From an uncultured Paludibaculum sp. (GTDB lineage: Bacteria > Acidobacteriota > Terriglobia > Bryobacterales > Bryobacteraceae), in contig NZ_OY762269.1 of the NCBI RefSeq assembly GCF_963665245.1, positions 868,001-932,000 on the forward strand: a stretch of DNA of 64,000 nucleotides, read 5' to 3'. Both the position numbers and the translations under genes were made by a program. This document shows, piece by piece, positions 1 to 64,000 of this stretch. The stretch's first letter is position 1; the number at the start of each line of letters is the position of its first letter. The notes under the pieces were generated by a model. The model was not told where the DNA came from. It ran no database searches and worked only from the letters and a program-made list of their open reading frames with translations.

Positions 1-465
1 GGTACTCAGGGAAATTGATCGGCCGCCGAGACGCGTTGCATTTTTCCTGGACCGTCAAGTGCAAGCGGGACGGCTTGAGAGTCTATCGGAGTGAGTTTCC
101 GAGCAAGACCCAGCCTGGACGCCGCGATGCCACATCTGGTATGCCACTTAGGCGCGAATCTGCTGTCGAGGCTTCTTTCCGCGTGGTTGTGGCTTGAAAT
201 GTATCGGATTCTTGATGAATTCTGCCTATAATGTGTCCACTTCCCGGCACCACTGCCCCGTGGTGTGCCAGTGAGTTGGCTCCCGCCAGGGGCCTTGAGG
301 TGTCGCAAGCGAGATGGTGAACTAGTCGAATCCACGGGGAATGGGCATGGCTGTCCGGGGCAGAATACCAGAGTGGATTGTCAGCGAAAGGATGGCAAAA
401 AGCGGGAGTGACAAGTCAGGATATCCCGACCTCGCACATCGGGCGTGACTCGAGCTCAAGAGGGG
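1..465. other. No gene recognised at left edge
   Basis: Open frames here on both strands (for example the minus-strand frame 6-335) have low-complexity composition, no recognisable motif and no convincing ribosome binding site. I see no tRNA, no canonical ParB binding site and no strong terminator. The stretch is downstream of the ParA gene pair, which reads leftwards. Confidence 0.5.
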
Positions 466-930
466 TCATCGCTTATTCTGTGTTCGATCTTTATCTTGGT
501 TTGCAACTACGCTGATCGTCTCGTGCGTTCGCTCATTGTCAATGAGTGCGCGGAGTTTCTCGAGTAGCATTTGTCTGTTCGAAAATCTTCGCATCGATCC
601 GCGTGGGACGCTGAATCGCTCCGTAGCTATGTACTCTAGGTCTCTCCGTGTAATCGACGATTCATTTACTAGCTTCTCTATCTCGCTTAGCGGGGACTTG
701 CTTAATTCACCGAGATTAAGAACGCCTATCGATGGCGTAAGCTCAGTGGGGTGTTTTGTGCGCTCCTCAAGAAGGCGCCTGAGGTCCCCAGACTCCAAAA
801 AATCAAGGAGTATCGCAAACTCCCTGAGGATATGCGGGGCGCATTGTGCGGCCACCAGTGTCCCGTAATGAGCGGTCAACACTCTCAGTAGGCTCGTTGT
901 CTCTTTGTTATGAACTGGCTTGTCAGTCAT
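466..930 (-). CDS. Small hypothetical protein translationally coupled to ParA
   Basis: The product is about 154 residues if it starts at the ATG at 928-930, which overlaps the stop codon of the upstream ParA gene as ATGA. That overlap is why I prefer this start to the upstream one at 1026, which would lie inside ParA. The protein is charged and predicted helical, with a Lys/Arg-rich tail ending in KDRTQNKR. I do not recognise a family. A small gene directly after parA often encodes the ParB-type or cargo-adaptor partner, so a partition or positioning partner is the natural guess, but there is no visible helix-turn-helix or ParB motif. Like ParA, the gene looks AT-richer than its neighbours, which hints at transfer. 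Confidence 0.7.
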   Translation of the reverse strand: MTDKPVHNKETTSLLRVLTAHYGTLVAAQCAPHILREFAILLDFLESGDLRRLLEERTKHPTELTPSIGVLNLGELSKSPLSEIEKLVNESSITRRDLEYIATERFSVPRGSMRRFSNRQMLLEKLRALIDNERTHETISVVANQDKDRTQNKR

Positions 931-1883
931 TTGTCGATCCGACCGTGAAGCTCCTCGCAAATTGATGTCATCATTCGCTTGACAGCAGGAGTCACATTCG
1001 TCCCCTTTACGCTCCAAACTGGCCATCCCATATTAACCGACTCCGGCACTCCGATCATATTTCTCCCGATCGAATTAATTACATCGCCCTTCCAGGCTCG
1101 CCTGAGTGCTGCAATTTGTTCAGTATGGATGTTAGTGAGCCCTGAGCGCGCCCGTCCGGCATGCTTCACAAGGAATGGCACAATTCCTGCCAGATTGGTT
1201 TTGGGCACAAAGTTCTTCGGAACGTCATCGTTATGGATATTTGCAGTGGTCCGTAGGTATTGCAGTTTTGTATCAATCTTGTTTTGCACGAGACTGCGAA
1301 AGTGAGTTACGCCGCGACTTGATAGATCATCTGGTATTACTGGTATTATATAGCAATCGCTGGCAGCCAGAGCATTCTGGCTTACAATTTTAGTCGCTGG
1401 TGGACAATCGAAGAGTATATAGTCATATTGATTATGGGCGTCAACCTGATCGAGCCAGCTGGCCAGTAGCGTCCTTTTGTCCCAATCTGACAGCGTTGGG
1501 TTTCCATAGGTGGTTGATGCGAGATCAATTTCAGTATCATCTAGCTCAAATTGAGCGCTGACAAAGTCCAGCGTTGGGTAATGTGCCTTAGCCCATGCCG
1601 CCTTCTCGCCGTATACATTTTTGATAATTAATTCATCCTTCGGCATCGGGACTTTGCGATTGCAGAACGATTGAAACACTCGGTTTATCGTGTTCTGTGA
1701 TGTGACATTTCTCTGCCACAGGGCTTGGCCCAAAACAACTATCGATAGGCTCGATTGGTGGTCTATGTCGATAACTAGAACTCGTTTTTGGCGCGCCGCA
1801 AGATGGGCCGCCAAATGCAGGGATAGTGTAGTCTTGCCAACCCCCCCCTTGAAGTTAATGATCGAGACCTTCTTTGCCGCCAC
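927..1883 (-). CDS. parA: ParA/Soj-family partition ATPase
   Basis: This 318-residue protein begins with a deviant Walker A motif, KGGVGKTT, at about residues 12-19, followed by the VLVIDIDHQSS segment and later the YDYILFDCPP Walker B-type motif typical of ParA/MinD ATPases. Such proteins bind DNA non-specifically as ATP dimers and position plasmids, chromosomes or protein cargo. The start codon is GTG at 1881-1883, preceded by AAAGGCGGAG about seven bases upstream. The gene overlaps its downstream partner by ATGA, so the pair is probably co-translated. No parS-like palindrome was seen nearby. The local base composition is visibly AT-richer than the neighbouring genes, consistent with origin from a plasmid or integrative element. 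Orphan cargo-positioning ParA proteins are an alternative. Confidence 0.9.
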   Translation of the reverse strand: MAAKKVSIINFKGGVGKTTLSLHLAAHLAARQKRVLVIDIDHQSSLSIVVLGQALWQRNVTSQNTINRVFQSFCNRKVPMPKDELIIKNVYGEKAAWAKAHYPTLDFVSAQFELDDTEIDLASTTYGNPTLSDWDKRTLLASWLDQVDAHNQYDYILFDCPPATKIVSQNALAASDCYIIPVIPDDLSSRGVTHFRSLVQNKIDTKLQYLRTTANIHNDDVPKNFVPKTNLAGIVPFLVKHAGRARSGLTNIHTEQIAALRRAWKGDVINSIGRNMIGVPESVNMGWPVWSVKGTNVTPAVKRMMTSICEELHGRIDK

Positions 1884-1910
1884 CTATGCTCCGCCTTTCA
1901 TCTGCACCAG

Positions 1911-1930
1911 CTCAGCTCAACTCAGCTCCC
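1911..1930. promoter_or_regulatory. Short direct repeat in the parA 5' leader
   Basis: Two near-identical decamers, CTCAGCTCAA and CTCAGCTCCC, lie in tandem about 30-50 bases upstream of the parA start. ParA genes are often autoregulated through short repeats in this position; binding here is inference only. An AT-rich segment around 1945-1970 upstream of it could hold the promoter. Confidence 0.3.
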
Positions 1931-2089
1931 GAAGGGATGCTTCCAATATATGCTATCTGATTTCATTGTCTCCGATCTTCTGAGGGCAACGGGTCCTAGA
2001 ACCTCAGACCTTCAGTAGCGTACCTGCCCTGATCGGCCTGTGCTGCCTGTGTGGGAGGCGAGCACCGGCCACCGGGTGCATTACAAGCT

Positions 2090-2850
2090 GTCACCACTCC
2101 ACCCTCCCAAACGGACCCGGCCCACTTCCTCCCGGAACGCCGCGGCAGTCGCTCATTGTGGATCCGCATCGCCTTTGCCCGGTCGACGCCAACAACCACC
2201 CGGTGCAGCCCGCCGCGCTCTCCTCGAACGCGGCTTTCGTCTGCCGGGGATCCTCCCCAGCCGCCAACCGCACTGTTCCCCGCCGGAACTCGAACAACTC
2301 CGGTTGCGTCATCGTCATCGCTGCCAGAGAATCATAGGGTCGCAGGCAGTAATCCGGAATTGGCCCGGACGGCCGATGCCGCAAAGACTCCACCCACCGC
2401 CGCATCGCAGCCGCCAGGATTTACCCCTGCGGACGCTGCGCCGCCAGACACTCCGCGTACTCCGCCTCCGCCATCTGGCAAGCCACCCCAATCTCTACCG
2501 GCAGAATCGTCAGCGGGATCCCGGAACCCAAAACCACCCGAGCCGCCACAAGATCCCCGCCGACGTTATACGGATCGACCCCGGTCTGGAAACTGAACTC
2601 CATGACGACAACCTCCTCCAGCCGGTCCGCCAGCGTCGGGTCCTTCAACGGCGCCATGGCCAGCTTCGTCTGCGCCCCGGCGCACAGCGCCCGCCGCGGA
2701 CCACCCGCTGCCCGAGTCGCCTGGATCAGGAAATCCGCCGCATGCAAAGTACTGGGCCGCTGCGCCGGCGGCGGTTTGTGGGCGGCCGTATGACTCCAGA
2801 CGATGACCGGCGTACTGCCGATGAGAAAGGCACCATCCCGCAGATAGCAG
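2090..2850 (-). pseudogene. Inosine/uridine-type nucleoside hydrolase remnant
   Basis: Minus-strand reading gives a nucleoside-hydrolase-like chain: AADFLIQATR, then LCAGAQTKLAMAPLKDPTLA, RLEEVVVMEF, a VGGDLVAARVVLGSGIPLT segment, then PDYCLRPYDSLAAM with QPELFEFRRGTV, and finally VVVGVDRAKAMRIHNERL. These correspond in order to the AADFLI..., PLTNLA..., EIVVMGG, DP.AA..V..SGIPLT, DPLA and final VALDVD...F regions of the family. The frame is broken by an in-frame TAA at 2421-2423 and by a frameshift near 2205, and the N-terminal Asp-rich active-site part (DTDxGxDDA) is not found. The remnant starts about 90 bases downstream of the ThuA-TIR gene on the same strand, so the two probably formed an operon. 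Family recognition is by eye. Confidence 0.7.
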
Positions 2851-2942
2851 CAAAGCCCGGTTCATCCAGGGGCACAGAATCGCGCAGCCGAACATGGCCG
2901 GATAGCCCGAACGAATCATAATCGGCCGATAGCCGGGAGCCC

Positions 2943-4028
2943 TCAATCCCCTCCGCGCTCCAGCACCCGAGTCAGGTACACCTCGTAGTTGCTCCAGTCC
3001 ATTGCCTGCAATCGCTGCATCCGCCGCGGCAGATCGTCCACATCGCAGCGGTACAGCAGCGGCGTGATCCGCCTGCGTAGCACCCAGGCCGCGCCCCACT
3101 CCGTGGTCACCCACTCACTCTTCAGACTCTCTTTCGTCGCCAGCAGCGCCAGTTCCCTGCTGCCCTCCAGTGCGGAGCGAATTTCCTCTTCCCAAAGGTC
3201 GCCGCCTTCCAACTCACGCTCGTCCAAAAAGATTCGGACGCCCATCCGGTCGCCGCAATCTTTAATCACCTGCGCCTGGGCGCGATTTCGGGAACCATAA
3301 CTCAGGAACACGTCGTAAGCCCACCTGCTTTCACTCGTCACCTTCGCCGTCCACCGGATCGCATTCGACGCCAGCAGCAGGAACTGCGGATCGCTATACA
3401 TCGCGGCAAAGTGCCCCAGCGAGAAGAACGCCAACCGGCCCAGCCCCACGCTCTTGCAGGCGCACACGGGGATCGGGTTCCGGAATCGCGAATGAGCAGG
3501 GATCCGGTCGCCCACCTCGGCACTCATCAACGGCCTGACGCCAGCCGCCAGATTCTGGGCCCACACCTCTTCCGCCAACTCGAACTCACCGACACCCCGC
3601 AGAATCGGGTGCCCCGCCGCCTCCGGCATCGGCCGCACCGGAAACCGCTGCAGAGGATCCTCGGGTTTGGCGCGAGCCAGCAGAATGTGCCGCTCCACCC
3701 CGTTCGCCGTTGGCACCACTTGCACCGCGTCAAAGGCCGCCCGGATCCCACAGTCGGTGATGAACCTCTCGTGGACCGAGTAGGGAAAGACCGTATCGTG
3801 GATCGCAAATAGGCCGCCGCCCTGCCGCACGTAGTCCATCACGCGGCCGGCCGGCATAGACTCCGGCGTGCCGAGAATGTTGTTGAGGACGACGACATTC
3901 ACGCCGCGCAGATCGTCCGGAACGCGAGCCAGCGTCTCGATCTCGAACTCGTCGAGGTGCGGCAGAGAACGGCCCAGAACACCACCGGCCGGATGATTCG
4001 TGGGTTCCACAATACAGAGGCGCAGCAT
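2943..4028 (-). CDS. ThuA-like domain fused to a C-terminal TIR domain
   Basis: This 361-residue protein has an N-terminal ThuA-like (glutamine-amidotransferase-fold) region, about residues 1-228, with VRQGGGLFAIHDT (67-79) and the family's FFSLGHFAAMYSDPQF ending (201-216) before SNAIRWTA. Residues 237-360 form a TIR domain: YDVFLSYGS (238-246), a loop with FLDERELEGGDLWEEEI, a SREL.LLATKESL strand, and SEWVTTEW, whose Glu310 sits where bacterial TIR NADases carry their catalytic Glu. TIR domains bind or cleave NAD; ThuA-fold proteins occur in sugar metabolism and as sensor domains. No signal peptide or membrane helix is visible, so it should be cytoplasmic. The downstream nucleoside hydrolase remnant suggests a lost partner acting on a nucleoside product. 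A role in immunity or NAD metabolism is inference. Confidence 0.85.
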   Translation of the reverse strand: MLRLCIVEPTNHPAGGVLGRSLPHLDEFEIETLARVPDDLRGVNVVVLNNILGTPESMPAGRVMDYVRQGGGLFAIHDTVFPYSVHERFITDCGIRAAFDAVQVVPTANGVERHILLARAKPEDPLQRFPVRPMPEAAGHPILRGVGEFELAEEVWAQNLAAGVRPLMSAEVGDRIPAHSRFRNPIPVCACKSVGLGRLAFFSLGHFAAMYSDPQFLLLASNAIRWTAKVTSESRWAYDVFLSYGSRNRAQAQVIKDCGDRMGVRIFLDERELEGGDLWEEEIRSALEGSRELALLATKESLKSEWVTTEWGAAWVLRRRITPLLYRCDVDDLPRRMQRLQAMDWSNYEVYLTRVLERGGD

Positions 4029-4143
4029 AGGTAGAGTTCATCATAGTCGCCCGGATCCACCGGGCCAAGGCAAGCGACACTTCGCTTGCCTTCCGGGAAC
4101 CCCAGCCTCTCTGGCCGCAGTCGTCTGCGATAGGCTCAGGTAG

Positions 4144-4443
4144 ATGCTGGACAATGCCGAGCGGCAGCGCCGTAAGTTGGTGCTCAGTGAACTCAAGGCG
4201 GCCGAACGCGCCAAGGCCGAAGCAATGCTGCCAGCCTCCAGACAGCAGTTGAAGGCGCTCATCGATTGGGTTGACGGACATCTCGAGGACGGCTACGATC
4301 ACAGCCTCCGCTACACCGTCGAGTACATCAGGACGAACGACCTGGATGAACCGGGAACACTCGAGTGGCTGCGTAAACACGGCGGCTACTGCGACTGCGA
4401 AGTCGTCATGAATGTCGAGGATAGCTGCCCCGCATTCAAGTAA
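4144..4443 (+). CDS. DUF2695 domain protein
   Basis: This 99-residue soluble protein has an alanine/lysine-rich N-terminal helix and then a compact domain with LIDWVDGHLEDGYDHSLRYTVEYI and the hallmark C-terminal segment WLRKHGGYCDCEVVMNVE (about residues 76-93), which matches the DUF2695 family signature (GGYCDCEV.NVE). The function of the family is unknown to me. It is divergent from the ThuA-TIR gene with about 115 bases between the starts, so the two could share a regulatory region. The ATG at 4144 is the only sensible start; a clear Shine-Dalgarno sequence is not obvious. Confidence 0.8.
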   Translation: MLDNAERQRRKLVLSELKAAERAKAEAMLPASRQQLKALIDWVDGHLEDGYDHSLRYTVEYIRTNDLDEPGTLEWLRKHGGYCDCEVVMNVEDSCPAFK

Positions 4444-4643
4444 TGGCGTCGCGGCCGCGGCGCGATTCCGTCCGCTCTTCGTAAGCACCACCGCCTGACC
4501 CGTCCCTCCGCAAATCACCAAAAGCAGGTCCCAGATGGGGGGCACCCAGGAGCATGGCCAATTTCCCCCGACCCTCCCTCCTTTTCCGGTGCGTCACCGC
4601 CCAACGTGCGCGGAGCGGCAGTGCCTCGTCCCCAATACCCTGG
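4444..4643. other. Intergenic, nothing recognised
   Basis: GC-rich sequence between the DUF2695 gene and the ADOP-derived flank. Frames here have no family resemblance and I see no structural RNA. Confidence 0.4.
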
Positions 4644-4827
4644 CGTCCCGATTCTCCACCGGGGCGGAAGTCCGAGATGGTGCTTCGGTGGTTTCCGTGG
4701 ACGGTGTTTCCCGTGAGTAACCGGCTCCAAGGTGACAATCTCGCAGAACCGGAGTTCGAGAGGATTCTGAGAATTTGGCGATTCACTCATCTCGTAGCGC
4801 TGTCATCGGATCAGCTCCTGCCGCGCG

Positions 4828-4835
4828 CCTCGCTG
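4828..4835. repeat. Target-site duplication, left copy
   Basis: CCTCGCTG at 4828-4835 is repeated at 6260-6267. The uninterrupted paralogue reads CCTTGCTG followed by GGACGTAG at the same place, which confirms that this is the duplicated target. Confidence 0.85.
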
Positions 4836-6259
4836 AGTTGTGTCTGTCAAGTTCTGCAAAAGCACTGAGCTTCATGGAGCCTTCTGGTTGAGCGGGGGTG
4901 GAGGTGTGGAGGCGGGGGCAGCGAGTCCCCGCCTCCACTCAACCCTGTAGTCACCCCCGGCCGCCTTCAGGCGGCGGGCTGTATATCGCGCAGTAGCTGC
5001 TTCTTGTGCTCTTTCAGCTCCTCCATGTTCAGATAGCGCGTCGCTTCCACCCAGTCCTCGTGGATCTCCACCGCCAGCGCTCGCACCAGCCGCAGGCAGC
5101 TCGCCGCGTTCGGGAAGATCCTCACCACCAGGGTCCGGCGTTTGAGCTCCTCGTTCAGTCGCTCCAGCATGTTCGTCGACTTCAGATGCTTGTGGTGCGC
5201 CTGCGGCAGACGGTAAAACGTCAGCGTCTCCTCGATCTGCTCCTCCACCCACTGGCACAATCTGGCGTAGCGCGATTCCCACTTCTTCAGCCATGCCGCC
5301 AGATCCTGCCGCGCCTCGGCCAGGTTGCGGCGGTCGTAGATCCAGCGCAACTCGGTCAGACAATCGTCGTCGGCCTTGCGCGGCAGATGGTCCAGCGCAT
5401 TGCGCAGGAAGTGCACGTAGCACCGTTGCCAGGCGGCCTCCGGCACGACCTCGGCAATCGCACGCTTCAGGCCCGCGTGATCGTCGCTGACAACCAGTTC
5501 CACTCCGCGCAGCCCCCGCTGCCGCAGCTTCACCAGAAACTCGCGCCAGCTCGACGCGCTCTCCCGGTTGGCCAGTTCCACGGCCAGGATGCAGCGCCGC
5601 CCGTCCCAGTTCACCCCGATCGCCACCTGCACCGCCCGGCTCCGGATCACGCCGTCCTCGCGCACCTTTTCGTAGCGCGCGTCCAGGATCAGAAACGGAT
5701 AGTCCTCCTCCAGCGGCCGCGTCGCGAACTTCTCCAGTTCCTCGTCCATCGTCTGGTTGATCCGGCTGATCGTCGAGGCCGAAAACTCATGCCCACATAG
5801 TTCCTCGGTGATCGCCTTCACCTTGCGCGTCGACACGCCCTGCACGTACATCTCGGCCAGCGCCCCGACCAGCGCCTTTTCGCTGCGCTGATAGCGCTCA
5901 AAGACCTCGGTCCGGAAGCGCCCTTGCCGGTCCTGCGGCACGCGCAGCTCAATGCGGCCGACCCGCGTCACCAGCCCACGGACATAGGAGCCGCTGCGAT
6001 AGCCGGTGCGCATCGGGGTGCGCTCCGACCGCGCCGCACAGAGCGTTTCCTCCATCTCGGCATCCAGTACCTGCTGCACGACGCTCTGCACCAGCGCCTT
6101 CATGAAATCGGAGTCTTCCGCCATCACCGCTTTCCAGTCCACCCGGTTCGCGGTATCCTTCTTTCGGGTCATTGGTCCTTTCCTTCCTTCCGCTGCGATA
6201 CGGATCAGAAAGGCTTACCATGGCCCTCTTTGCTTTTGCAGAACTCTTAGAACATAACC
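4836..6259 (-). mobile_element. Complete IS256-family insertion sequence
   Basis: The element is 1424 bp and carries one transposase gene. Its ends are imperfect inverted repeats of about 28 bp sharing an identical inner block, AGTTCTGCAAAAGCA, and related outer bases (GTTGTGT on the left, GTTATGT on the right strand). It is flanked by the 8-bp duplication CCTCGCTG, within the 8-9 bp typical of the family. Removing the element and one duplication restores the sequence of the paralogous locus near 18925-18945, so the boundaries are well supported. Everything required for mobility appears intact. Confidence 0.92.
4967..6172 (-). CDS. IS256-family (Mutator-like) transposase
   Basis: This 401-residue protein is full length for the family. 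The N-terminal half contains RSGSYVRGLVTRVGRIELRVP, typical of IS256 transposases. The DDE catalytic residues appear as Asp164 in LILDARYEKV, Asp230 in VVSDDHAGL, and Glu337 in STNMLERLNEELKRRT. The CYVHFLRN segment after the second Asp is the family's C/H motif between the second Asp and the Glu. It catalyses cut-and-paste or copy-out transposition of the surrounding element. No frameshift or missing residue is visible. The start is the ATG at 6170-6172, preceded by a purine-rich GGAAGGAAAGGACC stretch. Confidence 0.95.
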   Translation of the reverse strand: MTRKKDTANRVDWKAVMAEDSDFMKALVQSVVQQVLDAEMEETLCAARSERTPMRTGYRSGSYVRGLVTRVGRIELRVPQDRQGRFRTEVFERYQRSEKALVGALAEMYVQGVSTRKVKAITEELCGHEFSASTISRINQTMDEELEKFATRPLEEDYPFLILDARYEKVREDGVIRSRAVQVAIGVNWDGRRCILAVELANRESASSWREFLVKLRQRGLRGVELVVSDDHAGLKRAIAEVVPEAAWQRCYVHFLRNALDHLPRKADDDCLTELRWIYDRRNLAEARQDLAAWLKKWESRYARLCQWVEEQIEETLTFYRLPQAHHKHLKSTNMLERLNEELKRRTLVVRIFPNAASCLRLVRALAVEIHEDWVEATRYLNMEELKEHKKQLLRDIQPAA

Positions 6260-6267
6260 CCTCGCTG
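6260..6267. repeat. Target-site duplication, right copy
   Basis: CCTCGCTG, identical to 4828-4835, lies directly outside the right inverted repeat of the IS256-family element. Confidence 0.85.
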
Positions 6268-6419
6268 GGACGTAGCTTGCCGCGAGCGTGACCACGGTCA
6301 ACACAGCCATGCCAGCTAACAGGGTTGCCTGGTCATGGGGCTGAAGGCCGAACAGAAGAGTCGCGGCCGCGCGGCCGGCCCACAGTGCCAGGAGTCCACC
6401 CACAGTCAGACCGACCGCC

Positions 6420-7080
6420 GCCCAGCCCAAGGACCTGGTCCGCGCCCGCGTCCGCATGGCCGAAGACGAATTCGACACCGCCATGGAAAAACTCTGGATC
6501 CATGGCGGAGCGGTCGTCGACTACGCCGAGAACCTCAGCCTCGGCTCCGTCCAATGGCGCGAATCCTACATCGAGCAGCGCGCGCACAAGATGGCGCAGT
6601 TCCAGAAGATGCTGTCTTACTGCGAAGTCTCCTCCTGCCGCATGCTGGCGCTGTTGCGCTACTTCGGAGACAGCGAGGACCTGAACCGCCGCTGCGGCCA
6701 CTGCGACATCTGCGCCCCCCGACGAAACCATAGCCCAGCAGCTCCGCGAAGCCACCCCCAACGAAACCGCGAGAGCGACCCAAATCCTGGAAGCGTTGAA
6801 GAAAATCGAAGCCGTCTCCGCCGGCCGCCTCTACACCCAGGTATTCCCCGATTCGGCCCTGGACCGCCGCGCCTTCGTGGACCTGCTGGGCGCCATGGGC
6901 CGCAGCGGCCTGGTGGTCATCACGGACGCCTCGTTTACGAAGGACGGCAAGGAGATCGAATTCCGCCGCGTGCGCATTTCGGAAGCCGGCTGGGCCGAAG
7001 ACGCGGTAGCCGCCCTCCGCCTACCGGTAGAAATCGAAGCGATCCCCAGAGCCAAGCACGGCCGCAAAAAAGACCGCCGC
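6420..7080 (+). pseudogene. RecQ-like DNA helicase, 5'-truncated and frameshifted
   Basis: The reading frame is open from the junction at 6420 and gives AEDEFDTAMEKLWIHGGAVV, then the RecQ zinc-binding pattern: LSYCEVSSCRMLALLRYFGD followed by CGHCDIC. This is the family's C-x(n)-C...C-x2-C arrangement after the helicase core. The frame then breaks inside a run of six C at 6715-6720; with five C it continues as CDICAPDETIAQQLREATPN and on through a winged-helix-like region (DRRAFVDLLGAMGRSGLVVI, VRISEAGWAEDAVAAL). The motor domains are missing, so the fragment cannot be a helicase. Its 5' end is fused directly to the ADOP permease remnant. The 3' end is uncertain; coding character fades near 7080. 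Confidence 0.75.
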
Positions 7081-7359
7081 AACTGCCGCGAGAGCCCCGA
7101 GTTGCGTGCCGCCACCGGAGCCTCTGTCAGGACCAGCAGGAAGATCACTCGGGCAGGGGAAGTCATTCGGTCGGGGCGCCGAGCCCCATTCGTGCTGGCC
7201 GAACGCCGGGACAGCAGCGAACCATGCCGCGGCCGCAAATTGCTGCCTGGCTGCAAAGTCCACTTCTCTGTGCGAAGCCGGATTCACGAGGTCACGAGGC
7301 GCGCTCCGCGCCGTCCGGGCGTTAGGCAGCTTCCGGCCAGCACGAGAAGACGCCCAGCG
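7081..7359. other. Degenerate region between RecQ fragment and FAD oxidoreductase gene
   Basis: The frame of the RecQ-like fragment stays open here but becomes low-complexity Arg/Ser-rich and is probably not coding. A GGGCGTTAGGC / GACGCCCAGCGTTAGC pair of related motifs near 7317-7363 could form a weak hairpin at the end of the oxidoreductase gene. Confidence 0.4.
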
Positions 7360-9783
7360 TTAGCGGTAATACCGCACATAATCGATGTCGATGTGCCCCG
7401 GCAGCCGTCCGGTGTCCACAGGATCCGGCCCCGCCGCGTTGGTCGCCGCCACTCCCAGCAGAATCTGCCACTGCCCGCCGGCGGGCGCCGCGGTCTCTTC
7501 CACCAGTTGCCCGTCCAGGAAGTACTTCACTCCGCGCTCCGAGATGTCACACCCGTACACGTGGTAGTCGGTCACAGGCAGCAGGGATACCGCCTTTCCG
7601 CCTGCCCGGTACAGCTTGATATCGCCGGAGTCGTTTTGCGCCACCCGCACCTCCGGCCCGCCCCCGTTGGGCGCCAGCGCAAAGGTGGTGGTCCACCCGC
7701 GTCCCGCCAGCACCCGGAAGCGCGCCTCATAGTATCCGTAGCCGAACGCCTGCTTCGAGAGCAGCCCGCCGCTCACAAACTCAAACCCACCCGAGGCCGT
7801 CACGCGGCTCACCAGGATATCCGCGCCGCCCGCTCTCGTCGTCACGTTGCGTCGCAGTTGTGTCCCGGCCTCGGTCGTGCTGGCCTGCCGCGTCCACTTC
7901 GCCGCGTCGATCTCCGCGCCGTCGAATTCCTCGCTCCAAGCCAGCGTTCGCCCCGCCGGAACCACCTTTGAGGGGGACGGGGCCAGCGCCGCCTTCCCGA
8001 CTCCGAGGGTCATGGCCGACTTCAACTCTGGCAGGTGGTTCTCATACACACCTCGCGGCGTGGTGTCGTGCTTCCGCGCGATGGCTGCCGCCATCCCCAC
8101 CACTTCGCCCATCATGCCCGTGGTCCGCATCACCCGGACCGTGCCCAGCGCCACATGGGTCACGCTGATATTCCGGCCCGCCATGAACAGGTTCTCTATG
8201 TTTCTTGAATAGAAGCAGCGGTACGGGATCGCGTACGGGCTCTTCTTCCCGAAACTCGCCACGCTGCGGAACTCCGCCCCTGGGAACTGCGTCGTATTCT
8301 TCGCCGTCGGCACGTGCAGGTCGATCGACCATGTCGCCGTCACCGCCGCGTCCGGGAACTCGCGATTCCCCACGATATCCTGCTCCTGCAGGATCACGTC
8401 GCCCAGCAGCCGGCGCGACTCGCGCTTCCCGCCCACATAGGCGACCCACGACAGACGCAAGTTCTGGTATTTCGCCCTCGTCGCCGCGTGGTTCTTCTGA
8501 TAGCTCCAGTTGCCGTAGATGGCGCGGAAGGCGTGGTCGCGGATCGCTTCGAACTCCGCGATCTGGTCCCGGTTCTGGCCCGTTTCCCAATCCCAATCGC
8601 CGCGCGTCGCGTTCTGGATGGTCTCGTCGGTGAACGCGAGCGCCCACGGCGTTTCCGGGAACGGCGCGGGTTTCCCGGCATCCTCCGAGTACCACATCAC
8701 GCTCGTGCCCATGACGAGCTTGTCCGCCACTGACGGCGCCATCGACTCGCCCGTTTCAGCCTGACTCTCCCGCCCGTAGCGCGAATCCGCCCCCGCCATC
8801 TCGCCCAGGTTGCCGTCGCCCGTGCAATCGGCAAACAACGGCGCCTCGTAGCGGTACTCCTTGCCCGTCACCACGTTGCGAGCCGTCACGGCCACAATCC
8901 GGCTGCCCTTCTTCTCCACCCGCGAAGCCCGCGTGTTCAGGAACAATTGGATGTTCTTCTCCGCCTTCACCACGCCCAATTTGCGTTCGTCGTCGTAGTT
9001 GGCCGCCGGCTGGGCATTCCCGGACTTTCCCGGCTCCAGTTCCGCCACCACGACCCCAATCGAGGGGTATGGCGGCAGGTTGATCTGCCCGCCCAACCCA
9101 ACGCGGATGTCCGAGCTCGTGTTTCCGCCGAGGATGGGCCGGTCCTGGATGAGCGCCACCTTCAGCCCCAGCCTGGCCGCCGCGACCGCCGTGGTGGTCC
9201 CGGCCATGCCGCCGCCCACCACCACCAGATCGAAGGCTCCGGCGCGCTCCGGCGGGGCACGCACGCCAACGGTGTCCCTGCGGAACGTGCTCAATGCCAC
9301 ACCGCTGTCGGGAGGCCGCACTGCAGGATCGGCGCTGAACAGGATCGCGTCACAGCGGCCTTCAAAGCCCGTAAGGTCGTGCAAGACCAGAGTCACGCGC
9401 CCTTTGGGGAGGCGTACGGAGCCGCCGTCCTGCCAGTGCCACTGGGCTCCTTCGGTGCCGAAGGTCGCAGCCACAGGCTTCCCGTCGACCAGCAACTGGA
9501 AGCGGCCCGGAGCACCAGGGGCCGGGGCGACCCAATCGCGGGTCCGGACCCATAGGTGGTACGAGGCGGTTTCAGGAACCTCGAAGGTGGTCCTGGCGTC
9601 GGCGACCGGCACCCCCATGCCGTGGGCGAGCAGGTACGCAGAGCCCATCTGATCCATGAATTGCTGATCGACCACCCAGCCGCCGGTGTACTCGAAGCTC
9701 TCGGCCTCCAGCAGAATCGAGGGCCGCCGCGTGGGCGCTGCCATGGCAATCGTGGCCAGTACAGAACACAGAATCCACTTCAT
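7360..9783 (-). CDS. Secreted FAD-dependent oxidoreductase with GH16-like C-terminal domain
   Basis: This 807-residue protein starts with a Sec signal peptide (KWILCSVLATIAMAA). Residues about 20-155 are a beta-rich, carbohydrate-binding-like domain (LLEAESFEYTGGW). Next is an FAD_oxidored domain with the dinucleotide-binding motif VVVGGGMAGTTTAVAAARLG near 187-206, GGNTSSDIR, and an FMAGRNISVTHVALGTVRVM C-terminal FAD contact. Residues about 610-807 resemble a GH16/concanavalin beta-sandwich (LAWSEEFDGAEIDAAKW, GYGYYEARFRV, DIDYVRYYR). The GH16 catalytic E-x-D-x-x-E is not present; the equivalent stretch reads GGPEVRVAQND, so this domain is probably a lectin-like module. The protein likely acts outside the cytoplasm on carbohydrate-derived material; substrate unknown. 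The Met start has no competing upstream start. Confidence 0.85.
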   Translation of the reverse strand: MKWILCSVLATIAMAAPTRRPSILLEAESFEYTGGWVVDQQFMDQMGSAYLLAHGMGVPVADARTTFEVPETASYHLWVRTRDWVAPAPGAPGRFQLLVDGKPVAATFGTEGAQWHWQDGGSVRLPKGRVTLVLHDLTGFEGRCDAILFSADPAVRPPDSGVALSTFRRDTVGVRAPPERAGAFDLVVVGGGMAGTTTAVAAARLGLKVALIQDRPILGGNTSSDIRVGLGGQINLPPYPSIGVVVAELEPGKSGNAQPAANYDDERKLGVVKAEKNIQLFLNTRASRVEKKGSRIVAVTARNVVTGKEYRYEAPLFADCTGDGNLGEMAGADSRYGRESQAETGESMAPSVADKLVMGTSVMWYSEDAGKPAPFPETPWALAFTDETIQNATRGDWDWETGQNRDQIAEFEAIRDHAFRAIYGNWSYQKNHAATRAKYQNLRLSWVAYVGGKRESRRLLGDVILQEQDIVGNREFPDAAVTATWSIDLHVPTAKNTTQFPGAEFRSVASFGKKSPYAIPYRCFYSRNIENLFMAGRNISVTHVALGTVRVMRTTGMMGEVVGMAAAIARKHDTTPRGVYENHLPELKSAMTLGVGKAALAPSPSKVVPAGRTLAWSEEFDGAEIDAAKWTRQASTTEAGTQLRRNVTTRAGGADILVSRVTASGGFEFVSGGLLSKQAFGYGYYEARFRVLAGRGWTTTFALAPNGGGPEVRVAQNDSGDIKLYRAGGKAVSLLPVTDYHVYGCDISERGVKYFLDGQLVEETAAPAGGQWQILLGVAATNAAGPDPVDTGRLPGHIDIDYVRYYR

Positions 9784-10007
9784 CGTTCTAGATTGACGCC
9801 AGACGGACGGCGGCGCATCTGACGATTGGACTATCTGGTCGCGCCCAGCGGGCCTCGCGGCCGATTGGCCATCCCCCGGTCACCGCAGCGGAGGACGTTG
9901 TTCGGCTCAATACACTGAGATACAGAGTCAGCGGAGCAAGGCTTGCTTTGGAAAGTCTCAAGTGTTTGATTTGTTGGGCGGGAGACCGGGATTGAACCGG
10001 CGGGCTG
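9784..10007. other. Intergenic region with a possible tRNA 3'-end fragment
   Basis: The minus strand at about 9977-10004 reads GCCGG-TTCAATC-CCGGT followed by CTCCCGC. This fits a tRNA T-arm (5-bp stem with one G-U, 7-base loop) and the 3' acceptor strand. No matching D-arm, anticodon arm or 5' acceptor is found on the other side, where repeat copy A begins. It may be a tRNA remnant or chance. The rest of the interval holds no gene I can support. Confidence 0.35.
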
Positions 10008-10300
10008 GGGGACGTCCTGGTGTGTCGCTCGCCATTTTGCCGCAAAAGCATCCATTCTCGGCAGTACGGAGTGACGGGCACCGATTGCCCCGGTCACTTT
10101 CCACCGGCCGCAGGATCTCCGCATGAAAGTCGCTGGCAGGATGTCACCCTCCGTTGGACTTTTAGTGGCAGAGTATTGAAGAAAACAGTCGATGAGGTCA
10201 GAAATCGTAAGGGAGTCGGAGTTCGACGGGATACAGGAATCGGCCATCCTGAATCCCTCGATCAGAATGCGAGGAGGACATAGCAGGACGTCCCGATTTT
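10008..10300 (+). repeat. Dispersed ~300-bp repeat, copy A
   Basis: First of five same-orientation copies. It starts GGGACGTCCTGG and ends CAGGACGTCCCGATT. The two ends are imperfect inverted repeats of about 33 bp sharing CA-AATG-CGAG and CAGGACGTCCC. Internal conserved blocks include CTCGGCAGT, GGTCACTTTCCACCGG and GGCCATCCTGAA. No protein is conserved across copies. Confidence 0.8.
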
Positions 10301-10343
10301 CAAGTCAGACTGCTGCAATGCACCAAGGAGAGTGGCGGGGGGC

Positions 10344-10880
10344 TCACTGCATGAGCCGAACAGGAGAGGGGGCAACGCAGCGCTGCATTGTTCCATTCTG
10401 TAATGCACTGCATATCTGCTGCAAATAGTACGTCGTGGCTGCGACCGTCATTAGGAATTGCCCTCTGGGCTTGACCAATGAGGCGGACTTTACAGCGACC
10501 GAGCTGTCTGGGCTGACTAATGACAGCGCACTACACCAGTCGCGAGCGGGTGAATCAGAGAACTGGACTGCGACGTCAGAATGCGCAAATTGGTTGCGAA
10601 GCTTGCGCAATAGGCCGAGATCTGCATGGACATTCGGAGGCAGGAGCCCGAGCGCGAACGCCAGGCTGATCTTGGCGGAGAGTGTCGCGAGGGGCCGGTC
10701 GCCCTCGAACATGTCCGCCACCTTGGGCCTCTCCACCATGAATTGTAGGAGTAGGTCAGTAATTCGATTTTCCACGAAACTGACAGCTAGGATGGCAGCA
10801 GCGCGATCGCTCTCAGTCGCGTATACGTCAACCATGTCGTTATATGCTGCGAGGTAGTCTGTGTTTGGCAAGTTGGCCAC
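10344..10880 (-). CDS. MltR-like (mannitol repressor family) protein
   Basis: This 178-residue protein matches the MltR-type domain: SDRAAAILAVSFVENRITDLL, then MFEGDRPLATLSAKISLAFALGLL and LGLLRKLRNQFAHS near residue 100, the last being the family's signature R-x-RN-x-FAHS. The domain is helical and cytoplasmic. In enterobacteria MltR modulates mannitol operon expression, but most relatives are of unknown function and no mannitol genes lie here. The start is GTG at 10878-10880; an internal ATG (MVDVYATESDR) is possible. The gene sits between repeat copies A and B as a single-gene cassette. The last 40 or so residues after QFLMTVAATTYYLQ are less conserved-looking. Confidence 0.75.
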   Translation of the reverse strand: MANLPNTDYLAAYNDMVDVYATESDRAAAILAVSFVENRITDLLLQFMVERPKVADMFEGDRPLATLSAKISLAFALGLLPPNVHADLGLLRKLRNQFAHSDVAVQFSDSPARDWCSALSLVSPDSSVAVKSASLVKPRGQFLMTVAATTYYLQQICSALQNGTMQRCVAPSPVRLMQ

Positions 10881-10990
10881 ACGAATATCTTAGCTCCTCT
10901 GTCAGATCGCCACATTCTGATGCGGTAACGAATCCACGCCTTATTCATCGTGGTTGCCTAATAAAGGCGAGGGGCCTAGGGCCGGGGCCC
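10881..10990. other. Short intergenic stretch before repeat copy B
   Basis: No gene. It contains a GC-rich near-palindrome, GGGGCCTAGGGCCGGGGCCC, at about 10971-10990, immediately before the truncated repeat copy B. Confidence 0.4.
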
Positions 10991-11238
10991 GGGGGCAGTT
11001 CGGACTGGTTGACAGCGATTGCTTTGGTCACTTTCCACCGCCGGCCATAAGATCTCTCCACCACGGCCGCCTACCGGATGGCTCTCTCCGATGGACTTCG
11101 AGGTACCGAGCAACGAAGCATCATGATCGAAGAGGTCCAAGACCGTAGGTGCGTGGAAGCCGTCGGCATACAGGAGTCGGCCATCCTGAACTCTTCGAGA
11201 AGAATGCGAGTAGGGCCCTTCAGACGTTCCGACTTCCC
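10991..11238 (+). repeat. Dispersed ~300-bp repeat, copy B (5'-truncated)
   Basis: This copy starts at the GGCAGTTCGGACTGG block, so the first 50 or so bases, including the left terminal repeat, are missing. It retains GGTCACTTTCCACCG, GGCCATCCTGAACTCTTCG and ends AATGCGAGTAGGGCC...TTCCGACTTCCC. It has the same orientation as the other copies. Confidence 0.78.
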
Positions 11239-11378
11239 GGGGCGGCTTCCGGTTCGTGCTTCGCGGGACGGGGAAGAGCGCCTTCAGGAGGGCGTCAAAT
11301 GTCGAGGCGCAAGAGCCTCGCGTGCATCCGGTGCTCGGCCATTTGGCGCTCGCGTTCCCTTTCTTCCGCGGCTTTCCG
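11239..11378. other. Intergenic, no gene recognised
   Basis: GC-rich sequence containing a small hairpin, GAGGC-GCAAGA-GCCTC, near 11300-11316. The long plus-strand frame crossing it begins inside repeat copy B and has no protein-like features. Confidence 0.4.
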
Positions 11379-11459
11379 TTATTCGCTCGACATCACCAAC
11401 GGAAGGGCGATCGCGATGAACAACGAGAAAAAAATGGCCATAAGTAGGGCTGGGGTCAT
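11379..11459 (-). CDS. Possible 26-residue membrane peptide
   Basis: A tiny minus-strand frame encodes MTPALLMAIFFSLFIAIALP followed by LVMSSE and a TAA stop. It is one continuous hydrophobic segment of the length of a single membrane helix, with a short polar tail. A Shine-Dalgarno-like GGGAG lies about seven bases upstream of the ATG. Known peptides of this kind include KdpF-like subunits and type I toxins, but I see no kdp genes and no obvious antisense RNA promoter. The evidence is the combination of hydrophobic composition and a well-spaced ribosome binding site, so it is tentative. Confidence 0.4.
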   Translation of the reverse strand: MTPALLMAIFFSLFIAIALPLVMSSE

Positions 11460-11891
11460 GGCGGTCTCCCATGGACAGTATATGCCTCGCAGAGTGAGCA
11501 ATGCTGGGCGGAGGCCCGTTGGGAAGGGCGCTTTCGAGGTGACGGGGCCGGATGGTGCCGGACTCCGGCCTGGGGTGCTGGCGACGGATGCTCCCTATCG
11601 GGGCAGTAAGGGGCCGACTGACGTCGCAACACTAATCCATCATCGGGTGAGCGGTCAGGATGATTCGCCCGGATCGGTTTGGGTGGCCCGACGGCTACGG
11701 TTTGAGATTGCGCCTGCAGGGCTAACCGGATTGCTCCCGTGTAGTCGATGATTCGCTCGGAACGGCACATCCGCGAGTAGGGCGTCAGCCAAGTGGCGAC
11801 GACTTTCCGATAGCGCCACGCTTCGGCCGTTGAGGAAGCAGGCACTTGGAGCCCTAACGCCCAGACCGCACGTCGCCAAGAAGGCGATAGA
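11460..11891. other. Intergenic, no gene recognised
   Basis: About 430 bases lie between the tiny membrane peptide and the hypothetical gene at 11892. It should contain the promoters of both, which point away from each other, but no clear -35/-10 pair stands out. Frames here lack protein features. Confidence 0.4.
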
Positions 11892-12350
11892 TTGGTGGTC
11901 ATGGTGGATTCCAAGGCACGGCGAATCGCGGCTGGCGTGTTGGAGAAATTCCGGGACGGCGTGATCACCAACTTTGACCTCGAAGGACTGTGGCCGGGAT
12001 ATAGCGAGGGCGACCGTGGCCTGCACGCCATTGAGACGATGGTCTGGCGATACTACGACGACTTTCACGAGCACAGGTTGGCCGACGATCACCACGGCCT
12101 CACCGATTCAGGGCGGGCAGTTTTCGACAGGTGCGTGCTCTTCCTGTGCACCGAATGTGAATATGCCTGGCCGGATGATAACTTTGCTACGGCGAGACCC
12201 TTCTCCGGAGAACTGATCGAGCTCGGCTTATCAGACGCTCACGATCGCTTAGAGGAAGCCCGCCTCGAAGGACTGCACGTACTCGGAGAGTCCCCGTTCT
12301 GGCCTTTCGCTAACCGCTCAGAATACGAATGCACCCGGTCGGCCCACTAG
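11892..12350 (+). CDS. Hypothetical acidic protein
   Basis: This 152-residue soluble protein is rich in Asp, Glu and His with aromatic clusters (VWRYYDDFHEHRLADDHHG, LFLCTECEYAWPDDNF). I do not recognise the family. It could be a small immunity or adaptor-like protein given the acidic, compact character, but that is only impression. The first codon is TTG at 11892 with AAGGCG six bases upstream; an ATG at 11901 is the alternative start. It ends 20 bases before repeat copy C, so it forms a cassette between copies B and C. Codon use resembles real coding sequence, with strong third-position GC. Confidence 0.65.
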   Translation: MVVMVDSKARRIAAGVLEKFRDGVITNFDLEGLWPGYSEGDRGLHAIETMVWRYYDDFHEHRLADDHHGLTDSGRAVFDRCVLFLCTECEYAWPDDNFATARPFSGELIELGLSDAHDRLEEARLEGLHVLGESPFWPFANRSEYECTRSAH

Positions 12351-12370
12351 CGACCGAGGGCCACAGGCCG

Positions 12371-12666
12371 GGGGGCGTCCTGATGTGTCACTCGTCATTT
12401 TGCGGCGAGATCATCCGTCCTCGGCAGTTCGGATTGGCTGGCAGCGATTGCTTTGGTCACTTTCCACCGGCGACCACAGGATCCACGCACCAAGTCCGCC
12501 TACTCGATGCCTCTCTCCTTTGGACTTTGAGGTGCCAAGCAACGAAGCACCACGGTCGAAGAGGTCCAAAACCGCAGGCGCGTGGAAGGCGTGGGTATAC
12601 AGGAATGGGCCATCCTGAATTCTTCGGTCAAAATGCGAGTAGGACGCTTCAGGCCGTCCCGACTTT
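12371..12666 (+). repeat. Dispersed ~300-bp repeat, copy C
   Basis: A full-length copy from GGGGGCGTCCTGATGTGTCA to CAGGCCGTCCCGACTTTC. The reverse complement of its first 37 bases aligns with its last 37 bases (shared CAAAATG, CGAGT and TCAGG blocks), showing long imperfect terminal inverted repeats. The interior is shared with copies A, B and E. Confidence 0.82.
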
Positions 12667-12803
12667 CGACTTTCCCGACTTTCGCCGACTTTCGGGCTCG
12701 TTGCGCGGGCAGTCCTACCGGGCAGGCTGACTTGGTATCTCGACGAAACCAACTGAGGGGTGCTCTCAGGGAGGCCTAACTTATAAACTGATGGGAAGTC
12801 AGG
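12667..12803. other. Short intergenic stretch upstream of the PIG-L gene
   Basis: The sequence just after copy C contains a short ACTTTCGACTTTCCCGACTTT run that reiterates the repeat's terminal bases. An AT-rich AACTTATAAACTG segment around 12778-12790 could be part of the promoter of the downstream deacetylase gene. Confidence 0.35.
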
Positions 12804-13547
12804 ATGCACGGAGGAGAAGTGGTTACCAGGCGAGGCTTTTTGACAACTGGCGGCTTGTTGATGCCGCTTGCGCCGGGCGCAGTAGCGCGTCCCTTGAAGG
12901 TGGTTTGCGTGGGCGGCCATCCGGACGATCCCGAGTCGGGTTGCGGCGGGACTCTCGCCCGCTATGCCGCGGAGGGACATAGGGTGAGCATCGTCTATCT
13001 GACTCGCGGCGAGCGTGGAGTCCAGGGCAAATCGCTCGAAGAGGCCGCGGCCATTCGCACCGCGGAAGCAGAAGCCGCGTGCCGCATCCTGGGGGCCAAA
13101 CCTATCTTTGCGGGTCAGATCGATGGCGACACCGAAGTGAACTCGGCCCGCATCGAAGCCTTCAAGAAACTGCTGGCCGCCGAGGCTCCGGACGTCATGC
13201 TGGCTCACTGGCCCATCGACTTCCATGCGGACCATCAGGCGGCCTCCCTGCTCGCGATGCGGTCGTACTTCGCTCTGCGAGACAGGCCCGTCTTGTATTT
13301 CTTCGAAGTAAACAGCGGGTTCCAATCGATGGGCTTCAAGCCCACTCACTACGTAGACATCCTGGCGGTGCGCGAGAAGAAGAAGTCTGCCCTGTTTGCG
13401 CACCGCAGCCAGAATGGCGAACACATTTATCGCGTTCACCACGAGGTCATGGAGAATTATCGCGGTCGGGAGTCCGGCCTGACCGCCGCGGAAGGGTTTG
13501 TGCTGCTCCCCCGTGACGGAAAAATCGACCGTTTGCCCGGAGTTTGA
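12804..13547 (+). CDS. Tat-exported PIG-L/LmbE-family deacetylase
   Basis: This 247-residue protein opens with a Tat-type leader (TRRGFLTTGGLLMPLAPGAVA). It then has the PIG-L zinc-binding motif GGHPDDPESGCGG (His39, Asp42) and the second motif HADHQAA (His141, His144). The family removes N-acetyl groups from GlcNAc-containing molecules; here an exported sugar deacetylase is likely. An ATG at 12804 with GGAAG upstream is preferred, though a GTG at 12819 follows a strong GGAGGA and could be used. It lies between repeat copies C and D with no co-directional neighbour. Length and motifs are complete. Confidence 0.9.
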   Translation: MHGGEVVTRRGFLTTGGLLMPLAPGAVARPLKVVCVGGHPDDPESGCGGTLARYAAEGHRVSIVYLTRGERGVQGKSLEEAAAIRTAEAEAACRILGAKPIFAGQIDGDTEVNSARIEAFKKLLAAEAPDVMLAHWPIDFHADHQAASLLAMRSYFALRDRPVLYFFEVNSGFQSMGFKPTHYVDILAVREKKKSALFAHRSQNGEHIYRVHHEVMENYRGRESGLTAAEGFVLLPRDGKIDRLPGV

Positions 13548-13690
13548 GAGAAAGGCGCAGCCCAGCAGCAGGCATCACTGGATCACTGGACGGAATGGCT
13601 GTTGGGCTGCAACTCGACGAAGCTCGCAGGCGGGCAGATCGGTTGAGGCCGGACAGGACGTCGACAGGGGAACTGGCCGTCCTCCCCGCA
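13548..13690. other. Intergenic, no gene recognised
   Basis: Short GC-rich interval after the PIG-L gene, convergent with the permease remnant. No terminator-like hairpin with a T tract is visible. Confidence 0.35.
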
Positions 13691-13834
13691 TCAATCGCGA
13701 TGGAGCAGTCTGGCCCGATCGTTGCCGGCGGTGCGCACGGCGGGCCCGGTGGCGGCCGGGATCGAAGAGGCCAGGAGCGTCAGGCCGGCCAGCGTGAGGG
13801 TTGTGATGTCGCTGGTGGTTACGCCGAACAGGAA
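13691..13834 (-). pseudogene. C-terminal fragment of an ADOP/MacB-like permease
   Basis: The minus strand encodes FLFGVTTSDITTLTLAGLTL, LASSIPA and a degenerate end with ARLLHRD and a stop. This matches the last membrane segment and tail of ADOP permeases (LLFGVxPxD...LLAxxxPARRA..xDP..LRHx). Only about 47 codons remain. The upstream side is replaced within about 26 bases by repeat copy D. The conserved PARRAxxxDP stretch is corrupted. Confidence 0.55.
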
Positions 13835-13859
13835 CGGGCCGGGGACGTCCGGAAGGGGT

Positions 13860-13950
13860 CGGAGGACGTCCTGATGTGTCGCTCTCCATTTTGTGGCGAA
13901 ATCATCCATTCTCGGCAGTTCGGATTGGTTGGTAGCTATCGCTTTCCATT
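13860..13950 (+). repeat. Dispersed ~300-bp repeat, copy D (3'-truncated)
   Basis: It begins GGAGGACGTCCTGATGTGTC and runs through the CATTTTGTGGCGAAATCATCC and CTCGGCAGTTCGGATTGG blocks, then similarity is lost near 13950. It has the same orientation as the other copies and lacks the right terminal repeat. Confidence 0.75.
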
Positions 13951-14158
13951 CCAGAGCCTGCACGTTCCGGTCGAGAGGACTATGCTTCCACCCGCGCTCG
14001 TCTTGGGCCAAGTCATGGCCCGGTCCACATTAGAGCCTCTGTCGTAGAATCGCGCACGTCTCTGGCAAAAAACTTCTAGCGATGTGCTTCCAGGTCAGTA
14101 TCCACAGGCCTTTGGAGGCACTTCGGCGGATGCCCCAACTTTTTGAGTTGGAGCACTG
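13951..14158. other. Intergenic, no gene recognised
   Basis: No coding frame or RNA structure that I can support lies between truncated copy D and the tandem duplication. Confidence 0.35.
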
Positions 14159-14849
14159 TTTGGTTCCGGCTACGCCGGGTTAGGGATTCGTTGGGAACTG
14201 GGACACTCGTCGGAGGCTTCCGGGTCGAACTCGTTAGCAGCAGTTTTGATTGGTGGAGTGAGTTCTTTCGGGATGGGGTGTTTGTCAGGGTTGCGATGGG
14301 CCCCCGGCGATGCCGGGGGGGGAATGGTGGGGCGGGTGTGGTTGTTGGTTGGGGACTGGTTAGCACCACTACATTTGGATTGTGCACATCTCTGGCAGCG
14401 CATCTTTCACGGTGCGGTCCGGAGCCAATGTTGACAGGCACCTGAAGGTACCTTTCGCCAGGCTCCAACATTGACTCGGCCGGCCTGTTTGGTTCCGGCT
14501 ACGCCGGGTTACGGATTCGGTGGGAACTGGGACACTCGTCGGAGGCTTCCGGGTCGAACTCGTTAGCAGCCGCTTTGATTGGTGGAGTGAGTTCTTTCGG
14601 GATGGGGTGTTTGCCAGGGTTGCGATGGGCCCCCGGCGATGCCGGGGGGAATGGTGGGGCGGGTGTGGTTGTTGGTTGGGGACTGGTTAGCACCACTACA
14701 TTTGGATTGTGCACATCTCTGGCAGCGCATCTTTCACGGTGTGGTCCGGAGCCAATGTTGACAGGCACCTGAAGGTACCTTTCGCCAGGCTCCAACATTG
14801 ACTCGGCCGGCCTGCTTGGTTCCGGCTACGCCCGGTTACGGATTCGGCG
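14159..14849 (+). repeat. 329-bp tandem duplication (two full units plus a partial third)
   Basis: Unit 1 runs 14159-14487 and unit 2 14488-14814, with a third partial unit to about 14849. The units differ by a handful of substitutions and by the length of a G run (GCCGGGGGGG against GCCGGGGGG) in a small hairpin, CCCCCGGCGATGCCGGGGG. Each unit also contains GGAGCC-AATGTTG ... GGCTCC-AACATTG motifs around a central AGGTACCT. Minus-strand frames through both units are proline-rich and differ between copies, so I do not call a protein. Confidence 0.9.
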
Positions 14850-14905
14850 CCTTTCGGAGGAGAGGAGGCGCTGCGATCTGAGTTGCGCCTTGACGATTTG
14901 TGGCC

Positions 14906-15219
14906 GGGGGCGTTTGGTGTGCCACTCCGCATTTTGCGGCGAGATCATCCGTCCTCGGCAGTTCGGATTGGCTGCCAGCTATCGCATTGGTCACCTTCCG
15001 CCGCCGGCCGCAGGATCTCCCCACTAATGCCGCCTACCGGATGCCTCCTTTCGTTGGACCTCGAGGTGCCGAACAACGAGGCATGACGGTCGAGGAGTTC
15101 AAAAACCGTAGGTGCGCGGAGCTGTCGGCATGCAGGAATCGGCCGTCCTGAATTCTTCGAGGAAGATGCGAGTAGGACGCTTCAGGACATCCCGACTTCC
15201 TCAGGACGTCCCGACTTCC
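14906..15219 (+). repeat. Dispersed ~300-bp repeat, copy E
   Basis: A full copy starting GGGGGCGTTTGGTGTGCCAC and ending with two tandem versions of the right terminus, CAGGACATCCCGACTTCC and CAGGACGTCCCGACTTCC. The right end overlaps the 3' end of the minus-strand PAP2 phosphatase gene and supplies its stop codon. Confidence 0.82.
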
Positions 15220-16471
15220 ATCCACCGGCCCGGCTCCTGTCGACCGCCTGGACCAGGCGGTTGTGCAGAAAAAGCGAGACTCCCAGCGTGATGCCGGTCA
15301 ACGCCCAGACAGCGGTCCGCGAACCCAGCAGAAGCGAACCGCTCCACCGCAGCAGCCCCAGCCACGTGCCCGTCAGGAGACATCCGCCAATGACCGCGGC
15401 GCGCCGCTCCGCCACACTCCAGGGCAGGGCGTGAACCCAACCCGCAAGGAACGTCAGCGTGAACGGAACGGCCACAATCAGATCGATCAGGTAGTGCTCC
15501 CCCAACGCCAGGGTGGCGAAGAAGGTCCCGAGCAGAAACACGCCGGCCAAGGCGCGATAGATCCGGCGCGAATGGCGCAGAACCCAATAGCACCCCAACG
15601 CGGAGGCAAAGTGCAGGGAGGGCATGCAGTTGCGAGCCACACCCGGCAAACTCAACGGACTCAGGCTGCCCGCCGGTTGCAATCGAGCGGGCCAGTCCGC
15701 CGCAAACGCAAACTTGGGACCGGCCGCGGGACAGAACCAGTAGAGGCTAAAGCCGATCAGGCCCATGGTCACAAACATCGGAAAGGAACGGTATGCGGAA
15801 TTGGGATTGCGAAAATCGACGGCCAGCGCGAGTCCGGCCATCGCAGGCAGGGCGTAATAGATGGTTGCCGTCAGATTCCAGGCCGCCGGTCGCCCGGCAA
15901 GAATCCTCCCCAGCAGAAAGCTCAGGTGGAATCCAAACTGCCCGTCCACCGCGTGAAACAGTGGATCGATAGTGAGCGGGCACATTCGTTGGGTAAGGGG
16001 GAGAAGGAAGCCCAGCGCGACCCAGAACCACCCACTGATCCAGGCGATCGCAAAGAGCCGGCTGGCCGGCCAGCGCTCCCTCTCGGACACAAGAAAGACC
16101 CGCGCCCCTAGCACCAGAAGGCAGCCTACGCCAAGGTAGCTCGCCGAGTTGATGAGCTCGGAACCGAAGTACCCCGCTTTGGGCACGCCCGCCCAATCCA
16201 GCACCGCATACAGCAGACCTCCGAGGACCACCGCCGCAGCTGCGGCCCAGCGCCCCGGGCGAGCCGCCGCAAACAGAAAGGCGCACCCCAGATAGGTAAA
16301 CGCTACGGTGGGATTCCCTCTCAGCTCCCGGAGCAATCCACCAGGAATACCGAATATGATGGCCGCCGGCGACAGTACCAGCATCCACCGAACCCAGATG
16401 GATCGAAGTGGGTCCCTGCCCGGCTCACGGGAAACCGATCCCCATGGTAAAGTCTTCGCAGTCGAGTGCAT
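15182..16471 (-). CDS. PAP2-superfamily membrane phosphatase
   Basis: This 429-residue integral membrane protein has about ten hydrophobic segments. The C-terminal half carries the PAP2 acid-phosphatase signature: NCMPSLHFASA (PSLH at 284-287) and GEHYLIDLIVAVPF (324-337), the second and third catalytic motifs. Its layout resembles the PAP2_3/inositol-phosphotransferase-like branch, which acts on lipid phosphates or phosphoinositol head groups at the membrane. The last 13 or so codons (KSGRPEEVGMS) and the stop derive from the right terminus of repeat copy E, so the native C-terminus has been replaced. The ATG start at 16469-16471 is reasonable. Confidence 0.85.
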   Translation of the reverse strand: MHSTAKTLPWGSVSREPGRDPLRSIWVRWMLVLSPAAIIFGIPGGLLRELRGNPTVAFTYLGCAFLFAAARPGRWAAAAAVVLGGLLYAVLDWAGVPKAGYFGSELINSASYLGVGCLLVLGARVFLVSERERWPASRLFAIAWISGWFWVALGFLLPLTQRMCPLTIDPLFHAVDGQFGFHLSFLLGRILAGRPAAWNLTATIYYALPAMAGLALAVDFRNPNSAYRSFPMFVTMGLIGFSLYWFCPAAGPKFAFAADWPARLQPAGSLSPLSLPGVARNCMPSLHFASALGCYWVLRHSRRIYRALAGVFLLGTFFATLALGEHYLIDLIVAVPFTLTFLAGWVHALPWSVAERRAAVIGGCLLTGTWLGLLRWSGSLLLGSRTAVWALTGITLGVSLFLHNRLVQAVDRSRAGGWKSGRPEEVGMS

Positions 16472-16984
16472 TCAGGCTGTGATTCGCTCTCGCCCCGCAA
16501 TGACATGCAGGGAAATAGGGGCGGGAAATGGAGACGTACTGGCCTGTCACTTCGACTGGTGCCCTGTCGTTGTCCGTACTCCGGACTCTCGCATTCTACT
16601 CTAAACTATCAGGCAATGGAGATGCAGATCGATCGTTTATGTAAATTCTTCTCCGTAATTCATCCGCAACGGACGTGACGGCATGGAAACAGCATCTCCG
16701 CTTATAAGTATCTGGAAAAGAAATACTTGTGTACGGCGGAAAGCCATTCTGGCGCACCAGGGCACAACGGGGCTGTCTCCGTGAAGCGCCTCTATCTGGC
16801 TCGTAAATAGAACATGATAAACAGGATAGAATTTCACTCGACTCTCTCGGTATTCACAATGCTGCGCGGATTGTCTGGATTCCGGCCCTCAATCGTGCCA
16901 ATGGGCCGGACCTACCGCACGCAGGCGTTCACCAGCAATGTGCCGGGACAGTTAGCCGAGCCATCCTCGTTCGTGAGACACGGA
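16472..16984. other. Intergenic, no gene recognised
   Basis: About 510 bases hold only short implausible frames. An imperfect inverted repeat, AAGTAT...ATACTT, lies at about 16704-16727. The AT content is higher than in the flanks, and the region probably holds the promoter of the PAP2 gene on its left side. Confidence 0.4.
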
Positions 16985-17440
16985 GCCCCAGCCTCCGGCT
17001 TGGGGGAGCGCTGGGTGGTGACGGGACGGGGCAGCCCCAGCCTTCGGCTTGGGGGAGCGCTTGGTGGTGACGGGGCGGGGCAGCCCCAGCCTTCGGCTTG
17101 GGGGAGCGCTGGGTGGTGACGGGGCGGGGCAGCCCCAGCCTTCGGCTTGGGGGAGCGCTGGGTGGTGACGGGACGGGCAGCCCCAGCCTACGGCTTGGGG
17201 GAGCGCTTGGTGGTGACGGGGCGGGGCAGTCCCAGCCTTCGACTTGGGGGAGCGCTGGGTGGTGACGAGGCGGGGCAGTCCCAGCCTCCGGCTTGGGGGA
17301 GCGCTGGGTGGTGACGGGACGGGGCAGCCCCAGCCTACGGCTTGGGGGAGCGCTGGGTGGTGACGAGGCGGGGCAGTCCCAGCCTTCGGCTTGGAGGAGC
17401 GCTGGGTGGTGACGGGGCGGGGCAGTCACAGCCTTCGGCT
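16985..17440. repeat. 49-bp minisatellite, nine units
   Basis: Nine head-to-tail units of 48-49 bp contain GGCTTGGGGGAGCG, CTGGGTGGTGACGGG and CGGGGCAGCCCCAGCC. Each unit can form a hairpin around GCC-TTC-GGC. In different units the loop reads TTC, TAC or TCC while the GCC/GGC stem is mostly kept. Because 49 is not a multiple of three, the long minus-strand proline-rich frame drifts through all three frames and is not considered a gene. The array abuts the truncated TolB-propeller pseudogene. Confidence 0.92.
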
Positions 17441-17449
17441 TGGAGATTT

Positions 17450-18401
17450 GAGAAGGCCCGCGCCTGATCTTCCCGTTCCCCCCCCAGCTATTCGGTCACC
17501 GCCACTATGTCCGCCGACGGGCAACGGATCGCCTTTGCGAGCTACGTCGGAGACCGAGGATTCGCAAGGCTCGACTTTCCGGCAGACCCGACAAAGGAGT
17601 CGGTGCTCCACGGTCTCATCGGATCAGCCGCTGGAGACCAGAATCCGAACCTGTCGTCCAAGGGCGATCGCATCGCGTACGGCTCCGGCCGGACCGGGCA
17701 CCCTGAGATCTGGATCAGCAAGATCGACGGCTCCCAGCCCATCCGCCTGACGCAGATGGGGGGCCCTTGACGGGAACACCACGGTGGTCGCCCGACGAGA
17801 CCCAGGTCGCGTTCGACTCCGCAGCCAATTTCAACTCCGACATCTGGATTGTCAACTCCGAGGGGGGCAACCGAGGCGCCTCACCACCGAGCCGTCGGCT
17901 GAGTTCAACCCCAGTTGGTCGGTAGACGGAAGGTTCATCTACTTCACATCCAACCGCACGGGGCGGCACGAAGTCTGGAAGGCACCGGCCGTGGGGGGAG
18001 CCGCCGTCCAGATCACCAGGAACGAAGGATTCGGCGGATTCGAATCGCCGGACGGCAAGTACTTCTACTACGGCACGAAGTATCTCTACCCCGCCCTGCG
18101 CAGAGTGCCCGTCAATGGGGGGCTGGAGGAGACTTTGGCCCCCCGCTTCCGTGGTATTCACGAACTGAGAGTGGGCCGGTCGGGTGTCTACTTCCTTGCG
18201 GACTGCCGACCGTGCCAATCCCTCAAGCAGGCCTGGGAACTGCGACGATACAACTTCCTCACGGGGATAGTGGAAGTCGTCGCCAGGTTCCGGGCCAGGG
18301 TGTCGATGGGATTGGCGGTTTCGCCGAATGAAACCTGGGCGCTGGTGAACGTCTGGGAAAGGACCCCCGTCAACATTATCCTGGTCGAGGGCGTGCAGTA
18401 G
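17450..18401 (+). pseudogene. C-terminal TolB-like beta-propeller fragment, frameshifted
   Basis: Three frames join into one propeller: MSADGQRIAFASYVGDRGFA, then DRIAYGSGRTGHPEIWISKI; after a shift TPRWSPDETQVAFDSAANFN and SDIWIVNSEGG; after a second shift QPRRLTTEPSAEFNPSWSVD and VWKAPAVGGAAVQITRN. These are the WSPDG..IAF...DIW......G...LT repeats of TolB/WD40-like sensors, common at the C-terminus of acidobacterial kinases and winged-helix regulators. Both shifts fall in runs of six G (near 17758 and 17861), and each is repaired by one extra G. The N-terminal DNA-binding or kinase part is missing; the 49-bp minisatellite lies where it should be. Confidence 0.8.
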
Positions 18402-18430
18402 AACGGGGCGCGGTAGGGACGAGCATTGAA

Positions 18431-18500
18431 ACGGGACAGCCCGTCCCATCGCGGTTTTCCTTGAGATTTCGGCAGTCCAAACCGCACAGTCCAAACCGCA
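18431..18500. repeat. REP-like hairpin and 14-bp direct repeat before the RAYT remnant
   Basis: ACGGGACAGCCCGTCCC (about 18431-18447) can fold as ACGGG-ACAG-CCCGT. It is followed by two adjacent copies of CAGTCCAAACCGCA at 18473-18486 and 18487-18500. Short palindromes of this type accompany RAYT transposases, a remnant of which starts 14 bases later; the link is inference. Confidence 0.4.
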
Positions 18501-18513
18501 CTTCCGCTTCAGA

Positions 18514-18742
18514 ATGCCTCGCATTGCGCATTTCGTTGCGCCCGGCGTGGGCACCATATCATGTAGTGCGGAACCGCGCGCCCGTTTGTCTTCCGGACGG
18601 CTGCGGATCGTCTGGTCTATTTCGACCTTCTGAGAGAACAGGCCGCTTTCACCAAGGTGCGGATTCTGGCTTACTGCCTGATGCCCAATCACATGCACTT
18701 GATCGCCGTGCTGCCGGAAGCCGATTCGCTGGCAGGGCACAG
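18514..18742 (+). pseudogene. REP-associated tyrosine transposase (RAYT, Y1_Tnp) remnant
   Basis: The start MPRIAHFVAPG matches RAYT N-termini. A frame change gives PYHVVRNRAPV (compare HHVxxRGNRR.PVF). A further change gives RLVYFDLLREQAAFTKVRIL and AYCLMPNHMHLIAVLPEADS, which is the family's catalytic HUH-type motif YCLMPNHxHLI. The gene then stops abruptly at 18742, in sequence CAGGACGTCCCGATT that is identical to the right terminus of repeat copy A. The catalytic tyrosine region and the rest of the protein are absent. It is certainly non-functional. Confidence 0.8.
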
Positions 18743-18748
18743 CAGGAC

Positions 18749-18887
18749 GTCCCGATTCTCCACCGGGGCCAAAGTCCGAGATGGGGCTTCGGTGGTTTCC
18801 GTGGACGGCGTTTCCCCGTGAGTAACCGGCTCAAAGGTGACAATCTCGCCGAACCAGACTTCGAGAGGATTCTGAGAAGTTAGCGAT
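18749..18887. other. ADOP downstream flank duplicated at 4644-4782
   Basis: This non-coding sequence downstream of the ADOP pseudogene is near-identical to 4644-4782. It starts with CGTCCCGATTCTCCACCGGG at both places, so the duplication unit begins within the repeat terminus. Confidence 0.8.
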
Positions 18888-21399
18888 TCACTCATCTCGT
18901 AGCGCTGTCATCGGATCAACTCCTGCCGCGCGCCTTGCTGGGACGTAGCTCGCCGCGAGCGTGACCACGGTCAACACAGCCATGCCCGCCAACAGGGTTG
19001 CCGGGTCATTGGGCTGAAGGCCGAACAAAAGAGTTCCTGCCGCCCGGCCGGCCCACAGTGCCAGGAATCCACCCGCAGTCAGACCGACCGCCAGCAGCAG
19101 ACCTGCCTCGAAGAGCACAAGGCGAATCACTTGGCTGCGGTCCGCGCCCAGCGCCATGCGTACGCCGATCTCATTTCGCAGCCGCGCCACCATATACGAG
19201 ATCACCCCATAGAGGCCCAAAGTCGCCAGGAGTCCCGCCAGCACTCCGAAGGCGCCGGACAGCGTTGCCATCAGTCGCTCAGGCAGCACGGAATCGCGCA
19301 CTTGGCCTGCCAACTCACGAAGCTCGATGCCGATTCCAGGGCTTACCTCGGCCACCGCGACTTTGACGGCGGACGTCAACTCGCCCATCGACCCCTTTGA
19401 GCGCAGAACAAAGGTGGCCGAGCCTGCGCCCAACTCATCTTCCTGTGCAATGGGAATGAAGCTGACGGGTGGGAAATCCTCTCTCAGGCTGTAGTACTTC
19501 GTGTTTCTGACAAGGCCTATGACCTGGAACACCGGGAGGGGCTGGCCTGGCGACGTTCGAAGTCGAAACGTTCGCCCCACCGGATTGCTCCCGGCAAAGA
19601 ACTGCCGGGCGAAAGCTTCATTGACGATGGCCACTTTCGGCGATGCGAGAGTGTCGTGATCGTCGAATTCGCAGCCGGCGAGTAGCGCCGTATCCATGGT
19701 ATGGAAGTATCCGGGACCGACTAGGCTGAAATGCGAGACCTTGCCGGACTCGCCAGTTGCACCCTCCGGAATGACCATGTCATCCAGCCCGGAACCGCTG
19801 ATGGGTGTGTCCATCACTTGAGCCGCGGAGGAAACCGGAGGCTGCGCGAGTAGGTGCTGTAGCAAGTCACGGTATAGCGCCGGACGGCGTTCCTTGCTAT
19901 AGCCCACCTGGCGAAGATCCAGGTTGATAGCCAACACACCTTCCGATCGAAAGCCGACATCCACAAGCAGGAGATTGCGAAGACTGCGCACGAACAGCAG
20001 CGCACCAACTAGCAGCACCAGCGAGAAGGCGATTTGAGTCGCAACCAGGCCGCGTCGCAACCCGAAGCGCTCGCGCCCGGCTGTGGCTCCGCGAGCTCCT
20101 GACCGCATCGCCGCGGCCGGCGCCAGGTACGTGGCACGCAGCGCCGGCGCTACGCCGAACAGAATGCACGTCATGACCGTGAGCGCAGCGGTGAAACCTA
20201 GTACTTGTTGATCCAATCCAAGGCCCACGAAAAGTGGACTATTGGTTGTGCTGATAAACGCAAGCAGCGCGCGGCTCAGCACCTGCGCCAGGGCCCCCCA
20301 AGCGCGGCTCCGATCACCGCAAGCACTAGACTCTCCGCCAGGAGTTGACGAAGTAATTGCCCGCGCGATGCTCCGATCGCCAGCCGTACTGCCATTTCGC
20401 GCTCACGCGTGTTGGCACGGGCCAGCAGGAGATTGGCGAGATTGCCGCAGGCGATTAGCAGTACCAAACCAGTCGTTGCCAGCAGAAGCCACCGGGGGGC
20501 TCCCGTATGCCTTTCGCCGAAAGGAAACGCCCGTGCCCGCTTCGGTTGCGATGAGCTTGTTGGAGAGATAGCGTTTGGCCGCGTCGGACTGATAGTTCGG
20601 CGGGAGCGTCGTCCGCATGATGCCGGGCGAGATGGCCTGGAGTTGGGCGGTAGCGCGTTTTGCCGTCCACTCCGGCTTGAGGCGCCCCATGATAGATAGT
20701 CACCAGCTGCTACGCACTGGGATGAGGCCCCGACCGTCTCGGGCCAGCAGGCGGTCAGCACATAAAGGAATCGCTATGTCGTACCGAGTCCCGACTTCAG
20801 CACCAAAAATACGGTGACGGCGTCACACCCACCACCGGAAATGCGTGCCCATCGAGGCTCACCACCCGGCCAATGGCGCCGGCGTCGCCGGCCAACTCGC
20901 GCTGCCAGAAAGCGTAGCTGACCACGGCGCCAGTGCTGACGCAACCATTACGATCATCGTCCGCGCTGAACGTCCGGCCCATCAGTGGATTTACTCCGAG
21001 AACACGGAAAAACTCACCGCTCACGTAAAGGCCCTCGGCGAAGTGCCCTTCGCCGCCGGTCGCCAGATTAAACCGCGCCGCGCTCCAGGCCAGCACGCCT
21101 GTAAAGGCTTGCTGCCGTGCCTGGATCTCCTCCCATTGGGCATAAGTGAGTTCGGCACTGCGTGAGTAGTACAGGCCGGATTGCTCGGAACCGCGGGCAA
21201 AGGCGATAGAGAGGAGTTCCTTTGGTCACTCCACAGGCAACGCCCTGAGGCGCAGGGCGTCAATCAGATGGAAGATTGCGGTGTTCGCGCCGATGCCTAG
21301 CGCGAGCGACAGCCCGGCTATCAGCGCAAAGCCGGGCTGTTGCCGCAACTGCCGCACGCCGTAACGTACGTCCTGTAGGAATGATTCCGGCCAGTTCAC
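18888..21399 (-). pseudogene. ADOP-type MacB-like permease, inactivated
   Basis: Minus-strand reading from a GTG at 21397-21399 recovers a whole permease. It begins [20 protein letters not shown] and [20 protein letters not shown], passes through [20 protein letters not shown] and the second FtsX block, and ends with YVPARRAAGVDPMTALRDE. Lesions: an in-frame TGA after LPVE near 21230; a frameshift in a T5 run near 20811; an in-frame TGA in SSW-LSIMGR near 20704; a frameshift in a C6 run near 20499; and a frameshift in a C6 run near 20295, after which 464 codons are intact. Two nonsense codons plus three frameshifts make this a genuine pseudogene. ADOP permeases are orphan two-module FtsX-type proteins of unknown cargo, usually paired with PadR, absent here. 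An extra C-terminal copy is at 4644-6419. Confidence 0.9.
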
Positions 21400-21833
21400 T
21401 CCGGTCCGCCTTTCTGTGCTTCCGGCTCCTGCGCCCTTGTGGTGCCTACCCAGTGCAGGCATTATCGGCAATACCGGCCCGCGATGGTTACCAACTTTGA
21501 GGTCCGGGCACGAAATCGTGGGGGCGACTCATTGCGCTTGTCGAATCGGAATGCTGGGTGGGAGTGAATCGCGGTCCCAAAGGTGGGAGATCCGTCTGTG
21601 GAAGACGCCGCGAGCCAGTGCCCGCTTACTGACGTGCGCGGTTCGCTACGCGGCGGGGACCCCTCCATTGAAGACGCGTGCGTAGCCCCTCACTTACGTT
21701 TGGGCACTGGGACACGGGGCGCGGCTTCATCCGCTTTGGCGGCCCGCAGGGCCACGGTTGACTCCCTCGCGGTCGTGGTTCGTCGCGGCTTTGTCTATTT
21801 ACCGCTGGGGCCTCCTGGAGGCGAGTCAAGGCT
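21400..21833. other. Intergenic between ADOP pseudogene and hybrid kinase gene
   Basis: About 430 bases contain no supported gene. GC-rich motifs such as GTGCCCGCTTACTGACG and CTACGCGGCGGGGACC around 21620-21665 look like dispersed-repeat debris. A TCCATTGAAGACGCGTG block at 21663-21679 resembles TCCATTGAAGGCGCGTG at 27038-27054. Confidence 0.4.
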
Positions 21834-23966
21834 TCAACCTGCGCCGCCTCTCTGAATCGCTTCCTGGATGCCCTTCACTAGCTGAGATGCGCTATACGGC
21901 TTCTGAATGAATCCGGCTGCCGCGTCGCTGCCCAGTTCCTCGCGCGCGTATGTCTCGTTGTACCCGCTCGATAGAATAATGGGCACTCCGGGCTGAATCT
22001 CCCGGATCAGCGCAAATGCCGCGTGGCCGCCCATTACGGGCATGGTGACGTCCAACAGTACCGCGGCGATCCCCGCGGCGTTCTGACGGAAGATGTCAAC
22101 GGCCTCGCGGCCGTTCGCGGCAACCAACACGCTATACCCGGATTGTTTCAGAATGACTTCGGCCAACTGTGTGAGTGAGGGCTCGTCGTCCGCGACCAAA
22201 ATGGTTCCGGTACTGCGCGGAACCTTCGACACCGGCATGCCGGCCGGCTTCAAGACACCAGCCGGCACCGCCGGGAAGGAGACCGTGAACGTAGTACCTT
22301 TCCCGGGCATGCTGTCCACCTGCAGTGCTCCCTTGTGGCTACGGACGATGCCCGATACGGAGGCCAAGCCCAAACCGCGCCCTGTGAACTTCGTCGAGAA
22401 GAACGGGTCGAAGATCTGAGCCTTCGTGGTCTCACTCATACCGGAGCCGGAATCCTTCACCTCCATGAAGATGTCCGAGCCCTCACCCACGAGGCCGGTG
22501 GCCACCCGCACGGTGCCCCCTTCCGCTCCGATCGCTTCCGCGCCGTTGATGATCAGGTTCATGACGATCTGGCGGATCTGACTGGCGTCTGCTTCGATCC
22601 AGGGTAGATCCGGTTTGAGCGCGAGCTCCAGATGGACAGCTTTCGGAATGCTGGCGGCAATCAACGGCAGCATTTCCGAGATCAACACCGACAAATCGAA
22701 GCGACTGATCACGAATTTGCCCTTGCCGGCATACGCCAACAACTGTGCCACCAACTCGGCCGCGCGGATGCTGGAGCGCTCAGCAATCTCGATGATCGGA
22801 TAGGAGGAGTCGCCCGGCGACAACCGGTCCTTGACCAGCGTCAAGCTGCCCATGACGCCCGTGAGCAGGTTGTTGAAATCATGAGCGATGCCGCCGGCCA
22901 GAACCCCGATGCCTTCCATCTTCTGTGCCTGTTGCAGTTCCTGGGCTGAGCGGCGGAGTTCGGTCACATCGCGAATCAACACACCGTACTCGCGCGTCTC
23001 GCCGCGCCCCAACGACGCCAGCACGCAGGTGCCGAGGAAGCGGGTGCCGTCGTTGCGGACGCGCCAGCCCTCCCATTCCACCCAACCGGAGGTGTCGGCC
23101 TCGGACATCGGCCGCTGCAGGCCCTCTGCGGGCACGTCGTCGGCGGCCGAGAGGCGACTGGCGTCCTGGCCCATCATTTCCCCCTCACGGTAGCCAAAGA
23201 GGCGTTCGGCGCCACTGTTCCAACTGGTGATGCGGCCCGTTGGGTCCACCGTGAGAAGGGCGTAATCCTTGACGCCATCAAAGAACAGGCGGTACCGCTG
23301 GCTCGTTTGCGCCAGTCTTCTTTGCAGGATGGCCGCATAGCGCTGCCCCAGGAAGGCCTGACCGAGCGCCATCAGCAAGTTCGCGTACATCTGAAGGGTG
23401 GAACGGGCGATGGGCGCCTGGTGGATCGCCTCCGCCCACAACCCCTGCGGAGAAACCTGCCAGTCCCTGGCCACTCGTTGCAGCGGCAAAGGCTCGGGGT
23501 GGCGGCAGAAGACCTGTCCGGCAATGAGAGTTCCCAATTGTTGACCGCCCAACGACAGCGGCACGGCGACGTGAGTCAGTCCGGCCTGGTCCTGTGCCAT
23601 CGCCACCCCATGCGTCTTCAAAGCCTCCTCGACCGTGCCACACCGCTGCCCCGCGGCCAATAGACAGAAGGGACACGCGGCATCGTCAGGGTTTGCACGG
23701 CCACTCTGCGCCAGGCTCCAAACGGGTTGTGGATTGTGGCAGTTTCCCAGCAGACGGCCTTCCCGGTCGGACAAGGCCACGGCGAGTCTCATGGTGTGGG
23801 CAAACGTATCCAGCACCGCGGTCCAGCCGGCGGGGTCCAACAACTCGGCACACCACTCCGGAGAAAGCTGGACGTAGCTGTACTCCTCCTCGGAAAGGTT
23901 AGCCTGCTGTCTGAGGATCTCAGCCGCCCCAGAAGTGAGGCCGAAGGGTGCTTTGTGTGATTTCAT
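21834..23966 (-). CDS. PocR-PAS hybrid histidine kinase with C-terminal receiver
   Basis: This 710-residue cytoplasmic sensor has a PocR-type ligand-binding domain at about 30-195 with a cysteine cluster (NCHNPQPVW, CPFCLLAAGQRC), suggesting metal or small-molecule sensing. A PAS domain follows at about 215-335 (YALLTVDPTGRITSWNSGAE), then the HisKA H-box GGIAHDFNN with His362, an HATPase_c domain (NLIINGAEA, DSGSGM, GRGLGLASV), and a receiver domain at about 588-708 with Asp639 in LLDVTMP. There is no signal peptide or membrane helix. Its ATG overlaps the stop of the KaiC-like gene as ATGA, so the two are translationally coupled and the KaiC-like ATPase is the likely partner. No separate output regulator lies downstream. 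Confidence 0.93.
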   Translation of the reverse strand: MKSHKAPFGLTSGAAEILRQQANLSEEEYSYVQLSPEWCAELLDPAGWTAVLDTFAHTMRLAVALSDREGRLLGNCHNPQPVWSLAQSGRANPDDAACPFCLLAAGQRCGTVEEALKTHGVAMAQDQAGLTHVAVPLSLGGQQLGTLIAGQVFCRHPEPLPLQRVARDWQVSPQGLWAEAIHQAPIARSTLQMYANLLMALGQAFLGQRYAAILQRRLAQTSQRYRLFFDGVKDYALLTVDPTGRITSWNSGAERLFGYREGEMMGQDASRLSAADDVPAEGLQRPMSEADTSGWVEWEGWRVRNDGTRFLGTCVLASLGRGETREYGVLIRDVTELRRSAQELQQAQKMEGIGVLAGGIAHDFNNLLTGVMGSLTLVKDRLSPGDSSYPIIEIAERSSIRAAELVAQLLAYAGKGKFVISRFDLSVLISEMLPLIAASIPKAVHLELALKPDLPWIEADASQIRQIVMNLIINGAEAIGAEGGTVRVATGLVGEGSDIFMEVKDSGSGMSETTKAQIFDPFFSTKFTGRGLGLASVSGIVRSHKGALQVDSMPGKGTTFTVSFPAVPAGVLKPAGMPVSKVPRSTGTILVADDEPSLTQLAEVILKQSGYSVLVAANGREAVDIFRQNAAGIAAVLLDVTMPVMGGHAAFALIREIQPGVPIILSSGYNETYAREELGSDAAAGFIQKPYSASQLVKGIQEAIQRGGAG

Positions 23967-25048
23967 ACGCCATTCAGTGGCAGGACCGGAACGGTCAGCC
24001 GGCTCGGAGCCCGGCTCAGGATGCCGGAGTATTTGGAGAGGGGTTGCACACTCGCAACCTGCTCGTCGAATGGTAGAAGCGATAGTCCGTCTTGCCCGAT
24101 GACGTACGCCCGACTATCGATCTCGTGCTTGCTGCCCCGTGATTTCACGACGGTGAGGCGGCGGCGCAGGGAGCTGTTGATTCCCACGAGACTCAACAGA
24201 ATGATGTTGTCGACGATGGAGCTCACGGGAAGATCCGGCATGAAGGAGGAGAGACCCAGAAACTCGGGATTCTCGTAGCTGAAGAAGGTCGTCATGAGCC
24301 GGTGCTTGCTGTAAGCCACCAGCGCATGAAAGAAGTCGCGGTAGACAGCCTGGTCGGCGAGTGCCGTGCTGTAGCTCGTCATTCCGTCGATAACCATGCG
24401 CTGGATATGGTGCTCTTCGATGGTGCGGACGATCTTCGCGGGGTGCTCGTCCAGCGAAATTAGCAGTCCTTTCAGGTTGCGCTTGATCGCCCCCTTCCGC
24501 AGAAGCTGCGTGCCGAGGACGGTCTTGCCCACGCCGGAAAGGCCGACCACCATGGTGGTGGACCCATCAAGCATGCCGCCGCCCAGCAACGTGTCCAGGG
24601 CTTCCACTCCGATGGCGGAGCGGCGAGCCTTGGATGTGTGCTGATCGAACTTCATGCGCGGAGGCGCCTGAACACGGCGGAACACTTGCAGGCCCTTACC
24701 ATCCACTATTTCCAGAGTGTGTTCGCCATGGTCATAGTCCTGGCCGCGGCTCTTGACAAGCTCAACGGTGCGCAGAACTCGCCGGGTCAGCAAAGTTCGC
24801 CGTAGCCGAATCGCCGTATCGACCAAGGAGCCTGTCGCTTCCAGCGTCAGCAGCGTATCCGGGTAGCTTCCGATCTCGTGGGAGAGCATCGTCGTCAACT
24901 GCACCCGGTTGAGCCCTTCGATGAGTTGTTGTAGAGCTTCCCGGTAAGAGCCTGGCCCGGCGGCCACGAGCGCACCGCCCGTCCTGATCGGACCGGTCCC
25001 GACTGTAGCCGCTGTGGAGGGCGGGGCTACTGCGCTACCACTGTGCAT
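23963..25048 (-). CDS. KaiC-like ATPase with a truncated first domain
   Basis: I start this at the ATG 25046-25048, giving 361 residues; the frame is open further upstream but would run antiparallel-free through the DksA gene, which is clearly coding in another frame. Residues about 34-130 are the C-terminal half of a KaiC domain (TVELVKSRGQDYDHGEHTLE, then QVFRRVQAP) with no Walker A. Residues about 140-361 are a complete second domain: GVEALDTLLGGGM, Walker A GLSGVGKT (169-176), ISLDEHPAKIVR, RMVIDGMTSY and VVKSRGSKHEIDSRAYVI. KaiC/RAD55-like ATPases act as oligomeric timers or signalling ATPases. It overlaps dksA by 14 bases and the kinase gene by ATGA. The missing CI Walker A is unusual and could be real degeneration or a distinct architecture. 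Confidence 0.8.
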   Translation of the reverse strand: MHSGSAVAPPSTAATVGTGPIRTGGALVAAGPGSYREALQQLIEGLNRVQLTTMLSHEIGSYPDTLLTLEATGSLVDTAIRLRRTLLTRRVLRTVELVKSRGQDYDHGEHTLEIVDGKGLQVFRRVQAPPRMKFDQHTSKARRSAIGVEALDTLLGGGMLDGSTTMVVGLSGVGKTVLGTQLLRKGAIKRNLKGLLISLDEHPAKIVRTIEEHHIQRMVIDGMTSYSTALADQAVYRDFFHALVAYSKHRLMTTFFSYENPEFLGLSSFMPDLPVSSIVDNIILLSLVGINSSLRRRLTVVKSRGSKHEIDSRAYVIGQDGLSLLPFDEQVASVQPLSKYSGILSRAPSRLTVPVLPLNGV

Positions 25049-25427
25049 CGGCGAAGACCTGACTGGGCAACTCTTCCAACCCCCGCCCAACCCGCTCAGA
25101 AGTGTCCTGGCAGTGAACACAACGCGATGCCCAGGGCACCACCGCAAGGCGTTTGGGGTTGATCGCTTCGTCGCAATCGATGCAGATTCCAATAGTGCCG
25201 TCCCGCACCCGGCGGAGCGCCGCTCTGACCTCGCCAAGCAGGCTTGAGTCGCGGTCCACATTGCGAATCGTCAGCTCCCGTTCCAGCGCGCGTTGGGTCT
25301 CATCCACTTCGTCCGCGCTCTTCTCGATGGCGATATCCTCGCGATTGTGTAGTTTCTCGATCAATTCCAGCTCTTTACGTTCAAGAATTGACCGAAATTC
25401 ACTGTTCCCCTCGCCTACTGTCTTCAT
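25035..25427 (-). CDS. DksA/TraR-family zinc-finger protein
   Basis: This 130-residue protein has a charged coiled-coil N-terminus (RSILERKELELIEKLHNRED) and a C-terminal C4 zinc finger: GICIDCDEAINPKRLAVVPW followed by CVHC. That is the DksA/TraR finger (C-x2-C-x17-C-x2-C). Family members bind the RNA polymerase secondary channel and tune transcription with ppGpp, or act as small accessory regulators. The ATG at 25425-25427 has GGAG six bases upstream. The gene leads a tightly packed trio with the KaiC-like ATPase and the hybrid kinase, so a signalling unit is likely. The coiled-coil tip Asp-x-x-Asp of true DksA is not evident, so it may be a DksA-like paralogue. Confidence 0.9.
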   Translation of the reverse strand: MKTVGEGNSEFRSILERKELELIEKLHNREDIAIEKSADEVDETQRALERELTIRNVDRDSSLLGEVRAALRRVRDGTIGICIDCDEAINPKRLAVVPWASRCVHCQDTSERVGRGLEELPSQVFADAQW

Positions 25428-26010
25428 GATCGTCTCCGACGCCCAGTCGGGCTGCCTCCCAGACAGTACACGTAAGCGCCCAATCGAGATCGGATTCCAC
25501 CGACAAATGCGGCGGCGGCGGAAATCCATCAGGACAAAGAGGAGAAGGTCAGACAGGATCCGAGCGATCGTCCGAATCACGAACCGCGTCGCCCTTGCCG
25601 CTCAGTTACTTGAGGGCGGAATTTGCTGATATCGATGCGGCCGGCAAGCGATTGTCATACTTAATTAAGGGGGCTAGGGCGGCACTCCGGCACCGCCTCT
25701 CAGGTATTGCCGCCCCTGCAGGCTGCTCAATACGCTTGATGGGCAATGACAAATAGTGGTCAGGCGACGCCCCGGCGTCACTTTCGAGGTGACGTGCACA
25801 AAGGGCGAAACCCGTTCGTGCCGCCTGGCTATTCCGGACTTTCCGGGGCCGCTCGACTTGCGGTCTCAACCGAGACGAGACGAGCCGACAGACGTCGACG
25901 TATATGTTGGAGGAGCGTACGCTTTCGAGGTACCTGCCCGGATGCAGAGCCTTTCTTGCCAGATGCGGCGGGAGCGAAAGACGCCGGGCGGCGGCCGGGT
26001 CCGGAGGCGG
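25428..26010. other. Intergenic, no gene supported
   Basis: About 580 bases between the dksA-like and DUF1963 genes, both on the minus strand. The plus-strand frame 25756-26031 (with IPDFPGPLDLRS and VDVYVGGAYAFEVPA) has some protein character but no recognised family and overlaps the DUF1963 gene end. The right part may hold a decayed gene; the left part should contain the dksA promoter. Confidence 0.4.
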
Positions 26011-26973
26011 CTACCCACACTGCACGCGTGAGTCGAACTCGCCGGGGCAACTTCGGCAGTAGAAGAGGTAGGCATCGCCTCCGTCGCCGATCATCCACTC
26101 GTGGGGCAGTTCGTACTTCTGACGGAGCGCGAAGGGCGCACCGCGCAGGACATCCCGATCTTCAATTGGGACCCACCGTAGGTGTCCGTGTCTTCCGTTT
26201 CCAAACTCGGAAGAGGAGATGGTGACCAGCAGGTGCATCCGTTTTGTGCAACGCGAGCAATGGGGATAGTCCGCATTCTGTTCCCATCTCGGAGATCCGA
26301 AGAGCTTGGTGCCCGGCGCCGGGCCGAAGTCCGCGAGGATCTGCGACCAGTCCGACTCCGAAGAGAGCAAGTCCACGGGCGACGGATCCATTTCGAGCCA
26401 GCTTGGGTAGTCTGGAAGCGGCTCCGGGTCGAGAACGCAAGGAGAAATTGCATAGCCGTCGGTGGTAGGAGGACGGTCCGTGCGAAGTGATTTCACTGAG
26501 CCGGAGCGACGGAATAGAAGTTGGAATCCGCTGCTTCCTTCGAAGTGGACCTGAGGACACCAGAGCAACTGGAGCAGATCCGCTTTGCCCGGGAATGGCA
26601 GTTCCGGAAATTCGGCGCGGGTCAATTGCAGAACAGGGAGATAGGCGGAGCCGTGACCGTTGCGGCACTTGTCGATGAGGAGCAGAGCCGTTTCCCGCAG
26701 GCTGGGCATTTCAGGTGTGCGGGCGTCGATATCGAGTTCCTGGTCTTCGCCGCGCGCCAGACCAGCCTCAAGCCGGGTGAGCAAGTCCGGATCCCGCTTC
26801 ATGCAAACGGGCCAGGGCTCGTCGGCGGGCCAGAGCATCGGCCATCCCATTTTGCTCACCGCGGGATCGAGAGGCTGCTCTGATTGGCGAGGGTGGAGGC
26901 GAGTTGCATGGAGAGGGCGCCGACCGCTCAGCCAGGAGGCCTGGCTGGTATCCATCGGCTGGGTAGTGCGCAT
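26011..26973 (-). CDS. DUF1963 (YwqG-like) domain protein
   Basis: This 320-residue cytoplasmic protein matches DUF1963 features: SKMGWPMLWPADEPWPVC near residue 40, LPVLQLTRAEFPELPFPGKA (111-130) followed by a DLLQLLWCP strand, FGSPRWEQNADYPHCSRCTK, and a terminal DGGDAYLFYCRSC segment. The HCSRC pair and the final Cys-rich stretch may bind zinc. The function of the family is unknown; relatives are found in toxin-immunity neighbourhoods, but no toxin is visible here. The codons for EDRDVLRG near 26140-26162 include CAGGACATCCCGAT on the plus strand, resembling the terminus of the dispersed repeat. A start at M1 or M7 is equally possible. Confidence 0.72.
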   Translation of the reverse strand: MRTTQPMDTSQASWLSGRRPLHATRLHPRQSEQPLDPAVSKMGWPMLWPADEPWPVCMKRDPDLLTRLEAGLARGEDQELDIDARTPEMPSLRETALLLIDKCRNGHGSAYLPVLQLTRAEFPELPFPGKADLLQLLWCPQVHFEGSSGFQLLFRRSGSVKSLRTDRPPTTDGYAISPCVLDPEPLPDYPSWLEMDPSPVDLLSSESDWSQILADFGPAPGTKLFGSPRWEQNADYPHCSRCTKRMHLLVTISSSEFGNGRHGHLRWVPIEDRDVLRGAPFALRQKYELPHEWMIGDGGDAYLFYCRSCPGEFDSRVQCG

Positions 26974-27071
26974 GTCTACAGTCTATTGGTGGAGTTGCGC
27001 CGATGGCTGGGTCCGCGGTCGCGTGGCGTGAGGGATCTCCATTGAAGGCGCGTGAACAGCCTTATTTTCTC

Positions 27072-27100
27072 TTGACCGATCTACTACGAAATAGTAGTAT
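27072..27100 (+). promoter_or_regulatory. blaI promoter with overlapping palindromic operator
   Basis: TTGACC (27072-27077) and TAGTAT (27095-27100) are separated by 17 bases, a good sigma-70-type promoter. A perfect 6-bp-arm palindrome, CTACTA-CGAAA-TAGTAG (27081-27097), fills the spacer and touches the -10, an ideal place for BlaI-type repression by promoter occlusion. The start codon of blaI is 26 bases downstream. Confidence 0.8.
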
Positions 27101-27126
27101 CAGACACGATATAGGCGGAAGCACGC

Positions 27127-27528
27127 ATGGCCCACACGAAACTCACCAAACTCGAACTTCAGATCCTGGAGGCGCTCTGGTCTCACGGGAAGGCGTCCAT
27201 TCGCGAGATCCAGGAGGACTTTCCCGCGCCGCGCCCGGCGTACACCACGATCCAGACTACCGTCTACCGGCTGGAAGGGAAGAAGGCCGTGCGCCGTGTG
27301 CGGAAGATTGGGAACGCCGACATCTTTGAGCCGACCGTGGCTCGTGACATAACGCGGCACCGGCTGCTGGATGAGATTCTAAGCTTCTTCGGTGGGCGGG
27401 CCCAACCTATGATGGCGCAACTCGCCGAGGCCGGGAAGCTGACGCTGGACGATGTTCGCGAATTGGAGAGGACGATCAAGGCACTGGACCGGCAACGCAA
27501 ATCGGAGAGGGGGCCCGGAACGAAATGA
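27127..27528 (+). CDS. blaI: BlaI/MecI/CopY-family transcriptional repressor
   Basis: This 133-residue protein is the typical length of a BlaI repressor. The N-terminal winged helix has KLELQILEALWSHGKASIRE and YTTIQTTVYRLEGKKAVRRV, followed by a C-terminal dimerisation region. It would bind the CTACTA/TAGTAG palindrome in its own promoter as a dimer. Cleavage or release is normally triggered by the M56-family membrane protease encoded directly downstream, whose ATG overlaps this stop codon as ATGA. The regulated targets besides the operon itself are not evident. AGGCGGA upstream of the ATG is a plausible ribosome binding site. Confidence 0.95.
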   Translation: MAHTKLTKLELQILEALWSHGKASIREIQEDFPAPRPAYTTIQTTVYRLEGKKAVRRVRKIGNADIFEPTVARDITRHRLLDEILSFFGGRAQPMMAQLAEAGKLTLDDVRELERTIKALDRQRKSERGPGTK

Positions 27529-29309
27529 TCGGCGATCTGACGAACCATCTGTGGCAATCGACTTTGTTTGCCGGCGCGGCTGCCTTGCTGACCCTGGGTT
27601 TTCGGAGGAACCAGGCCAAGGTCCGTTTCTGGTTGTGGTTCGGTGCGTCACTCAAGTTCTTCGTTCCGTTCTCATTGCTGATGAGCCTGGGCAGCCAGGT
27701 GGAGTTGGCCCCGGCGACGAGAGGGATCGCGGCGCAGATGGTGGCTCCGGCGATGGCGTTGACGGTGCCCCCGATCAAGCCGCCGCCGGAGATGTTGCCT
27801 GCGGCGCCGGCCGCGCGTGACACTCTTTATCCCGTGGCTGTAGTGTGCCTGGGCGTCTGGGTGATTGGATTGGGCGGCGTGGCGCTGATGCGGTTTCGAG
27901 ACTGGCTGCGGATTCGCATGGCGTTGCGCTTCAGCAGTCCGATGGATCTGTCCGCACGCGTGGAGGTCCGTTCTTCACGCGGCCTTCTGGAGCCGGGTGT
28001 CGTCGGGTTGCTGCGGCCTGTGCTGTTGGTGCCCGCGGGCATTGAGGAACACCTGACGCCCGCTCAACTGGAGGCGGTGGTTGCCCACGAACTGTGTCAC
28101 GTCCAACGCCGGGACAACCTGTTTGCTTCGATTCACATGGTGGTCGAAGCAGCCTTCTGGTTCCATCCGTTGGTGTGGTGGCTGGGCGCGCGTTTGATGG
28201 AGGAGCGTGAGCGGGCGTGCGATGAACAGGTGCTAAGTCTGGGTGGAGATCCGCGCGTCTACGCCGAGGGACTTCTTAATGTCTGCAAGTTGTACGTAGA
28301 ATCGCCCCTTGTCTGCGTGTCAGGGGTAACCGGATCCAACCTCAGGAAGAGAATCGAGGCGATTATGGCGAATCACCGTGTTCTGAAACTCACCTTCGCC
28401 AAGAAGGTCACGCTTACCGTTGCCGGCACCATGGCCGTGGCCGTACCGTTGGCCATTGGTGTCCTAAACGCGCCGCTGAGCAAGGCCGAGGCCGCCGGGC
28501 CGAAGTTCGAGGCTGCATCGGTTAGGACGTGCAGCGACACGCCCGGTTTCAAGAGAGGCGCTGGGTTCTCCGTCTCCACGGGGCGGCTCAACACGGGGTG
28601 CATGGCTTTGGCGGAGATGGATCACACCGGCCTGATTCAGCGGGCGTACGTGCGGTTCGCAGATGGGCGCGCCCATCCGAGTGGGCTTGTGCCGATTGCG
28701 GGCGGGCCCTCGTGGATCCGCTCTGAGCTCTTCGACATCGACGCGAGAGCATCGGGAAGCCCGAATGAAGAGTTGATGCAGGGGCCGATGCTGCAGGCGC
28801 TGCTCGAAGACCAGTTCCGGCTCAAAATTCACCGGGAGACCAGGGACGTTCCCGTGTATGCGCTGACCGTGGAGCAGGGTGGCTCGCGCTTGAAGACGTT
28901 CGCTCCAGGGAGTTGCGTGCCCATGCCATTGAAAGTGCCACTGCCGGCGCTCGCCGCGGCGCAGGAGTACTGCAAGGTGAGGGTCGGGATTCAACCTCCG
29001 GCGGTGGATGCCCAAGGGGCGACGCTCACTGAGTTTGCGCAACTGCTCGACTTGGTGTTGGACCGTCCGGTAGTCGACAAGACGGAGCTTGCGGGGCAGT
29101 TTGATATCCGACTGAAGTTCGCGATCAGCGAAGCCACACCCCGGTTTTTGCCGGGAGGCGATCTGGCGCGGTTTGCCGATGCGGCCTCGAATCGGGATGC
29201 GCCCTCGATCTTCGCCGCTCTGAAGGAACTTGGGCTGAAACTGGAGCCGACCCAGGGGGCGCGGGCATTCCTGGTGATTGATCATGTGGAGCGGCCTACA
29301 GCGCACTGA
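27525..29309 (+). CDS. BlaR1-like M56 metallopeptidase fused to a TIGR03435 domain
   Basis: This 594-residue membrane protein has N-terminal hydrophobic helices and the M56 zinc-protease motif HELCH (188-192) with downstream ERERACDEQVL, as in BlaR1/MecR1. A further membrane segment lies at about 293-315. The exported C-terminal region, from about residue 328, begins FEAASVRTC and contains MLQALLEDQFRLKIHRETRD and DLVLDRPVVDKTELAGQFDI, which are the hallmarks of the TIGR03435 family expanded in Solibacter. It replaces the beta-lactam-binding sensor of BlaR1, so it is probably a sensor of another extracellular signal that triggers BlaI inactivation. ATGA overlap with blaI indicates coupled translation. 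Confidence 0.92.
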   Translation: MIGDLTNHLWQSTLFAGAAALLTLGFRRNQAKVRFWLWFGASLKFFVPFSLLMSLGSQVELAPATRGIAAQMVAPAMALTVPPIKPPPEMLPAAPAARDTLYPVAVVCLGVWVIGLGGVALMRFRDWLRIRMALRFSSPMDLSARVEVRSSRGLLEPGVVGLLRPVLLVPAGIEEHLTPAQLEAVVAHELCHVQRRDNLFASIHMVVEAAFWFHPLVWWLGARLMEERERACDEQVLSLGGDPRVYAEGLLNVCKLYVESPLVCVSGVTGSNLRKRIEAIMANHRVLKLTFAKKVTLTVAGTMAVAVPLAIGVLNAPLSKAEAAGPKFEAASVRTCSDTPGFKRGAGFSVSTGRLNTGCMALAEMDHTGLIQRAYVRFADGRAHPSGLVPIAGGPSWIRSELFDIDARASGSPNEELMQGPMLQALLEDQFRLKIHRETRDVPVYALTVEQGGSRLKTFAPGSCVPMPLKVPLPALAAAQEYCKVRVGIQPPAVDAQGATLTEFAQLLDLVLDRPVVDKTELAGQFDIRLKFAISEATPRFLPGGDLARFADAASNRDAPSIFAALKELGLKLEPTQGARAFLVIDHVERPTAH

Positions 29310-29324
29310 GGGATCTATCGCGCA

Positions 29325-29364
29325 AGTCGGTCGAATGGATGGCCATTTGTCCATTCGACCGGCT
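29325..29364 (+). terminator. Hairpin terminator after the blaI-M56 operon
   Basis: GGTCGAATGGA (29329-29339) and TCCATTCGACC (29350-29360) form a perfect 11-bp stem with a 10-base loop, extendable by four pairs including one G-U. It starts about 16 bases after the stop codon. There is no T tract, so it may be a weak or Rho-assisted terminator. Confidence 0.6.
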
Positions 29365-29881
29365 TGGGTGAGTTTGGGTGGCCGGATTCGGACGACCACT
29401 GAAGTGCGGCCGGCAAGCGCGTGTGTTTCGGGACCGGGGATGAACGTCAGTGGCACTGCATCTTTGGACGGTTGGCGAGTAGCTACTGATATGCTACAGA
29501 ATTCGATTGCCATTTGGAGGCTGGGGTGAACCGGCCGGTTCCGCATCGAGCGTGTCCGTGTCTCAACAATGAGACGGGGGGTACGGATGCCGAAAATCTG
29601 ATGATTTCCTTCGATCTCCACCACGGTAAGGGGAGACGGAGGGGCCGATGCATGACTACGCATCGAAGTCACCGCAGTGCTTCGATTCCGGTGCAAGCAG
29701 CTTACTATCATTAATTTGCGGAAAAGCGTGTCGAAATATTCCCGGATCCCTCCCCGCTGAGTCCGGGCGGCGTGTGCCATTTCCTACTCTTTCGCGAATG
29801 ACTTACAGTCGACGTTGGGAGGACGGGTGCTGAGCTGCCGGCGGTATCGAAAGGTAGGGTGATCTCGTCCTAATTTTTCTG
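29365..29881. other. Long intergenic region upstream of the TonB receptor
   Basis: About 520 bases with no supported gene. A small hairpin, GTCTCA-ACAA-TGAGAC, lies at 29560-29575. The long minus-strand frame crossing it is antisense to the M56 gene and is not credible. Confidence 0.4.
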
Positions 29882-29910
29882 TTTCAGTCAATGATGGATT
29901 GGGGTATACT
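29882..29910 (+). promoter_or_regulatory. Putative promoter of the first TonB receptor gene
   Basis: TTTCAG (29882-29887) and TATACT (29905-29910) are separated by 17 bases. Transcription would start near 29917, leaving a leader of about 60 bases before the GTG start at 29980. The -35 is weak. Confidence 0.5.
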
Positions 29911-29979
29911 CCTCCGAGCATCGTTGTAGACTGGCATTTCAATAACGATGGCGGCCCCGGTGCCGCAAAAGGGGTTCGT

Positions 29980-32900
29980 GTGCATACTCGCCTTGTCGCG
30001 CTGTTTTTCTGTCTCCTCGTCGTCCCCGTGGTTTCCGGTCAAGGTCTGGGTGAGTTCGTTGGGACCATCACCGATCCGTCCGGGAGCGCGCTGCCAGCGG
30101 CGAAGATCACCGCGATCGAAATCGGCACGAAGCAATCGCGTACTGCGACCACCACCGAGCAAGGCTACTTTGTCTTCCAGTCGATGCGTCCCTCTGTCTA
30201 CGACATTACCGTCGAGGCCGCGGGGTTCCGGGTGTACAAACAACAGAACATCACACTGGGCGCCGATCAAAGAGTGACCGTCAACGTCCGCATGGAGTTG
30301 GGTGTGGCGAGCGAATCGGTGACCGTGCAGTCGGAGGCCGCGCAGGTGGACACCTCGACGGCAACGATGAAGGAGGTTGTCGATCAGCGGCGCATCGTGG
30401 AGTTGCCGCTGAATGGGCGCAATGCGGCGCAGCTGACGCTATTGGTGGGCGGAGCCGTGAGTTCTCCTTCCGGCGGTGCCGACCAGGGCCAGACGAAGAC
30501 GTTTCCGGGCGCGGTGACAGTGTCCACTAACGGCGCGCGGGGGAACCAGATCAGCTACCTACTGGATGGCGGCAACAACGTCGACGAATACACGAATGTG
30601 AACGCGCCGTTCCCATTCCCCGACGCGCTGCAGGAGTTCAGCGTCCAGACCAGCAACTACAGCGCGGAGTACGGACAGAACGCCGGCGGCGTGGTGAACA
30701 TCATCACGAAGTCGGGTACCAATGAGCTGCACGGGGACGTATTTGAGTTCAATCGGAACGCCGTTTTCAACGCCCGCAACTATTTTGCGGCGAAGCGCGA
30801 TCAACTGAAGCGTAATCAGTTTGGGGGTGTGATTGGCGGGCCGATGGTGATTCCGGGCGTTTACAACGGCAGGGACAAGACGTTCTTCTTCGCTGGGTAT
30901 CAGGGCACCCGGCTGCGCAACATCAGTGGAGCGCAAAGCGCATTTGTCCCGACGCCGGCCAACCTCGCCGGCGACTTTTCGGCCGAGTTGGACGCCAGCA
31001 ACGCGGCCAACCCGTTGAAGAAGGCCACGACGATTCTCGATCCGCTCACCGGTCAGGCGTTCCCGGGCAACCTGATTCCGGTCAGCCGTTTCGACCCGGC
31101 ATCGCTGAACGTGGTCAAGATGCTGCCGGCCGGCGGAGGCAACGGTTCGATCTTCTTCGCCAAGCCGATCATCCAGGACTTCAACGAAGTGGTTGCGAAG
31201 GTGGACCATGCCATCTCGGCCAACGACCGGCTGAGCGGGCGGTACTACATGGCGAAGTTTGCCAACCAGGGGATTTTCACGCCCGACAACTTCCTGTCCT
31301 ATACCGATCGCGCTGGCATCATGTCGCAGAACGCGCTGATCCAGCACACGCACATCTTCCGGCCGAACCTGCTGAACGACGCGCGGCTGAACTACGCCCG
31401 GGAGAACGCGGGCAGAGGCCCGGCCAGCGGAGTGCCGAACTTCCTCGACCTGGGCGTGAAAGGCATCTACCAGCCGCCGGACAAGGCGATCGAAAGTATC
31501 AGCGTCTCGGGTTTCTTCTCCATTGGCGACAGCCCGCCCGCTCGCTTCACACGCAACAACTTTACTTTGGCCGACGACTTGCGCTGGACGGTGGGCCGCC
31601 ACAGCCTGTCGCTTGGGTTCCACGGCGAGTTGACGCGGGTGGATCTGGACAACCAGTTCCTGCGCGGCGGCACATTCGGGTTCACGGCGGACATCACGAA
31701 CTACGCAATGGCCAGTTTCCTGATCGGGAAGCTGCGCACGTTCCGGCAAGGCAACGGCGAGTTCAAGAACAACAGGAACCAGTTCATCGGCTTCTACGTG
31801 CAGGACGACTTCCGGGTAAACTCGCGGCTGACGGTGAATATGGGTTTGCGGTATGAGCCCTTCTTCCCGTGGCGCGAGATTCGCGGCCGTGTGGAGGTGT
31901 TCCGGATCCAGGACTATCAGGCAGGGAACCGTTCCAAGATGTATCCGAATGCTCCTCCGGGCCTGTTCTTCCCGGGAGACGCCGGTGTTCCGGAGTGGGG
32001 GCTGACGAGTTCGTTGAAGAACTTCGCGCCGCGAGTCGGGTTCGCCTATGACTTGACGGGCGACGGCAAGACGAGTCTGCGGGGCGCAAGCGGTATCTTC
32101 TTCGACACGCGCCAGTCGGGCATTTGGAACAACCGGTTTGTGGATGTCACGCCGTTCAGTCCGCAGATCACGCTGACCGACCCGGCTGGGCCGTTCAGCA
32201 ATCCGCTGGTGGGGATGACGAACCCGTTCCCCGCGCCGTTCCCGGCTCCGAGCGATACAACATTCCCGCTGCCGGTGCTGGCGATCACCTATGAGCCGGA
32301 CGGGCACTATAACACTCCGACGATCTATAACTACAATCTGGCCCTGGAGCGCCAGTTCGCCAGGAATTGGCTGGTTCGCGCGGCGTATGTCGGGTCGCAT
32401 ACTTCCCACCTGGCGGTGCACATTGAACTGAATCCGGCTGTCTACACGGCAGGGAGTAAGCTCTCGACGGATCAGCGGCGCCTGTTCCAGAACTACCAGT
32501 TCATTACGTTGAGCAGCCAATCGGCCAACTCGTCCTACAACTCGATGCAGCTTGGCCTCGACAAGCGCTTCTCCCAGAGCTTCACGTTGACCGCGAATTA
32601 TACGTGGAGTAAGTCGCTCGACAACGCTCCGCAAAACTGGAATGCGACAGGGCCCGGGGATGGCGGCTCGTACAGCTATCCCTGGTATTTCCCGAATGCC
32701 AACGGGCTCGATCGTGGCCTCTCCGATTTCGATCACGCGCAGAGGCTTGTGATCTCCTCGGTCTGGCAATTGCCCCATTTCCGGTCGATGAACGCGCTGG
32801 CGCGGGGGGTGCTCGGCGACTGGCAGTTGAGCGGCGTGATGCAGGCGCAAAGCGGTGGGCCGCTAACCATTCTGGCCGGCAAAGACCAATCGCAAACCGG

Positions 32901-33264
32901 GCTCACGCGAGATCGCGCGGTGATCAATGGAGCGGGCTTGGGCACGGGCGCCTGCAAGAATACAGCGCCTTGCGTCGACTACCTGAACCCGAACTCGTTC
33001 GCGCTGCCTGATGTCGGGACCTTCGGGAACGTGGGTAAAGGCAGTTTCCGGGGACCCGGTCTGTTGAACTTCGATGTGGGCTTCTTCAAGAACTTCCCGA
33101 TCAAGGACCGCTTCAAGGTTCAATTGCGCGGCGAGTTCTTCAACCTGTTCAACCGGGTGAACCTGAACGATCCGACCAACTCGGTGAGTTCGGGCGGCTT
33201 TGGCAGCATCCGCGGCGCGGCGGATCCACGCATTGGCCAGATGGCGTTGAAGATCGTCTTTTGA
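29980..33264 (+). CDS. TonB-dependent receptor with carboxypeptidase-regulatory-like N-domain
   Basis: The GTG at 29980 is chosen because AAAAGGGG lies five bases upstream and because it places a Sec signal peptide (RLVALFFCLLVVPVVSG) at the very N-terminus; the frame is open upstream but would begin inside the promoter. The product is about 1094 residues. A beta-sandwich domain follows the signal (GEFVGTITDPSGSALPAAKI, GYFVFQSMRPSVYDITVEAA), then a plug (ELPLNGRNAAQLTL, NGARGNQISYLLDGGNNVDE) and a large beta-barrel with many aromatic strand ends, finishing at LKIVF. These acidobacterial receptors probably import large substrates, such as glycans, through the outer membrane. No SusD-like partner is present. 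Confidence 0.93.
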   Translation: MHTRLVALFFCLLVVPVVSGQGLGEFVGTITDPSGSALPAAKITAIEIGTKQSRTATTTEQGYFVFQSMRPSVYDITVEAAGFRVYKQQNITLGADQRVTVNVRMELGVASESVTVQSEAAQVDTSTATMKEVVDQRRIVELPLNGRNAAQLTLLVGGAVSSPSGGADQGQTKTFPGAVTVSTNGARGNQISYLLDGGNNVDEYTNVNAPFPFPDALQEFSVQTSNYSAEYGQNAGGVVNIITKSGTNELHGDVFEFNRNAVFNARNYFAAKRDQLKRNQFGGVIGGPMVIPGVYNGRDKTFFFAGYQGTRLRNISGAQSAFVPTPANLAGDFSAELDASNAANPLKKATTILDPLTGQAFPGNLIPVSRFDPASLNVVKMLPAGGGNGSIFFAKPIIQDFNEVVAKVDHAISANDRLSGRYYMAKFANQGIFTPDNFLSYTDRAGIMSQNALIQHTHIFRPNLLNDARLNYARENAGRGPASGVPNFLDLGVKGIYQPPDKAIESISVSGFFSIGDSPPARFTRNNFTLADDLRWTVGRHSLSLGFHGELTRVDLDNQFLRGGTFGFTADITNYAMASFLIGKLRTFRQGNGEFKNNRNQFIGFYVQDDFRVNSRLTVNMGLRYEPFFPWREIRGRVEVFRIQDYQAGNRSKMYPNAPPGLFFPGDAGVPEWGLTSSLKNFAPRVGFAYDLTGDGKTSLRGASGIFFDTRQSGIWNNRFVDVTPFSPQITLTDPAGPFSNPLVGMTNPFPAPFPAPSDTTFPLPVLAITYEPDGHYNTPTIYNYNLALERQFARNWLVRAAYVGSHTSHLAVHIELNPAVYTAGSKLSTDQRRLFQNYQFITLSSQSANSSYNSMQLGLDKRFSQSFTLTANYTWSKSLDNAPQNWNATGPGDGGSYSYPWYFPNANGLDRGLSDFDHAQRLVISSVWQLPHFRSMNALARGVLGDWQLSGVMQAQSGGPLTILAGKDQSQTGLTRDRAVINGAGLGTGACKNTAPCVDYLNPNSFALPDVGTFGNVGKGSFRGPGLLNFDVGFFKNFPIKDRFKVQLRGEFFNLFNRVNLNDPTNSVSSGGFGSIRGAADPRIGQMALKIVF

Positions 33265-33269
33265 CCCGG

Positions 33270-33776
33270 TTAGCGAACGCCCCACTCCCACAGGCCGAAG
33301 AGAACCTTCTTCGGCGGCAACTTGCCGTTCTGTTTCAGGGTTTGCAGGATCTGGCCCCGGTGATGGCTCTCGTGCGAGATCAGGTAGCCGAGGAACGCCG
33401 CCGGATGCGGCTTGAATCCCTTGATCTTGCCCTGTCCAAAAGCGCGTTCCAGCAGGGCCGCGATCGCTTCACCGGAAGCGGCCAGGTGTGTTTTGAGATC
33501 ATCCGCGGTCCAGTCGGGGCCTTCCAGTTTCAGCAGTGATACATCGAGATCGGGCGCGGCCTGCGCCAGCCACATCTTCCTCACGTTGTGGACATGCGCA
33601 AACTGCGCCGCCACACTGCGACCCTTGGGCTGAGGCATGGCAGAGAGCGCGGCCTCGTCCAGCGCATCCAGAAGGTAGCTGTGAATGCGGTTGTGGATCC
33701 GCCACGTCTCCACTTGCTGTGCGGACTCTTGCGCGGGCATCCCTAGAGGATAGGGATACCCGCGGCGTTCCGTCAA
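33270..33776 (-). CDS. DinB-family protein
   Basis: This 168-residue helical protein has the DinB four-helix features: a first-helix histidine region (VETWRIHNRIHSYLLDALDE), SVAAQFAHVHNVRKMWLA, and the closing LISHESHHRGQILQTLK motif, whose histidines would bind a divalent metal. DinB-like proteins include thiol transferases (bacillithiol, mycothiol) and many of unknown role. It starts nine bases downstream of the ADOP permease stop, so it is the last gene of a padR-ADOP-dinB operon. An internal Met (MPAQESAQQV) is an alternative start. It is convergent with the TonB receptor, with only five bases between them. Confidence 0.85.
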   Translation of the reverse strand: MTERRGYPYPLGMPAQESAQQVETWRIHNRIHSYLLDALDEAALSAMPQPKGRSVAAQFAHVHNVRKMWLAQAAPDLDVSLLKLEGPDWTADDLKTHLAASGEAIAALLERAFGQGKIKGFKPHPAAFLGYLISHESHHRGQILQTLKQNGKLPPKKVLFGLWEWGVR

Positions 33777-33785
33777 TCGAGCCGT

Positions 33786-36455
33786 CTACTCGGACCGCAG
33801 CATCGATGCCGGATCGATGTGCACCGCGCGGAATACTGGCGGCAGCGCAGCCAGTACCGACGCCCCGAGAATCGTTGCCGTCGGCCACAGCAGCACGGAA
33901 AGCTGTAGCGCCTTGACCTGGAAGAGCAGCGTCTCGACACAATGTTCCGATGCGATGCCCAGGGCCAATCCGATGAACGCACCGAAGATCAGCATGGAGA
34001 AGACCTCGGTGGTGACGCGACGCATGATGTCGTTGGACCTGGCACCAAGAGCGAGGCGAATCCCGATCTCGCGCTGCCTCTGGATGACGGAGTAATCCAG
34101 GACGCCATACAGACCCACGGAAGCGAGCAGCAGGGCAACCGCCGCGAAGAACATGGAGAGCGTTGCCAGCATGCGTTCTCGAAGGGTCTTGGAGCGGATC
34201 AGCGCCTCCTGTGTGGAGATATCGCTGACGCGCAGTTCGGGCCGACCGTTGGCGACCTCACGGCGGAGCACGCTCGCCAGATCCAGCGGATCCTTCGATG
34301 CGGTACGCACCACGAAGGTGCCCCAGTCACTGCTCTTCGTCATACCGGCTTCTTCCTTTGACGCGAAGGGGACATAGACAGTGGGCCGGATGGATTCGCG
34401 GAGGTCGCCGTAACGGGCGTCGCGCACCAGTCCGACGATCTGCGCGATGTTGTGCTTGTCTTTCGGCCCCGACGTTTCCATGGTCCGGCCGACAGGGTTC
34501 TGGCCGTCGAAGTAGCGGCGTGCAAATGCTTCATTGACGATGGCGAAATCAGGGTTCGCTTCATTGGGGCGAAATTCGCGGCCACCCAGCAGCGGGATCT
34601 TCATGGTTTCCAGCCAACCTGGCGAGACAGCCAGGAAATAGACGGGCTGCTCCCGTTCTGGTGAATGTCCGTTCGCCCAGACACCCGAAGTCCACACATT
34701 GCCACTCATCAGCGGCCAGCCCATGAGCGAGGCCGACTCCACGCCCGGCAGGGTGCGCAGCCCCGCAAGAGCCTGATCCCAGGTCACCTGAGGCAGTTCC
34801 TTCTTTGCCACTGTGTCCATCAGCACCAGGCGCTCAGCAGAAAAGCCGACGGGCTGGTTGGCAAGCCTGTCGAAGGAAGATACAAACATGCCGGCCACAA
34901 AATGAACCAGGAAGCAGAACGCCACCTGCGCCGCGACCAGGGCGTGCATCAGCCTGCGCTTGGAATGAGGATCCTCGCCGCCCTTCAATGCGCTGACCGG
35001 CTTCACGGACGAGGCCCGCAATGCCGGAGCCAGGCCGAAGAGAACGGTTACCGCTAGAGCGAGCGCCACCGCGAAGCCGAGCACCCGCCAGTCCGCCGGC
35101 AGCACCAGGCGCGCCGGGTTATCGGGCGGATTGATCATGCTCACCACGAAGGGCGCCGACCATGCCGCGAAGAGCCCACCCAGCGCCGAAGCAATGATCG
35201 CCAGTAAGGCGCTTTCCATAAGCACCAGTTGCAGCAGCCGTGCGCGCCCTGCGCCGATGGATACACGCAGTGCCATTTCCCGCGCCCGTGCCGTGGCTTG
35301 AGCGGTGAGAAGATTCGCTACGTTCGCACAGGCGATGAGCAGTACGAGCGCGACCAGCACGCCAAGGATGAGCATCGAGCGCCTGTAAGTCCGCTGCATG
35401 CCCGATACGCCTGCTGCCGCCGGCTCCAGCGAGACCCCCGCGTTCAGGTACTGCTCCGTACGGTGCTTTGCGCCGGGAGACTTCCATTCCTTTGCCTTTT
35501 CCTGGCGCGCCGCCAGCATCGCCGCCCGCAGCTTCTGCCTCATCAGTTCCTCTTCGACGCCCGGTTTCAGCCGCACCCACGTCCGGAACCAGCTCCAATT
35601 GGGGTTGTCGATGGCCTTGGCGTTCATCATCGTGGGGACGAACACATCAGTCATTGTTCCGGTTTCCGTACCCGTGAAGCCTGCCGTCAGCACGCCCACA
35701 ACTTCATAAGTGCTGGTGCCCTGACGGAAGGTACGCCCGATAACATTGCGGTCGCCGCCGAAGCGGCGCTTCCAGAAATCGTAGGAGAGCACCGCGTAAG
35801 GATGCCCGCCCGGCTTCACGTCATCATTGGCCGCCAGCAGCCGTCCCAATTCAGGTCGCAAGCCCAGTGTCTCGAAGGTCCAACCGGAGACGTACTGGCG
35901 ATACGCCTTCTCCATCTCCTGATCGGTACCGAAGGTTAGGTCTACCTGCCCGGCGTAGGAGATGGCCATCAATTCAGCCTGGCCATGCGCGGCGGCGCGC
36001 AACTGGCGGAACAGCGGATACTCGAAGGAATCGGCTACGTCTTTCTTGTCGTCGTTGTCCAACACTTCGTAGCTGAGGACGAAGAGACTACCTGGATCGG
36101 ACACCGGCAGCGGGCGTAGCAGCATGGCGTCCACAAGACGGAACGCGGAGGTACACGCGCCGATGGCGAGAGCGAGCGACAGGATGGCCGCACCCGACGT
36201 GACCTTGCGCTTCACAATCTGGCGCCATCCGAAAACCGCGTCGGCCCGCAGCGAATCAAGCCACGTGGCGATGCGGATGTCGCGGCTCTGTTCCCTGGTC
36301 TGCAGCATGCGCCCAAACGCGCGGCGCGCCTCTTCCGGATCGCGGCCGCTCTCCACCGCTTCGTCAATGTGCGACTGCAGTTCTTCCTCGAGTTCCCGGT
36401 CCAGCGAACCAGGGCGAAAAACGTGGGCGATGCGAGACCAGATGGACATGGTCAT
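33786..36455 (-). CDS. ADOP-family (MacB-like) permease
   Basis: This protein of about 889 residues starts at the ATG 36453-36455, which overlaps the padR stop as ATGA. It has the acidobacterial prefix domain (LDRELEEELQSHIDEAVESG), a first membrane helix (VTSGAAILSLALAIGACTSA), a MacB-like periplasmic domain, an FtsX block (LLIACANVANLLTAQATARA), a second periplasmic domain and a final FtsX block ending VFRAVHIDPASMLRSE. No ATPase gene is adjacent, which is normal for ADOP orphans. The substrate is unknown; MacB relatives move lipoproteins, peptides or antimicrobials through mechanotransmission. PadR upstream suggests induction by a toxic or phenolic compound. The gene is intact, unlike three relatives in this window. 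Confidence 0.93.
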   Translation of the reverse strand: MTMSIWSRIAHVFRPGSLDRELEEELQSHIDEAVESGRDPEEARRAFGRMLQTREQSRDIRIATWLDSLRADAVFGWRQIVKRKVTSGAAILSLALAIGACTSAFRLVDAMLLRPLPVSDPGSLFVLSYEVLDNDDKKDVADSFEYPLFRQLRAAAHGQAELMAISYAGQVDLTFGTDQEMEKAYRQYVSGWTFETLGLRPELGRLLAANDDVKPGGHPYAVLSYDFWKRRFGGDRNVIGRTFRQGTSTYEVVGVLTAGFTGTETGTMTDVFVPTMMNAKAIDNPNWSWFRTWVRLKPGVEEELMRQKLRAAMLAARQEKAKEWKSPGAKHRTEQYLNAGVSLEPAAAGVSGMQRTYRRSMLILGVLVALVLLIACANVANLLTAQATARAREMALRVSIGAGRARLLQLVLMESALLAIIASALGGLFAAWSAPFVVSMINPPDNPARLVLPADWRVLGFAVALALAVTVLFGLAPALRASSVKPVSALKGGEDPHSKRRLMHALVAAQVAFCFLVHFVAGMFVSSFDRLANQPVGFSAERLVLMDTVAKKELPQVTWDQALAGLRTLPGVESASLMGWPLMSGNVWTSGVWANGHSPEREQPVYFLAVSPGWLETMKIPLLGGREFRPNEANPDFAIVNEAFARRYFDGQNPVGRTMETSGPKDKHNIAQIVGLVRDARYGDLRESIRPTVYVPFASKEEAGMTKSSDWGTFVVRTASKDPLDLASVLRREVANGRPELRVSDISTQEALIRSKTLRERMLATLSMFFAAVALLLASVGLYGVLDYSVIQRQREIGIRLALGARSNDIMRRVTTEVFSMLIFGAFIGLALGIASEHCVETLLFQVKALQLSVLLWPTATILGASVLAALPPVFRAVHIDPASMLRSE

Positions 36456-36781
36456 GCCATCCTTAGCACTTGATTTACGGCTGCCGTGACAGCCTGCCAC
36501 CGCGCCTCCTCCGACGCCAACTGATTCTTTCCGGCCGTGGTGAGCTCATAGATACGCGCGCGACGACCGGTGTCCTTGGTGATCCAAGCGGCCTTGATCC
36601 AGCCGGCCTCTTCCATGCGGTGAAGGGCCGGGTAGAGCGAGCCTTCCTCGACGCGCAGCACTTCGTCGGACATGTCCTTGATGGCGGTCATGATGGCATA
36701 GCCATGCAGACTGGGGCGGCGCGAGAGGATCTTGAGCACCATAAGGTCAAGGGAGCCCTGGAGGGAGTCAGTTTTAGCCAT
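36452..36781 (-). CDS. PadR-family transcriptional repressor
   Basis: This 109-residue regulator has the PadR winged helix: SLQGSLDLMVLKILSRRPSL, then HGYAIMTAIKDMS, RVEEGSLYPALHRMEEAGWI and the TGRRARIYELTTAGKNQL wing. It would repress its own operon with the ADOP permease and DinB genes. Its start codon lies only about seven bases from the predicted transcription start, so the mRNA is nearly leaderless, and no Shine-Dalgarno sequence is present. The Met start agrees with the usual PadR N-terminus (MAKTDxLQGxLDL). Confidence 0.95.
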   Translation of the reverse strand: MAKTDSLQGSLDLMVLKILSRRPSLHGYAIMTAIKDMSDEVLRVEEGSLYPALHRMEEAGWIKAAWITKDTGRRARIYELTTAGKNQLASEEARWQAVTAAVNQVLRMA

Positions 36782-36822
36782 ACTCAGTAATCTAAGTATA
36801 TAGCTGACTGAGTAATCGTCAA
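36782..36822 (-). promoter_or_regulatory. padR promoter with flanking inverted repeat
   Basis: On the minus strand TTGACG (36817-36822) and TATACT (36795-36800) are separated by 16 bases. The inverted repeat ACTCAGT / ACTGAGT (36807-36813 and 36782-36788) brackets the -10 and ends at the ATG. This is a typical PadR autorepression layout. Confidence 0.75.
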
Positions 36823-36883
36823 GGGGAATCCGTCGTTCCCGCGAGCGAGGCTTTGCTGAGGAGCTGTCCGCCAGGTGGGCGTT

Positions 36884-38251
36884 CTATCGTGGGGTCAGCA
36901 CGGCGTGGGCTTCGTAGGCGACCGAGGCAGGCAGGTTCGAGTCGATCTTGCAGCGGACCAGCACCTGGTAGGCGAGGGGCCATTTTCCGAAACCTGAGGC
37001 GGCGAACCGCTGCTTCAGGTCAGTCAGGTGCTGTGGAGACGAGAAGTATTCAGCCGCGGCAGCGGCGCCCGCGCTGGGGTCCCCTGAGAAGGCGATGACG
37101 CGGCCGGAGTCCGCATCCGCGGGATCGTGCGGCATGACGGTGATGAGGCTGTAGCTCTCCACTCGATCGTTGCGTTCATCCCGCCTGGGCGCGTAGATCT
37201 TCAGAGGGGCGCCGGGCGCGGCCCGGAATGTGATCTCCACGTCGCGCATCTTTGGTTGATAGGTGAACTGGAACGGCGTTTTCTCAAAGATCTTGAGGAC
37301 CGCCTCGCTCTTGTAGGGGACTCCAAAGAGGATCGAATTTCTCGAGTTGAGAAGCGCGGTGGAGACAACGCGCTCAGGCAGCAGCTTGTAGGGGGTGCCG
37401 GCCGCTGTGAGGGTACGGATGACAATGGTTGCGCCCAGCACATCACCGAAGTGGGGGGAGTTGACGTCCGGGGTCATGTAGAGCCGCTTGCCCGAGAAGA
37501 GCCGGTGGTGACGCACGTACCAGGGGAAGAGCTGTGGCGGGGCTTCGAACTGAGGCAGTTCCGGTTGCCACTCCATCTTGATGTCGAAGGGCAAGAGGGT
37601 CATCTGGGCCGGAGTGCCTAGCGAGATAAGCACCGGCTCGCGACTCTGGAGCATCGTCCCCCAGGCCTCCCGGACGATGGGGTCGATCTTTGCCGTCGGG
37701 ACCGGAGGTGCCTTGCGCCACCAGCCTGTGATCACCGTGCCTATGGCGATGCCCGCGACCAGGCAAAGCAGAGGTAGGACTGCGCGCCCATACCAAGGGC
37801 GAGGCGTAGCGGCAGGAGCGACGTGGTCAGGCGCTGCGCCATGATCGTCATGCTCATGCAAGGCGTGCCCAGGCTCCACGAATCGAGGCACGTAAGTGCC
37901 CTTTACGAACTCGATTCTGAGGGGCGCGTCTGGATCTTCCTCTTCGTAGTATTTATCCAGTTTCTTGCGCAAGGCGTACGCGCGATTCCGCACCGAGGTA
38001 TCGTCCGTTGTGGAATAGTCCTCTGACTTGCCGAGCGCCTCAAGCCCGATTCGATACTCGTTGATCTCGGCGGCATGGCCGCCAATCTCCATCTCGCAGA
38101 CGTAGGTGAGGAACCGCTTCAACTGGTCGGCGCGCGCAAAGGTGTCGCTTTGCAGCACACGAGCTAGAGCCAGACGTTTTGCGTCGGCGGTAATGGGCAC
38201 CGATTGGAGGCTCACATCCGGACCATGCCAGGCTAACGGGTTCGGAAACAT
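36884..38251 (-). CDS. Membrane-anchored regulator with N-terminal DNA-binding-like domain
   Basis: I start at the ATG 38249-38251 (455 residues); the frame is open 13 codons further. The N-terminal region (ALARVLQSDTFARADQLKRF, INEYRIGLEALGKSEDYSTT, VRNRAYALRKKLDKYYEE, IEFVKGTYVPRF) is a helical winged domain common in acidobacterial one-component regulators. It is followed by a His-rich linker, a single membrane helix (VLPLLCLVAGIAIGTVI) and a C-terminal extracytoplasmic domain of about 270 residues with mixed alpha/beta character. This CadC-like plan suggests signal sensing outside and DNA binding inside. It is divergent from the second TonB receptor gene, its likely target. A near-palindrome, GTTAACGTTAC, lies just upstream. 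Confidence 0.8.
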   Translation of the reverse strand: MFPNPLAWHGPDVSLQSVPITADAKRLALARVLQSDTFARADQLKRFLTYVCEMEIGGHAAEINEYRIGLEALGKSEDYSTTDDTSVRNRAYALRKKLDKYYEEEDPDAPLRIEFVKGTYVPRFVEPGHALHEHDDHGAAPDHVAPAATPRPWYGRAVLPLLCLVAGIAIGTVITGWWRKAPPVPTAKIDPIVREAWGTMLQSREPVLISLGTPAQMTLLPFDIKMEWQPELPQFEAPPQLFPWYVRHHRLFSGKRLYMTPDVNSPHFGDVLGATIVIRTLTAAGTPYKLLPERVVSTALLNSRNSILFGVPYKSEAVLKIFEKTPFQFTYQPKMRDVEITFRAAPGAPLKIYAPRRDERNDRVESYSLITVMPHDPADADSGRVIAFSGDPSAGAAAAAEYFSSPQHLTDLKQRFAASGFGKWPLAYQVLVRCKIDSNLPASVAYEAHAVLTPR

Positions 38252-38340
38252 GATAGCACCGCTGCTGGTAACGTTAACGCACCGCGCCAAACGGTCCGTT
38301 CGTACCGTCCAACCACTGGTTCCAACGCGCGGTGCACCCC

Positions 38341-38367
38341 TACAATCAGCCCAAGACTGACAAAGGA
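38341..38367 (+). promoter_or_regulatory. Possible -10 element and strong ribosome binding site of the second TonB receptor
   Basis: TACAAT at 38341-38346 is a good -10, but no convincing -35 is seen, as expected if an activator is needed. AAAGGAGG at about 38361-38368 sits nine or ten bases before the ATG at 38379, which decides that start over the TTG at 38370. Confidence 0.5.
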
Positions 38368-38378
38368 GGTTGGTCCAT

Positions 38379-41300
38379 ATGATCTCTGTCGATGCTTCAC
38401 TGCGGCTAACAAAGTGCCGCTGGATAGAGTTGATTGTCCTTGCTTGCTTCCTGGTATGTTCCGCCCCCGCCCAAGTGATTACCGGAACGATCCTGGGGAA
38501 TGTGCGCGACCCGAGTGGTTCGGCCGTCCCAGGCGCCAGCGTTCGGATCCGAAATCAGGGAACAAACGTCGAAACAACGACGAGCAGCAATACAAATGGC
38601 GACTTTTCCGCGCCAAATCTTCCGACCGGATCGTACGATGTAGAGGTCTCGGCCAAGGGATTCAAATCGTATGTCGAGACCGGTGTGGCCGTGGCGTTGG
38701 ACGCGAAGGCCCGTATCGACGTCACACTGCAGGTTGGCGACGTTACCGAGTCGGTCAAAGTTGTCGCCAGTGCACAACGGCTGCAGACGGATGCCTCTGA
38801 CCTGAATGCAACGGTCAGCACACAGGCTATCGAAAGCCTTCCGAATATCGGGCGAAATCCACTTTACTATGTGGTGACGACACCTGGCGTGGTACCGCGG
38901 CAAGGGTTCGAGTCTGTGACGAACTTCGCCGTGGGCGATGATTCGCGCAAGCAGTTCTCGAACTTCACGGTGAATGGCAGCCGACCCATCTCCAGCGAGA
39001 TCCTGCTGGATGGAGCACCCAACACCAATCCAGCCTTCAACGAGGCCTCGGTCCTGCCCAGCATTGACGCCATCGGCGACTACAAGGTCATCACCAACGC
39101 CTACTCCGCCGAGTTTGGACGCGCCGGCGGCGGTGTGGTGAGTTTTGGCACCAAGTCCGGCACCAACCAGTATCACGGATCGCTGTACAACAACTTCCGG
39201 AATCCCGTACTGAATGCCAACAGCTTTGGGAACAATGCCACGGGCGCCAAGAAGGGCAAATTCAACGTCAATGACTTCGGCGGCACCTTCGCCGGTCCAG
39301 TTTCCATCCCGAAGCTATATGACGGCAAGAACAAAACCTTCTTCTTCTATTCCTATGAGGGTGTGAGGGAAGCGGAGGACGCCAGCGCGTTCCTCACCAT
39401 GCCCACGGCACTGGAACGTCAAGGGGACTTCAGCCAATCGATGGTCCAGGTGACGAATCCGTCCACGGGCCTGCTGGAGGTGGTCAACCGCAACATCTAC
39501 GCTCCGTTTGAGTCCACGACGACCGTTGTCCCGGTAGGCAGTAACTTTCGCCTCGAGCGGCAGCAGTTCCAGAGCGGCGGCGTTCTAAACAGGATTCCGT
39601 CGAACCTGTTGAACGCGAGCGCCCTGAAGTTCATCAATCTCTACCCGATGCCCAATATCACACCGCTGAATGCGGATGGGACATTGAACTACTACGACTC
39701 CAACTCCACGTACAATCGCCTGGATCAGATCATCGTCAAGCTGGACCACTACTTCAGCCCCCAGCATCACGCGTTCTTCCGCTACACCAACGACTGGACG
39801 CTGAACACGCCACGCAACCGCTTCCGCACGACCGACCCGCAGGCGACCGATCAGGCGCCAGGCAGCCAGTTCAACTGGTCCGCCACCATCGGCCACACGT
39901 GGACCGTTTCGCCGACCAGCATCGTCGAACTGCGCGCCAATCTCACGCGCGTGAACCTCAATCTGCAGCCATCCAGCGGCCTGAACGCCGACTTGGCCGG
40001 CCTCGGCTTCTCGCAGCAGATGGTCGCTGTTGCACCCAGTGGCGCGTTTCCGCGCATCGCCGTCGGAGGCAGTTATCAGCAGATCGGCATCGGCAACTTC
40101 GTGCTGCGCGACAATCATTCCAGCAACTATGCGTTCACCGGCAGCTACACCAAGATTGCCGGCAATTGGACGCTCAAGTTCGGCGGCGAGTACCGGCCCC
40201 TGTATACCAACTTCTACCAGGCGTTCGTGCCGTCGTTTGCTTTTTCACCGAACAACTTTACCTCGGCCTGTAGCGGCACGGGATGTCCCACGCTGGCCTA
40301 CAATCAGCCCCAGGGCTTCAACCTTGCCGATCTCCTGATCGGAAATCTCAGCGGCCAGGTGGGGGGCGGGCAGTTCACTACGGGCGATCCACGCCTCGCG
40401 TTGCGCAATGTCTACCTGGGCGGCTACACCCAGAACGACTGGAAGGTGAACCGCAAGTTGACCGTGAACCTGGGATTGCGCTGGGAGTTCCAAGGACCGC
40501 TCTCAGAGCGCTACAACCGCCTTTCGCAGTTCAACACCATGGGGACGAACGCGACCGGAACGGCCGGTGTGTACGAGTTCTCGGGTGTCAATGGCAATGG
40601 TCGGGGACAGACCGATCCGGACTACCGCAACTGGGCGCCGCGCGTCGGTTTTGCCTACCGGCTGAGTGAGAAGCTCGTGCTGCGCTCCGCCTATGGCATC
40701 AGCTACGACCAGATCACTGGCGTGGGCAGCGGAGCCCAAGGCTTTGGCACGGACGGCTTCGGAAATCCGGCTTTTCAAAACATCCGCCCGGACAGCGGCT
40801 ATGACATTCTGGCGCGCCCGTTCAACGACTCCTTCAGCGGAGGCGGCACCGTCCTGGGCGCCGACCCGAGCAATCGAGGCTATCTTGGCTACAGCGTCAC
40901 CGCGCTCGATCGCCACCAACGCACCCCCTATATTCAGCAGTGGAACTTTACCGTCGAACGAGACCTGGGGAAGGGAACCAGCCTTCAGGTGTCCTACGTC
41001 GGCACGAAAGGGACGCGGCTGATCATCCAGCAGTTGCCCGTGGACGGCACCAACTCCATCCCACAGGCCACGCTGGATTCGGCCCGGTCGACCTACATGT
41101 CTAGCGGGATCAACCCACTCACGGCCATGGTCACGAACCCGTTCTATGGAATCGCGCCCGCGAGCAACGCCACAGTTGGCGGTCCCACCATCTCCGTGCT
41201 GAATCTCTCCCGAGCCTTTCCTGCCTACAACTCCGTGACCAAGTTCCAGCAGCGATTCGGGAGCTCCAACTACCATGCCTTCCAGGTCTCCCTGCGGCGC

Positions 41301-42158
41301 AGCTTCAACAACGGCCTTGAAGTGGGCGGCAACTACGTGTGGTCGAAGAGTATCGACTTCGGCAACGCCATCTCGGTGAACTCCGGGAACACCGGCAACG
41401 GCGGCGGATCGAGCAGCTTCACGGTGAACAACTTCCAGTTGGAGCGGTCGGTTTCCAACAGCGATATTCCACACCGCGCGGTGATCTACTACGTCTACGA
41501 GCTGCCTTTCGGTAAGGGCAAGCAACTGCTCACGAACACGCCCGTGGTTTCCCACGTGCTGGGTGGGTGGAAGGTCTCGGGTATGACGACCTTCTCCGCC
41601 GGACTACCCTTGGGTATCACCGGTGGCAGTGGTTTTGGACGGCCCGATCTCATCGGCGACCCCATTCTGCCGGAGGAGTATCGCGCCTATGGCGACGGCA
41701 AGACGTCACATCCACTACCGGACGGCACTTCCATCGTCGTACCGAAGAACCGCTACCTCTACTTCAATCCGCACGCCTTCTCCGGGCGGACTCTGACTGT
41801 TCCGGTGGCGGGTACGGGCAACACGCAGGTGGTGAACGACCTCTACTGGTATGGAAACTCACCGCGCTTCCTATCGAACCTCCGAGGCTGGGGGACGAAC
41901 AACTGGAACATGTCCATTGATCGGCGATTCGCACTCGGCGAAAGGATGGCCGTCGCGTTTTCCGCACAGGCGGTGAACGTCTTCAACCGGAAAGAGTTCG
42001 GCGATGCCGGTGTGGACAAGGGATTCGGTTCGACCAATCTGGTGACTTCCAATGGGCCGTTGGGACGGTCGACGAGTTCGACCTTCGGCACCATTGACAT
42101 CACCAACACCGGGCGCACGCCGCGCTATCTGCAACTCGTAGCCCGGTTCACTTTCTAG
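38379..42158 (+). CDS. TonB-dependent receptor with carboxypeptidase-regulatory-like N-domain
   Basis: This protein of about 1259 residues starts at the ATG after a strong AAAGGAGG. A signal peptide (WIELIVLACFLVCSAPAQ) precedes a beta-sandwich domain (GTILGNVRDPSGSAVPGASV, NGDFSAPNLPTGSYDVEVSA), the plug (IESLPNIGRNPLYYVV, NGSRPISSEILLDGAPNTNP, FGTKSGTNQYHGSLYNNFRN) and a long barrel ending YLQLVARFTF. It should import a bulky substrate through the outer membrane using TonB energy. It is divergent from the membrane-anchored regulator at 36884-38251, about 130 bases away, which probably controls it. There is no adjacent SusD or enzyme gene on the same strand. Confidence 0.94.
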   Translation: MISVDASLRLTKCRWIELIVLACFLVCSAPAQVITGTILGNVRDPSGSAVPGASVRIRNQGTNVETTTSSNTNGDFSAPNLPTGSYDVEVSAKGFKSYVETGVAVALDAKARIDVTLQVGDVTESVKVVASAQRLQTDASDLNATVSTQAIESLPNIGRNPLYYVVTTPGVVPRQGFESVTNFAVGDDSRKQFSNFTVNGSRPISSEILLDGAPNTNPAFNEASVLPSIDAIGDYKVITNAYSAEFGRAGGGVVSFGTKSGTNQYHGSLYNNFRNPVLNANSFGNNATGAKKGKFNVNDFGGTFAGPVSIPKLYDGKNKTFFFYSYEGVREAEDASAFLTMPTALERQGDFSQSMVQVTNPSTGLLEVVNRNIYAPFESTTTVVPVGSNFRLERQQFQSGGVLNRIPSNLLNASALKFINLYPMPNITPLNADGTLNYYDSNSTYNRLDQIIVKLDHYFSPQHHAFFRYTNDWTLNTPRNRFRTTDPQATDQAPGSQFNWSATIGHTWTVSPTSIVELRANLTRVNLNLQPSSGLNADLAGLGFSQQMVAVAPSGAFPRIAVGGSYQQIGIGNFVLRDNHSSNYAFTGSYTKIAGNWTLKFGGEYRPLYTNFYQAFVPSFAFSPNNFTSACSGTGCPTLAYNQPQGFNLADLLIGNLSGQVGGGQFTTGDPRLALRNVYLGGYTQNDWKVNRKLTVNLGLRWEFQGPLSERYNRLSQFNTMGTNATGTAGVYEFSGVNGNGRGQTDPDYRNWAPRVGFAYRLSEKLVLRSAYGISYDQITGVGSGAQGFGTDGFGNPAFQNIRPDSGYDILARPFNDSFSGGGTVLGADPSNRGYLGYSVTALDRHQRTPYIQQWNFTVERDLGKGTSLQVSYVGTKGTRLIIQQLPVDGTNSIPQATLDSARSTYMSSGINPLTAMVTNPFYGIAPASNATVGGPTISVLNLSRAFPAYNSVTKFQQRFGSSNYHAFQVSLRRSFNNGLEVGGNYVWSKSIDFGNAISVNSGNTGNGGGSSSFTVNNFQLERSVSNSDIPHRAVIYYVYELPFGKGKQLLTNTPVVSHVLGGWKVSGMTTFSAGLPLGITGGSGFGRPDLIGDPILPEEYRAYGDGKTSHPLPDGTSIVVPKNRYLYFNPHAFSGRTLTVPVAGTGNTQVVNDLYWYGNSPRFLSNLRGWGTNNWNMSIDRRFALGERMAVAFSAQAVNVFNRKEFGDAGVDKGFGSTNLVTSNGPLGRSTSSTFGTIDITNTGRTPRYLQLVARFTF

Positions 42159-42170
42159 CTGGGCTTGGAT

Positions 42171-42199
42171 GGGAGGCCCGGCTTCGGGCCGGACCTCCC
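42171..42199. terminator. Bidirectional hairpin terminator
   Basis: GGGAGGCCCGGC and its near-complement GGCCGGACCTCCC flank a TTCG tetraloop, giving a 12-bp stem with one mismatch. It sits between the convergent stops of the TonB receptor (42158) and the cytochrome/HEAT protein (42210). Confidence 0.8.
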
Positions 42200-42209
42200 G
42201 CTACTCCTT

Positions 42210-45200
42210 CTACTCCTTGGCGCCTTTGATCCACTCCAAAATCGTTACGTACTCCGGCGAGTCCCTGGCCCAGCGAACACCCCCACCGTGGGCAAGGGTG
42301 CTGGCGCCGGTCACACCCTCGGACTCGGATGTCGAGGTGGGCTTCATCAGAATGAGGCTGTTCTCGGGATGAGCGGGATCCACAACCTTCATTGCCGTGC
42401 CATAGGTCCCGTCGAAGATGGCGTGGGAGGCATGGCAGTGAACGCAGGCGTAGCCGTCCTTGCCACGCTTCTCCAGAATCGGCTGCACGTAGCCCCTGAA
42501 GTATGCTTCGTCCAGCTTGACTTTCACCGGTGATGGCGCGCCCGCTGTCTTGGCCGCGACGGTCACGGGCGGCGGCTTCAGGGCGCGGGCCACTTCCGCT
42601 CCTTCAGGAATCTGCTCCATCTTCGCCGTCACGAACTTCACTTCGGGGCCGGTCGCACCCGCCAGCCGGTTCACATCGCCGAACCTTGTGGAGCGGACGA
42701 GGTAGACGGCGTGGGACGCGAGGGTTCGCATCTCAGGATCAGGGGCATCGAGGAGTGGATGAAGCGCGGTCGCAAAGCGCTCAGCGCTGTCTCCAAAGAA
42801 CGTGATCTGCTCAATGTCGTTCCCAATCCGGTTGTAAACGACGGGAGCCGCCGTCGCGAGGTCGGCCTTGAGATCGTAGATATCGGCACGACGGAGAGGC
42901 TGCTCAGTCAGGGCCCTCAGCAGTTCTTTCCTGGCGGTATCGGGCCCCCTCTCAAGCACATCCGAAAGCTTGGCCGCGAGACGGGATTCGACGGCGAGAC
43001 GTCCTCGGATGGCCCTGTCGCGATCCTCCGGCCGGCCCAGCAGAGGCACCCAGTTGTTGTACAGATAGCGGATATTCTCATCGGCCAGGTTGTACACCGC
43101 GTGCCGAAGGTTCTGTGCGACCCACGTATGCTGCGGCTGACTGAGGGCCTGGAGGGTGGCGTCCTCGATCCCCGAGCGCACCGCTGGGTCCGCATTCCAG
43201 AACCAGAACTGCCACAGCGCCTTCACCGCGTCCATGCGGATCACCGGCACCGGATCGTTCATCAATTTCTCCAGCGCAGCCGCCAACGGAGCGCGGGTGG
43301 CCAGCGTGGAGAAGTGGGCCGCGAAGATACGCACCCCGCCCCAGCGCACACGGTCATCCTTGCTGGCCAGCGCGGTCAGGACCGGCGTCACCGGAACATC
43401 CGCCTTTGACCGGTACGACTGCCGGATCGCCCATGCCGCGGTCCTCTGCACCATCTTGCTCGGATCGCCCAGCAGTGCCGGATCCACGGGCTGCCCCAGC
43501 CGCCCCAGGGCCTCCACCGCTGCCTGCCGGATCAACGCATCATTCGACTTCGTGACCGTCTCGATGGCTGCCAGTACGGCCGCGGACGGCTTGTCCCACA
43601 CCTCATCCAGTTGCGCCAGCAGTTGCGCGGGATCACTGGACAGTGCGCTGATCACCGGCGAATTCCACCCTTTGGGCCGGTTCGCCTTGGGGAAGTACGC
43701 GCTCAGCGCCAGGATCGCCATCTGCGATTCCCGGAATGGCGTGCGGAAGTTTTCATACGACTGCAGCGGATCCAGCCAACCGCCCCACGGCTGCTGCCGC
43801 TCCAACAGATAGGCGATCGCCTTCGCCACCTGCGGATGGTCTGCCGGAATACCCGCCGCATGCAGCGCCCATAGGGCATGGCCGGTTTGGAACTCCACCT
43901 CGGGCTGCCCGGTAGGGAAGTTCATCGCCCACTGGCCGTCCGGACGCTGCAGCGAGAGGATGCGCTTGGCGTTCCTGGCGATCTGCTCCTCGTATCGCAC
44001 CTTGTCCATCTCGGCCAGCGCCAGCGTCTGGTAGCAGAGGTCCACCATGTTTTTGACCTCGCCGCGCGCCACCATCTCCGGCAGCCGCTCGTCGTGGGTC
44101 TCGGTCCAGGCGTACCATGCCACCTCGTGCGCACTCACCAGCGGCGTATTCCCGTTGGTCTCGTCACCCGGTAGCTTGTCGCGGCCGGCGTAATAAAGGT
44201 TCAGATACTTCGCGACGCCCTGGTGGAACTTCTCTCGCCGCTCGCCGGTGATCTGATCCTCGAAGATGTCCATCAGATGCGACATGCGTCCCAGCACATT
44301 CGCGGGCGCCGAGATCATGCGCGCCCAAACCGCGCCTTCCTGTTCGAATCCATAGAAGGGCCGCGGGTTGTTATAGAACCGCTCCGAGAGGAACTGCAGC
44401 TGTTGCCGCTGCACCACTGGATACCCGTTGCGCGTCGCATAGAGCTGCGCGCGCTGGGAGAAGTGCGTCGCGTGGCAGGCCACGCACAGCGACGTCTCCT
44501 GGTGCACCGCACTCACCCGATCGAGCGTTCCGCCGCGCCGTGGCGTATTCGCATGCCACGAGTCGCCCGCCGCCAGGATATAGTCCAGACCCGTTCGCAC
44601 GGCCGTCTGCGGATCCCTGTAGGGCGCCGGATCATACAGCCGCGTCCGCAGCTTGTACTCCGGATGCGCGGCCCGCACGGCTATGTAGTAGTCTCCGGCC
44701 TCGCTGAGAATGCGCGGGATGAACTTGTTGCCCGGCAGGGCCTGCACCTCATGCGGCAGAGAGACCGGATCCTCTCCCTGGAAGTGCTCCTCCAGCTTGC
44801 CGCCGGCCAACCGGTAGACCGCCACGTTCACCGGCACCTGGTCACGCTCCATCAGTTCGATCTGGAAGAACACCAGCTTCGGCGCGGAGCCTGTGAAGTG
44901 GAACTTGTACCAGTCCGTGCGCGCCGGATCCTCGACGATGGCCGTTCGCGGCGTACCCGGCAGCGGGATGTACGGCGCATCGTCGCCCGAGGCGAACACG
45001 GTCTTGCCCAGTGTTATCTCCATCGCGTCCTGCCAGCGGTGGCAGGGGCCGCGGCGCACCGCATCGGTCAGCGGCCAGCGGTTGACGGTCAATCGGAACT
45101 GGCCCGATGCGCCTGAGTTCGATACGCGCACTTCCGCCTTGCCCGCCTTCGGCACCCGGAACTGTGTGTAGAAATCGGCGTCGCCGGCATGCAACACCTT

Positions 45201-45452
45201 CTCCGCCAGCACGGCATCGCCCTGGGCCACCTGCACAGTCAGCCGCGCGTCGGGACCCAGTCCGCTTAGCGATGCTACCGAATAGAGCAGGCTGTACTGG
45301 CTGGCCGGAGTGAGTTCCGGCAGCGCCACCGTTTCCGTCCGGATCGGACCCGTGCGGCTCTGCACAACGGGCAGCGGAGCAGGTTGTCCTTGCAGACCCA
45401 GACCTGCGGCCAGGCAGGCGAAGAGCAGGCGTTCCCAGAATTTGTGCGTCAT
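42210..45452 (-). CDS. Exported diheme cytochrome c / alpha-toroid / HEAT-repeat protein
   Basis: This 1080-residue protein has a signal peptide (LLFACLAAGLGLQGQP). After two beta-rich regions comes a heme-binding CVACH at 323-327. Residues about 470-600 resemble the alpha/alpha-toroid repeats of prenyltransferases and squalene cyclases (AKRILSLQRPDGQWAMNFPT, GHALWALHAAGIP, YLLERQQPWGGW). HEAT-like repeats follow (DALIRQAAVEALGRLG, RTAAWAIRQSY, RWGGVRIFAAHF). A second heme site, CVHCH, is at about 1003-1007 with a candidate axial Met in LILMKPT. Planctomycete and acidobacterial multi-domain cytochromes of this kind are of unknown function; electron transfer at an extracytoplasmic dehydrogenase is plausible. 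No cytochrome oxidase or PQQ enzyme gene is adjacent. Confidence 0.85.
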   Translation of the reverse strand: MTHKFWERLLFACLAAGLGLQGQPAPLPVVQSRTGPIRTETVALPELTPASQYSLLYSVASLSGLGPDARLTVQVAQGDAVLAEKVLHAGDADFYTQFRVPKAGKAEVRVSNSGASGQFRLTVNRWPLTDAVRRGPCHRWQDAMEITLGKTVFASGDDAPYIPLPGTPRTAIVEDPARTDWYKFHFTGSAPKLVFFQIELMERDQVPVNVAVYRLAGGKLEEHFQGEDPVSLPHEVQALPGNKFIPRILSEAGDYYIAVRAAHPEYKLRTRLYDPAPYRDPQTAVRTGLDYILAAGDSWHANTPRRGGTLDRVSAVHQETSLCVACHATHFSQRAQLYATRNGYPVVQRQQLQFLSERFYNNPRPFYGFEQEGAVWARMISAPANVLGRMSHLMDIFEDQITGERREKFHQGVAKYLNLYYAGRDKLPGDETNGNTPLVSAHEVAWYAWTETHDERLPEMVARGEVKNMVDLCYQTLALAEMDKVRYEEQIARNAKRILSLQRPDGQWAMNFPTGQPEVEFQTGHALWALHAAGIPADHPQVAKAIAYLLERQQPWGGWLDPLQSYENFRTPFRESQMAILALSAYFPKANRPKGWNSPVISALSSDPAQLLAQLDEVWDKPSAAVLAAIETVTKSNDALIRQAAVEALGRLGQPVDPALLGDPSKMVQRTAAWAIRQSYRSKADVPVTPVLTALASKDDRVRWGGVRIFAAHFSTLATRAPLAAALEKLMNDPVPVIRMDAVKALWQFWFWNADPAVRSGIEDATLQALSQPQHTWVAQNLRHAVYNLADENIRYLYNNWVPLLGRPEDRDRAIRGRLAVESRLAAKLSDVLERGPDTARKELLRALTEQPLRRADIYDLKADLATAAPVVYNRIGNDIEQITFFGDSAERFATALHPLLDAPDPEMRTLASHAVYLVRSTRFGDVNRLAGATGPEVKFVTAKMEQIPEGAEVARALKPPPVTVAAKTAGAPSPVKVKLDEAYFRGYVQPILEKRGKDGYACVHCHASHAIFDGTYGTAMKVVDPAHPENSLILMKPTSTSESEGVTGASTLAHGGGVRWARDSPEYVTILEWIKGAKE

Positions 45453-45543
45453 CGGCTTCCCTCTACGATATTGCAGCGCGCGCGGCTCGTGGGGTGCGGA
45501 CGTGCTGACCCGACGCCCACTCTGACGCTACGATGAACATGAG

Positions 45544-46626
45544 ATGTGCTCCAGCCGCCTTGCTCTTCTTCCCATCTTTGCCCTCGCCCCGCTTGTGGCC
45601 GCCGCCCAATCCAATGCGGCCGACCTGGAAGCGGTCATCACGACCAGCGCCGGAACGATTCGATTTGAGTTCGCACCCGACAAGGCCCCCAAACATGTCG
45701 AGAACTTCCTGAAGTGGGCTCGTCAGGGCTACTATGATGGCGGAGCCTTCCACCGAACCATCTCCTACGGCATCATCCAGGGCGGCGACCCACTGCTCAA
45801 GGACGCCAAGAGCGCGCGAGCCCTCTGGGGCACCGGCGGCCTCAAGTTGCAGGCCGACGAGTTCAGCGACATGAAGCACGAGCGCGGCACCGTCTCCACC
45901 GTCCGCATCCCGAATCAGAAGAACAGCGACGGCAGCCAGTTTTTCATCTGCGTCCAGCCGCAACCGCCGCTCGACGGGCAGTACTCCACCTTTGGCCGCG
46001 TCACCGAAGGCATGGACGTCGTCGAGAAGATCTCGCAGTCGAAAGTGGACGGCAGTGCCATCGCGGTTGAGCCGGTCCGCATCCTGAAGGTCACCATCGA
46101 AAAGAAGAGGACAGAGCCGTTCGTGGACGCCACCGTCGAACAGCTCCGCCGCACTGTGACCATGAAGACTACCCTCGGCACAATGAAGATCAAGCTGGAG
46201 CCCGACTGGGCGCCCAATCACGTACGCAATTTCCTCAAGCTTGTCGACACCGGCTGGTACAACGGCACCGCCTTCCACCGCGTGATCAAGGGCTTCGTGG
46301 CGCAAGGCGGCATGGGCGACAAGCGCGAACCGAATCCCACGCATCCGGCCGACCGTTGGGTCCGCCCGGTGAAAGGCGAATTCCGCCAGGACCTGAAACA
46401 CGAGCGCGGCATTCTCTCCATGGCCCGCGCCGATGACCCGGACTCCGCCAGCACCTCATTCTTCCTGATGCTCGCCCCGGCCCCGCACCTCGACGGCAAG
46501 TACACCATCTTTGGCCGTGTCGTCGAGGGATTGGAGGTGCTGGACGCCTTTGAGAAGGAAGAACTGGACGGAGAGACGCCGAAGCGCAGTCTGCGAATCA
46601 TTGAGGCTGTGGTCGACCCGCTCTGA
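45544..46626 (+). CDS. Exported tandem cyclophilin-type peptidyl-prolyl isomerase
   Basis: This 360-residue protein has a signal peptide (LALLPIFALAPLVAAAQ) and two cyclophilin domains. Domain 1 (about 30-195) has PKHVENFLKWARQGYYDG, AFHRTI, IIQGGDP and DGSQFFICVQPQPPLDGQYS. Domain 2 (about 208-355) has PNHVRNFLKLVDTGWYNG, AFHRVIKGFVAQGG, STSFFLMLAPAPHLDGKYTI and FGRVVEGLEV. Both keep the F-H-R and QGG elements around the active site; the usual Q-F-F-I of the substrate groove is SFFL in domain 2. It should assist folding in the periplasm. It is divergent from the cytochrome gene. The ATG at 45544 is the only frame-consistent start. Confidence 0.92.
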   Translation: MCSSRLALLPIFALAPLVAAAQSNAADLEAVITTSAGTIRFEFAPDKAPKHVENFLKWARQGYYDGGAFHRTISYGIIQGGDPLLKDAKSARALWGTGGLKLQADEFSDMKHERGTVSTVRIPNQKNSDGSQFFICVQPQPPLDGQYSTFGRVTEGMDVVEKISQSKVDGSAIAVEPVRILKVTIEKKRTEPFVDATVEQLRRTVTMKTTLGTMKIKLEPDWAPNHVRNFLKLVDTGWYNGTAFHRVIKGFVAQGGMGDKREPNPTHPADRWVRPVKGEFRQDLKHERGILSMARADDPDSASTSFFLMLAPAPHLDGKYTIFGRVVEGLEVLDAFEKEELDGETPKRSLRIIEAVVDPL

Positions 46627-46654
46627 TCTTTCCATTCGCTATCAAAGAATTTAC

Positions 46655-46688
46655 TATACAGCGTATATCGATTCCTATACGCTGTATA
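46655..46688 (+). promoter_or_regulatory. Perfect 13-bp inverted repeat, TetR-type operator
   Basis: TATACAGCGTATA (46655-46667) and TATACGCTGTATA (46676-46688) are exact reverse complements with an 8-base spacer. The right arm ends one base before the GTG start of the tetR gene, so bound repressor would cover the promoter and the translation start. Confidence 0.88.
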
Positions 46689-46689
46689 C

Positions 46690-47289
46690 GTGGCAGCTCC
46701 GTCCGACCTGAAGACGCGCATCTCCGCCGTGGCGCTCGACCTCCTCGAGCAGGACGGCCCCGAAGCCGTCACCATGCGCAAAGTGGCCACCGCCGTAGGC
46801 ATCACGCCCATGGCGATCTATCACCACTTTGACTCTCGCGAGACGCTGCTCCGTCAGGTCACGGACGTGGAGTTCGACAAGTTGCTCGACTTCATCAATG
46901 CCCGCGGGCATCGCGGTTCGCTGCGGACGCAGATCCTGCACTGCATGGACGGGTATCTCGACTACGCTTTCAGGCGGGCCCGTGTCTTCGATCACGTCTT
47001 CTCCAAACCCAGGGAAGGCGCCCGCCGATTCCCCGACGATTTCCGTGCCCGCCGGTCTCCGACCCTGACGCCTATCGCCGACCTCGTTACCAGGGCCATG
47101 TCCGAGGGGCAACTCGCCGAGGACGATCCGTGGGAGGTGGCCCTCGAGCTGTGGTCCCTCGCCCACGGCTACATTACTCTCTACCGGGCCGGCCGCTTCC
47201 ACCTGGACGAACAACAGTTTCGCGGGCTCGTGCATCGTGCCCTGAAGAGACTGCTGGATGGGCTTCGTGCCCAGGAAGGCACAACGTGA
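46690..47289 (+). CDS. TetR-family transcriptional regulator
   Basis: This 199-residue protein has an N-terminal TetR helix-turn-helix (ISAVALDLLEQDGPEAVTMR, KVATAVGITPMAIYHHFDSR) and a helical C-terminal ligand domain resembling TetR_C_33/WHG-type domains (ALELWSLAHGYITLYRAGRF). The GTG start at 46690 lies immediately after the perfect palindrome, so the protein almost certainly represses itself and the downstream acyltransferase gene. The mRNA would be leaderless or very short-leadered, with no visible Shine-Dalgarno sequence. Its stop overlaps the next start by one base (TGATG). Confidence 0.93.
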   Translation: MAAPSDLKTRISAVALDLLEQDGPEAVTMRKVATAVGITPMAIYHHFDSRETLLRQVTDVEFDKLLDFINARGHRGSLRTQILHCMDGYLDYAFRRARVFDHVFSKPREGARRFPDDFRARRSPTLTPIADLVTRAMSEGQLAEDDPWEVALELWSLAHGYITLYRAGRFHLDEQQFRGLVHRALKRLLDGLRAQEGTT

Positions 47290-48695
47290 TGAGACCTGCT
47301 GTCGCCGCCGTCGCCGCGGTAGCCCTCTCGGCCACCGCCATCTTCTTCGCCGACTCCCTGCACCCCGTGTGGTGGCTGATGTGGCTGGCGCCCATCCCGG
47401 TGCTGCTGCTGGCCCCGCGACTGACAGCCCTGCCGCTCTTCGGCGCCGCCTTCCTGGCCTGGGCGGTCGGGCACCTCAACCTTGTGAGCTACTACCGCAT
47501 GGTGCAGATCCCGTATGCGGTCATTGCCCTGGCCGTGGCTGGACCGGCGCTCCTCTTCGGACTCTCGGCACTGCTCTACCGCGTGCTGGTGCTGCGAGGG
47601 CACGCGCTAGCCGCCGCCGCCGCGTTCGCCAGCTTCTGGACGCTCTGCCAGTATCTGATCGAGTACTCCGGCGGAAGCTACGGCGACCTCGCTTACACAC
47701 AGATGAACTGCCTGCCCCTGCTGCAACTCGCGTCCGTCACGGGCATGTCTGGCATTACGTTCGTGGTCATGCTCATCCCCGCGTCCGTGGCGGCGGCCGT
47801 GACAGCGCGCTCCAAACGGGCCGTTCTGGCGGTCACAGCCGCTGTGCTGGTTGCGGTCTTCGGGTTCGGTGTGTCGCGCCTGGGTTCGCATGGTGACGAC
47901 CCCACTGTCGTGGTCGGCATGGTGGTCTCGGATCTCAAACAGAACCTGCTGCCCGAAAAGCCGGACGATGCCAGCCGCTTGTTGAAGCAATACGCCGAGG
48001 AGGCCGTGAATCTCGGCCGCCGCGGGGCCCGCATCATCCTGCTGCCGGAGATGGCCGCCGTCGTCACAGACGATCACCTCGCCGAGTTGGATCAGCTCTT
48101 CGGCCAGACGGCGCGGGCCGCTAACGCGCGGATCCTCGTCCCCATCCTCCACCCGATGCCGGAAGGGCGCCGCAACGAAGCCCGGCTCTACGATGCCACG
48201 GGCCGCCTGGAGGCCACTTATTGGAAGCACCATCTCGTACCGGTGCTGGAAGACCGCACGCGTCCGGGCACTGAGCTTGCATTGCTGCGCGACCCACGCT
48301 CCACCATCGGCATCGAGATCTGCCGCGATATGGACTTCGTCCCTCTGGCCCGCCGCTATGGCCGTGAAGGGACCGGCCTGCTGCTTGTGCCGGCCTGGGA
48401 TTTCGTCGTCGACGACTGGCTGCATAGCCGCATGGCCTTCATGCGCGGTGTGGAGAACGGCTTCCACGTTGCGCGCCTGGCGAAGCAGGGCCGCATGACG
48501 CTGCTCGACGCCCACGGCCGCGTCCGGGTCGAACGCGACAGCAAAGCCGCGCCGTTCTCCACACTTCTGGCGCCCGTCGGTCTGCAGGCGCTGCCGACGC
48601 TCTACACCCGCTGGGGCGACTGGTTCATTGGCGTGCTCGTGCTGATCCTCTGCGCGTGCCTCGCCTATGGATTCAGCAGACGAAGTTCGCCGTAG
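47289..48695 (+). CDS. lnt: Apolipoprotein N-acyltransferase-like protein (Lnt/nitrilase superfamily)
   Basis: This 468-residue protein has about six to eight N-terminal membrane helices, a nitrilase (carbon-nitrogen hydrolase) domain and a final membrane helix (WFIGVLVLILCACLAYGF). The catalytic triad is Glu254 in ILLPEMAAV, Lys313 in YWKHHLVP and Cys345 in IGIEICRDMD. Lnt attaches the third acyl chain to lipoproteins at the periplasmic face of the inner membrane. The low similarity I perceive to the classical N-terminal part, and its co-transcription with a TetR regulator, suggest a second, conditionally expressed paralogue rather than the housekeeping copy. The ATG overlaps the tetR stop (TGATG), so no frame doubt exists. 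Confidence 0.85.
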   Translation: MRPAVAAVAAVALSATAIFFADSLHPVWWLMWLAPIPVLLLAPRLTALPLFGAAFLAWAVGHLNLVSYYRMVQIPYAVIALAVAGPALLFGLSALLYRVLVLRGHALAAAAAFASFWTLCQYLIEYSGGSYGDLAYTQMNCLPLLQLASVTGMSGITFVVMLIPASVAAAVTARSKRAVLAVTAAVLVAVFGFGVSRLGSHGDDPTVVVGMVVSDLKQNLLPEKPDDASRLLKQYAEEAVNLGRRGARIILLPEMAAVVTDDHLAELDQLFGQTARAANARILVPILHPMPEGRRNEARLYDATGRLEATYWKHHLVPVLEDRTRPGTELALLRDPRSTIGIEICRDMDFVPLARRYGREGTGLLLVPAWDFVVDDWLHSRMAFMRGVENGFHVARLAKQGRMTLLDAHGRVRVERDSKAAPFSTLLAPVGLQALPTLYTRWGDWFIGVLVLILCACLAYGFSRRSSP

Positions 48696-48707
48696 CGGAC
48701 GCGGAGT

Positions 48708-51299
48708 CTACTCCGCTCGGATGGCGGTCGTTGGATCCACGCGGGCTGCCCGCAGGGCCGGAATCGCGCCCGAGCCGATCGTCATCAGCGCGGCCAGCCC
48801 CACTGCGGCCAGCATCGTGGGCCCGTCGCCCGGCTCGACCCCTGAGAGCAGCGACCGCAGCAGCAGGCCCGCGCCATAGGCCAGGGACACGCCAAACACA
48901 ACGCCAACGGCGGCCAGTGCGGCGCCTTGCCTCAGGATCATCCGGCCGATATCACCGGACCTCGCACCCAACGCCATGCGTACGCCGATCTCCTGCATCC
49001 TGCTTGACACGTTGAAGGCCAGCAGCCCGTGGATGCCGATCGCCGCGAGCAGGAACGACACCAGTGCAAATGCCCCCAGCACCCGCAATTGGACGGCCCG
49101 TGACAATGTCTGCGCCTCCACCACCTCGGTCAACGTCTGTACGTCCGAGACCGACTGTTCCGGATTCACCTCACGGATGACGCGCCGCAGCGTGTTTGCC
49201 AGCGCCTCCGTCGGTAGGGTCGAGCGCACCACCAGGTCTTTGGGCGCGTACCAGGTGGACACCTGGTCGTGCTGGTAGTACGAGAGGTAGACTTGCGGTT
49301 CGCTCTCCTGCTCCAGTCCGCGCACCCGCACATCCCCCACTACGCCGACAATCTCCCGGTCGTGGTTGCCGAACTGGAAATGGCGGTCGATCGGATTCTC
49401 TCCGGGGAAATAGCGGCGCACGAACGACGCACTCACCACCGCGACAAACGGCTTGTCGAAACGGTCCTGCTCCGAAACGTCCCGGCCCAGGCGCAGAGGA
49501 ATCTGCATGGTCGAGAAGAAGCCCGGAGTGACAAACCGCAGGCTGGCGTTCAAGCGGTTGGCCCCGTCCCGCAGGCGCCCGGCAATCTCCACGGGCCAGA
49601 CCCCGCCCCTGTGTACCATCGGCAGAAAGCTTGTGTACGCGGCGCCCGTCACGCCCGGAATCTGCCGCACCGCGCCCAATACCTGTGCGTAGAACGCCTC
49701 CCGCACGCTCCGGTTCTCATACCGAGGCATGGGCAGGGAAGTGCGCAGGCTCAGCACGTTCTCCGTGCGAAAGCCAGGATCCGTGGCCTGCACGCGCCAC
49801 AGCGCCCGCAACAACAGGCCGGACGAGACGACCAGCACGATGGAGCCTGCCACCTCGGCCACTACCAGCATCGAGCGCAGCCTCTCCTTGCGGCCCCCTA
49901 CGCCAGACCTGCTTCCTTCGCGCAGATTGCTGGAGTCTTCCCGCCGGCTCAGCCGCAGCGCCGGAGCCAGCCCAAACGCGAGCCCGGTGAGCACCGTCAA
50001 TAAGGCGGCAAACGCGAGTACGCGCAGGTCGACACTGGGTACCTCGGCGATGGGCAGTGAGTTCGGCACCAGGCGCGCCAGCAGTGGCAATGCCGTGATC
50101 CCGATTACCACGCCCAGTCCGCCACCCGCCAGCGAAAGCAATAGGCTCTCCGTCAGCATCTGCCGAATCAGCCGCTCCCGGCCGGCCCCCATGGCAGCTC
50201 GCACCGCCAGTTCCCTGCGCCGGCTCAGTGATCGCGCGATCAGCAGATTGGCGAGGTTCGTGCAGGCCACCAGCAGCACGCAAAAGGCGGCGCCCAGCAG
50301 CGTACGCAGCATCATCACTGAGCGGTCGGAGACCTGTTCTCGCATCGGCAGCACCGTCGCGCCGATGTTCGCCAGCTTTTTCGGAAACTCGCGGGACAAC
50401 TGCCCGCTGATGCCGGCGAGCTCCACCTGCGCCTGCTGTACGCTGGCGCCTGGCTTCAGCCGAGCCAGTGCATACAGGTACGTATTCTGGCGGTCTTCAA
50501 AATCCTCGGGCACGAAGCGCATGGCCGTCCAGAACAGTGCATCACGGCTGGGCAGATAGAAGCCGCGCGGCATCACGCCGATCACGGTGTAGGGCGCCCC
50601 GTCCAGTGAGACCTTCCGCCCAATCACGCCGGCATCCCCGCCGAAGAGGCTTCGCCATAGCGTATGGCTCAGCACGACAGTGCCTGTCGCGCCCGTCACG
50701 TCGTCGCCCTGCTGGAAATACCGCCCCATCAGCGGCTGCACGCCGAGCAGGGGGAACATCTCCCAAGTCACTGAAGCGCCCTCCAGCCGGACTGGATCCC
50801 CCTGTCCGATCAGATCGGCCGACAGCCCGCGATAGGCGCCCATGCTCACATAGGATTTGCTCTCCCTCTTCCAGTCCCGATAGTTGGCCGGGGCAATGTC
50901 CCAGAAGTTGCCGTTGATAGTGTGGTTCTCCCACAGCTTCACCAACCGGTCCTGGTCAGGGAACGGCAGAGGCCGCAGCAGCACGTGATCCAGTAGTGTG
51001 AAGGCCGCCGTGGTGGCGCCGATCCCGAGCGCGGAAACCAGCACGGCCGTCATCGTAAAGCCGGGCGCGCGCCGCAGCGTCCGGGCCGCATAGCGCAGGT
51101 CCTGCCGCGCGATGTCCCAATGCGCGCCCGCCGCGCTCGTCAGTACGTCGGGGATCGTCTCCAGCCACAGGGCGGCGATGCCCGCCAGAGACCCGGCGTC
51201 TCTGCGCCGGGCCGCAAAGACGGAGCACATCTCCGCCCCGTATTCCAGCCGGAACGATTTCGGGTACAGCCGCAGCAGAGCACTATACAGCAGCATCAT
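48708..51299 (-). CDS. ADOP-family (MacB-like) permease
   Basis: This 863-residue membrane protein has an N-terminal segment typical of one ADOP subgroup (LRLYPKSFRLEYGAEMCSVF), then RQDLRYAARTLRRAPGFTMT, a first FtsX unit with a periplasmic MacB-like domain (VIGRKVSLDGAPYTVIGVMP), LLVACTNLANLLIARSLSRR, and a second unit ending GAIPALRAARVDPTTAIRAE. It has no partner ATPase. The ATG at 51297-51299 overlaps the padR stop as ATGA. All blocks are intact. It is convergent with lnt, only 12 bases away. As with the 33.8-kb permease, induction through PadR is expected, and the cargo is unknown. Confidence 0.93.
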   Translation of the reverse strand: MMLLYSALLRLYPKSFRLEYGAEMCSVFAARRRDAGSLAGIAALWLETIPDVLTSAAGAHWDIARQDLRYAARTLRRAPGFTMTAVLVSALGIGATTAAFTLLDHVLLRPLPFPDQDRLVKLWENHTINGNFWDIAPANYRDWKRESKSYVSMGAYRGLSADLIGQGDPVRLEGASVTWEMFPLLGVQPLMGRYFQQGDDVTGATGTVVLSHTLWRSLFGGDAGVIGRKVSLDGAPYTVIGVMPRGFYLPSRDALFWTAMRFVPEDFEDRQNTYLYALARLKPGASVQQAQVELAGISGQLSREFPKKLANIGATVLPMREQVSDRSVMMLRTLLGAAFCVLLVACTNLANLLIARSLSRRRELAVRAAMGAGRERLIRQMLTESLLLSLAGGGLGVVIGITALPLLARLVPNSLPIAEVPSVDLRVLAFAALLTVLTGLAFGLAPALRLSRREDSSNLREGSRSGVGGRKERLRSMLVVAEVAGSIVLVVSSGLLLRALWRVQATDPGFRTENVLSLRTSLPMPRYENRSVREAFYAQVLGAVRQIPGVTGAAYTSFLPMVHRGGVWPVEIAGRLRDGANRLNASLRFVTPGFFSTMQIPLRLGRDVSEQDRFDKPFVAVVSASFVRRYFPGENPIDRHFQFGNHDREIVGVVGDVRVRGLEQESEPQVYLSYYQHDQVSTWYAPKDLVVRSTLPTEALANTLRRVIREVNPEQSVSDVQTLTEVVEAQTLSRAVQLRVLGAFALVSFLLAAIGIHGLLAFNVSSRMQEIGVRMALGARSGDIGRMILRQGAALAAVGVVFGVSLAYGAGLLLRSLLSGVEPGDGPTMLAAVGLAALMTIGSGAIPALRAARVDPTTAIRAE

Positions 51300-51679
51300 G
51301 CCCTCCCCGGAGCCAGGCCGCTGGCCTTCGCCAAGCGCACCAGATTTGTCAGCCGCCGGGTCTCGGCCTTCGCCGTTTCCCGACCAAACTCGGTGATCCG
51401 GTAATAGCGGCGGCGCTCGTCATCCTGGTCCGGAGCGGGCCGCTCATTCGTCTCTTCCAGCAGTCCCTGCTCCAGCATTCGCTGAATCGAGCGATACAAC
51501 GTGCCCGGGCTCAACTTCAATGCCCCGTCCGTCCGAACCGCCACATCCTGAATGATGGCGTACCCATGGCGGTCTTCTTCCGCCACCGCCATCAGGATAT
51601 GGAACGCCGCTTCCGGCAAGGGGAGCAGGGAATTCGAATCGCCATCCTGGAAGTGCAGCATCTCCTCCAGTATATCCAT
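51296..51679 (-). CDS. PadR-family transcriptional repressor
   Basis: This 127-residue protein starts at the ATG 51677-51679; the longer open frame upstream crosses the operator and is not credible. The winged helix contains LPEAAFHILMAVAEEDRHGY, AIIQDV, LKLSPGTLYRSIQRMLEQGL and a DDERRRYYRITEFGRETAKA wing. It would repress the operon with the ADOP permease. The operator overlaps the start codon. The Met-Asp-Ile start codons themselves belong to the palindrome. It is a different PadR subgroup from the one at 36452. Confidence 0.92.
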   Translation of the reverse strand: MDILEEMLHFQDGDSNSLLPLPEAAFHILMAVAEEDRHGYAIIQDVAVRTDGALKLSPGTLYRSIQRMLEQGLLEETNERPAPDQDDERRRYYRITEFGRETAKAETRRLTNLVRLAKASGLAPGRA

Positions 51680-51719
51680 AGTGGATATATACGCAATGGA
51701 TATATGTGTAACGGATATA
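51671..51719 (-). promoter_or_regulatory. padR operator: palindrome over the start codon plus three phased boxes
   Basis: TATATCC-ATAGT-GGATATA (51671-51689) is a 7-bp-arm palindrome containing the padR start codon. The box GGATATA recurs at 51683, 51698 and 51713, exactly 15 bases apart. A weak promoter (TTACAC, 16 bases, TATATC on the minus strand) overlaps the boxes. Confidence 0.7.
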
Positions 51720-51771
51720 GACCCGCGGCAGCAGCAGAGGGCGAAGGGAAGAAGAGGTAGGGAGCAAGGAC

Positions 51772-51800
51772 GGCTGCCGGCCCTGAGCGGACCGGCAGCC
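51772..51800 (-). terminator. Hairpin terminator after isocitrate dehydrogenase
   Basis: GGCTGCCGG and CCGGCAGCC form a perfect 9-bp stem with an 11-base loop, 15 bases past the stop. On the minus strand it is followed by a pyrimidine-rich tract. Confidence 0.75.
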
Positions 51801-51814
51801 ATTGAGCGAGGTGT

Positions 51815-53266
51815 TTACTGGCCCTGGCCCAGCGAGTAGCCGGCCTTGCCTTCGTAGTTGTAGAGGAACTCAGTCTTGTGGATATCGGCGCCGGCATCCA
51901 CGGCCCGGCCCATCGCGGCCACTACCTGCTTCAGGCTGATCACCGGATTCCCGGTCGAGCTCTGAAAACGGCAGCGCCAGCTATCGCAGGTGATCGTGTC
52001 CGGCAACGGATCGGGATAGACCTTCACGCCGCGGTTGGAGATCATCACGAGTTTCAAGCCGTCGGTGGCGACCGTCTCCATCAGCCTCCCGACGATGTTC
52101 GGATCGCCCGGAGCATGATGCACGAAGATGTCGACACCCACCAGTTCGCGGTTGCCGGGCGGCGGCACTTCCGCATGTGCCTGCACCGTCTGGCTGGGCG
52201 CCGCGTTGTAGTGGACCGGCTTCAGCAGTTCCGGCAGCTTGCCCACACGGGCGGCGACGGCCTGGGCGAATTCCTTCGTCCCGACCTTTTCCTTGCTGAC
52301 GCCTTCCTTGAAGATGTCGTAGGTGTGGATGCCATCTTCAATCGTACGCAGCCAGGCGTTGTGGACGCGCTCGGCGATATCGGCCTGATTGAGGTGCACC
52401 AGCATCATCACGGAGCCCAGCAGCAGGCCCGACGGGTTCGCCAGGTTTTGGCCTGCGCGCCGCGGAGCCGAGCCGTGGATCGCTTCGAACATCGCATACT
52501 TCGTGCCGATGTTGGCCGATCCAGCCAAGCCCACTGACCCGGCGATCTGCGCCGCCACGTCCGACAGGATGTCACCATACAGGTTTGGCATCACGATGAC
52601 GTCGAATGCTTCCGGCGTGTCGGCCATCTTCGCCGCACCGATGTCGATGATCCAGTGTTCCTTTTCGATCTCCGGATACTCCGGCCCGATCTCGTCGAAG
52701 ACCTTGTGGAACAGGCCGTCGGTCAGCTTCATGATGTTGTCTTTCGTGAAGCAGGTGACCTTCTTCCGGCCATTGCGCCGCGCGTATTCGAACGCGTAGC
52801 GGACAATGCGCTGGCAGCCGCCGCGGGTGATGATCTTCAGGCACTGCACCTGGTCCGGAGTGTGCTGGTACTCGATGCCCGCGTAGAGGTCTTCCTCGTT
52901 TTCACGGACGATCACAACATCCATGCCGGGATGCTTCGTCCGGACATAGGGATCGTACGCCACGCACGGGCGCACGTTCGCATAGAGACCCAGCAGCTTT
53001 CGCGTGGTAACGTTCAGGCTCTTGAATCCGCCGCCCTGCGGCGTGGTGATGGGTGCCTTCAGGAATACTTTCGTACGCATGAGGCTGTCGAGCGAGCTCT
53101 TCTCAATCCCCGCGGAGTTGCCGCGCAGATAGACCTTCTCGCCGATTTCAATTTCTTCGATATCGAGACGGGCGCCGGCCTCCTTCAGGATGTGGAGGGT
53201 GGCGTCCATGATTTCCGGACCGATGCCGTCGCCTTTGGCGACTGTGATTGGTGTGTTTGCTGACAT
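51815..53266 (-). CDS. icd: Isocitrate dehydrogenase (long type)
   Basis: This 483-residue protein belongs to the isocitrate/isopropylmalate dehydrogenase family. Visible are KGDGIGPEIMDATL (11-24), the substrate-loop Arg residues in NVRPCVAYDPY, IVRENEEDLYAGIEYQ, the catalytic Tyr/Lys region (TKDNIMKLTDGLF), MPNLYGDILSDVAAQIAGSV with metal-binding Asp, and GSAPRRAGQNLANPSGLLL before the cofactor site. It makes 2-oxoglutarate, CO2 and NAD(P)H in the TCA cycle. The C-terminal 140 or so residues form the extension seen in the Thermus/Rickettsia-type enzymes. Cofactor preference cannot be fixed by eye. It is monocistronic, with a good terminator. Confidence 0.95.
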   Translation of the reverse strand: MSANTPITVAKGDGIGPEIMDATLHILKEAGARLDIEEIEIGEKVYLRGNSAGIEKSSLDSLMRTKVFLKAPITTPQGGGFKSLNVTTRKLLGLYANVRPCVAYDPYVRTKHPGMDVVIVRENEEDLYAGIEYQHTPDQVQCLKIITRGGCQRIVRYAFEYARRNGRKKVTCFTKDNIMKLTDGLFHKVFDEIGPEYPEIEKEHWIIDIGAAKMADTPEAFDVIVMPNLYGDILSDVAAQIAGSVGLAGSANIGTKYAMFEAIHGSAPRRAGQNLANPSGLLLGSVMMLVHLNQADIAERVHNAWLRTIEDGIHTYDIFKEGVSKEKVGTKEFAQAVAARVGKLPELLKPVHYNAAPSQTVQAHAEVPPPGNRELVGVDIFVHHAPGDPNIVGRLMETVATDGLKLVMISNRGVKVYPDPLPDTITCDSWRCRFQSSTGNPVISLKQVVAAMGRAVDAGADIHKTEFLYNYEGKAGYSLGQGQ

Positions 53267-53401
53267 TGCAGGATTCCCAACAACTACGAAACTTTCAAGA
53301 TACCGTAAGCCGACGGGCGCGCGAAAACAGGCCCCGCCGCAAGGGTACCGCAGATCATTGAGGTTTCGCGCGATTTTCCGCCTGAAACTGGCCTTGGAGG
53401 G

Positions 53402-55246
53402 CTAGTCGACGCTATCCCGGCCCACGTACAGCGCGCCGATCTCACCCCGCAGATTATCGATGACCTTGCCGCGCCGCAGCTTCATCGTTGGAGTGAGTTC
53501 TCCGGCCTCAATCGAGAACTCGCGCTCCAGAATCTTGAACTTCCTGATCTGCTCGAAGGGTGCAAGCTGACGGTTTACGCGCTGCACAATCCGCTTCACC
53601 TCTTCCTGCACTGCCGGGGATTGCGACACCTCGCTAAGCGCCGAGCCGGACTTCACGCCTGCCAGACTCTCTGCTGCGGGCTGGTTGATGGTGATCACTG
53701 CCGTGACATACGGCAACCGGTCGCCCACCAGCAGCACCTGGTTGACCAGCGGCTCGAGCTTGAACAGCCCCTCGATGCGCGCCGGGTAGATCTTCTTCCC
53801 GTTCGAGGCGACGATCAACTCTTTCTTGCGTCCCGTAATCCAAATGTAGCCATCGGAGTCCATCTCCCCGATGTCGCCAGTGTGCAGCCAGCCGTCGCGC
53901 AGGACCGCCGCTGTGGCGTCCGGATCTTTGTAGTAGCCCGAGAACACCATCGCGCCGCGAATCAGCAACTCACCGTCCGTATCGAACCGGATCTCCGCGC
54001 CGGGTAGTACCTTCCCGATGGAGCCTGCGCGGGGCCTGTCGATCGGGTTCAACGCCACCACCCCGCCCTCGGTGAGCCCATAGCCTTCAATCAAGGGCAT
54101 CCCGATGGATGCGTAGAACTCAGCGAGGTCCTTGCCGAGTGGGGCCGACCCACTCGCGGCAATCCGCATGGCGCCGCCCAGACGGGTCCGGATCTTCGAG
54201 AATACGACCTTGTCAAAGAACTTCAGTGAGGAACCAACCCACGGCGCGGGCTGCCGACCCTCTCTACGCGCGCGCGCCGCCTCTGAGCCCACGCCGAGGC
54301 CCAGGTAAAACAACTTGCGAATCACGGCCGGACGTTTGCGAATCTCGGTGGTGATGCTGGCGTACATGCGCTCCCACACACGGGGCGGGGCGACAAAGAA
54401 CGTGGGCCGGATGGCTCTCAACTCCGCCGGCAGCTTGTTCAACCCCTCGCTGAAATGCACGGGCACGCCCATGCGAATCATGAGCTGCTGCATAACCATC
54501 CGCTGCGTGATATGCGCCGAGGGCAGAAAGGCGATCGTCCGGTCGTCTTCGCTTACGGGTAGCACGGGCGGGCCGCACTCGCAGTTCGACACGATGGAGT
54601 GGTGAGTCACCAGACCCATCTTCGGTTCTCCGGTGGCGCCGGATGTCAGGTAGAGGATTGCGTAGTCTCGCGGCTGCACGGCTTCCACCAGACGTGTCAG
54701 CAGGCCCGGGTCCGCGTCCATGGCCGTCCGCCCCATGGCGCGCAACTGGTCTAGTGAGAGTGCGCCCGGTCCTCCTCCATCCAGCAGGATTCGGGGCATC
54801 CGCAGGTCACTCAGCCCTGCTTCGTCCAGTACCTGCATCGTCTTGGCATTCTCAAGGAAGACCAGACGCGGATCGCAGCCTTTCAGTGTCTTCACCTGGT
54901 CGGCCGGAGGCAGGCTCGTATACACGGCGGCGGCGATGCTGCCGTTCGTCATCACGCCGATGTCAGCCAGGTAGAACTCCGCCCGCGTCTCGGACGCCAG
55001 TCCCACAATATCGCCGTGCCGGATACCGAGGGCGTGCAGGCCCGCCGCCACTTCCTCGGCGATGCGGGCGTACTCCACCCAGTTGTAAGTCCGATACTTG
55101 CCCTGACCTATCGGCTGATGCAACGCGGGGAGTGCCCCCCATGTTGCCTCAGCCATCTTCAGCATCCGGTAAACCGTGCGAAGCTCAGCCGGGAGCGATG
55201 GCGCCATCTTGCCCATTCGACGCGGTTCCTTCCTTAACTCACCCAT
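53402..55246 (-). CDS. Long-chain acyl-CoA synthetase (AMP-binding family)
   Basis: This 614-residue enzyme carries AMP-forming synthetase motifs: the P-loop-like YLTSGATGEPKMGLVTHHS, SAHITQRM, a YGLTEGGVVALNP motif, DGWLHTGDIGEMDSDGYIWI, and GRKKELIVASNGKKIYPARI. It activates fatty acids to acyl-CoA through an acyl-adenylate, in the cytoplasm or at the membrane. The P-loop reads SGATGEPKMG instead of the common SGTTGxPKG, a conservative variant. A repeat-free C-terminus with LTPTMKLRRGKVIDNL fits the FadD15/FAA subgroup. It is divergent from the phosphatase gene at 55324 and probably has its own promoter. Two Met starts (residues 1 and 11) are possible. Confidence 0.93.
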   Translation of the reverse strand: MGELRKEPRRMGKMAPSLPAELRTVYRMLKMAEATWGALPALHQPIGQGKYRTYNWVEYARIAEEVAAGLHALGIRHGDIVGLASETRAEFYLADIGVMTNGSIAAAVYTSLPPADQVKTLKGCDPRLVFLENAKTMQVLDEAGLSDLRMPRILLDGGGPGALSLDQLRAMGRTAMDADPGLLTRLVEAVQPRDYAILYLTSGATGEPKMGLVTHHSIVSNCECGPPVLPVSEDDRTIAFLPSAHITQRMVMQQLMIRMGVPVHFSEGLNKLPAELRAIRPTFFVAPPRVWERMYASITTEIRKRPAVIRKLFYLGLGVGSEAARARREGRQPAPWVGSSLKFFDKVVFSKIRTRLGGAMRIAASGSAPLGKDLAEFYASIGMPLIEGYGLTEGGVVALNPIDRPRAGSIGKVLPGAEIRFDTDGELLIRGAMVFSGYYKDPDATAAVLRDGWLHTGDIGEMDSDGYIWITGRKKELIVASNGKKIYPARIEGLFKLEPLVNQVLLVGDRLPYVTAVITINQPAAESLAGVKSGSALSEVSQSPAVQEEVKRIVQRVNRQLAPFEQIRKFKILEREFSIEAGELTPTMKLRRGKVIDNLRGEIGALYVGRDSVD

Positions 55247-55323
55247 CCACCTGGAACGCCGAACACACTACCATACTTGTCACGGCGGCGAGCTTTCCAG
55301 ATCTCCAGCTTAGAATACTGGTC

Positions 55324-56106
55324 ATGGCCTATGAAAGAGAATTGGAAGCCGCCCGCAAACTGGCTTCCGATGCGGGGCGCCTCGCCCTGCAGTTCCAGCG
55401 CGATGGTTTCGAGGTGGAAGACAAGCCCGACGACTCGCCGGTGACGGCGGCGGACAAGGCCTGCGAGAAGCTCTTTGCCTCCAGACTGGAGGCGGAGTTC
55501 CCAGAAGATGGCTTGCTCGGCGAAGAAGGCGCAAACAAACCCGCGTCCAACGGCCGGCGCTGGATCATCGACCCCATCGACGGCACGCGCGATTTTGTAC
55601 GCGGCAACCGTCTGTGGTGCAATCTGTTGGGGCTGGAGGTGGATGGTGTCGTCGAGGTTGGCGTGGCGACCTTTCCCGCGCTGGGCGAGCAATACTACGC
55701 GATCCGCGGCGCCGGCGCCTTCCGCTCATTCGGGGGCGAAGAAATCCGCCTGGCGGTCTCGTCCATCGACAGGGTTGAACGGGCTGTCGCCTGCGTCCTC
55801 CAGTTCAACAACGTCCACAAGCGCCCGCATTCCGGCCGGCTGCTGCCCTTCCTTTCACGCTTCTGGGCCGTGCGCAGCATGGGCGGGGCCTGGGATTCCA
55901 TGTTCGTGGCCTCCGGTCATGCCGAGTTCTGGCTGGAGCCCAGCGCCAAGCCCTGGGACTTGGCCGCCATCTCGGTAATCGCCAAGGAGGCCGGCTGCCG
56001 CTTCTACGACTACTCGGGTCTCGACACGATCTACGGAGGCAACGCCGTCGTTGTGACTCCGGCGCTGGAGAAGGAAATCCGCTCGTTCCTTGGTTTAGGT
56101 GGTTAG
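55324..56106 (+). CDS. Inositol-monophosphatase-family phosphatase (histidinol-phosphatase-like)
   Basis: This 260-residue protein starts at the ATG 55324; the longer open frame upstream is antisense to the acyl-CoA synthetase gene. It has the IMPase metal motifs GEEG (66-69), DPIDGTRDFVRG (83-94) and KPWDLAAISVIAKEAG. The RDF after the DPIDGT motif and the GGAWDSM segment favour the HisN-type histidinol-phosphate phosphatase subgroup over true inositol phosphatases, but no his genes are near. It uses magnesium. Its 3' end overlaps the convergent GH32 gene by 12 bases. The leader is short and lacks a clear Shine-Dalgarno sequence. Confidence 0.9.
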   Translation: MAYERELEAARKLASDAGRLALQFQRDGFEVEDKPDDSPVTAADKACEKLFASRLEAEFPEDGLLGEEGANKPASNGRRWIIDPIDGTRDFVRGNRLWCNLLGLEVDGVVEVGVATFPALGEQYYAIRGAGAFRSFGGEEIRLAVSSIDRVERAVACVLQFNNVHKRPHSGRLLPFLSRFWAVRSMGGAWDSMFVASGHAEFWLEPSAKPWDLAAISVIAKEAGCRFYDYSGLDTIYGGNAVVVTPALEKEIRSFLGLGG

Positions 56107-57435
56107 CCGGTCCCTGGAAACAGGGGTCAGCGGCCACGATTGGATGCTCCGCGGGTCGCCGCGCAGGCTCAAACCGCGCCGCTCACCGTACACCCTGCCG
56201 GTCAGCCACACTCGACGGTTTGCGAACACCTCCACCACTGATCCATCCAGGAAGATCCTGAGGTCGAGCCGGCCGGGTGGTACGGGCGCTTCCGATCTGC
56301 CAACGCTCAGGACGTGACTCTCTGGATCAAAGCCCAATACCTCCTGCCCGCCCCGCAGGAGCCCGAAGGGTTTCATGCCGTCGAGCTTGATGTGGATTTC
56401 GCAGCAGTCATCGTGCGCCGCCTCCCGCATGCGCTTGCCCCGCAGTCCGTCATACTCCGCGGCCGGGTTCAGAAGCAGCTTGCCGTCTCCATCGAGCGTC
56501 GGCACTACGGCCAAGGACATCGATCCGGACCATCCCGCGCGCAGTTGATCGGCCTTGCTGCGCTGCTCCCGCAGCCAGGCCCAAATGATGCGGCGCTTGC
56601 CGGAAGCGTCACAACTCTTCGGCGCGTACCCCGCGCCGTGTACCAGCACTCCGTCCGATTCCGGCGTGAAGACGTCGTCCTTCCAAGTTCCGAGCCAGTA
56701 CAGCACTTTCCCCTGTGTGGAAACGTACAACAGCCACTTGTTGCCGACGGGGAAGAAGTCGGGGCATTCCCACATCTCGCCGCTCGCCACTGGATCGGCC
56801 GGGCCCGACAGTTTCTGCCCGATGAGCATCGGCTTCAGGTACGTCCACTTCACCAGGTCGTTCGATTTGTACAGCAACACCGTGCCGCCCTTGCCCCGGA
56901 AGCCCGCACCCACCAGCAGCCGCCACTCGTTGCCCTCGCGCCAGACATGCGGGTCGCGGAATCCCGGCGTGTCGACACCGGCCGGTGGGCCGGCAATCAC
57001 GGGATTGTTCGGTTCCTTTGTCCAGGTGAGCAGGTCTTCGGACCGTGCCACGCACTGGACCTCCGGGTTCACGCCGGTGTAGACGATCACCGGCTTGCCG
57101 CCGTCCACCACCATGCAGCCTGTGAAACACCCATCCTTGTCCGAGCCGCCCGGGGTGGGCGCCAAGGCGATGGGCAAGTGCTTCCAATGCAGAAGGTCGC
57201 TGCTGGTGGCGTGGCCCCAGTGCATCGTGTCCCACTGCGCTGCCTTGGGATTGTACTGATAGAAAAGGTGGTACTCTCCCTTGAACCAGATGGGTGCGTT
57301 GGGGTCGTTCATCCAGTTCGAAGGCGGTAAAAAGTGGTATTGGGGTCGGTCCGCATCCTGGGCCAGGCCGCTTCCAGCCAGCAGCGGTAGCGGGAGTGCG
57401 GTGAGAAACGAACGGCGAGTCCAGCCCTGCGACAT
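56095..57435 (-). CDS. Tat-exported GH32 fructosidase (levanase/invertase-like)
   Basis: This 446-residue protein has a Tat leader (TRRSFLTALPLPLLAGSGLA). The GH32 five-blade propeller motifs are all present: WMNDPN (41-46, nucleophile Asp44), the FRDP stabiliser (Asp161) and WECPD (acid/base Glu223). The C-terminal beta-sandwich (EVLGFDPESHVLSVGRSEAP, LRIFLDGSVVEVFANRRVWL) is typical of the family. It hydrolyses fructosyl linkages in sucrose, inulin or levan outside the cytoplasm. It is divergent from the AsmA gene with about 40 bases between starts, so the promoters must overlap. No fructose transporter or fructokinase gene is adjacent. Confidence 0.95.
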   Translation of the reverse strand: MSQGWTRRSFLTALPLPLLAGSGLAQDADRPQYHFLPPSNWMNDPNAPIWFKGEYHLFYQYNPKAAQWDTMHWGHATSSDLLHWKHLPIALAPTPGGSDKDGCFTGCMVVDGGKPVIVYTGVNPEVQCVARSEDLLTWTKEPNNPVIAGPPAGVDTPGFRDPHVWREGNEWRLLVGAGFRGKGGTVLLYKSNDLVKWTYLKPMLIGQKLSGPADPVASGEMWECPDFFPVGNKWLLYVSTQGKVLYWLGTWKDDVFTPESDGVLVHGAGYAPKSCDASGKRRIIWAWLREQRSKADQLRAGWSGSMSLAVVPTLDGDGKLLLNPAAEYDGLRGKRMREAAHDDCCEIHIKLDGMKPFGLLRGGQEVLGFDPESHVLSVGRSEAPVPPGRLDLRIFLDGSVVEVFANRRVWLTGRVYGERRGLSLRGDPRSIQSWPLTPVSRDRLTT

Positions 57436-57477
57436 GCTGGGATTCTATCGCAGCGGCATCCGGCGTATCATGAGCCC

Positions 57478-59133
57478 ATGTCGAGACTGTGGAAGATACT
57501 GCTGGGACTTGTGATTCTGGTGGCCGTCCTTGTGGGCGCGGGTGCCATGGCGGCGCGCTCGATGATTTCTGGTTCGGGAAAGCAGAGACTGCTGGCGACG
57601 CTCAGTGACTCACTGGGCGTGGCGGTGACCGTGGGTACCGTCGATGTGCATCTCGGCAGCCTTGTGAAGCTGGAGCCGGCGTTGGAGCTGGCCAAAATCA
57701 GCCTCGCCAACCCGCCCGGTTTTAGTGCCAAGCCCATGGTGGAGGCGGACTCCATCGACGCCATCGTATCCATCCGTTCGCTGTTTTCCAGCTCTCCGCG
57801 CATCATCGCGCTGGCGGTCACCAACCCAACTCTGCTGGTTGAGAAGAATGCGGCTGGCAAGACGAATCTGGAAGTCTTCATGGATCGCCTGGAAGCCCAG
57901 TCGGCCGCGCCCGGCAGCGGTGGCGGGGCCCCCTCCTCCGGGTCTTCGCTGTCAATTGAGGACCTCCGCATCGAAGGTGGTTCACTCAAGCTGGCCGGGG
58001 AAGCACTGGGTTCCTGGCGCCGTATCGACCTGCGTATTGCCGGTTTCGGATCGGGCCGCCCCCTCACCGCCAAGGCATCGGCACGGCTGCTGGAGACCAA
58101 ACAGTCGCTGTTGGAGTTTCAGGGAACGGTGGGGCCCTTCGCTCAAGGCTCCACACCGGTGGACGGCAAACTGGACCTCGCGTTTGCGCCGGCGGAACTA
58201 CCTAAGGGCTTCCTACTGAAGGAGTTTGGCTCATTCCTGGCCGCGCCGGGCGACAAGGCCCTGATGAAGCTCTCAGTGGCTCTGAAAGGTGATCTAGCAC
58301 GCACGGCGTCCGGCCCGACACAACTGACTCTCACAGACTTCCTCATTGGCCGGGACGAGCAGCACCGGTTGCCCCTTACCGGCTCCGCGGCGGGCCAGGT
58401 GACCGTCAAACACGCGCTTTCCGGTCCGTCGATACAGGTCGAAATCCCGAAGTCGACGCTCGGCCTGGCGGGTGGCCAGTTGGCCTCCACGATCTCGCTG
58501 CTGTCTGACGGTGGACAGACGCGGGCGGCACTTGCAGGCTCGCTCAAGGGCCTGGACATCCAGCAGCTTCTCGGCGCGTTCATGGAAAGCGACGCCGGGG
58601 TCCAGGGAGCGCTCCACATCCCCAGGTTTGAATTCCGCACGCAGGGGCGGGACGCCAATCAAATGAAGGCGGCCCTCACTGGCGCGGGTGCTCTCGAACT
58701 CGCCAACGGCAAGCTCAAACAGATGGACCTTCTTGGTTCGATCACCGGAGCCATGGGCAAAGCAGGCCTGATGAAGGCCACGGGCGGTACCGACTTCACG
58801 ACATTCAAGACCAACTTCGCCATCGAGAACCAGGTCCTCACTCTCACCGACGCAGTCATGGATGGTGGAGGACTGCGCACCACGGGCACCGGTCGCGTCG
58901 GCTTCGACACCAGTCTCAACCTGAAGCTCCAGGCCCAGGTGAGCGGTCGCATCGCTGAACTACTCGGGGCCCGGCCACGCGGCGACCAGCCCGCGCAATC
59001 GACCATTCCCGTCGACGTGGCCGGCACTACGGCCAATCCACGCGTTACGCCCAGTGTCAAGGGATTGGCCGCGGAAGCCACCAAAAACTATGTAGGTGGA
59101 ATGCTCGACAAACTGCTGAACAAGAAGAAGTGA
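57478..59133 (+). CDS. AsmA-family protein
   Basis: This 551-residue protein has one N-terminal membrane anchor (ILLGLVILVAVLVGAGAMAA) followed by a long, repetitive beta-rich region. It shows AsmA features: VTVGTVDVHLGSLVKLEPAL near the start and, at the C-terminus, LTGAGALELANGKLKQMDLL, then TTGTGRVGFDTSLNLKLQAQ and VPVDVAGTTANPRVTPSV-type sequence. AsmA-like proteins are bridge-like lipid-transfer or outer-membrane-homeostasis proteins spanning the periplasm. It stands alone. The ATG at 57478 is preferred; the leader to the divergent GH32 gene is very short. Confidence 0.9.
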   Translation: MSRLWKILLGLVILVAVLVGAGAMAARSMISGSGKQRLLATLSDSLGVAVTVGTVDVHLGSLVKLEPALELAKISLANPPGFSAKPMVEADSIDAIVSIRSLFSSSPRIIALAVTNPTLLVEKNAAGKTNLEVFMDRLEAQSAAPGSGGGAPSSGSSLSIEDLRIEGGSLKLAGEALGSWRRIDLRIAGFGSGRPLTAKASARLLETKQSLLEFQGTVGPFAQGSTPVDGKLDLAFAPAELPKGFLLKEFGSFLAAPGDKALMKLSVALKGDLARTASGPTQLTLTDFLIGRDEQHRLPLTGSAAGQVTVKHALSGPSIQVEIPKSTLGLAGGQLASTISLLSDGGQTRAALAGSLKGLDIQQLLGAFMESDAGVQGALHIPRFEFRTQGRDANQMKAALTGAGALELANGKLKQMDLLGSITGAMGKAGLMKATGGTDFTTFKTNFAIENQVLTLTDAVMDGGGLRTTGTGRVGFDTSLNLKLQAQVSGRIAELLGARPRGDQPAQSTIPVDVAGTTANPRVTPSVKGLAAEATKNYVGGMLDKLLNKKK

Positions 59134-59372
59134 GCAGGCCACGGCGCCTCGAACCCCACGCGAAGCTCCGAAATTGTTATAAACAGAAAGGGCGCCCCGT
59201 GTCGCGTCTGGCCCAGGCCGTTGGCATTCCTGTTAAGTGGTTGATTCCATGGGATATTCTGGCCGAGGGTGTGCTGCTGCATTTAGGGGAACGGGCTTCT
59301 GTGCCGTCTTTCCGGTCCAGAATTGCCTGAAACCAGAAACTCTCCACTTGCATCCACTTTCTAGTAGAAATA
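59134..59372. other. Intergenic upstream of the Rrf2 gene
   Basis: About 240 bases without a supported gene or clear AsmA terminator. The right end, from about 59345, becomes AT-rich and leads into the Rrf2 regulatory site. Confidence 0.4.
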
Positions 59373-59394
59373 AGATAAACGTGTATTTTCATCT
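59373..59394 (+). promoter_or_regulatory. Rrf2/NsrR-type operator candidate
   Basis: AGATAAA and TTTCATCT form an imperfect inverted repeat with a central CGTGTAT, 19 bases before the Rrf2 start. The arms resemble the AAGAT...ATCTT arms of NsrR sites. An autoregulatory site is likely; identity is inference. Confidence 0.5.
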
Positions 59395-59413
59395 AGCTCT
59401 CTAGAGGTAGCTC

Positions 59414-59884
59414 ATGATCTATTCCCGTTCGGCTGAGTACGCGATTCGCGCTTTTGTCCACTTGGCGGCTGTCCCGGAGGGCAAGTACGCCATGGTGAAG
59501 CAAATCGCCCAGGAAGCGGACATCCCTTCGCATTTTCTGGCAAAGATCCTTCAACAACTTGCGCGCAAAGGGTTCCTCCGGTCCAGCAAAGGTCCCACGG
59601 GGGGATTCTGCTTAAGGCTGCCGGCCGCTGAACTCTCGATCCTCAACATCGTGGACGCGGTGGACGGGTTGGCTGACTTCGAACGCTGCCCGGCCGGCAT
59701 GGCCGAATGCAACGATCAGGCGCCGTGCGGAATGCACGATAGCTGGAAGGCCCTGCGGAATCGTATCATGGAGTATCTGGAGCGTACTACGATCCTCGAT
59801 CTTGCCAAGGGCTTCGAGCAGAAGCGGAAGAACCTGGAAAAGATCACGAAGAAAGCCAAGCGCTCCACGACCAAGAAGGCCTAG
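59414..59884 (+). CDS. Rrf2-family iron-sulfur transcriptional regulator
   Basis: This 156-residue regulator has the Rrf2 winged helix ([45 protein letters not shown]) and three cysteines, Cys92, Cys99 and Cys105, in [15 protein letters not shown]. The spacing is close to the [2Fe-2S] ligands of IscR and NsrR, so it probably senses NO, redox state or Fe-S status. A Lys-rich tail ([11 protein letters not shown]) is unusual. The ATG at 59414 has GAGGTAG upstream. It is followed by clpP on the same strand after about 60 bases; the two may be co-transcribed. The regulated genes are not evident apart from possible autoregulation. Confidence 0.93.
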
Positions 59885-59946
59885 CGGCCTCCGGACGGCT
59901 TAGAGACCGTGCCCGGGGGTCTCTTGAGCTGCTGCAAGGAGGCATA

Positions 59947-60573
59947 ATGCCGATTCGCAACGGGGACATTCCGACCCCGCACGATATGTTGGTCCCGATG
60001 GTGGTCGAGCAGACCTCACGGGGAGAGCGTGCCTTTGACATCTACTCTCGGCTGTTGAAGGAAAACATTATCTTCCTCGGCACGCCCATCGACGACCAGG
60101 TGGCCAACCTAATCATCGCCCAGATGTTGTTTCTGGCGTCGGAAGATCCGGAGAAGGATATCTCGCTCTATATCAACTCTCCCGGTGGTTCCATCACGGC
60201 CGGCATGGCGATTCTCGACACGATGAATCTGATTGAGCCGGACATTGTGACCTATTGCGTGGGACAGGCCGCCTCCATGGGGGCAGTGCTGCTCGCCTGC
60301 GGCACCAAAGGGAAACGCTACACTCTGCCTCACTCCCGCATTCTCATTCACCAACCCTCGATGAGCGGCCTCGCCGGCCAGGCCACCGATATCGATATCT
60401 ACGCCCGTGAGATCCTCCGCATGCGCGAAATTCTCAACGGCGTCCTTGCCGATGCCACCGGCCAGACCATTGAGAAGATTGCCCGCGATGTCGATCGCGA
60501 CTACATCATGGAAGCCGAAGCGGCCGTCGAGTACGGCATCGTCGACAAGATCATCGCCAAACGAGCCAAGTAG
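59947..60573 (+). CDS. clpP: ATP-dependent Clp protease proteolytic subunit
   Basis: This 208-residue protein is the standard ClpP length. Catalytic residues are Ser110 in GQAASMGA and His135 in LIHQP, with the Asp in IARDVDRD. The N-terminal [20 protein letters not shown] and the [17 protein letters not shown] oxyanion loop are canonical. ClpP forms a tetradecameric barrel that degrades proteins delivered by ClpX or ClpA. Neither clpX nor tig is next to it, in contrast to the common tig-clpP-clpX order, so it may be a second clpP or the order is rearranged. AAGGAGG seven or eight bases before the ATG is a strong ribosome binding site. Confidence 0.96.
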
Positions 60574-60585
60574 TTCTTTCCAAAC

Positions 60586-60606
60586 GGGGGAGCTACGCGC
60601 TCCCCC
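60586..60606 (+). terminator. Hairpin terminator after clpP
   Basis: GGGGGAGC and GCTCCCCC form a perfect 8-bp stem around TACGC, 13 bases after the stop codon. The downstream sequence is C-rich rather than T-rich. Confidence 0.75.
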
Positions 60607-60839
60607 ACCTGCCTCGCCTCTCACCCCGTCCGCGGGAATAATTCCGCTGTACTCCAGGATCCCATTGCCCTGGAGGGACGTCTCTGTCTACACAGTCTGT
60701 ATTACCCCTGCAACCCCCGGTTGCACCTGGCGGCCATTCTCTGTCACAGCCGGAAGCGGCTTCCGGGCTCCTGACTCTCTCCGAATTCGAGATCAAGGAC
60801 GGCGACCTGGCCGAACGCTCTGTTCAGCAGACCAGCCTG

Positions 60840-61607
60840 ATGCTGCAGGTGAGCGGGCCAGTTATCGTAGAAATCGGCCTGTCCGGCCGCTTTCGATCGT
60901 GCCCGATTGAACCTGGCGACTTCTGCGTGGCGCCGGCCGGAGCGAGCGTCCCAGCCGCCCGCTGGCGCGGCATGCGCCAGATTGTGCTGACCGAGTTCTC
61001 CCCCTCCCTCCTCCGCTCGGTGGCTGACGCCCTGGGCCTCCATTCCTACGAACTGCATGCCGCCCAGGCGATCCGCGATCCGCGCATCAGCCACCTTCTC
61101 TTCGCCCTGCGCGAAGAAGTCCTTGGCGGGAACTCCTCCGGACGAGCCTACGTCGACAGCATTGCCTGGGCCCTCGGGACTCGCCTCCTGAGCGGCCACT
61201 CCGCCGCCACCTTCCCCAAACCCCACCGCGGAGGCCTTTCCCGGCCCCTCCTCAAACGGGTGATGGAGTTCGTCGAAGAACATCTCGACGAGGATCTGGG
61301 TCTGGCCCGTCTCGCCGCGATCTCCCGGCTGAGCGAAGACCACTTCGCCCGCGCCTTCCGTGAATCGGCCGGAGTACCCCCGCATCGCTATCTGCTCCAG
61401 CGCCGCCTCGCCCGTGCCAGGCAGCTCCTCGAGACCTCGGACACGCCCATCGTCGACATCGCCCAAGCCCTGGGGTTCACCGACCAAAGCCATCTCACCA
61501 ATATGTTCCGGCGGCACCTGGGTCTCACTCCGGGGCAGGTGCGCGCCGAGTCTTCCCGACTCCCATTGGTCCCGGAATTGTCCAATAACACCGGGATTCT
61601 GCAATAA
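60840..61607 (+). CDS. AraC-family transcriptional regulator
   Basis: From the ATG at 60840 the product is 255 residues. The C-terminal two-helix-turn-helix domain is clear: LARLAAISRLSEDHFARAFR, then GVPPHRYLLQRRLARARQLL and IVDIAQALGFTDQSHLTNMF with FRRHLGLTPGQVR. The N-terminal cupin-like sensing domain is only partly inside this frame: the sequence upstream to about 60770 (TLSEFEIKDGDLAERSVQQT) also looks coding in the same frame, but I find no ATG, GTG or TTG for it. The real start may be a CTG, or the N-terminus may be disrupted. It lies 65 bases upstream of the secreted protein gene it may regulate. Confidence 0.85.
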   Translation: MLQVSGPVIVEIGLSGRFRSCPIEPGDFCVAPAGASVPAARWRGMRQIVLTEFSPSLLRSVADALGLHSYELHAAQAIRDPRISHLLFALREEVLGGNSSGRAYVDSIAWALGTRLLSGHSAATFPKPHRGGLSRPLLKRVMEFVEEHLDEDLGLARLAAISRLSEDHFARAFRESAGVPPHRYLLQRRLARARQLLETSDTPIVDIAQALGFTDQSHLTNMFRRHLGLTPGQVRAESSRLPLVPELSNNTGILQ

Positions 61608-61672
61608 GCCGGCCCGGCTTTCCTTCTACTCTGAACCTACACGCAAACGACCTCCCCACAAAGGAAACGAGT

Positions 61673-62863
61673 ATGTTTTCACTGAACTTCCGGGCCGCTC
61701 TGCGCGCCCTCGTCTTCGCCGCCCTCCCGGCGGCCGTAATGGCCCAGCCCAGTCCCGGCGTCTTCGGACCCGGACCTGGCTGCAACCTCTTTCCGGCGCC
61801 AGCGTCAGTCGGCGCTACCGTCGGTCTCTCCTACTTCGGGCCGCCGCCGTCCTCCACCAACCCCAGCCTTGTCGGGCCGGTCCAACTCCTCAAGTCCGGT
61901 GTGGTCGACGATAAGGCCGGCACCATCACCCTGCCTCTCTATCGCGGCACCCTCAACGGCTCCAACAAGCCCGTCTGGTTCATCATCACCGATGTCAACG
62001 ACGCCCAGGTCGCGGAGTTCCTCGGCATCAACTACTCGGCCAAGCTGAACTTCACCGCCAACGGTGCCCGCAACGCGTGGTTCGATGCCGACAACAACAT
62101 CGTTTTTGATCGTGGCACTGTCGACTTCACCCCGGTTCGCAAGGTTGTCGCCGGCTCCGCCGCCGTGCCCTTCCCGCCCTCCACCGCCGATCCCGGCTCC
62201 GTCGGGGATGACGGCTACAGCCCCCTCATCAGGCTCGGCAATCTCATCTACAACGCCCCTGTCGTCGCTTTCGGTGCCGAGGCCGCCGACATCAACTTCC
62301 CTGCCGGCAACCCCGACTACACCAAAGTGCATGACGAGGTCCTGGCCATCGACACCACCGAAATGACTGTCACCCTCCAGCTCGTCAACGGCTTCTCCTT
62401 CGGCCGCCCGGTCTGGTACATCTCCACCGAAGCCAGCCTGGCGAACGTCGCAGCCATCGAGGGTGCCACATACGCGCCACGGCTCCAGAAACTGGTCACC
62501 GGTCGCGACGACAGCTTCGCCAGCCCTGTTGAACGCATCTTTATCGCCGTCAACGGTCCCTACGAGGACGGCTGCGACAATCCCATGCGCCAGGGCCTCT
62601 ATGCGGCATTGACCGACGGCCACCGCCCCAACAACGTCTTTGGTGGTATCCCGACCATTGCGCCCGACTACAGTCCGCTGTGGAACGGGAACCTGTATGA
62701 GTGGACTCAGCCAGCCATTGCCCGCGGCTATCGCGGTCAGCTCCGCGAAGAGTTCCAGATCCTCACGTACGTGCAGGATGGGATTCTCACCGGACCTGGA
62801 GGCTCCAAGTTCGGTGACAGCCAGTTCATCGTGAACTGTCCGCCCGTGCAGCGGTTGAACTAG
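61673..62863 (+). CDS. Secreted protein with an internal domain duplication
   Basis: This 396-residue protein has a signal peptide (ALRALVFAALPAAVMAQ). Two halves share a pattern: VWFIITDVNDAQVAEFLGIN followed by YSAKL, with GYSPLIRL later, and VWYISTEASLANVAAIEGAT followed by YAPRL, with DYSPLWNG later. The halves appear to be tandem copies of one beta-rich domain, about residues 70-215 and 220-390. I do not recognise an enzyme motif. Two cysteines near the N- and C-ends could form disulfides. AAAGGAAACGAG upstream of the ATG is a good ribosome binding site. The AraC regulator gene directly upstream on the same strand suggests regulated expression. Confidence 0.8.
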   Translation: MFSLNFRAALRALVFAALPAAVMAQPSPGVFGPGPGCNLFPAPASVGATVGLSYFGPPPSSTNPSLVGPVQLLKSGVVDDKAGTITLPLYRGTLNGSNKPVWFIITDVNDAQVAEFLGINYSAKLNFTANGARNAWFDADNNIVFDRGTVDFTPVRKVVAGSAAVPFPPSTADPGSVGDDGYSPLIRLGNLIYNAPVVAFGAEAADINFPAGNPDYTKVHDEVLAIDTTEMTVTLQLVNGFSFGRPVWYISTEASLANVAAIEGATYAPRLQKLVTGRDDSFASPVERIFIAVNGPYEDGCDNPMRQGLYAALTDGHRPNNVFGGIPTIAPDYSPLWNGNLYEWTQPAIARGYRGQLREEFQILTYVQDGILTGPGGSKFGDSQFIVNCPPVQRLN

Positions 62864-62888
62864 TGCCAGGAACGGGGCGGGGGCTTCT

Positions 62889-64000
62889 TCAGCTCCCCCT
62901 CACCTTCACATAGCGCTGGTAGGCCCGGTCCCAGGCGGGGTCGGGCTTGCCTTCGTAGGTCTCGAGTTCGAAGGAGTTGCGGACCACTTCGCGCAGCTCC
63001 TTCAGGTCCTTCACCTCTCCGGCGCCGATGGCCTGGACGAGGATGTTGCCGGCGGCGGTTGCTTCGGTCGGTCCGGCGATTACGGTACGGCCGGTGGCCG
63101 AGGCGACGAACTGGTTCAAGAGGGCGTTCTTCGAGCCGCCGCCCACGATGTGGATGACCTCGATGCGGTGGCCCACCAGCGATTCCAGGCTCTCCAATAC
63201 CTGCCGGTAACGGAAGGCGAGGCTCTCGAGGCAGACGCGGACGTAGCCGCCCAACCCTTCCGGCACGTTCTGGCCGGTCTTGCGGCAGTAGGCCGCGATA
63301 CGCTCCGGCATGTGGCCCGGTTCCAGAAACTGGTCCGGATCCAGGACGGCGGCGAACGGCGCGGCCTCGGCGGCCAGCTTCGTGAGCTCAGTGTAGCTGT
63401 ACTCCTTGCCTTCCAGCAGCCACGCGCGGCGACACTCCTGCACTAGCCAGAGGCCGGCGATGTTCTTCAGCAGGCGGGTCTTGCCCTCGACGCCGATCTC
63501 GTTCGTGAGGGTCAATTCCAGGGCCTTGGGCGTGACAATGGGCTCGTCGATCTCGACACCCATCAAGGACCAGGTGCCGGAGCTGATGTAGCACCAGGGC
63601 CGGTCGCCGGTGGCGGGCACCGCGGCCACGGCTGCCGCCGTGTCGTGACCCGCGGTGGCAAAGACCGGCGTCTCGCCGAGGCCGCAGGTGTCCTGCAGGT
63701 CGTCCAACAGGCTGCCCAGGCGAGTGCCAGGAGGCACGATGTCACCCAGGATGTGTGTGGGCAGGCCGAGCGTCTCCAGCAGTTCCGTGGACCAGCGGCG
63801 GAGAGTTGGGTTGTAGAACTGCGAGGTGCTGGCGATGGTCAGCTCGTTCTTCTTCGAACCGCAGAGCCAGTAGCTGAGCAGGTCCGGCATGAAGAGCAGC
63901 TTCTCGGCGGCGCGCAGGCCGGGGGAGCCGGCGAGCTTGGCGGCGTAGAGCTGGTAGAGCGAGTTCAGCGCCATGAACTGGAGGCCGGTCTGCTCGAAGA
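62889..64000 (-). CDS. rhaB: Rhamnulokinase, N-terminus beyond the right edge
   Basis: The 370 or so visible codons (including FEQTGLQF upstream of the first Met at 63972) are the C-terminal part of a FGGY-type sugar kinase. Rhamnulokinase features are ALNSLYQLYAAK, LFMPDLLSYWLCGSKKNELT and IASTSQFYNP, then GHDTAAAVAAVPATG, SSGTWSLMGVE, GLWLVQECRRAW and the HIVGGGSKNALLNQF ATP-binding segment. It phosphorylates L-rhamnulose in rhamnose catabolism. The frame is open to the edge and the N-terminal kinase subdomain must lie outside, so the gene is simply cut by the window. The stop is convergent with the secreted-protein gene, 25 bases away. Confidence 0.93.
   Translation of the reverse strand, partial: FEQTGLQFMALNSLYQLYAAKLAGSPGLRAAEKLLFMPDLLSYWLCGSKKNELTIASTSQFYNPTLRRWSTELLETLGLPTHILGDIVPPGTRLGSLLDDLQDTCGLGETPVFATAGHDTAAAVAAVPATGDRPWCYISSGTWSLMGVEIDEPIVTPKALELTLTNEIGVEGKTRLLKNIAGLWLVQECRRAWLLEGKEYSYTELTKLAAEAAPFAAVLDPDQFLEPGHMPERIAAYCRKTGQNVPEGLGGYVRVCLESLAFRYRQVLESLESLVGHRIEVIHIVGGGSKNALLNQFVASATGRTVIAGPTEATAAGNILVQAIGAGEVKDLKELREVVRNSFELETYEGKPDPAWDRAYQRYVKVRGS

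Follow-up and report, generated by a model that had tools for sequence, protein, structure and literature searches.

Among described bacterial elements, those closest to the repeats reported here are the TIRtrons, which the sections on this group in PMC3733652 and PMC6006769 portray as a Y1 transposase of RAYT-like type enclosed by terminal inverted repeats rather than by GTAG REPs (TnpA-REP subclass 2.1 in PMC6006769). According to the same sections, the enzymes, called TIRYTs, are relatives of RAYTs, acidobacterial members have been named, the end repeats also turn up at other genomic places, alone, paired or grouped, and the ends of some or many members, not all, carry a GGGGWSAS motif (PMC3733652, PMC6006769). 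REPINs, in the corresponding part of PMC3116915, measure ~71 to 110 bp, consist of tagged hairpin REPs and form clusters via insertion beside older copies. Bacterial MITEs are summarized in PMC3733652 as 70 to 300 bp long with terminal inverted repeats of 15 to 30 bp.

The window analyzed here (64,000 nucleotides; C3:868001-932000 of a 9.54-Mb genome in three contigs) contains five related repeats, A to E, interspersed with genes (Table 1). Most probably they are miniature transposons of a non-autonomous, MITE- or REPIN-like type, mobilized by a TIRYT-type Y1/HUH transposase that belongs to elements of ~860 to 880 bp with the same ends. They are old and carry no transposase of their own. A sequence-only reading had described five same-strand repeats of ~300 bp, with imperfect terminal inverted repeats, alternating with single genes. 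All five are present on the plus strand, within a few bases of the positions it gave; the length applies to A, C and E, whereas B is truncated on the left and D is a fragment, and genes do lie between the copies, although the gap between B and C holds two.

Table 1. Repeat copies, genes and transposase remnant in the window (E values of copies: genome-wide search with copy C)
Feature	Position	Strand	Evidence or remark
Copy A, full-length miniature element	10003-10301	+	E = 1.5e-47
MtlR-like gene	10344-10880	-	PF05068, 5.1e-9
Copy B, left end missing, 3' ~245 bp kept	10994-11237	+	E = 2.6e-65
26-codon membrane-like ORF	near 11380-11460	-	by eye
152-aa protein	11892-12350	+	unmatched in Pfam and NCBIfam at 0.001
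Copy C, full-length miniature element	12366-12667	+	query of the genome search
PIG-L gene	12804-13547	+	1.6e-25
Permease fragment	13691-14011	-	judged by eye alone
Copy D, left-end fragment, 5' 89 bp	13857-13945 (13842-13945 with extra end motif at 13842)	+	E = 5.7e-21
Copy E, full-length, tandem second terminal module	14902-15219	+	E = 1.9e-76
PAP2 phosphatase gene, after copy E	15182-16471	-	1.7e-20
Truncated Y1 element remnant	18441-18753	+	matched at protein level over 18546-18737, with one TAG; minus-strand motif resembling an end at 18753

The imperfect inverted ends of ~35 bp can be aligned in 11 full copies (10 from this genome, one from the relative G002), with GGCCGGGGGACGTCCTGGTGTGTCACTCCCCATTTTG as the typical left edge and GGAAGTCGGGACGTCCTGGTGTGTCCTACTCGCATTTTG as the typical right edge, reversed. 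They enclose a core of ~230 bp with a mean column identity of 81% over these copies, and the miniature elements have no long shared reading frame. In size, in lacking such a frame and in sharing terminal inverted repeats with an autonomous element, they resemble MITEs; they differ in having a Y1/HUH partner, and no target duplication was evident by eye in 25-nt flanks. The conserved core, together with the folding of copy A as a whole (z -2.9, with one of 200 shuffles as good), would also suit a multicopy gene for a structured RNA. We regard this as extremely improbable: the RNAalifold covariation term is unfavorable (+1.23) with double changes in 4 of 60 pairs, Rfam at gathering thresholds gave no match on L035 to L038, and two weak Rfam matches in window positions 9000 to 17000 lie outside the repeats. 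Four isolated end units folded no better than their shuffles (z -0.04 to 0.99). Compared with REPINs and their RAYTs, as described in PMC3116915, the elements are alike in being a non-autonomous inverted pair with a Y1 transposase as partner and in folding over their whole length, which for copy A follows mostly from the inverted ends; they are unlike in their length of ~300 bp, in end units that do not fold alone and in lacking a GTAG-tagged, self-folding REP. In 7 of the 11 copies, on our own reading of the alignment, a GTAG lies on the inner side of the right end.

The sequence-only reading had proposed a miniature mobile element, and said that absence of the repeats elsewhere, or constant pairing of the same genes with the same copies, would speak against a mobile or cassette role. 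The proposal is supported by dispersed copies, by ends common to transposase elements and by homology blocks that begin at element edges. The search with copy C returned 12 genomic copies, the next match having E = 0.21: the five in the window, four at C1:1.100-1.115 Mb (L035), all on the minus strand, and three single ones at C1:1898165 (-), C1:4086173 (-) and C3:2267681 (+). Among 61 genomes (this one and 60 relatives), three of one genus matched at E <= 0.01, namely this genome, G002 (one full and two partial copies) and G006 (one partial copy). A second miniature subfamily with the same ends and another core, searched for in these three genomes only, has four copies at C3:3.287-3.303 Mb (L039), all on the plus strand, and three in G006, two of them on the minus strand 1.3 kb apart and one on the plus strand 56 kb away. 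Copy C matched no phage or plasmid record, and the exact 24-base end pattern was absent from viral contigs.

The ends of the miniature elements (about GGGACGTCCTGGTGTGTCACTC) are shared with Y1/HUH transposase elements of ~860 to 880 bp at three other loci: L036, with three elements and a left-end fragment; L040, with two full elements and a third that has an internal deletion; and the L041 region, with two Y1 copies, where terminal inverted repeats bound an element at 942418-943291. The inverted-repeat score exceeded all shuffles for L036T2 (43 against 28) and barely for L040T2 (28 against 26), not for L069 of G006 (24 against 26). When up to one mismatch is allowed, the end motif GGACGTCCTGNNNTGTC is found at 35 genomic places, which are clustered, against 5 for the reversed control. 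Counted by hand, 31 of these fall at ends of described miniature or Y1 elements; of the other four, one coincides in part with a weak Y1 match (C1:526478) and three have no assignment. Beyond the shared end, the miniature left side resembles the Y1 left side (18.2; shuffles 12.3, highest 12.9) and not the Y1 right side (12.6; shuffles 12.5). The miniature right end is closer to the Y1 left (15.2; shuffles 12.2) than to the Y1 right (13.0; shuffles 12.6), which leaves it ambiguous how miniature and Y1 ends pair. Derivation of the miniature core from the Y1 gene was considered and set aside, since the stretches compared showed no match in DNA outside the ends.

Scores for the Pfam Y1_Tnp model (35.2 and 38.6 bits) exceeded its cut-off of 23 bits, with L036T3, L041a and L068 of G002 passing; those for NCBIfam REP_Tyr_transpos (58.3 and 62.7 bits) fell short of the cut-off of 80 bits. 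Of eight gene copies read in this genome, seven are damaged or lack a part: in L036T1 and L036T2 the HUH motif and the tyrosine motif fall in different frames, L036T3 contains the two motifs and lacks the start region, and the gene is disrupted in L040T1 to L040T3 and in the second L041 copy. Related copies also look damaged, the first His of HUH being altered in G002 and the HUH motif not being found in G006. The eighth, L041a (C3:939007-939801), 56 kb from the array, is an uninterrupted frame of 264 aa from a TTG start with both catalytic motifs. Its right end is present, its left end was not recognized, and terminal inverted repeats were thus not found around it; its upstream sequence is like that of the remnant in the window and unlike that of its sibling elements. 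Perhaps L041a is a stranded gene that could act in trans. Judging from their named relatives, the transposases appear to point to Bryobacteraceae.

The ends seem to follow the transposase lineage. In 30 loci fetched around transposase homologues, which are part of the matches of that search, the end motif was present in all five at no less than 66% identity (this genome, G002 and G006) and in one of the remaining 25 (L093, 59% identity, one mismatch), with 24 lacking it; in L068, L091 and L092 the fetched stretch includes one clear end each. The genus has other Y1 genes whose ends, such as GGGGACAGCCTGACCCGTCCC, are alike in layout and different in letters, and the same-genus TIRYT at L071 has ends of type GGGGACAGCC, against GGGACGTCCTG for the elements here. 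At 26 other Y1 loci, the inverted repeat exceeded all shuffles in 17 and exact GGGGWSAS occurred in 6. Exact GGGGWSAS is absent from the ends of the present elements, which read GGGGACGT, one letter off. One end unit marks the transposase elements and two miniature subfamilies, and it varies with the transposase lineage.

These elements are like TIRtrons in their Y1/HUH transposase, in the terminal inverted repeats around its gene and in end repeats that stand apart from it. They differ from the TIRtrons of the sections cited above in having ends of GGGGACGTCC, not GGGGWSAS, and in end pairs that enclose a conserved core of ~230 bp, in two subfamilies and in co-oriented clusters; the TIRYT sections of PMC3733652 and PMC6006769 describe no miniature partner with a core. 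Since the TIRYT features were found except for exact GGGGWSAS, and tagged REPs and integron cores were not, we class the repeats as putative miniature derivatives of TIRtrons that have a conserved core and lie in co-oriented clusters. A TIRYT would recognize the end unit of ~20 bp and would cut and rejoin it in single-stranded DNA, with new copies placed close to existing ones, all facing one way; L041a, with its open frame at C3:939007-939801, could still serve in trans, and there is probably little or no current movement. To our knowledge, movement of the TIRYT group has yet to be demonstrated.

Copies within each cluster run in the same direction, an unusual and testable feature. This holds for the miniature clusters (window, 5/5; L035, 4/4; L039, 4/4) and for the Y1 clusters (L036, 3/3; L040, 3/3; near L041, 2/2). 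For independent, unoriented insertions the chance would be ~2^-15, or 2^-12 without L035, where copies share flanks, figures to be read with the clusters having been picked after being seen and with old duplications possible at some. Flanks of 400 bp show no common origin in the window, L036, L040 and L039 (L041 fell outside this test), the exceptions being stretches common to two neighbors and a 327-bp tandem repeat between D and E. Because co-oriented copies with unrelated flanks are what an HUH enzyme acting on single-stranded DNA would leave, we infer strand-specific, single-strand insertion near older copies; co-oriented independent copies offer a direct prediction for such transposition.

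Local duplication, in which one insertion was multiplied with its surroundings, would yield co-orientation without any strand rule. It is favored at L035, where copies b and d share a 336-bp flank at 98.8%, and it could explain why B, C and E are more alike (71 to 74%) than other pairs in the window and why several ends carry tandem terminal modules. Such modules lie at window 13842 and 15212, L035 8987, 9325/9342 and 9666, L036 8101 and L040 3380; in copy E the module is a 19-bp unit at 15182-15219, at the end of the element. We think duplication improbable as the general explanation, given that flanks are unshared in the window, L036, L040 and L039, with the same two exceptions, though the elements are up to 90 to 95% alike, and that co-oriented copies have unrelated flanks in most clusters; for the window, an old duplication with decayed flanks would also fit. 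The extra modules may stem from repeated cutting and joining, or from slippage, the only explanations we can offer.

A link to replication direction is suggestive for the miniature elements, as a hint only, and fails for the Y1 elements. In a sample of 60 stretches (59 of ~20 kb and one of 15 kb), a negative GC skew prevailed on C1 below 3.2 Mb (11 of 14 stretches) and a positive one on C3 (12 of 15). The five miniature loci in these parts follow the inferred leading strand (window, L038 and L039 plus, on C3; L035 and L037 minus, on C1; two-sided p ~0.06). As a rule for all elements it was rejected: among the Y1 elements, those of the L041 region and the remnant in the window fit it, those at L040, C3:1288749 and C1:2878052 do not, and L036 lies where the skew is ambiguous.

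Integron attC sites have paired core sites, GTTRRRY and RYYYAAC. The sequence-only reading had further suggested that the copies recombine or capture genes, in an integron-like layout with no integrase in view. In a cassette system of this kind the repeats would be attC-like recombination sites that capture and shuffle genes, served by an integrase elsewhere. The likeness lies in co-oriented repeats alternating with unrelated genes and in neighborhoods that vary between species. Both core patterns occurred together in none of the 11 copies (RYYYAAC in 0, GTTRRRY in 6), the inverted repeats sit at the outer ends and are common to Y1 elements, no array gene recurs beside another copy (nine stretches, BLAST), and neither PIG-L in G002 nor PAP2 in G006 is framed by two repeats. 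With neither paired cores nor any cassette movement seen, capture finds no footing here, and a cassette system is highly improbable. Padloc gave no match on four neighboring proteins.

Three element edges, in keeping with miniature transposons, coincide with breaks in homology to the sister species. PIG-L homology with G002 starts at 12693, copy C ending at 12667, and short GACTTTC-like repeats downstream of copy C reach the start of this block; PAP2 homology with G006 starts at 15229, copy E ending at 15219; and a G006 block starts at L035 9669, the end module of copy c. Other block edges lie away from elements: 13680, 177 bp from D, and L035 13105-15058 and 17328-18955. The PIG-L protein of G002 is 96% identical and has a right-end repeat fragment downstream; upstream, 3.8 kb hold no repeat match and a one-mismatch end motif lies 3.2 kb off. 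Around PAP2 in G006, 18 kb hold no repeat match and Y1 element ends lie 6 to 8 kb away. The stop codon of PAP2 falls inside the terminal module of copy E, and the G006 homologue has a different tail. The same genes thus do not always accompany the same copies, an observation that ordinary rearrangement also explains, and no clean empty site was found.

Neighborhoods shared with G006 suggest that the insertion loci may be long-lived hot spots. Window positions 21852-24440 match G006:C1:2.190-2.193 Mb, with a second-subfamily element and two Y1 matches within 12 kb there; at the start of L037, 448 bp are matched by G006 sequence that lies ~9 kb from a left-end fragment and a Y1 match. A further, unlikely possibility is that TIRYT loci are long-lived, strand-polarized insertion hot spots. 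Single-stranded transposition, possibly still driven in trans by C3:939007-939801, would give all copies of a locus the same orientation, and occasional joining of neighboring ends would move or delete the DNA between, so that genes turn over between species as in a slow, integrase-free cassette array.

Among the matches listed, the ~1.43-kb segment of the window has at least 13 near-identical copies elsewhere in the genome, and it is probably a recent insertion sequence. On both sides, its flanks match window 18748-18940 and 18933-19092. The short dispersed repeat farther along the window has many partial matches, both in its own genome and in G006, a related genome of the same genus. Tandem arrays of the window have counterparts on contig C1, where several copies of 14178-14363 (part of the 327-bp unit) lie at 4.698-4.701 Mb with identities of 82-86%, and where positions 2734025-2734931 resemble the 49-bp-unit array.

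At L035, a C1 stretch with four miniature copies, the 447-bp segment is a mobile segment, apparently a recent one, of another kind than the miniature elements, one of which lies 26 bp beyond its end. The segment is matched at two places in G006 (96-97% identity) and at two in the related genome G002 (92-93%), and additional weaker copies are present. L037 and L038, two of the loci with single copies, have a 1.4-kb segment in common, and at L038 this segment runs right up to the miniature element's left edge. L037 further carries a tandem array related to one in L042, a locus far from it.

Because L042 and two other compared stretches (L115 and L119) contain end-like motifs of another type, additional end families of TIRtrons, the kind of Y1 transposase element whose ends the miniature elements share, are hinted at within the genus.

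Repeats and end-like motifs in the window and compared loci
Feature	Position	Properties
Dispersed segment	window 4835-6260	~1.43 kb
Short dispersed repeat	window about 21595-21800	
Tandem repeat	window 14156-14847	327-bp unit, 2.1 copies, 97% matches
Tandem array	window 16984-17443	49-bp unit, 9.4 copies
Segment beside miniature element	L035 8193-8640	447 bp
Common segment	L037 5099-6501; L038 3179-1778	1.4 kb, 96% identical
Related tandem arrays	L037 793-1626; L042 9774-10670	unit roughly 105 bp
End-like motifs of other type	L042 11099; L115 15667; L119 5504 and 5556	such as GGGACGGCCTGACTCGTCCC
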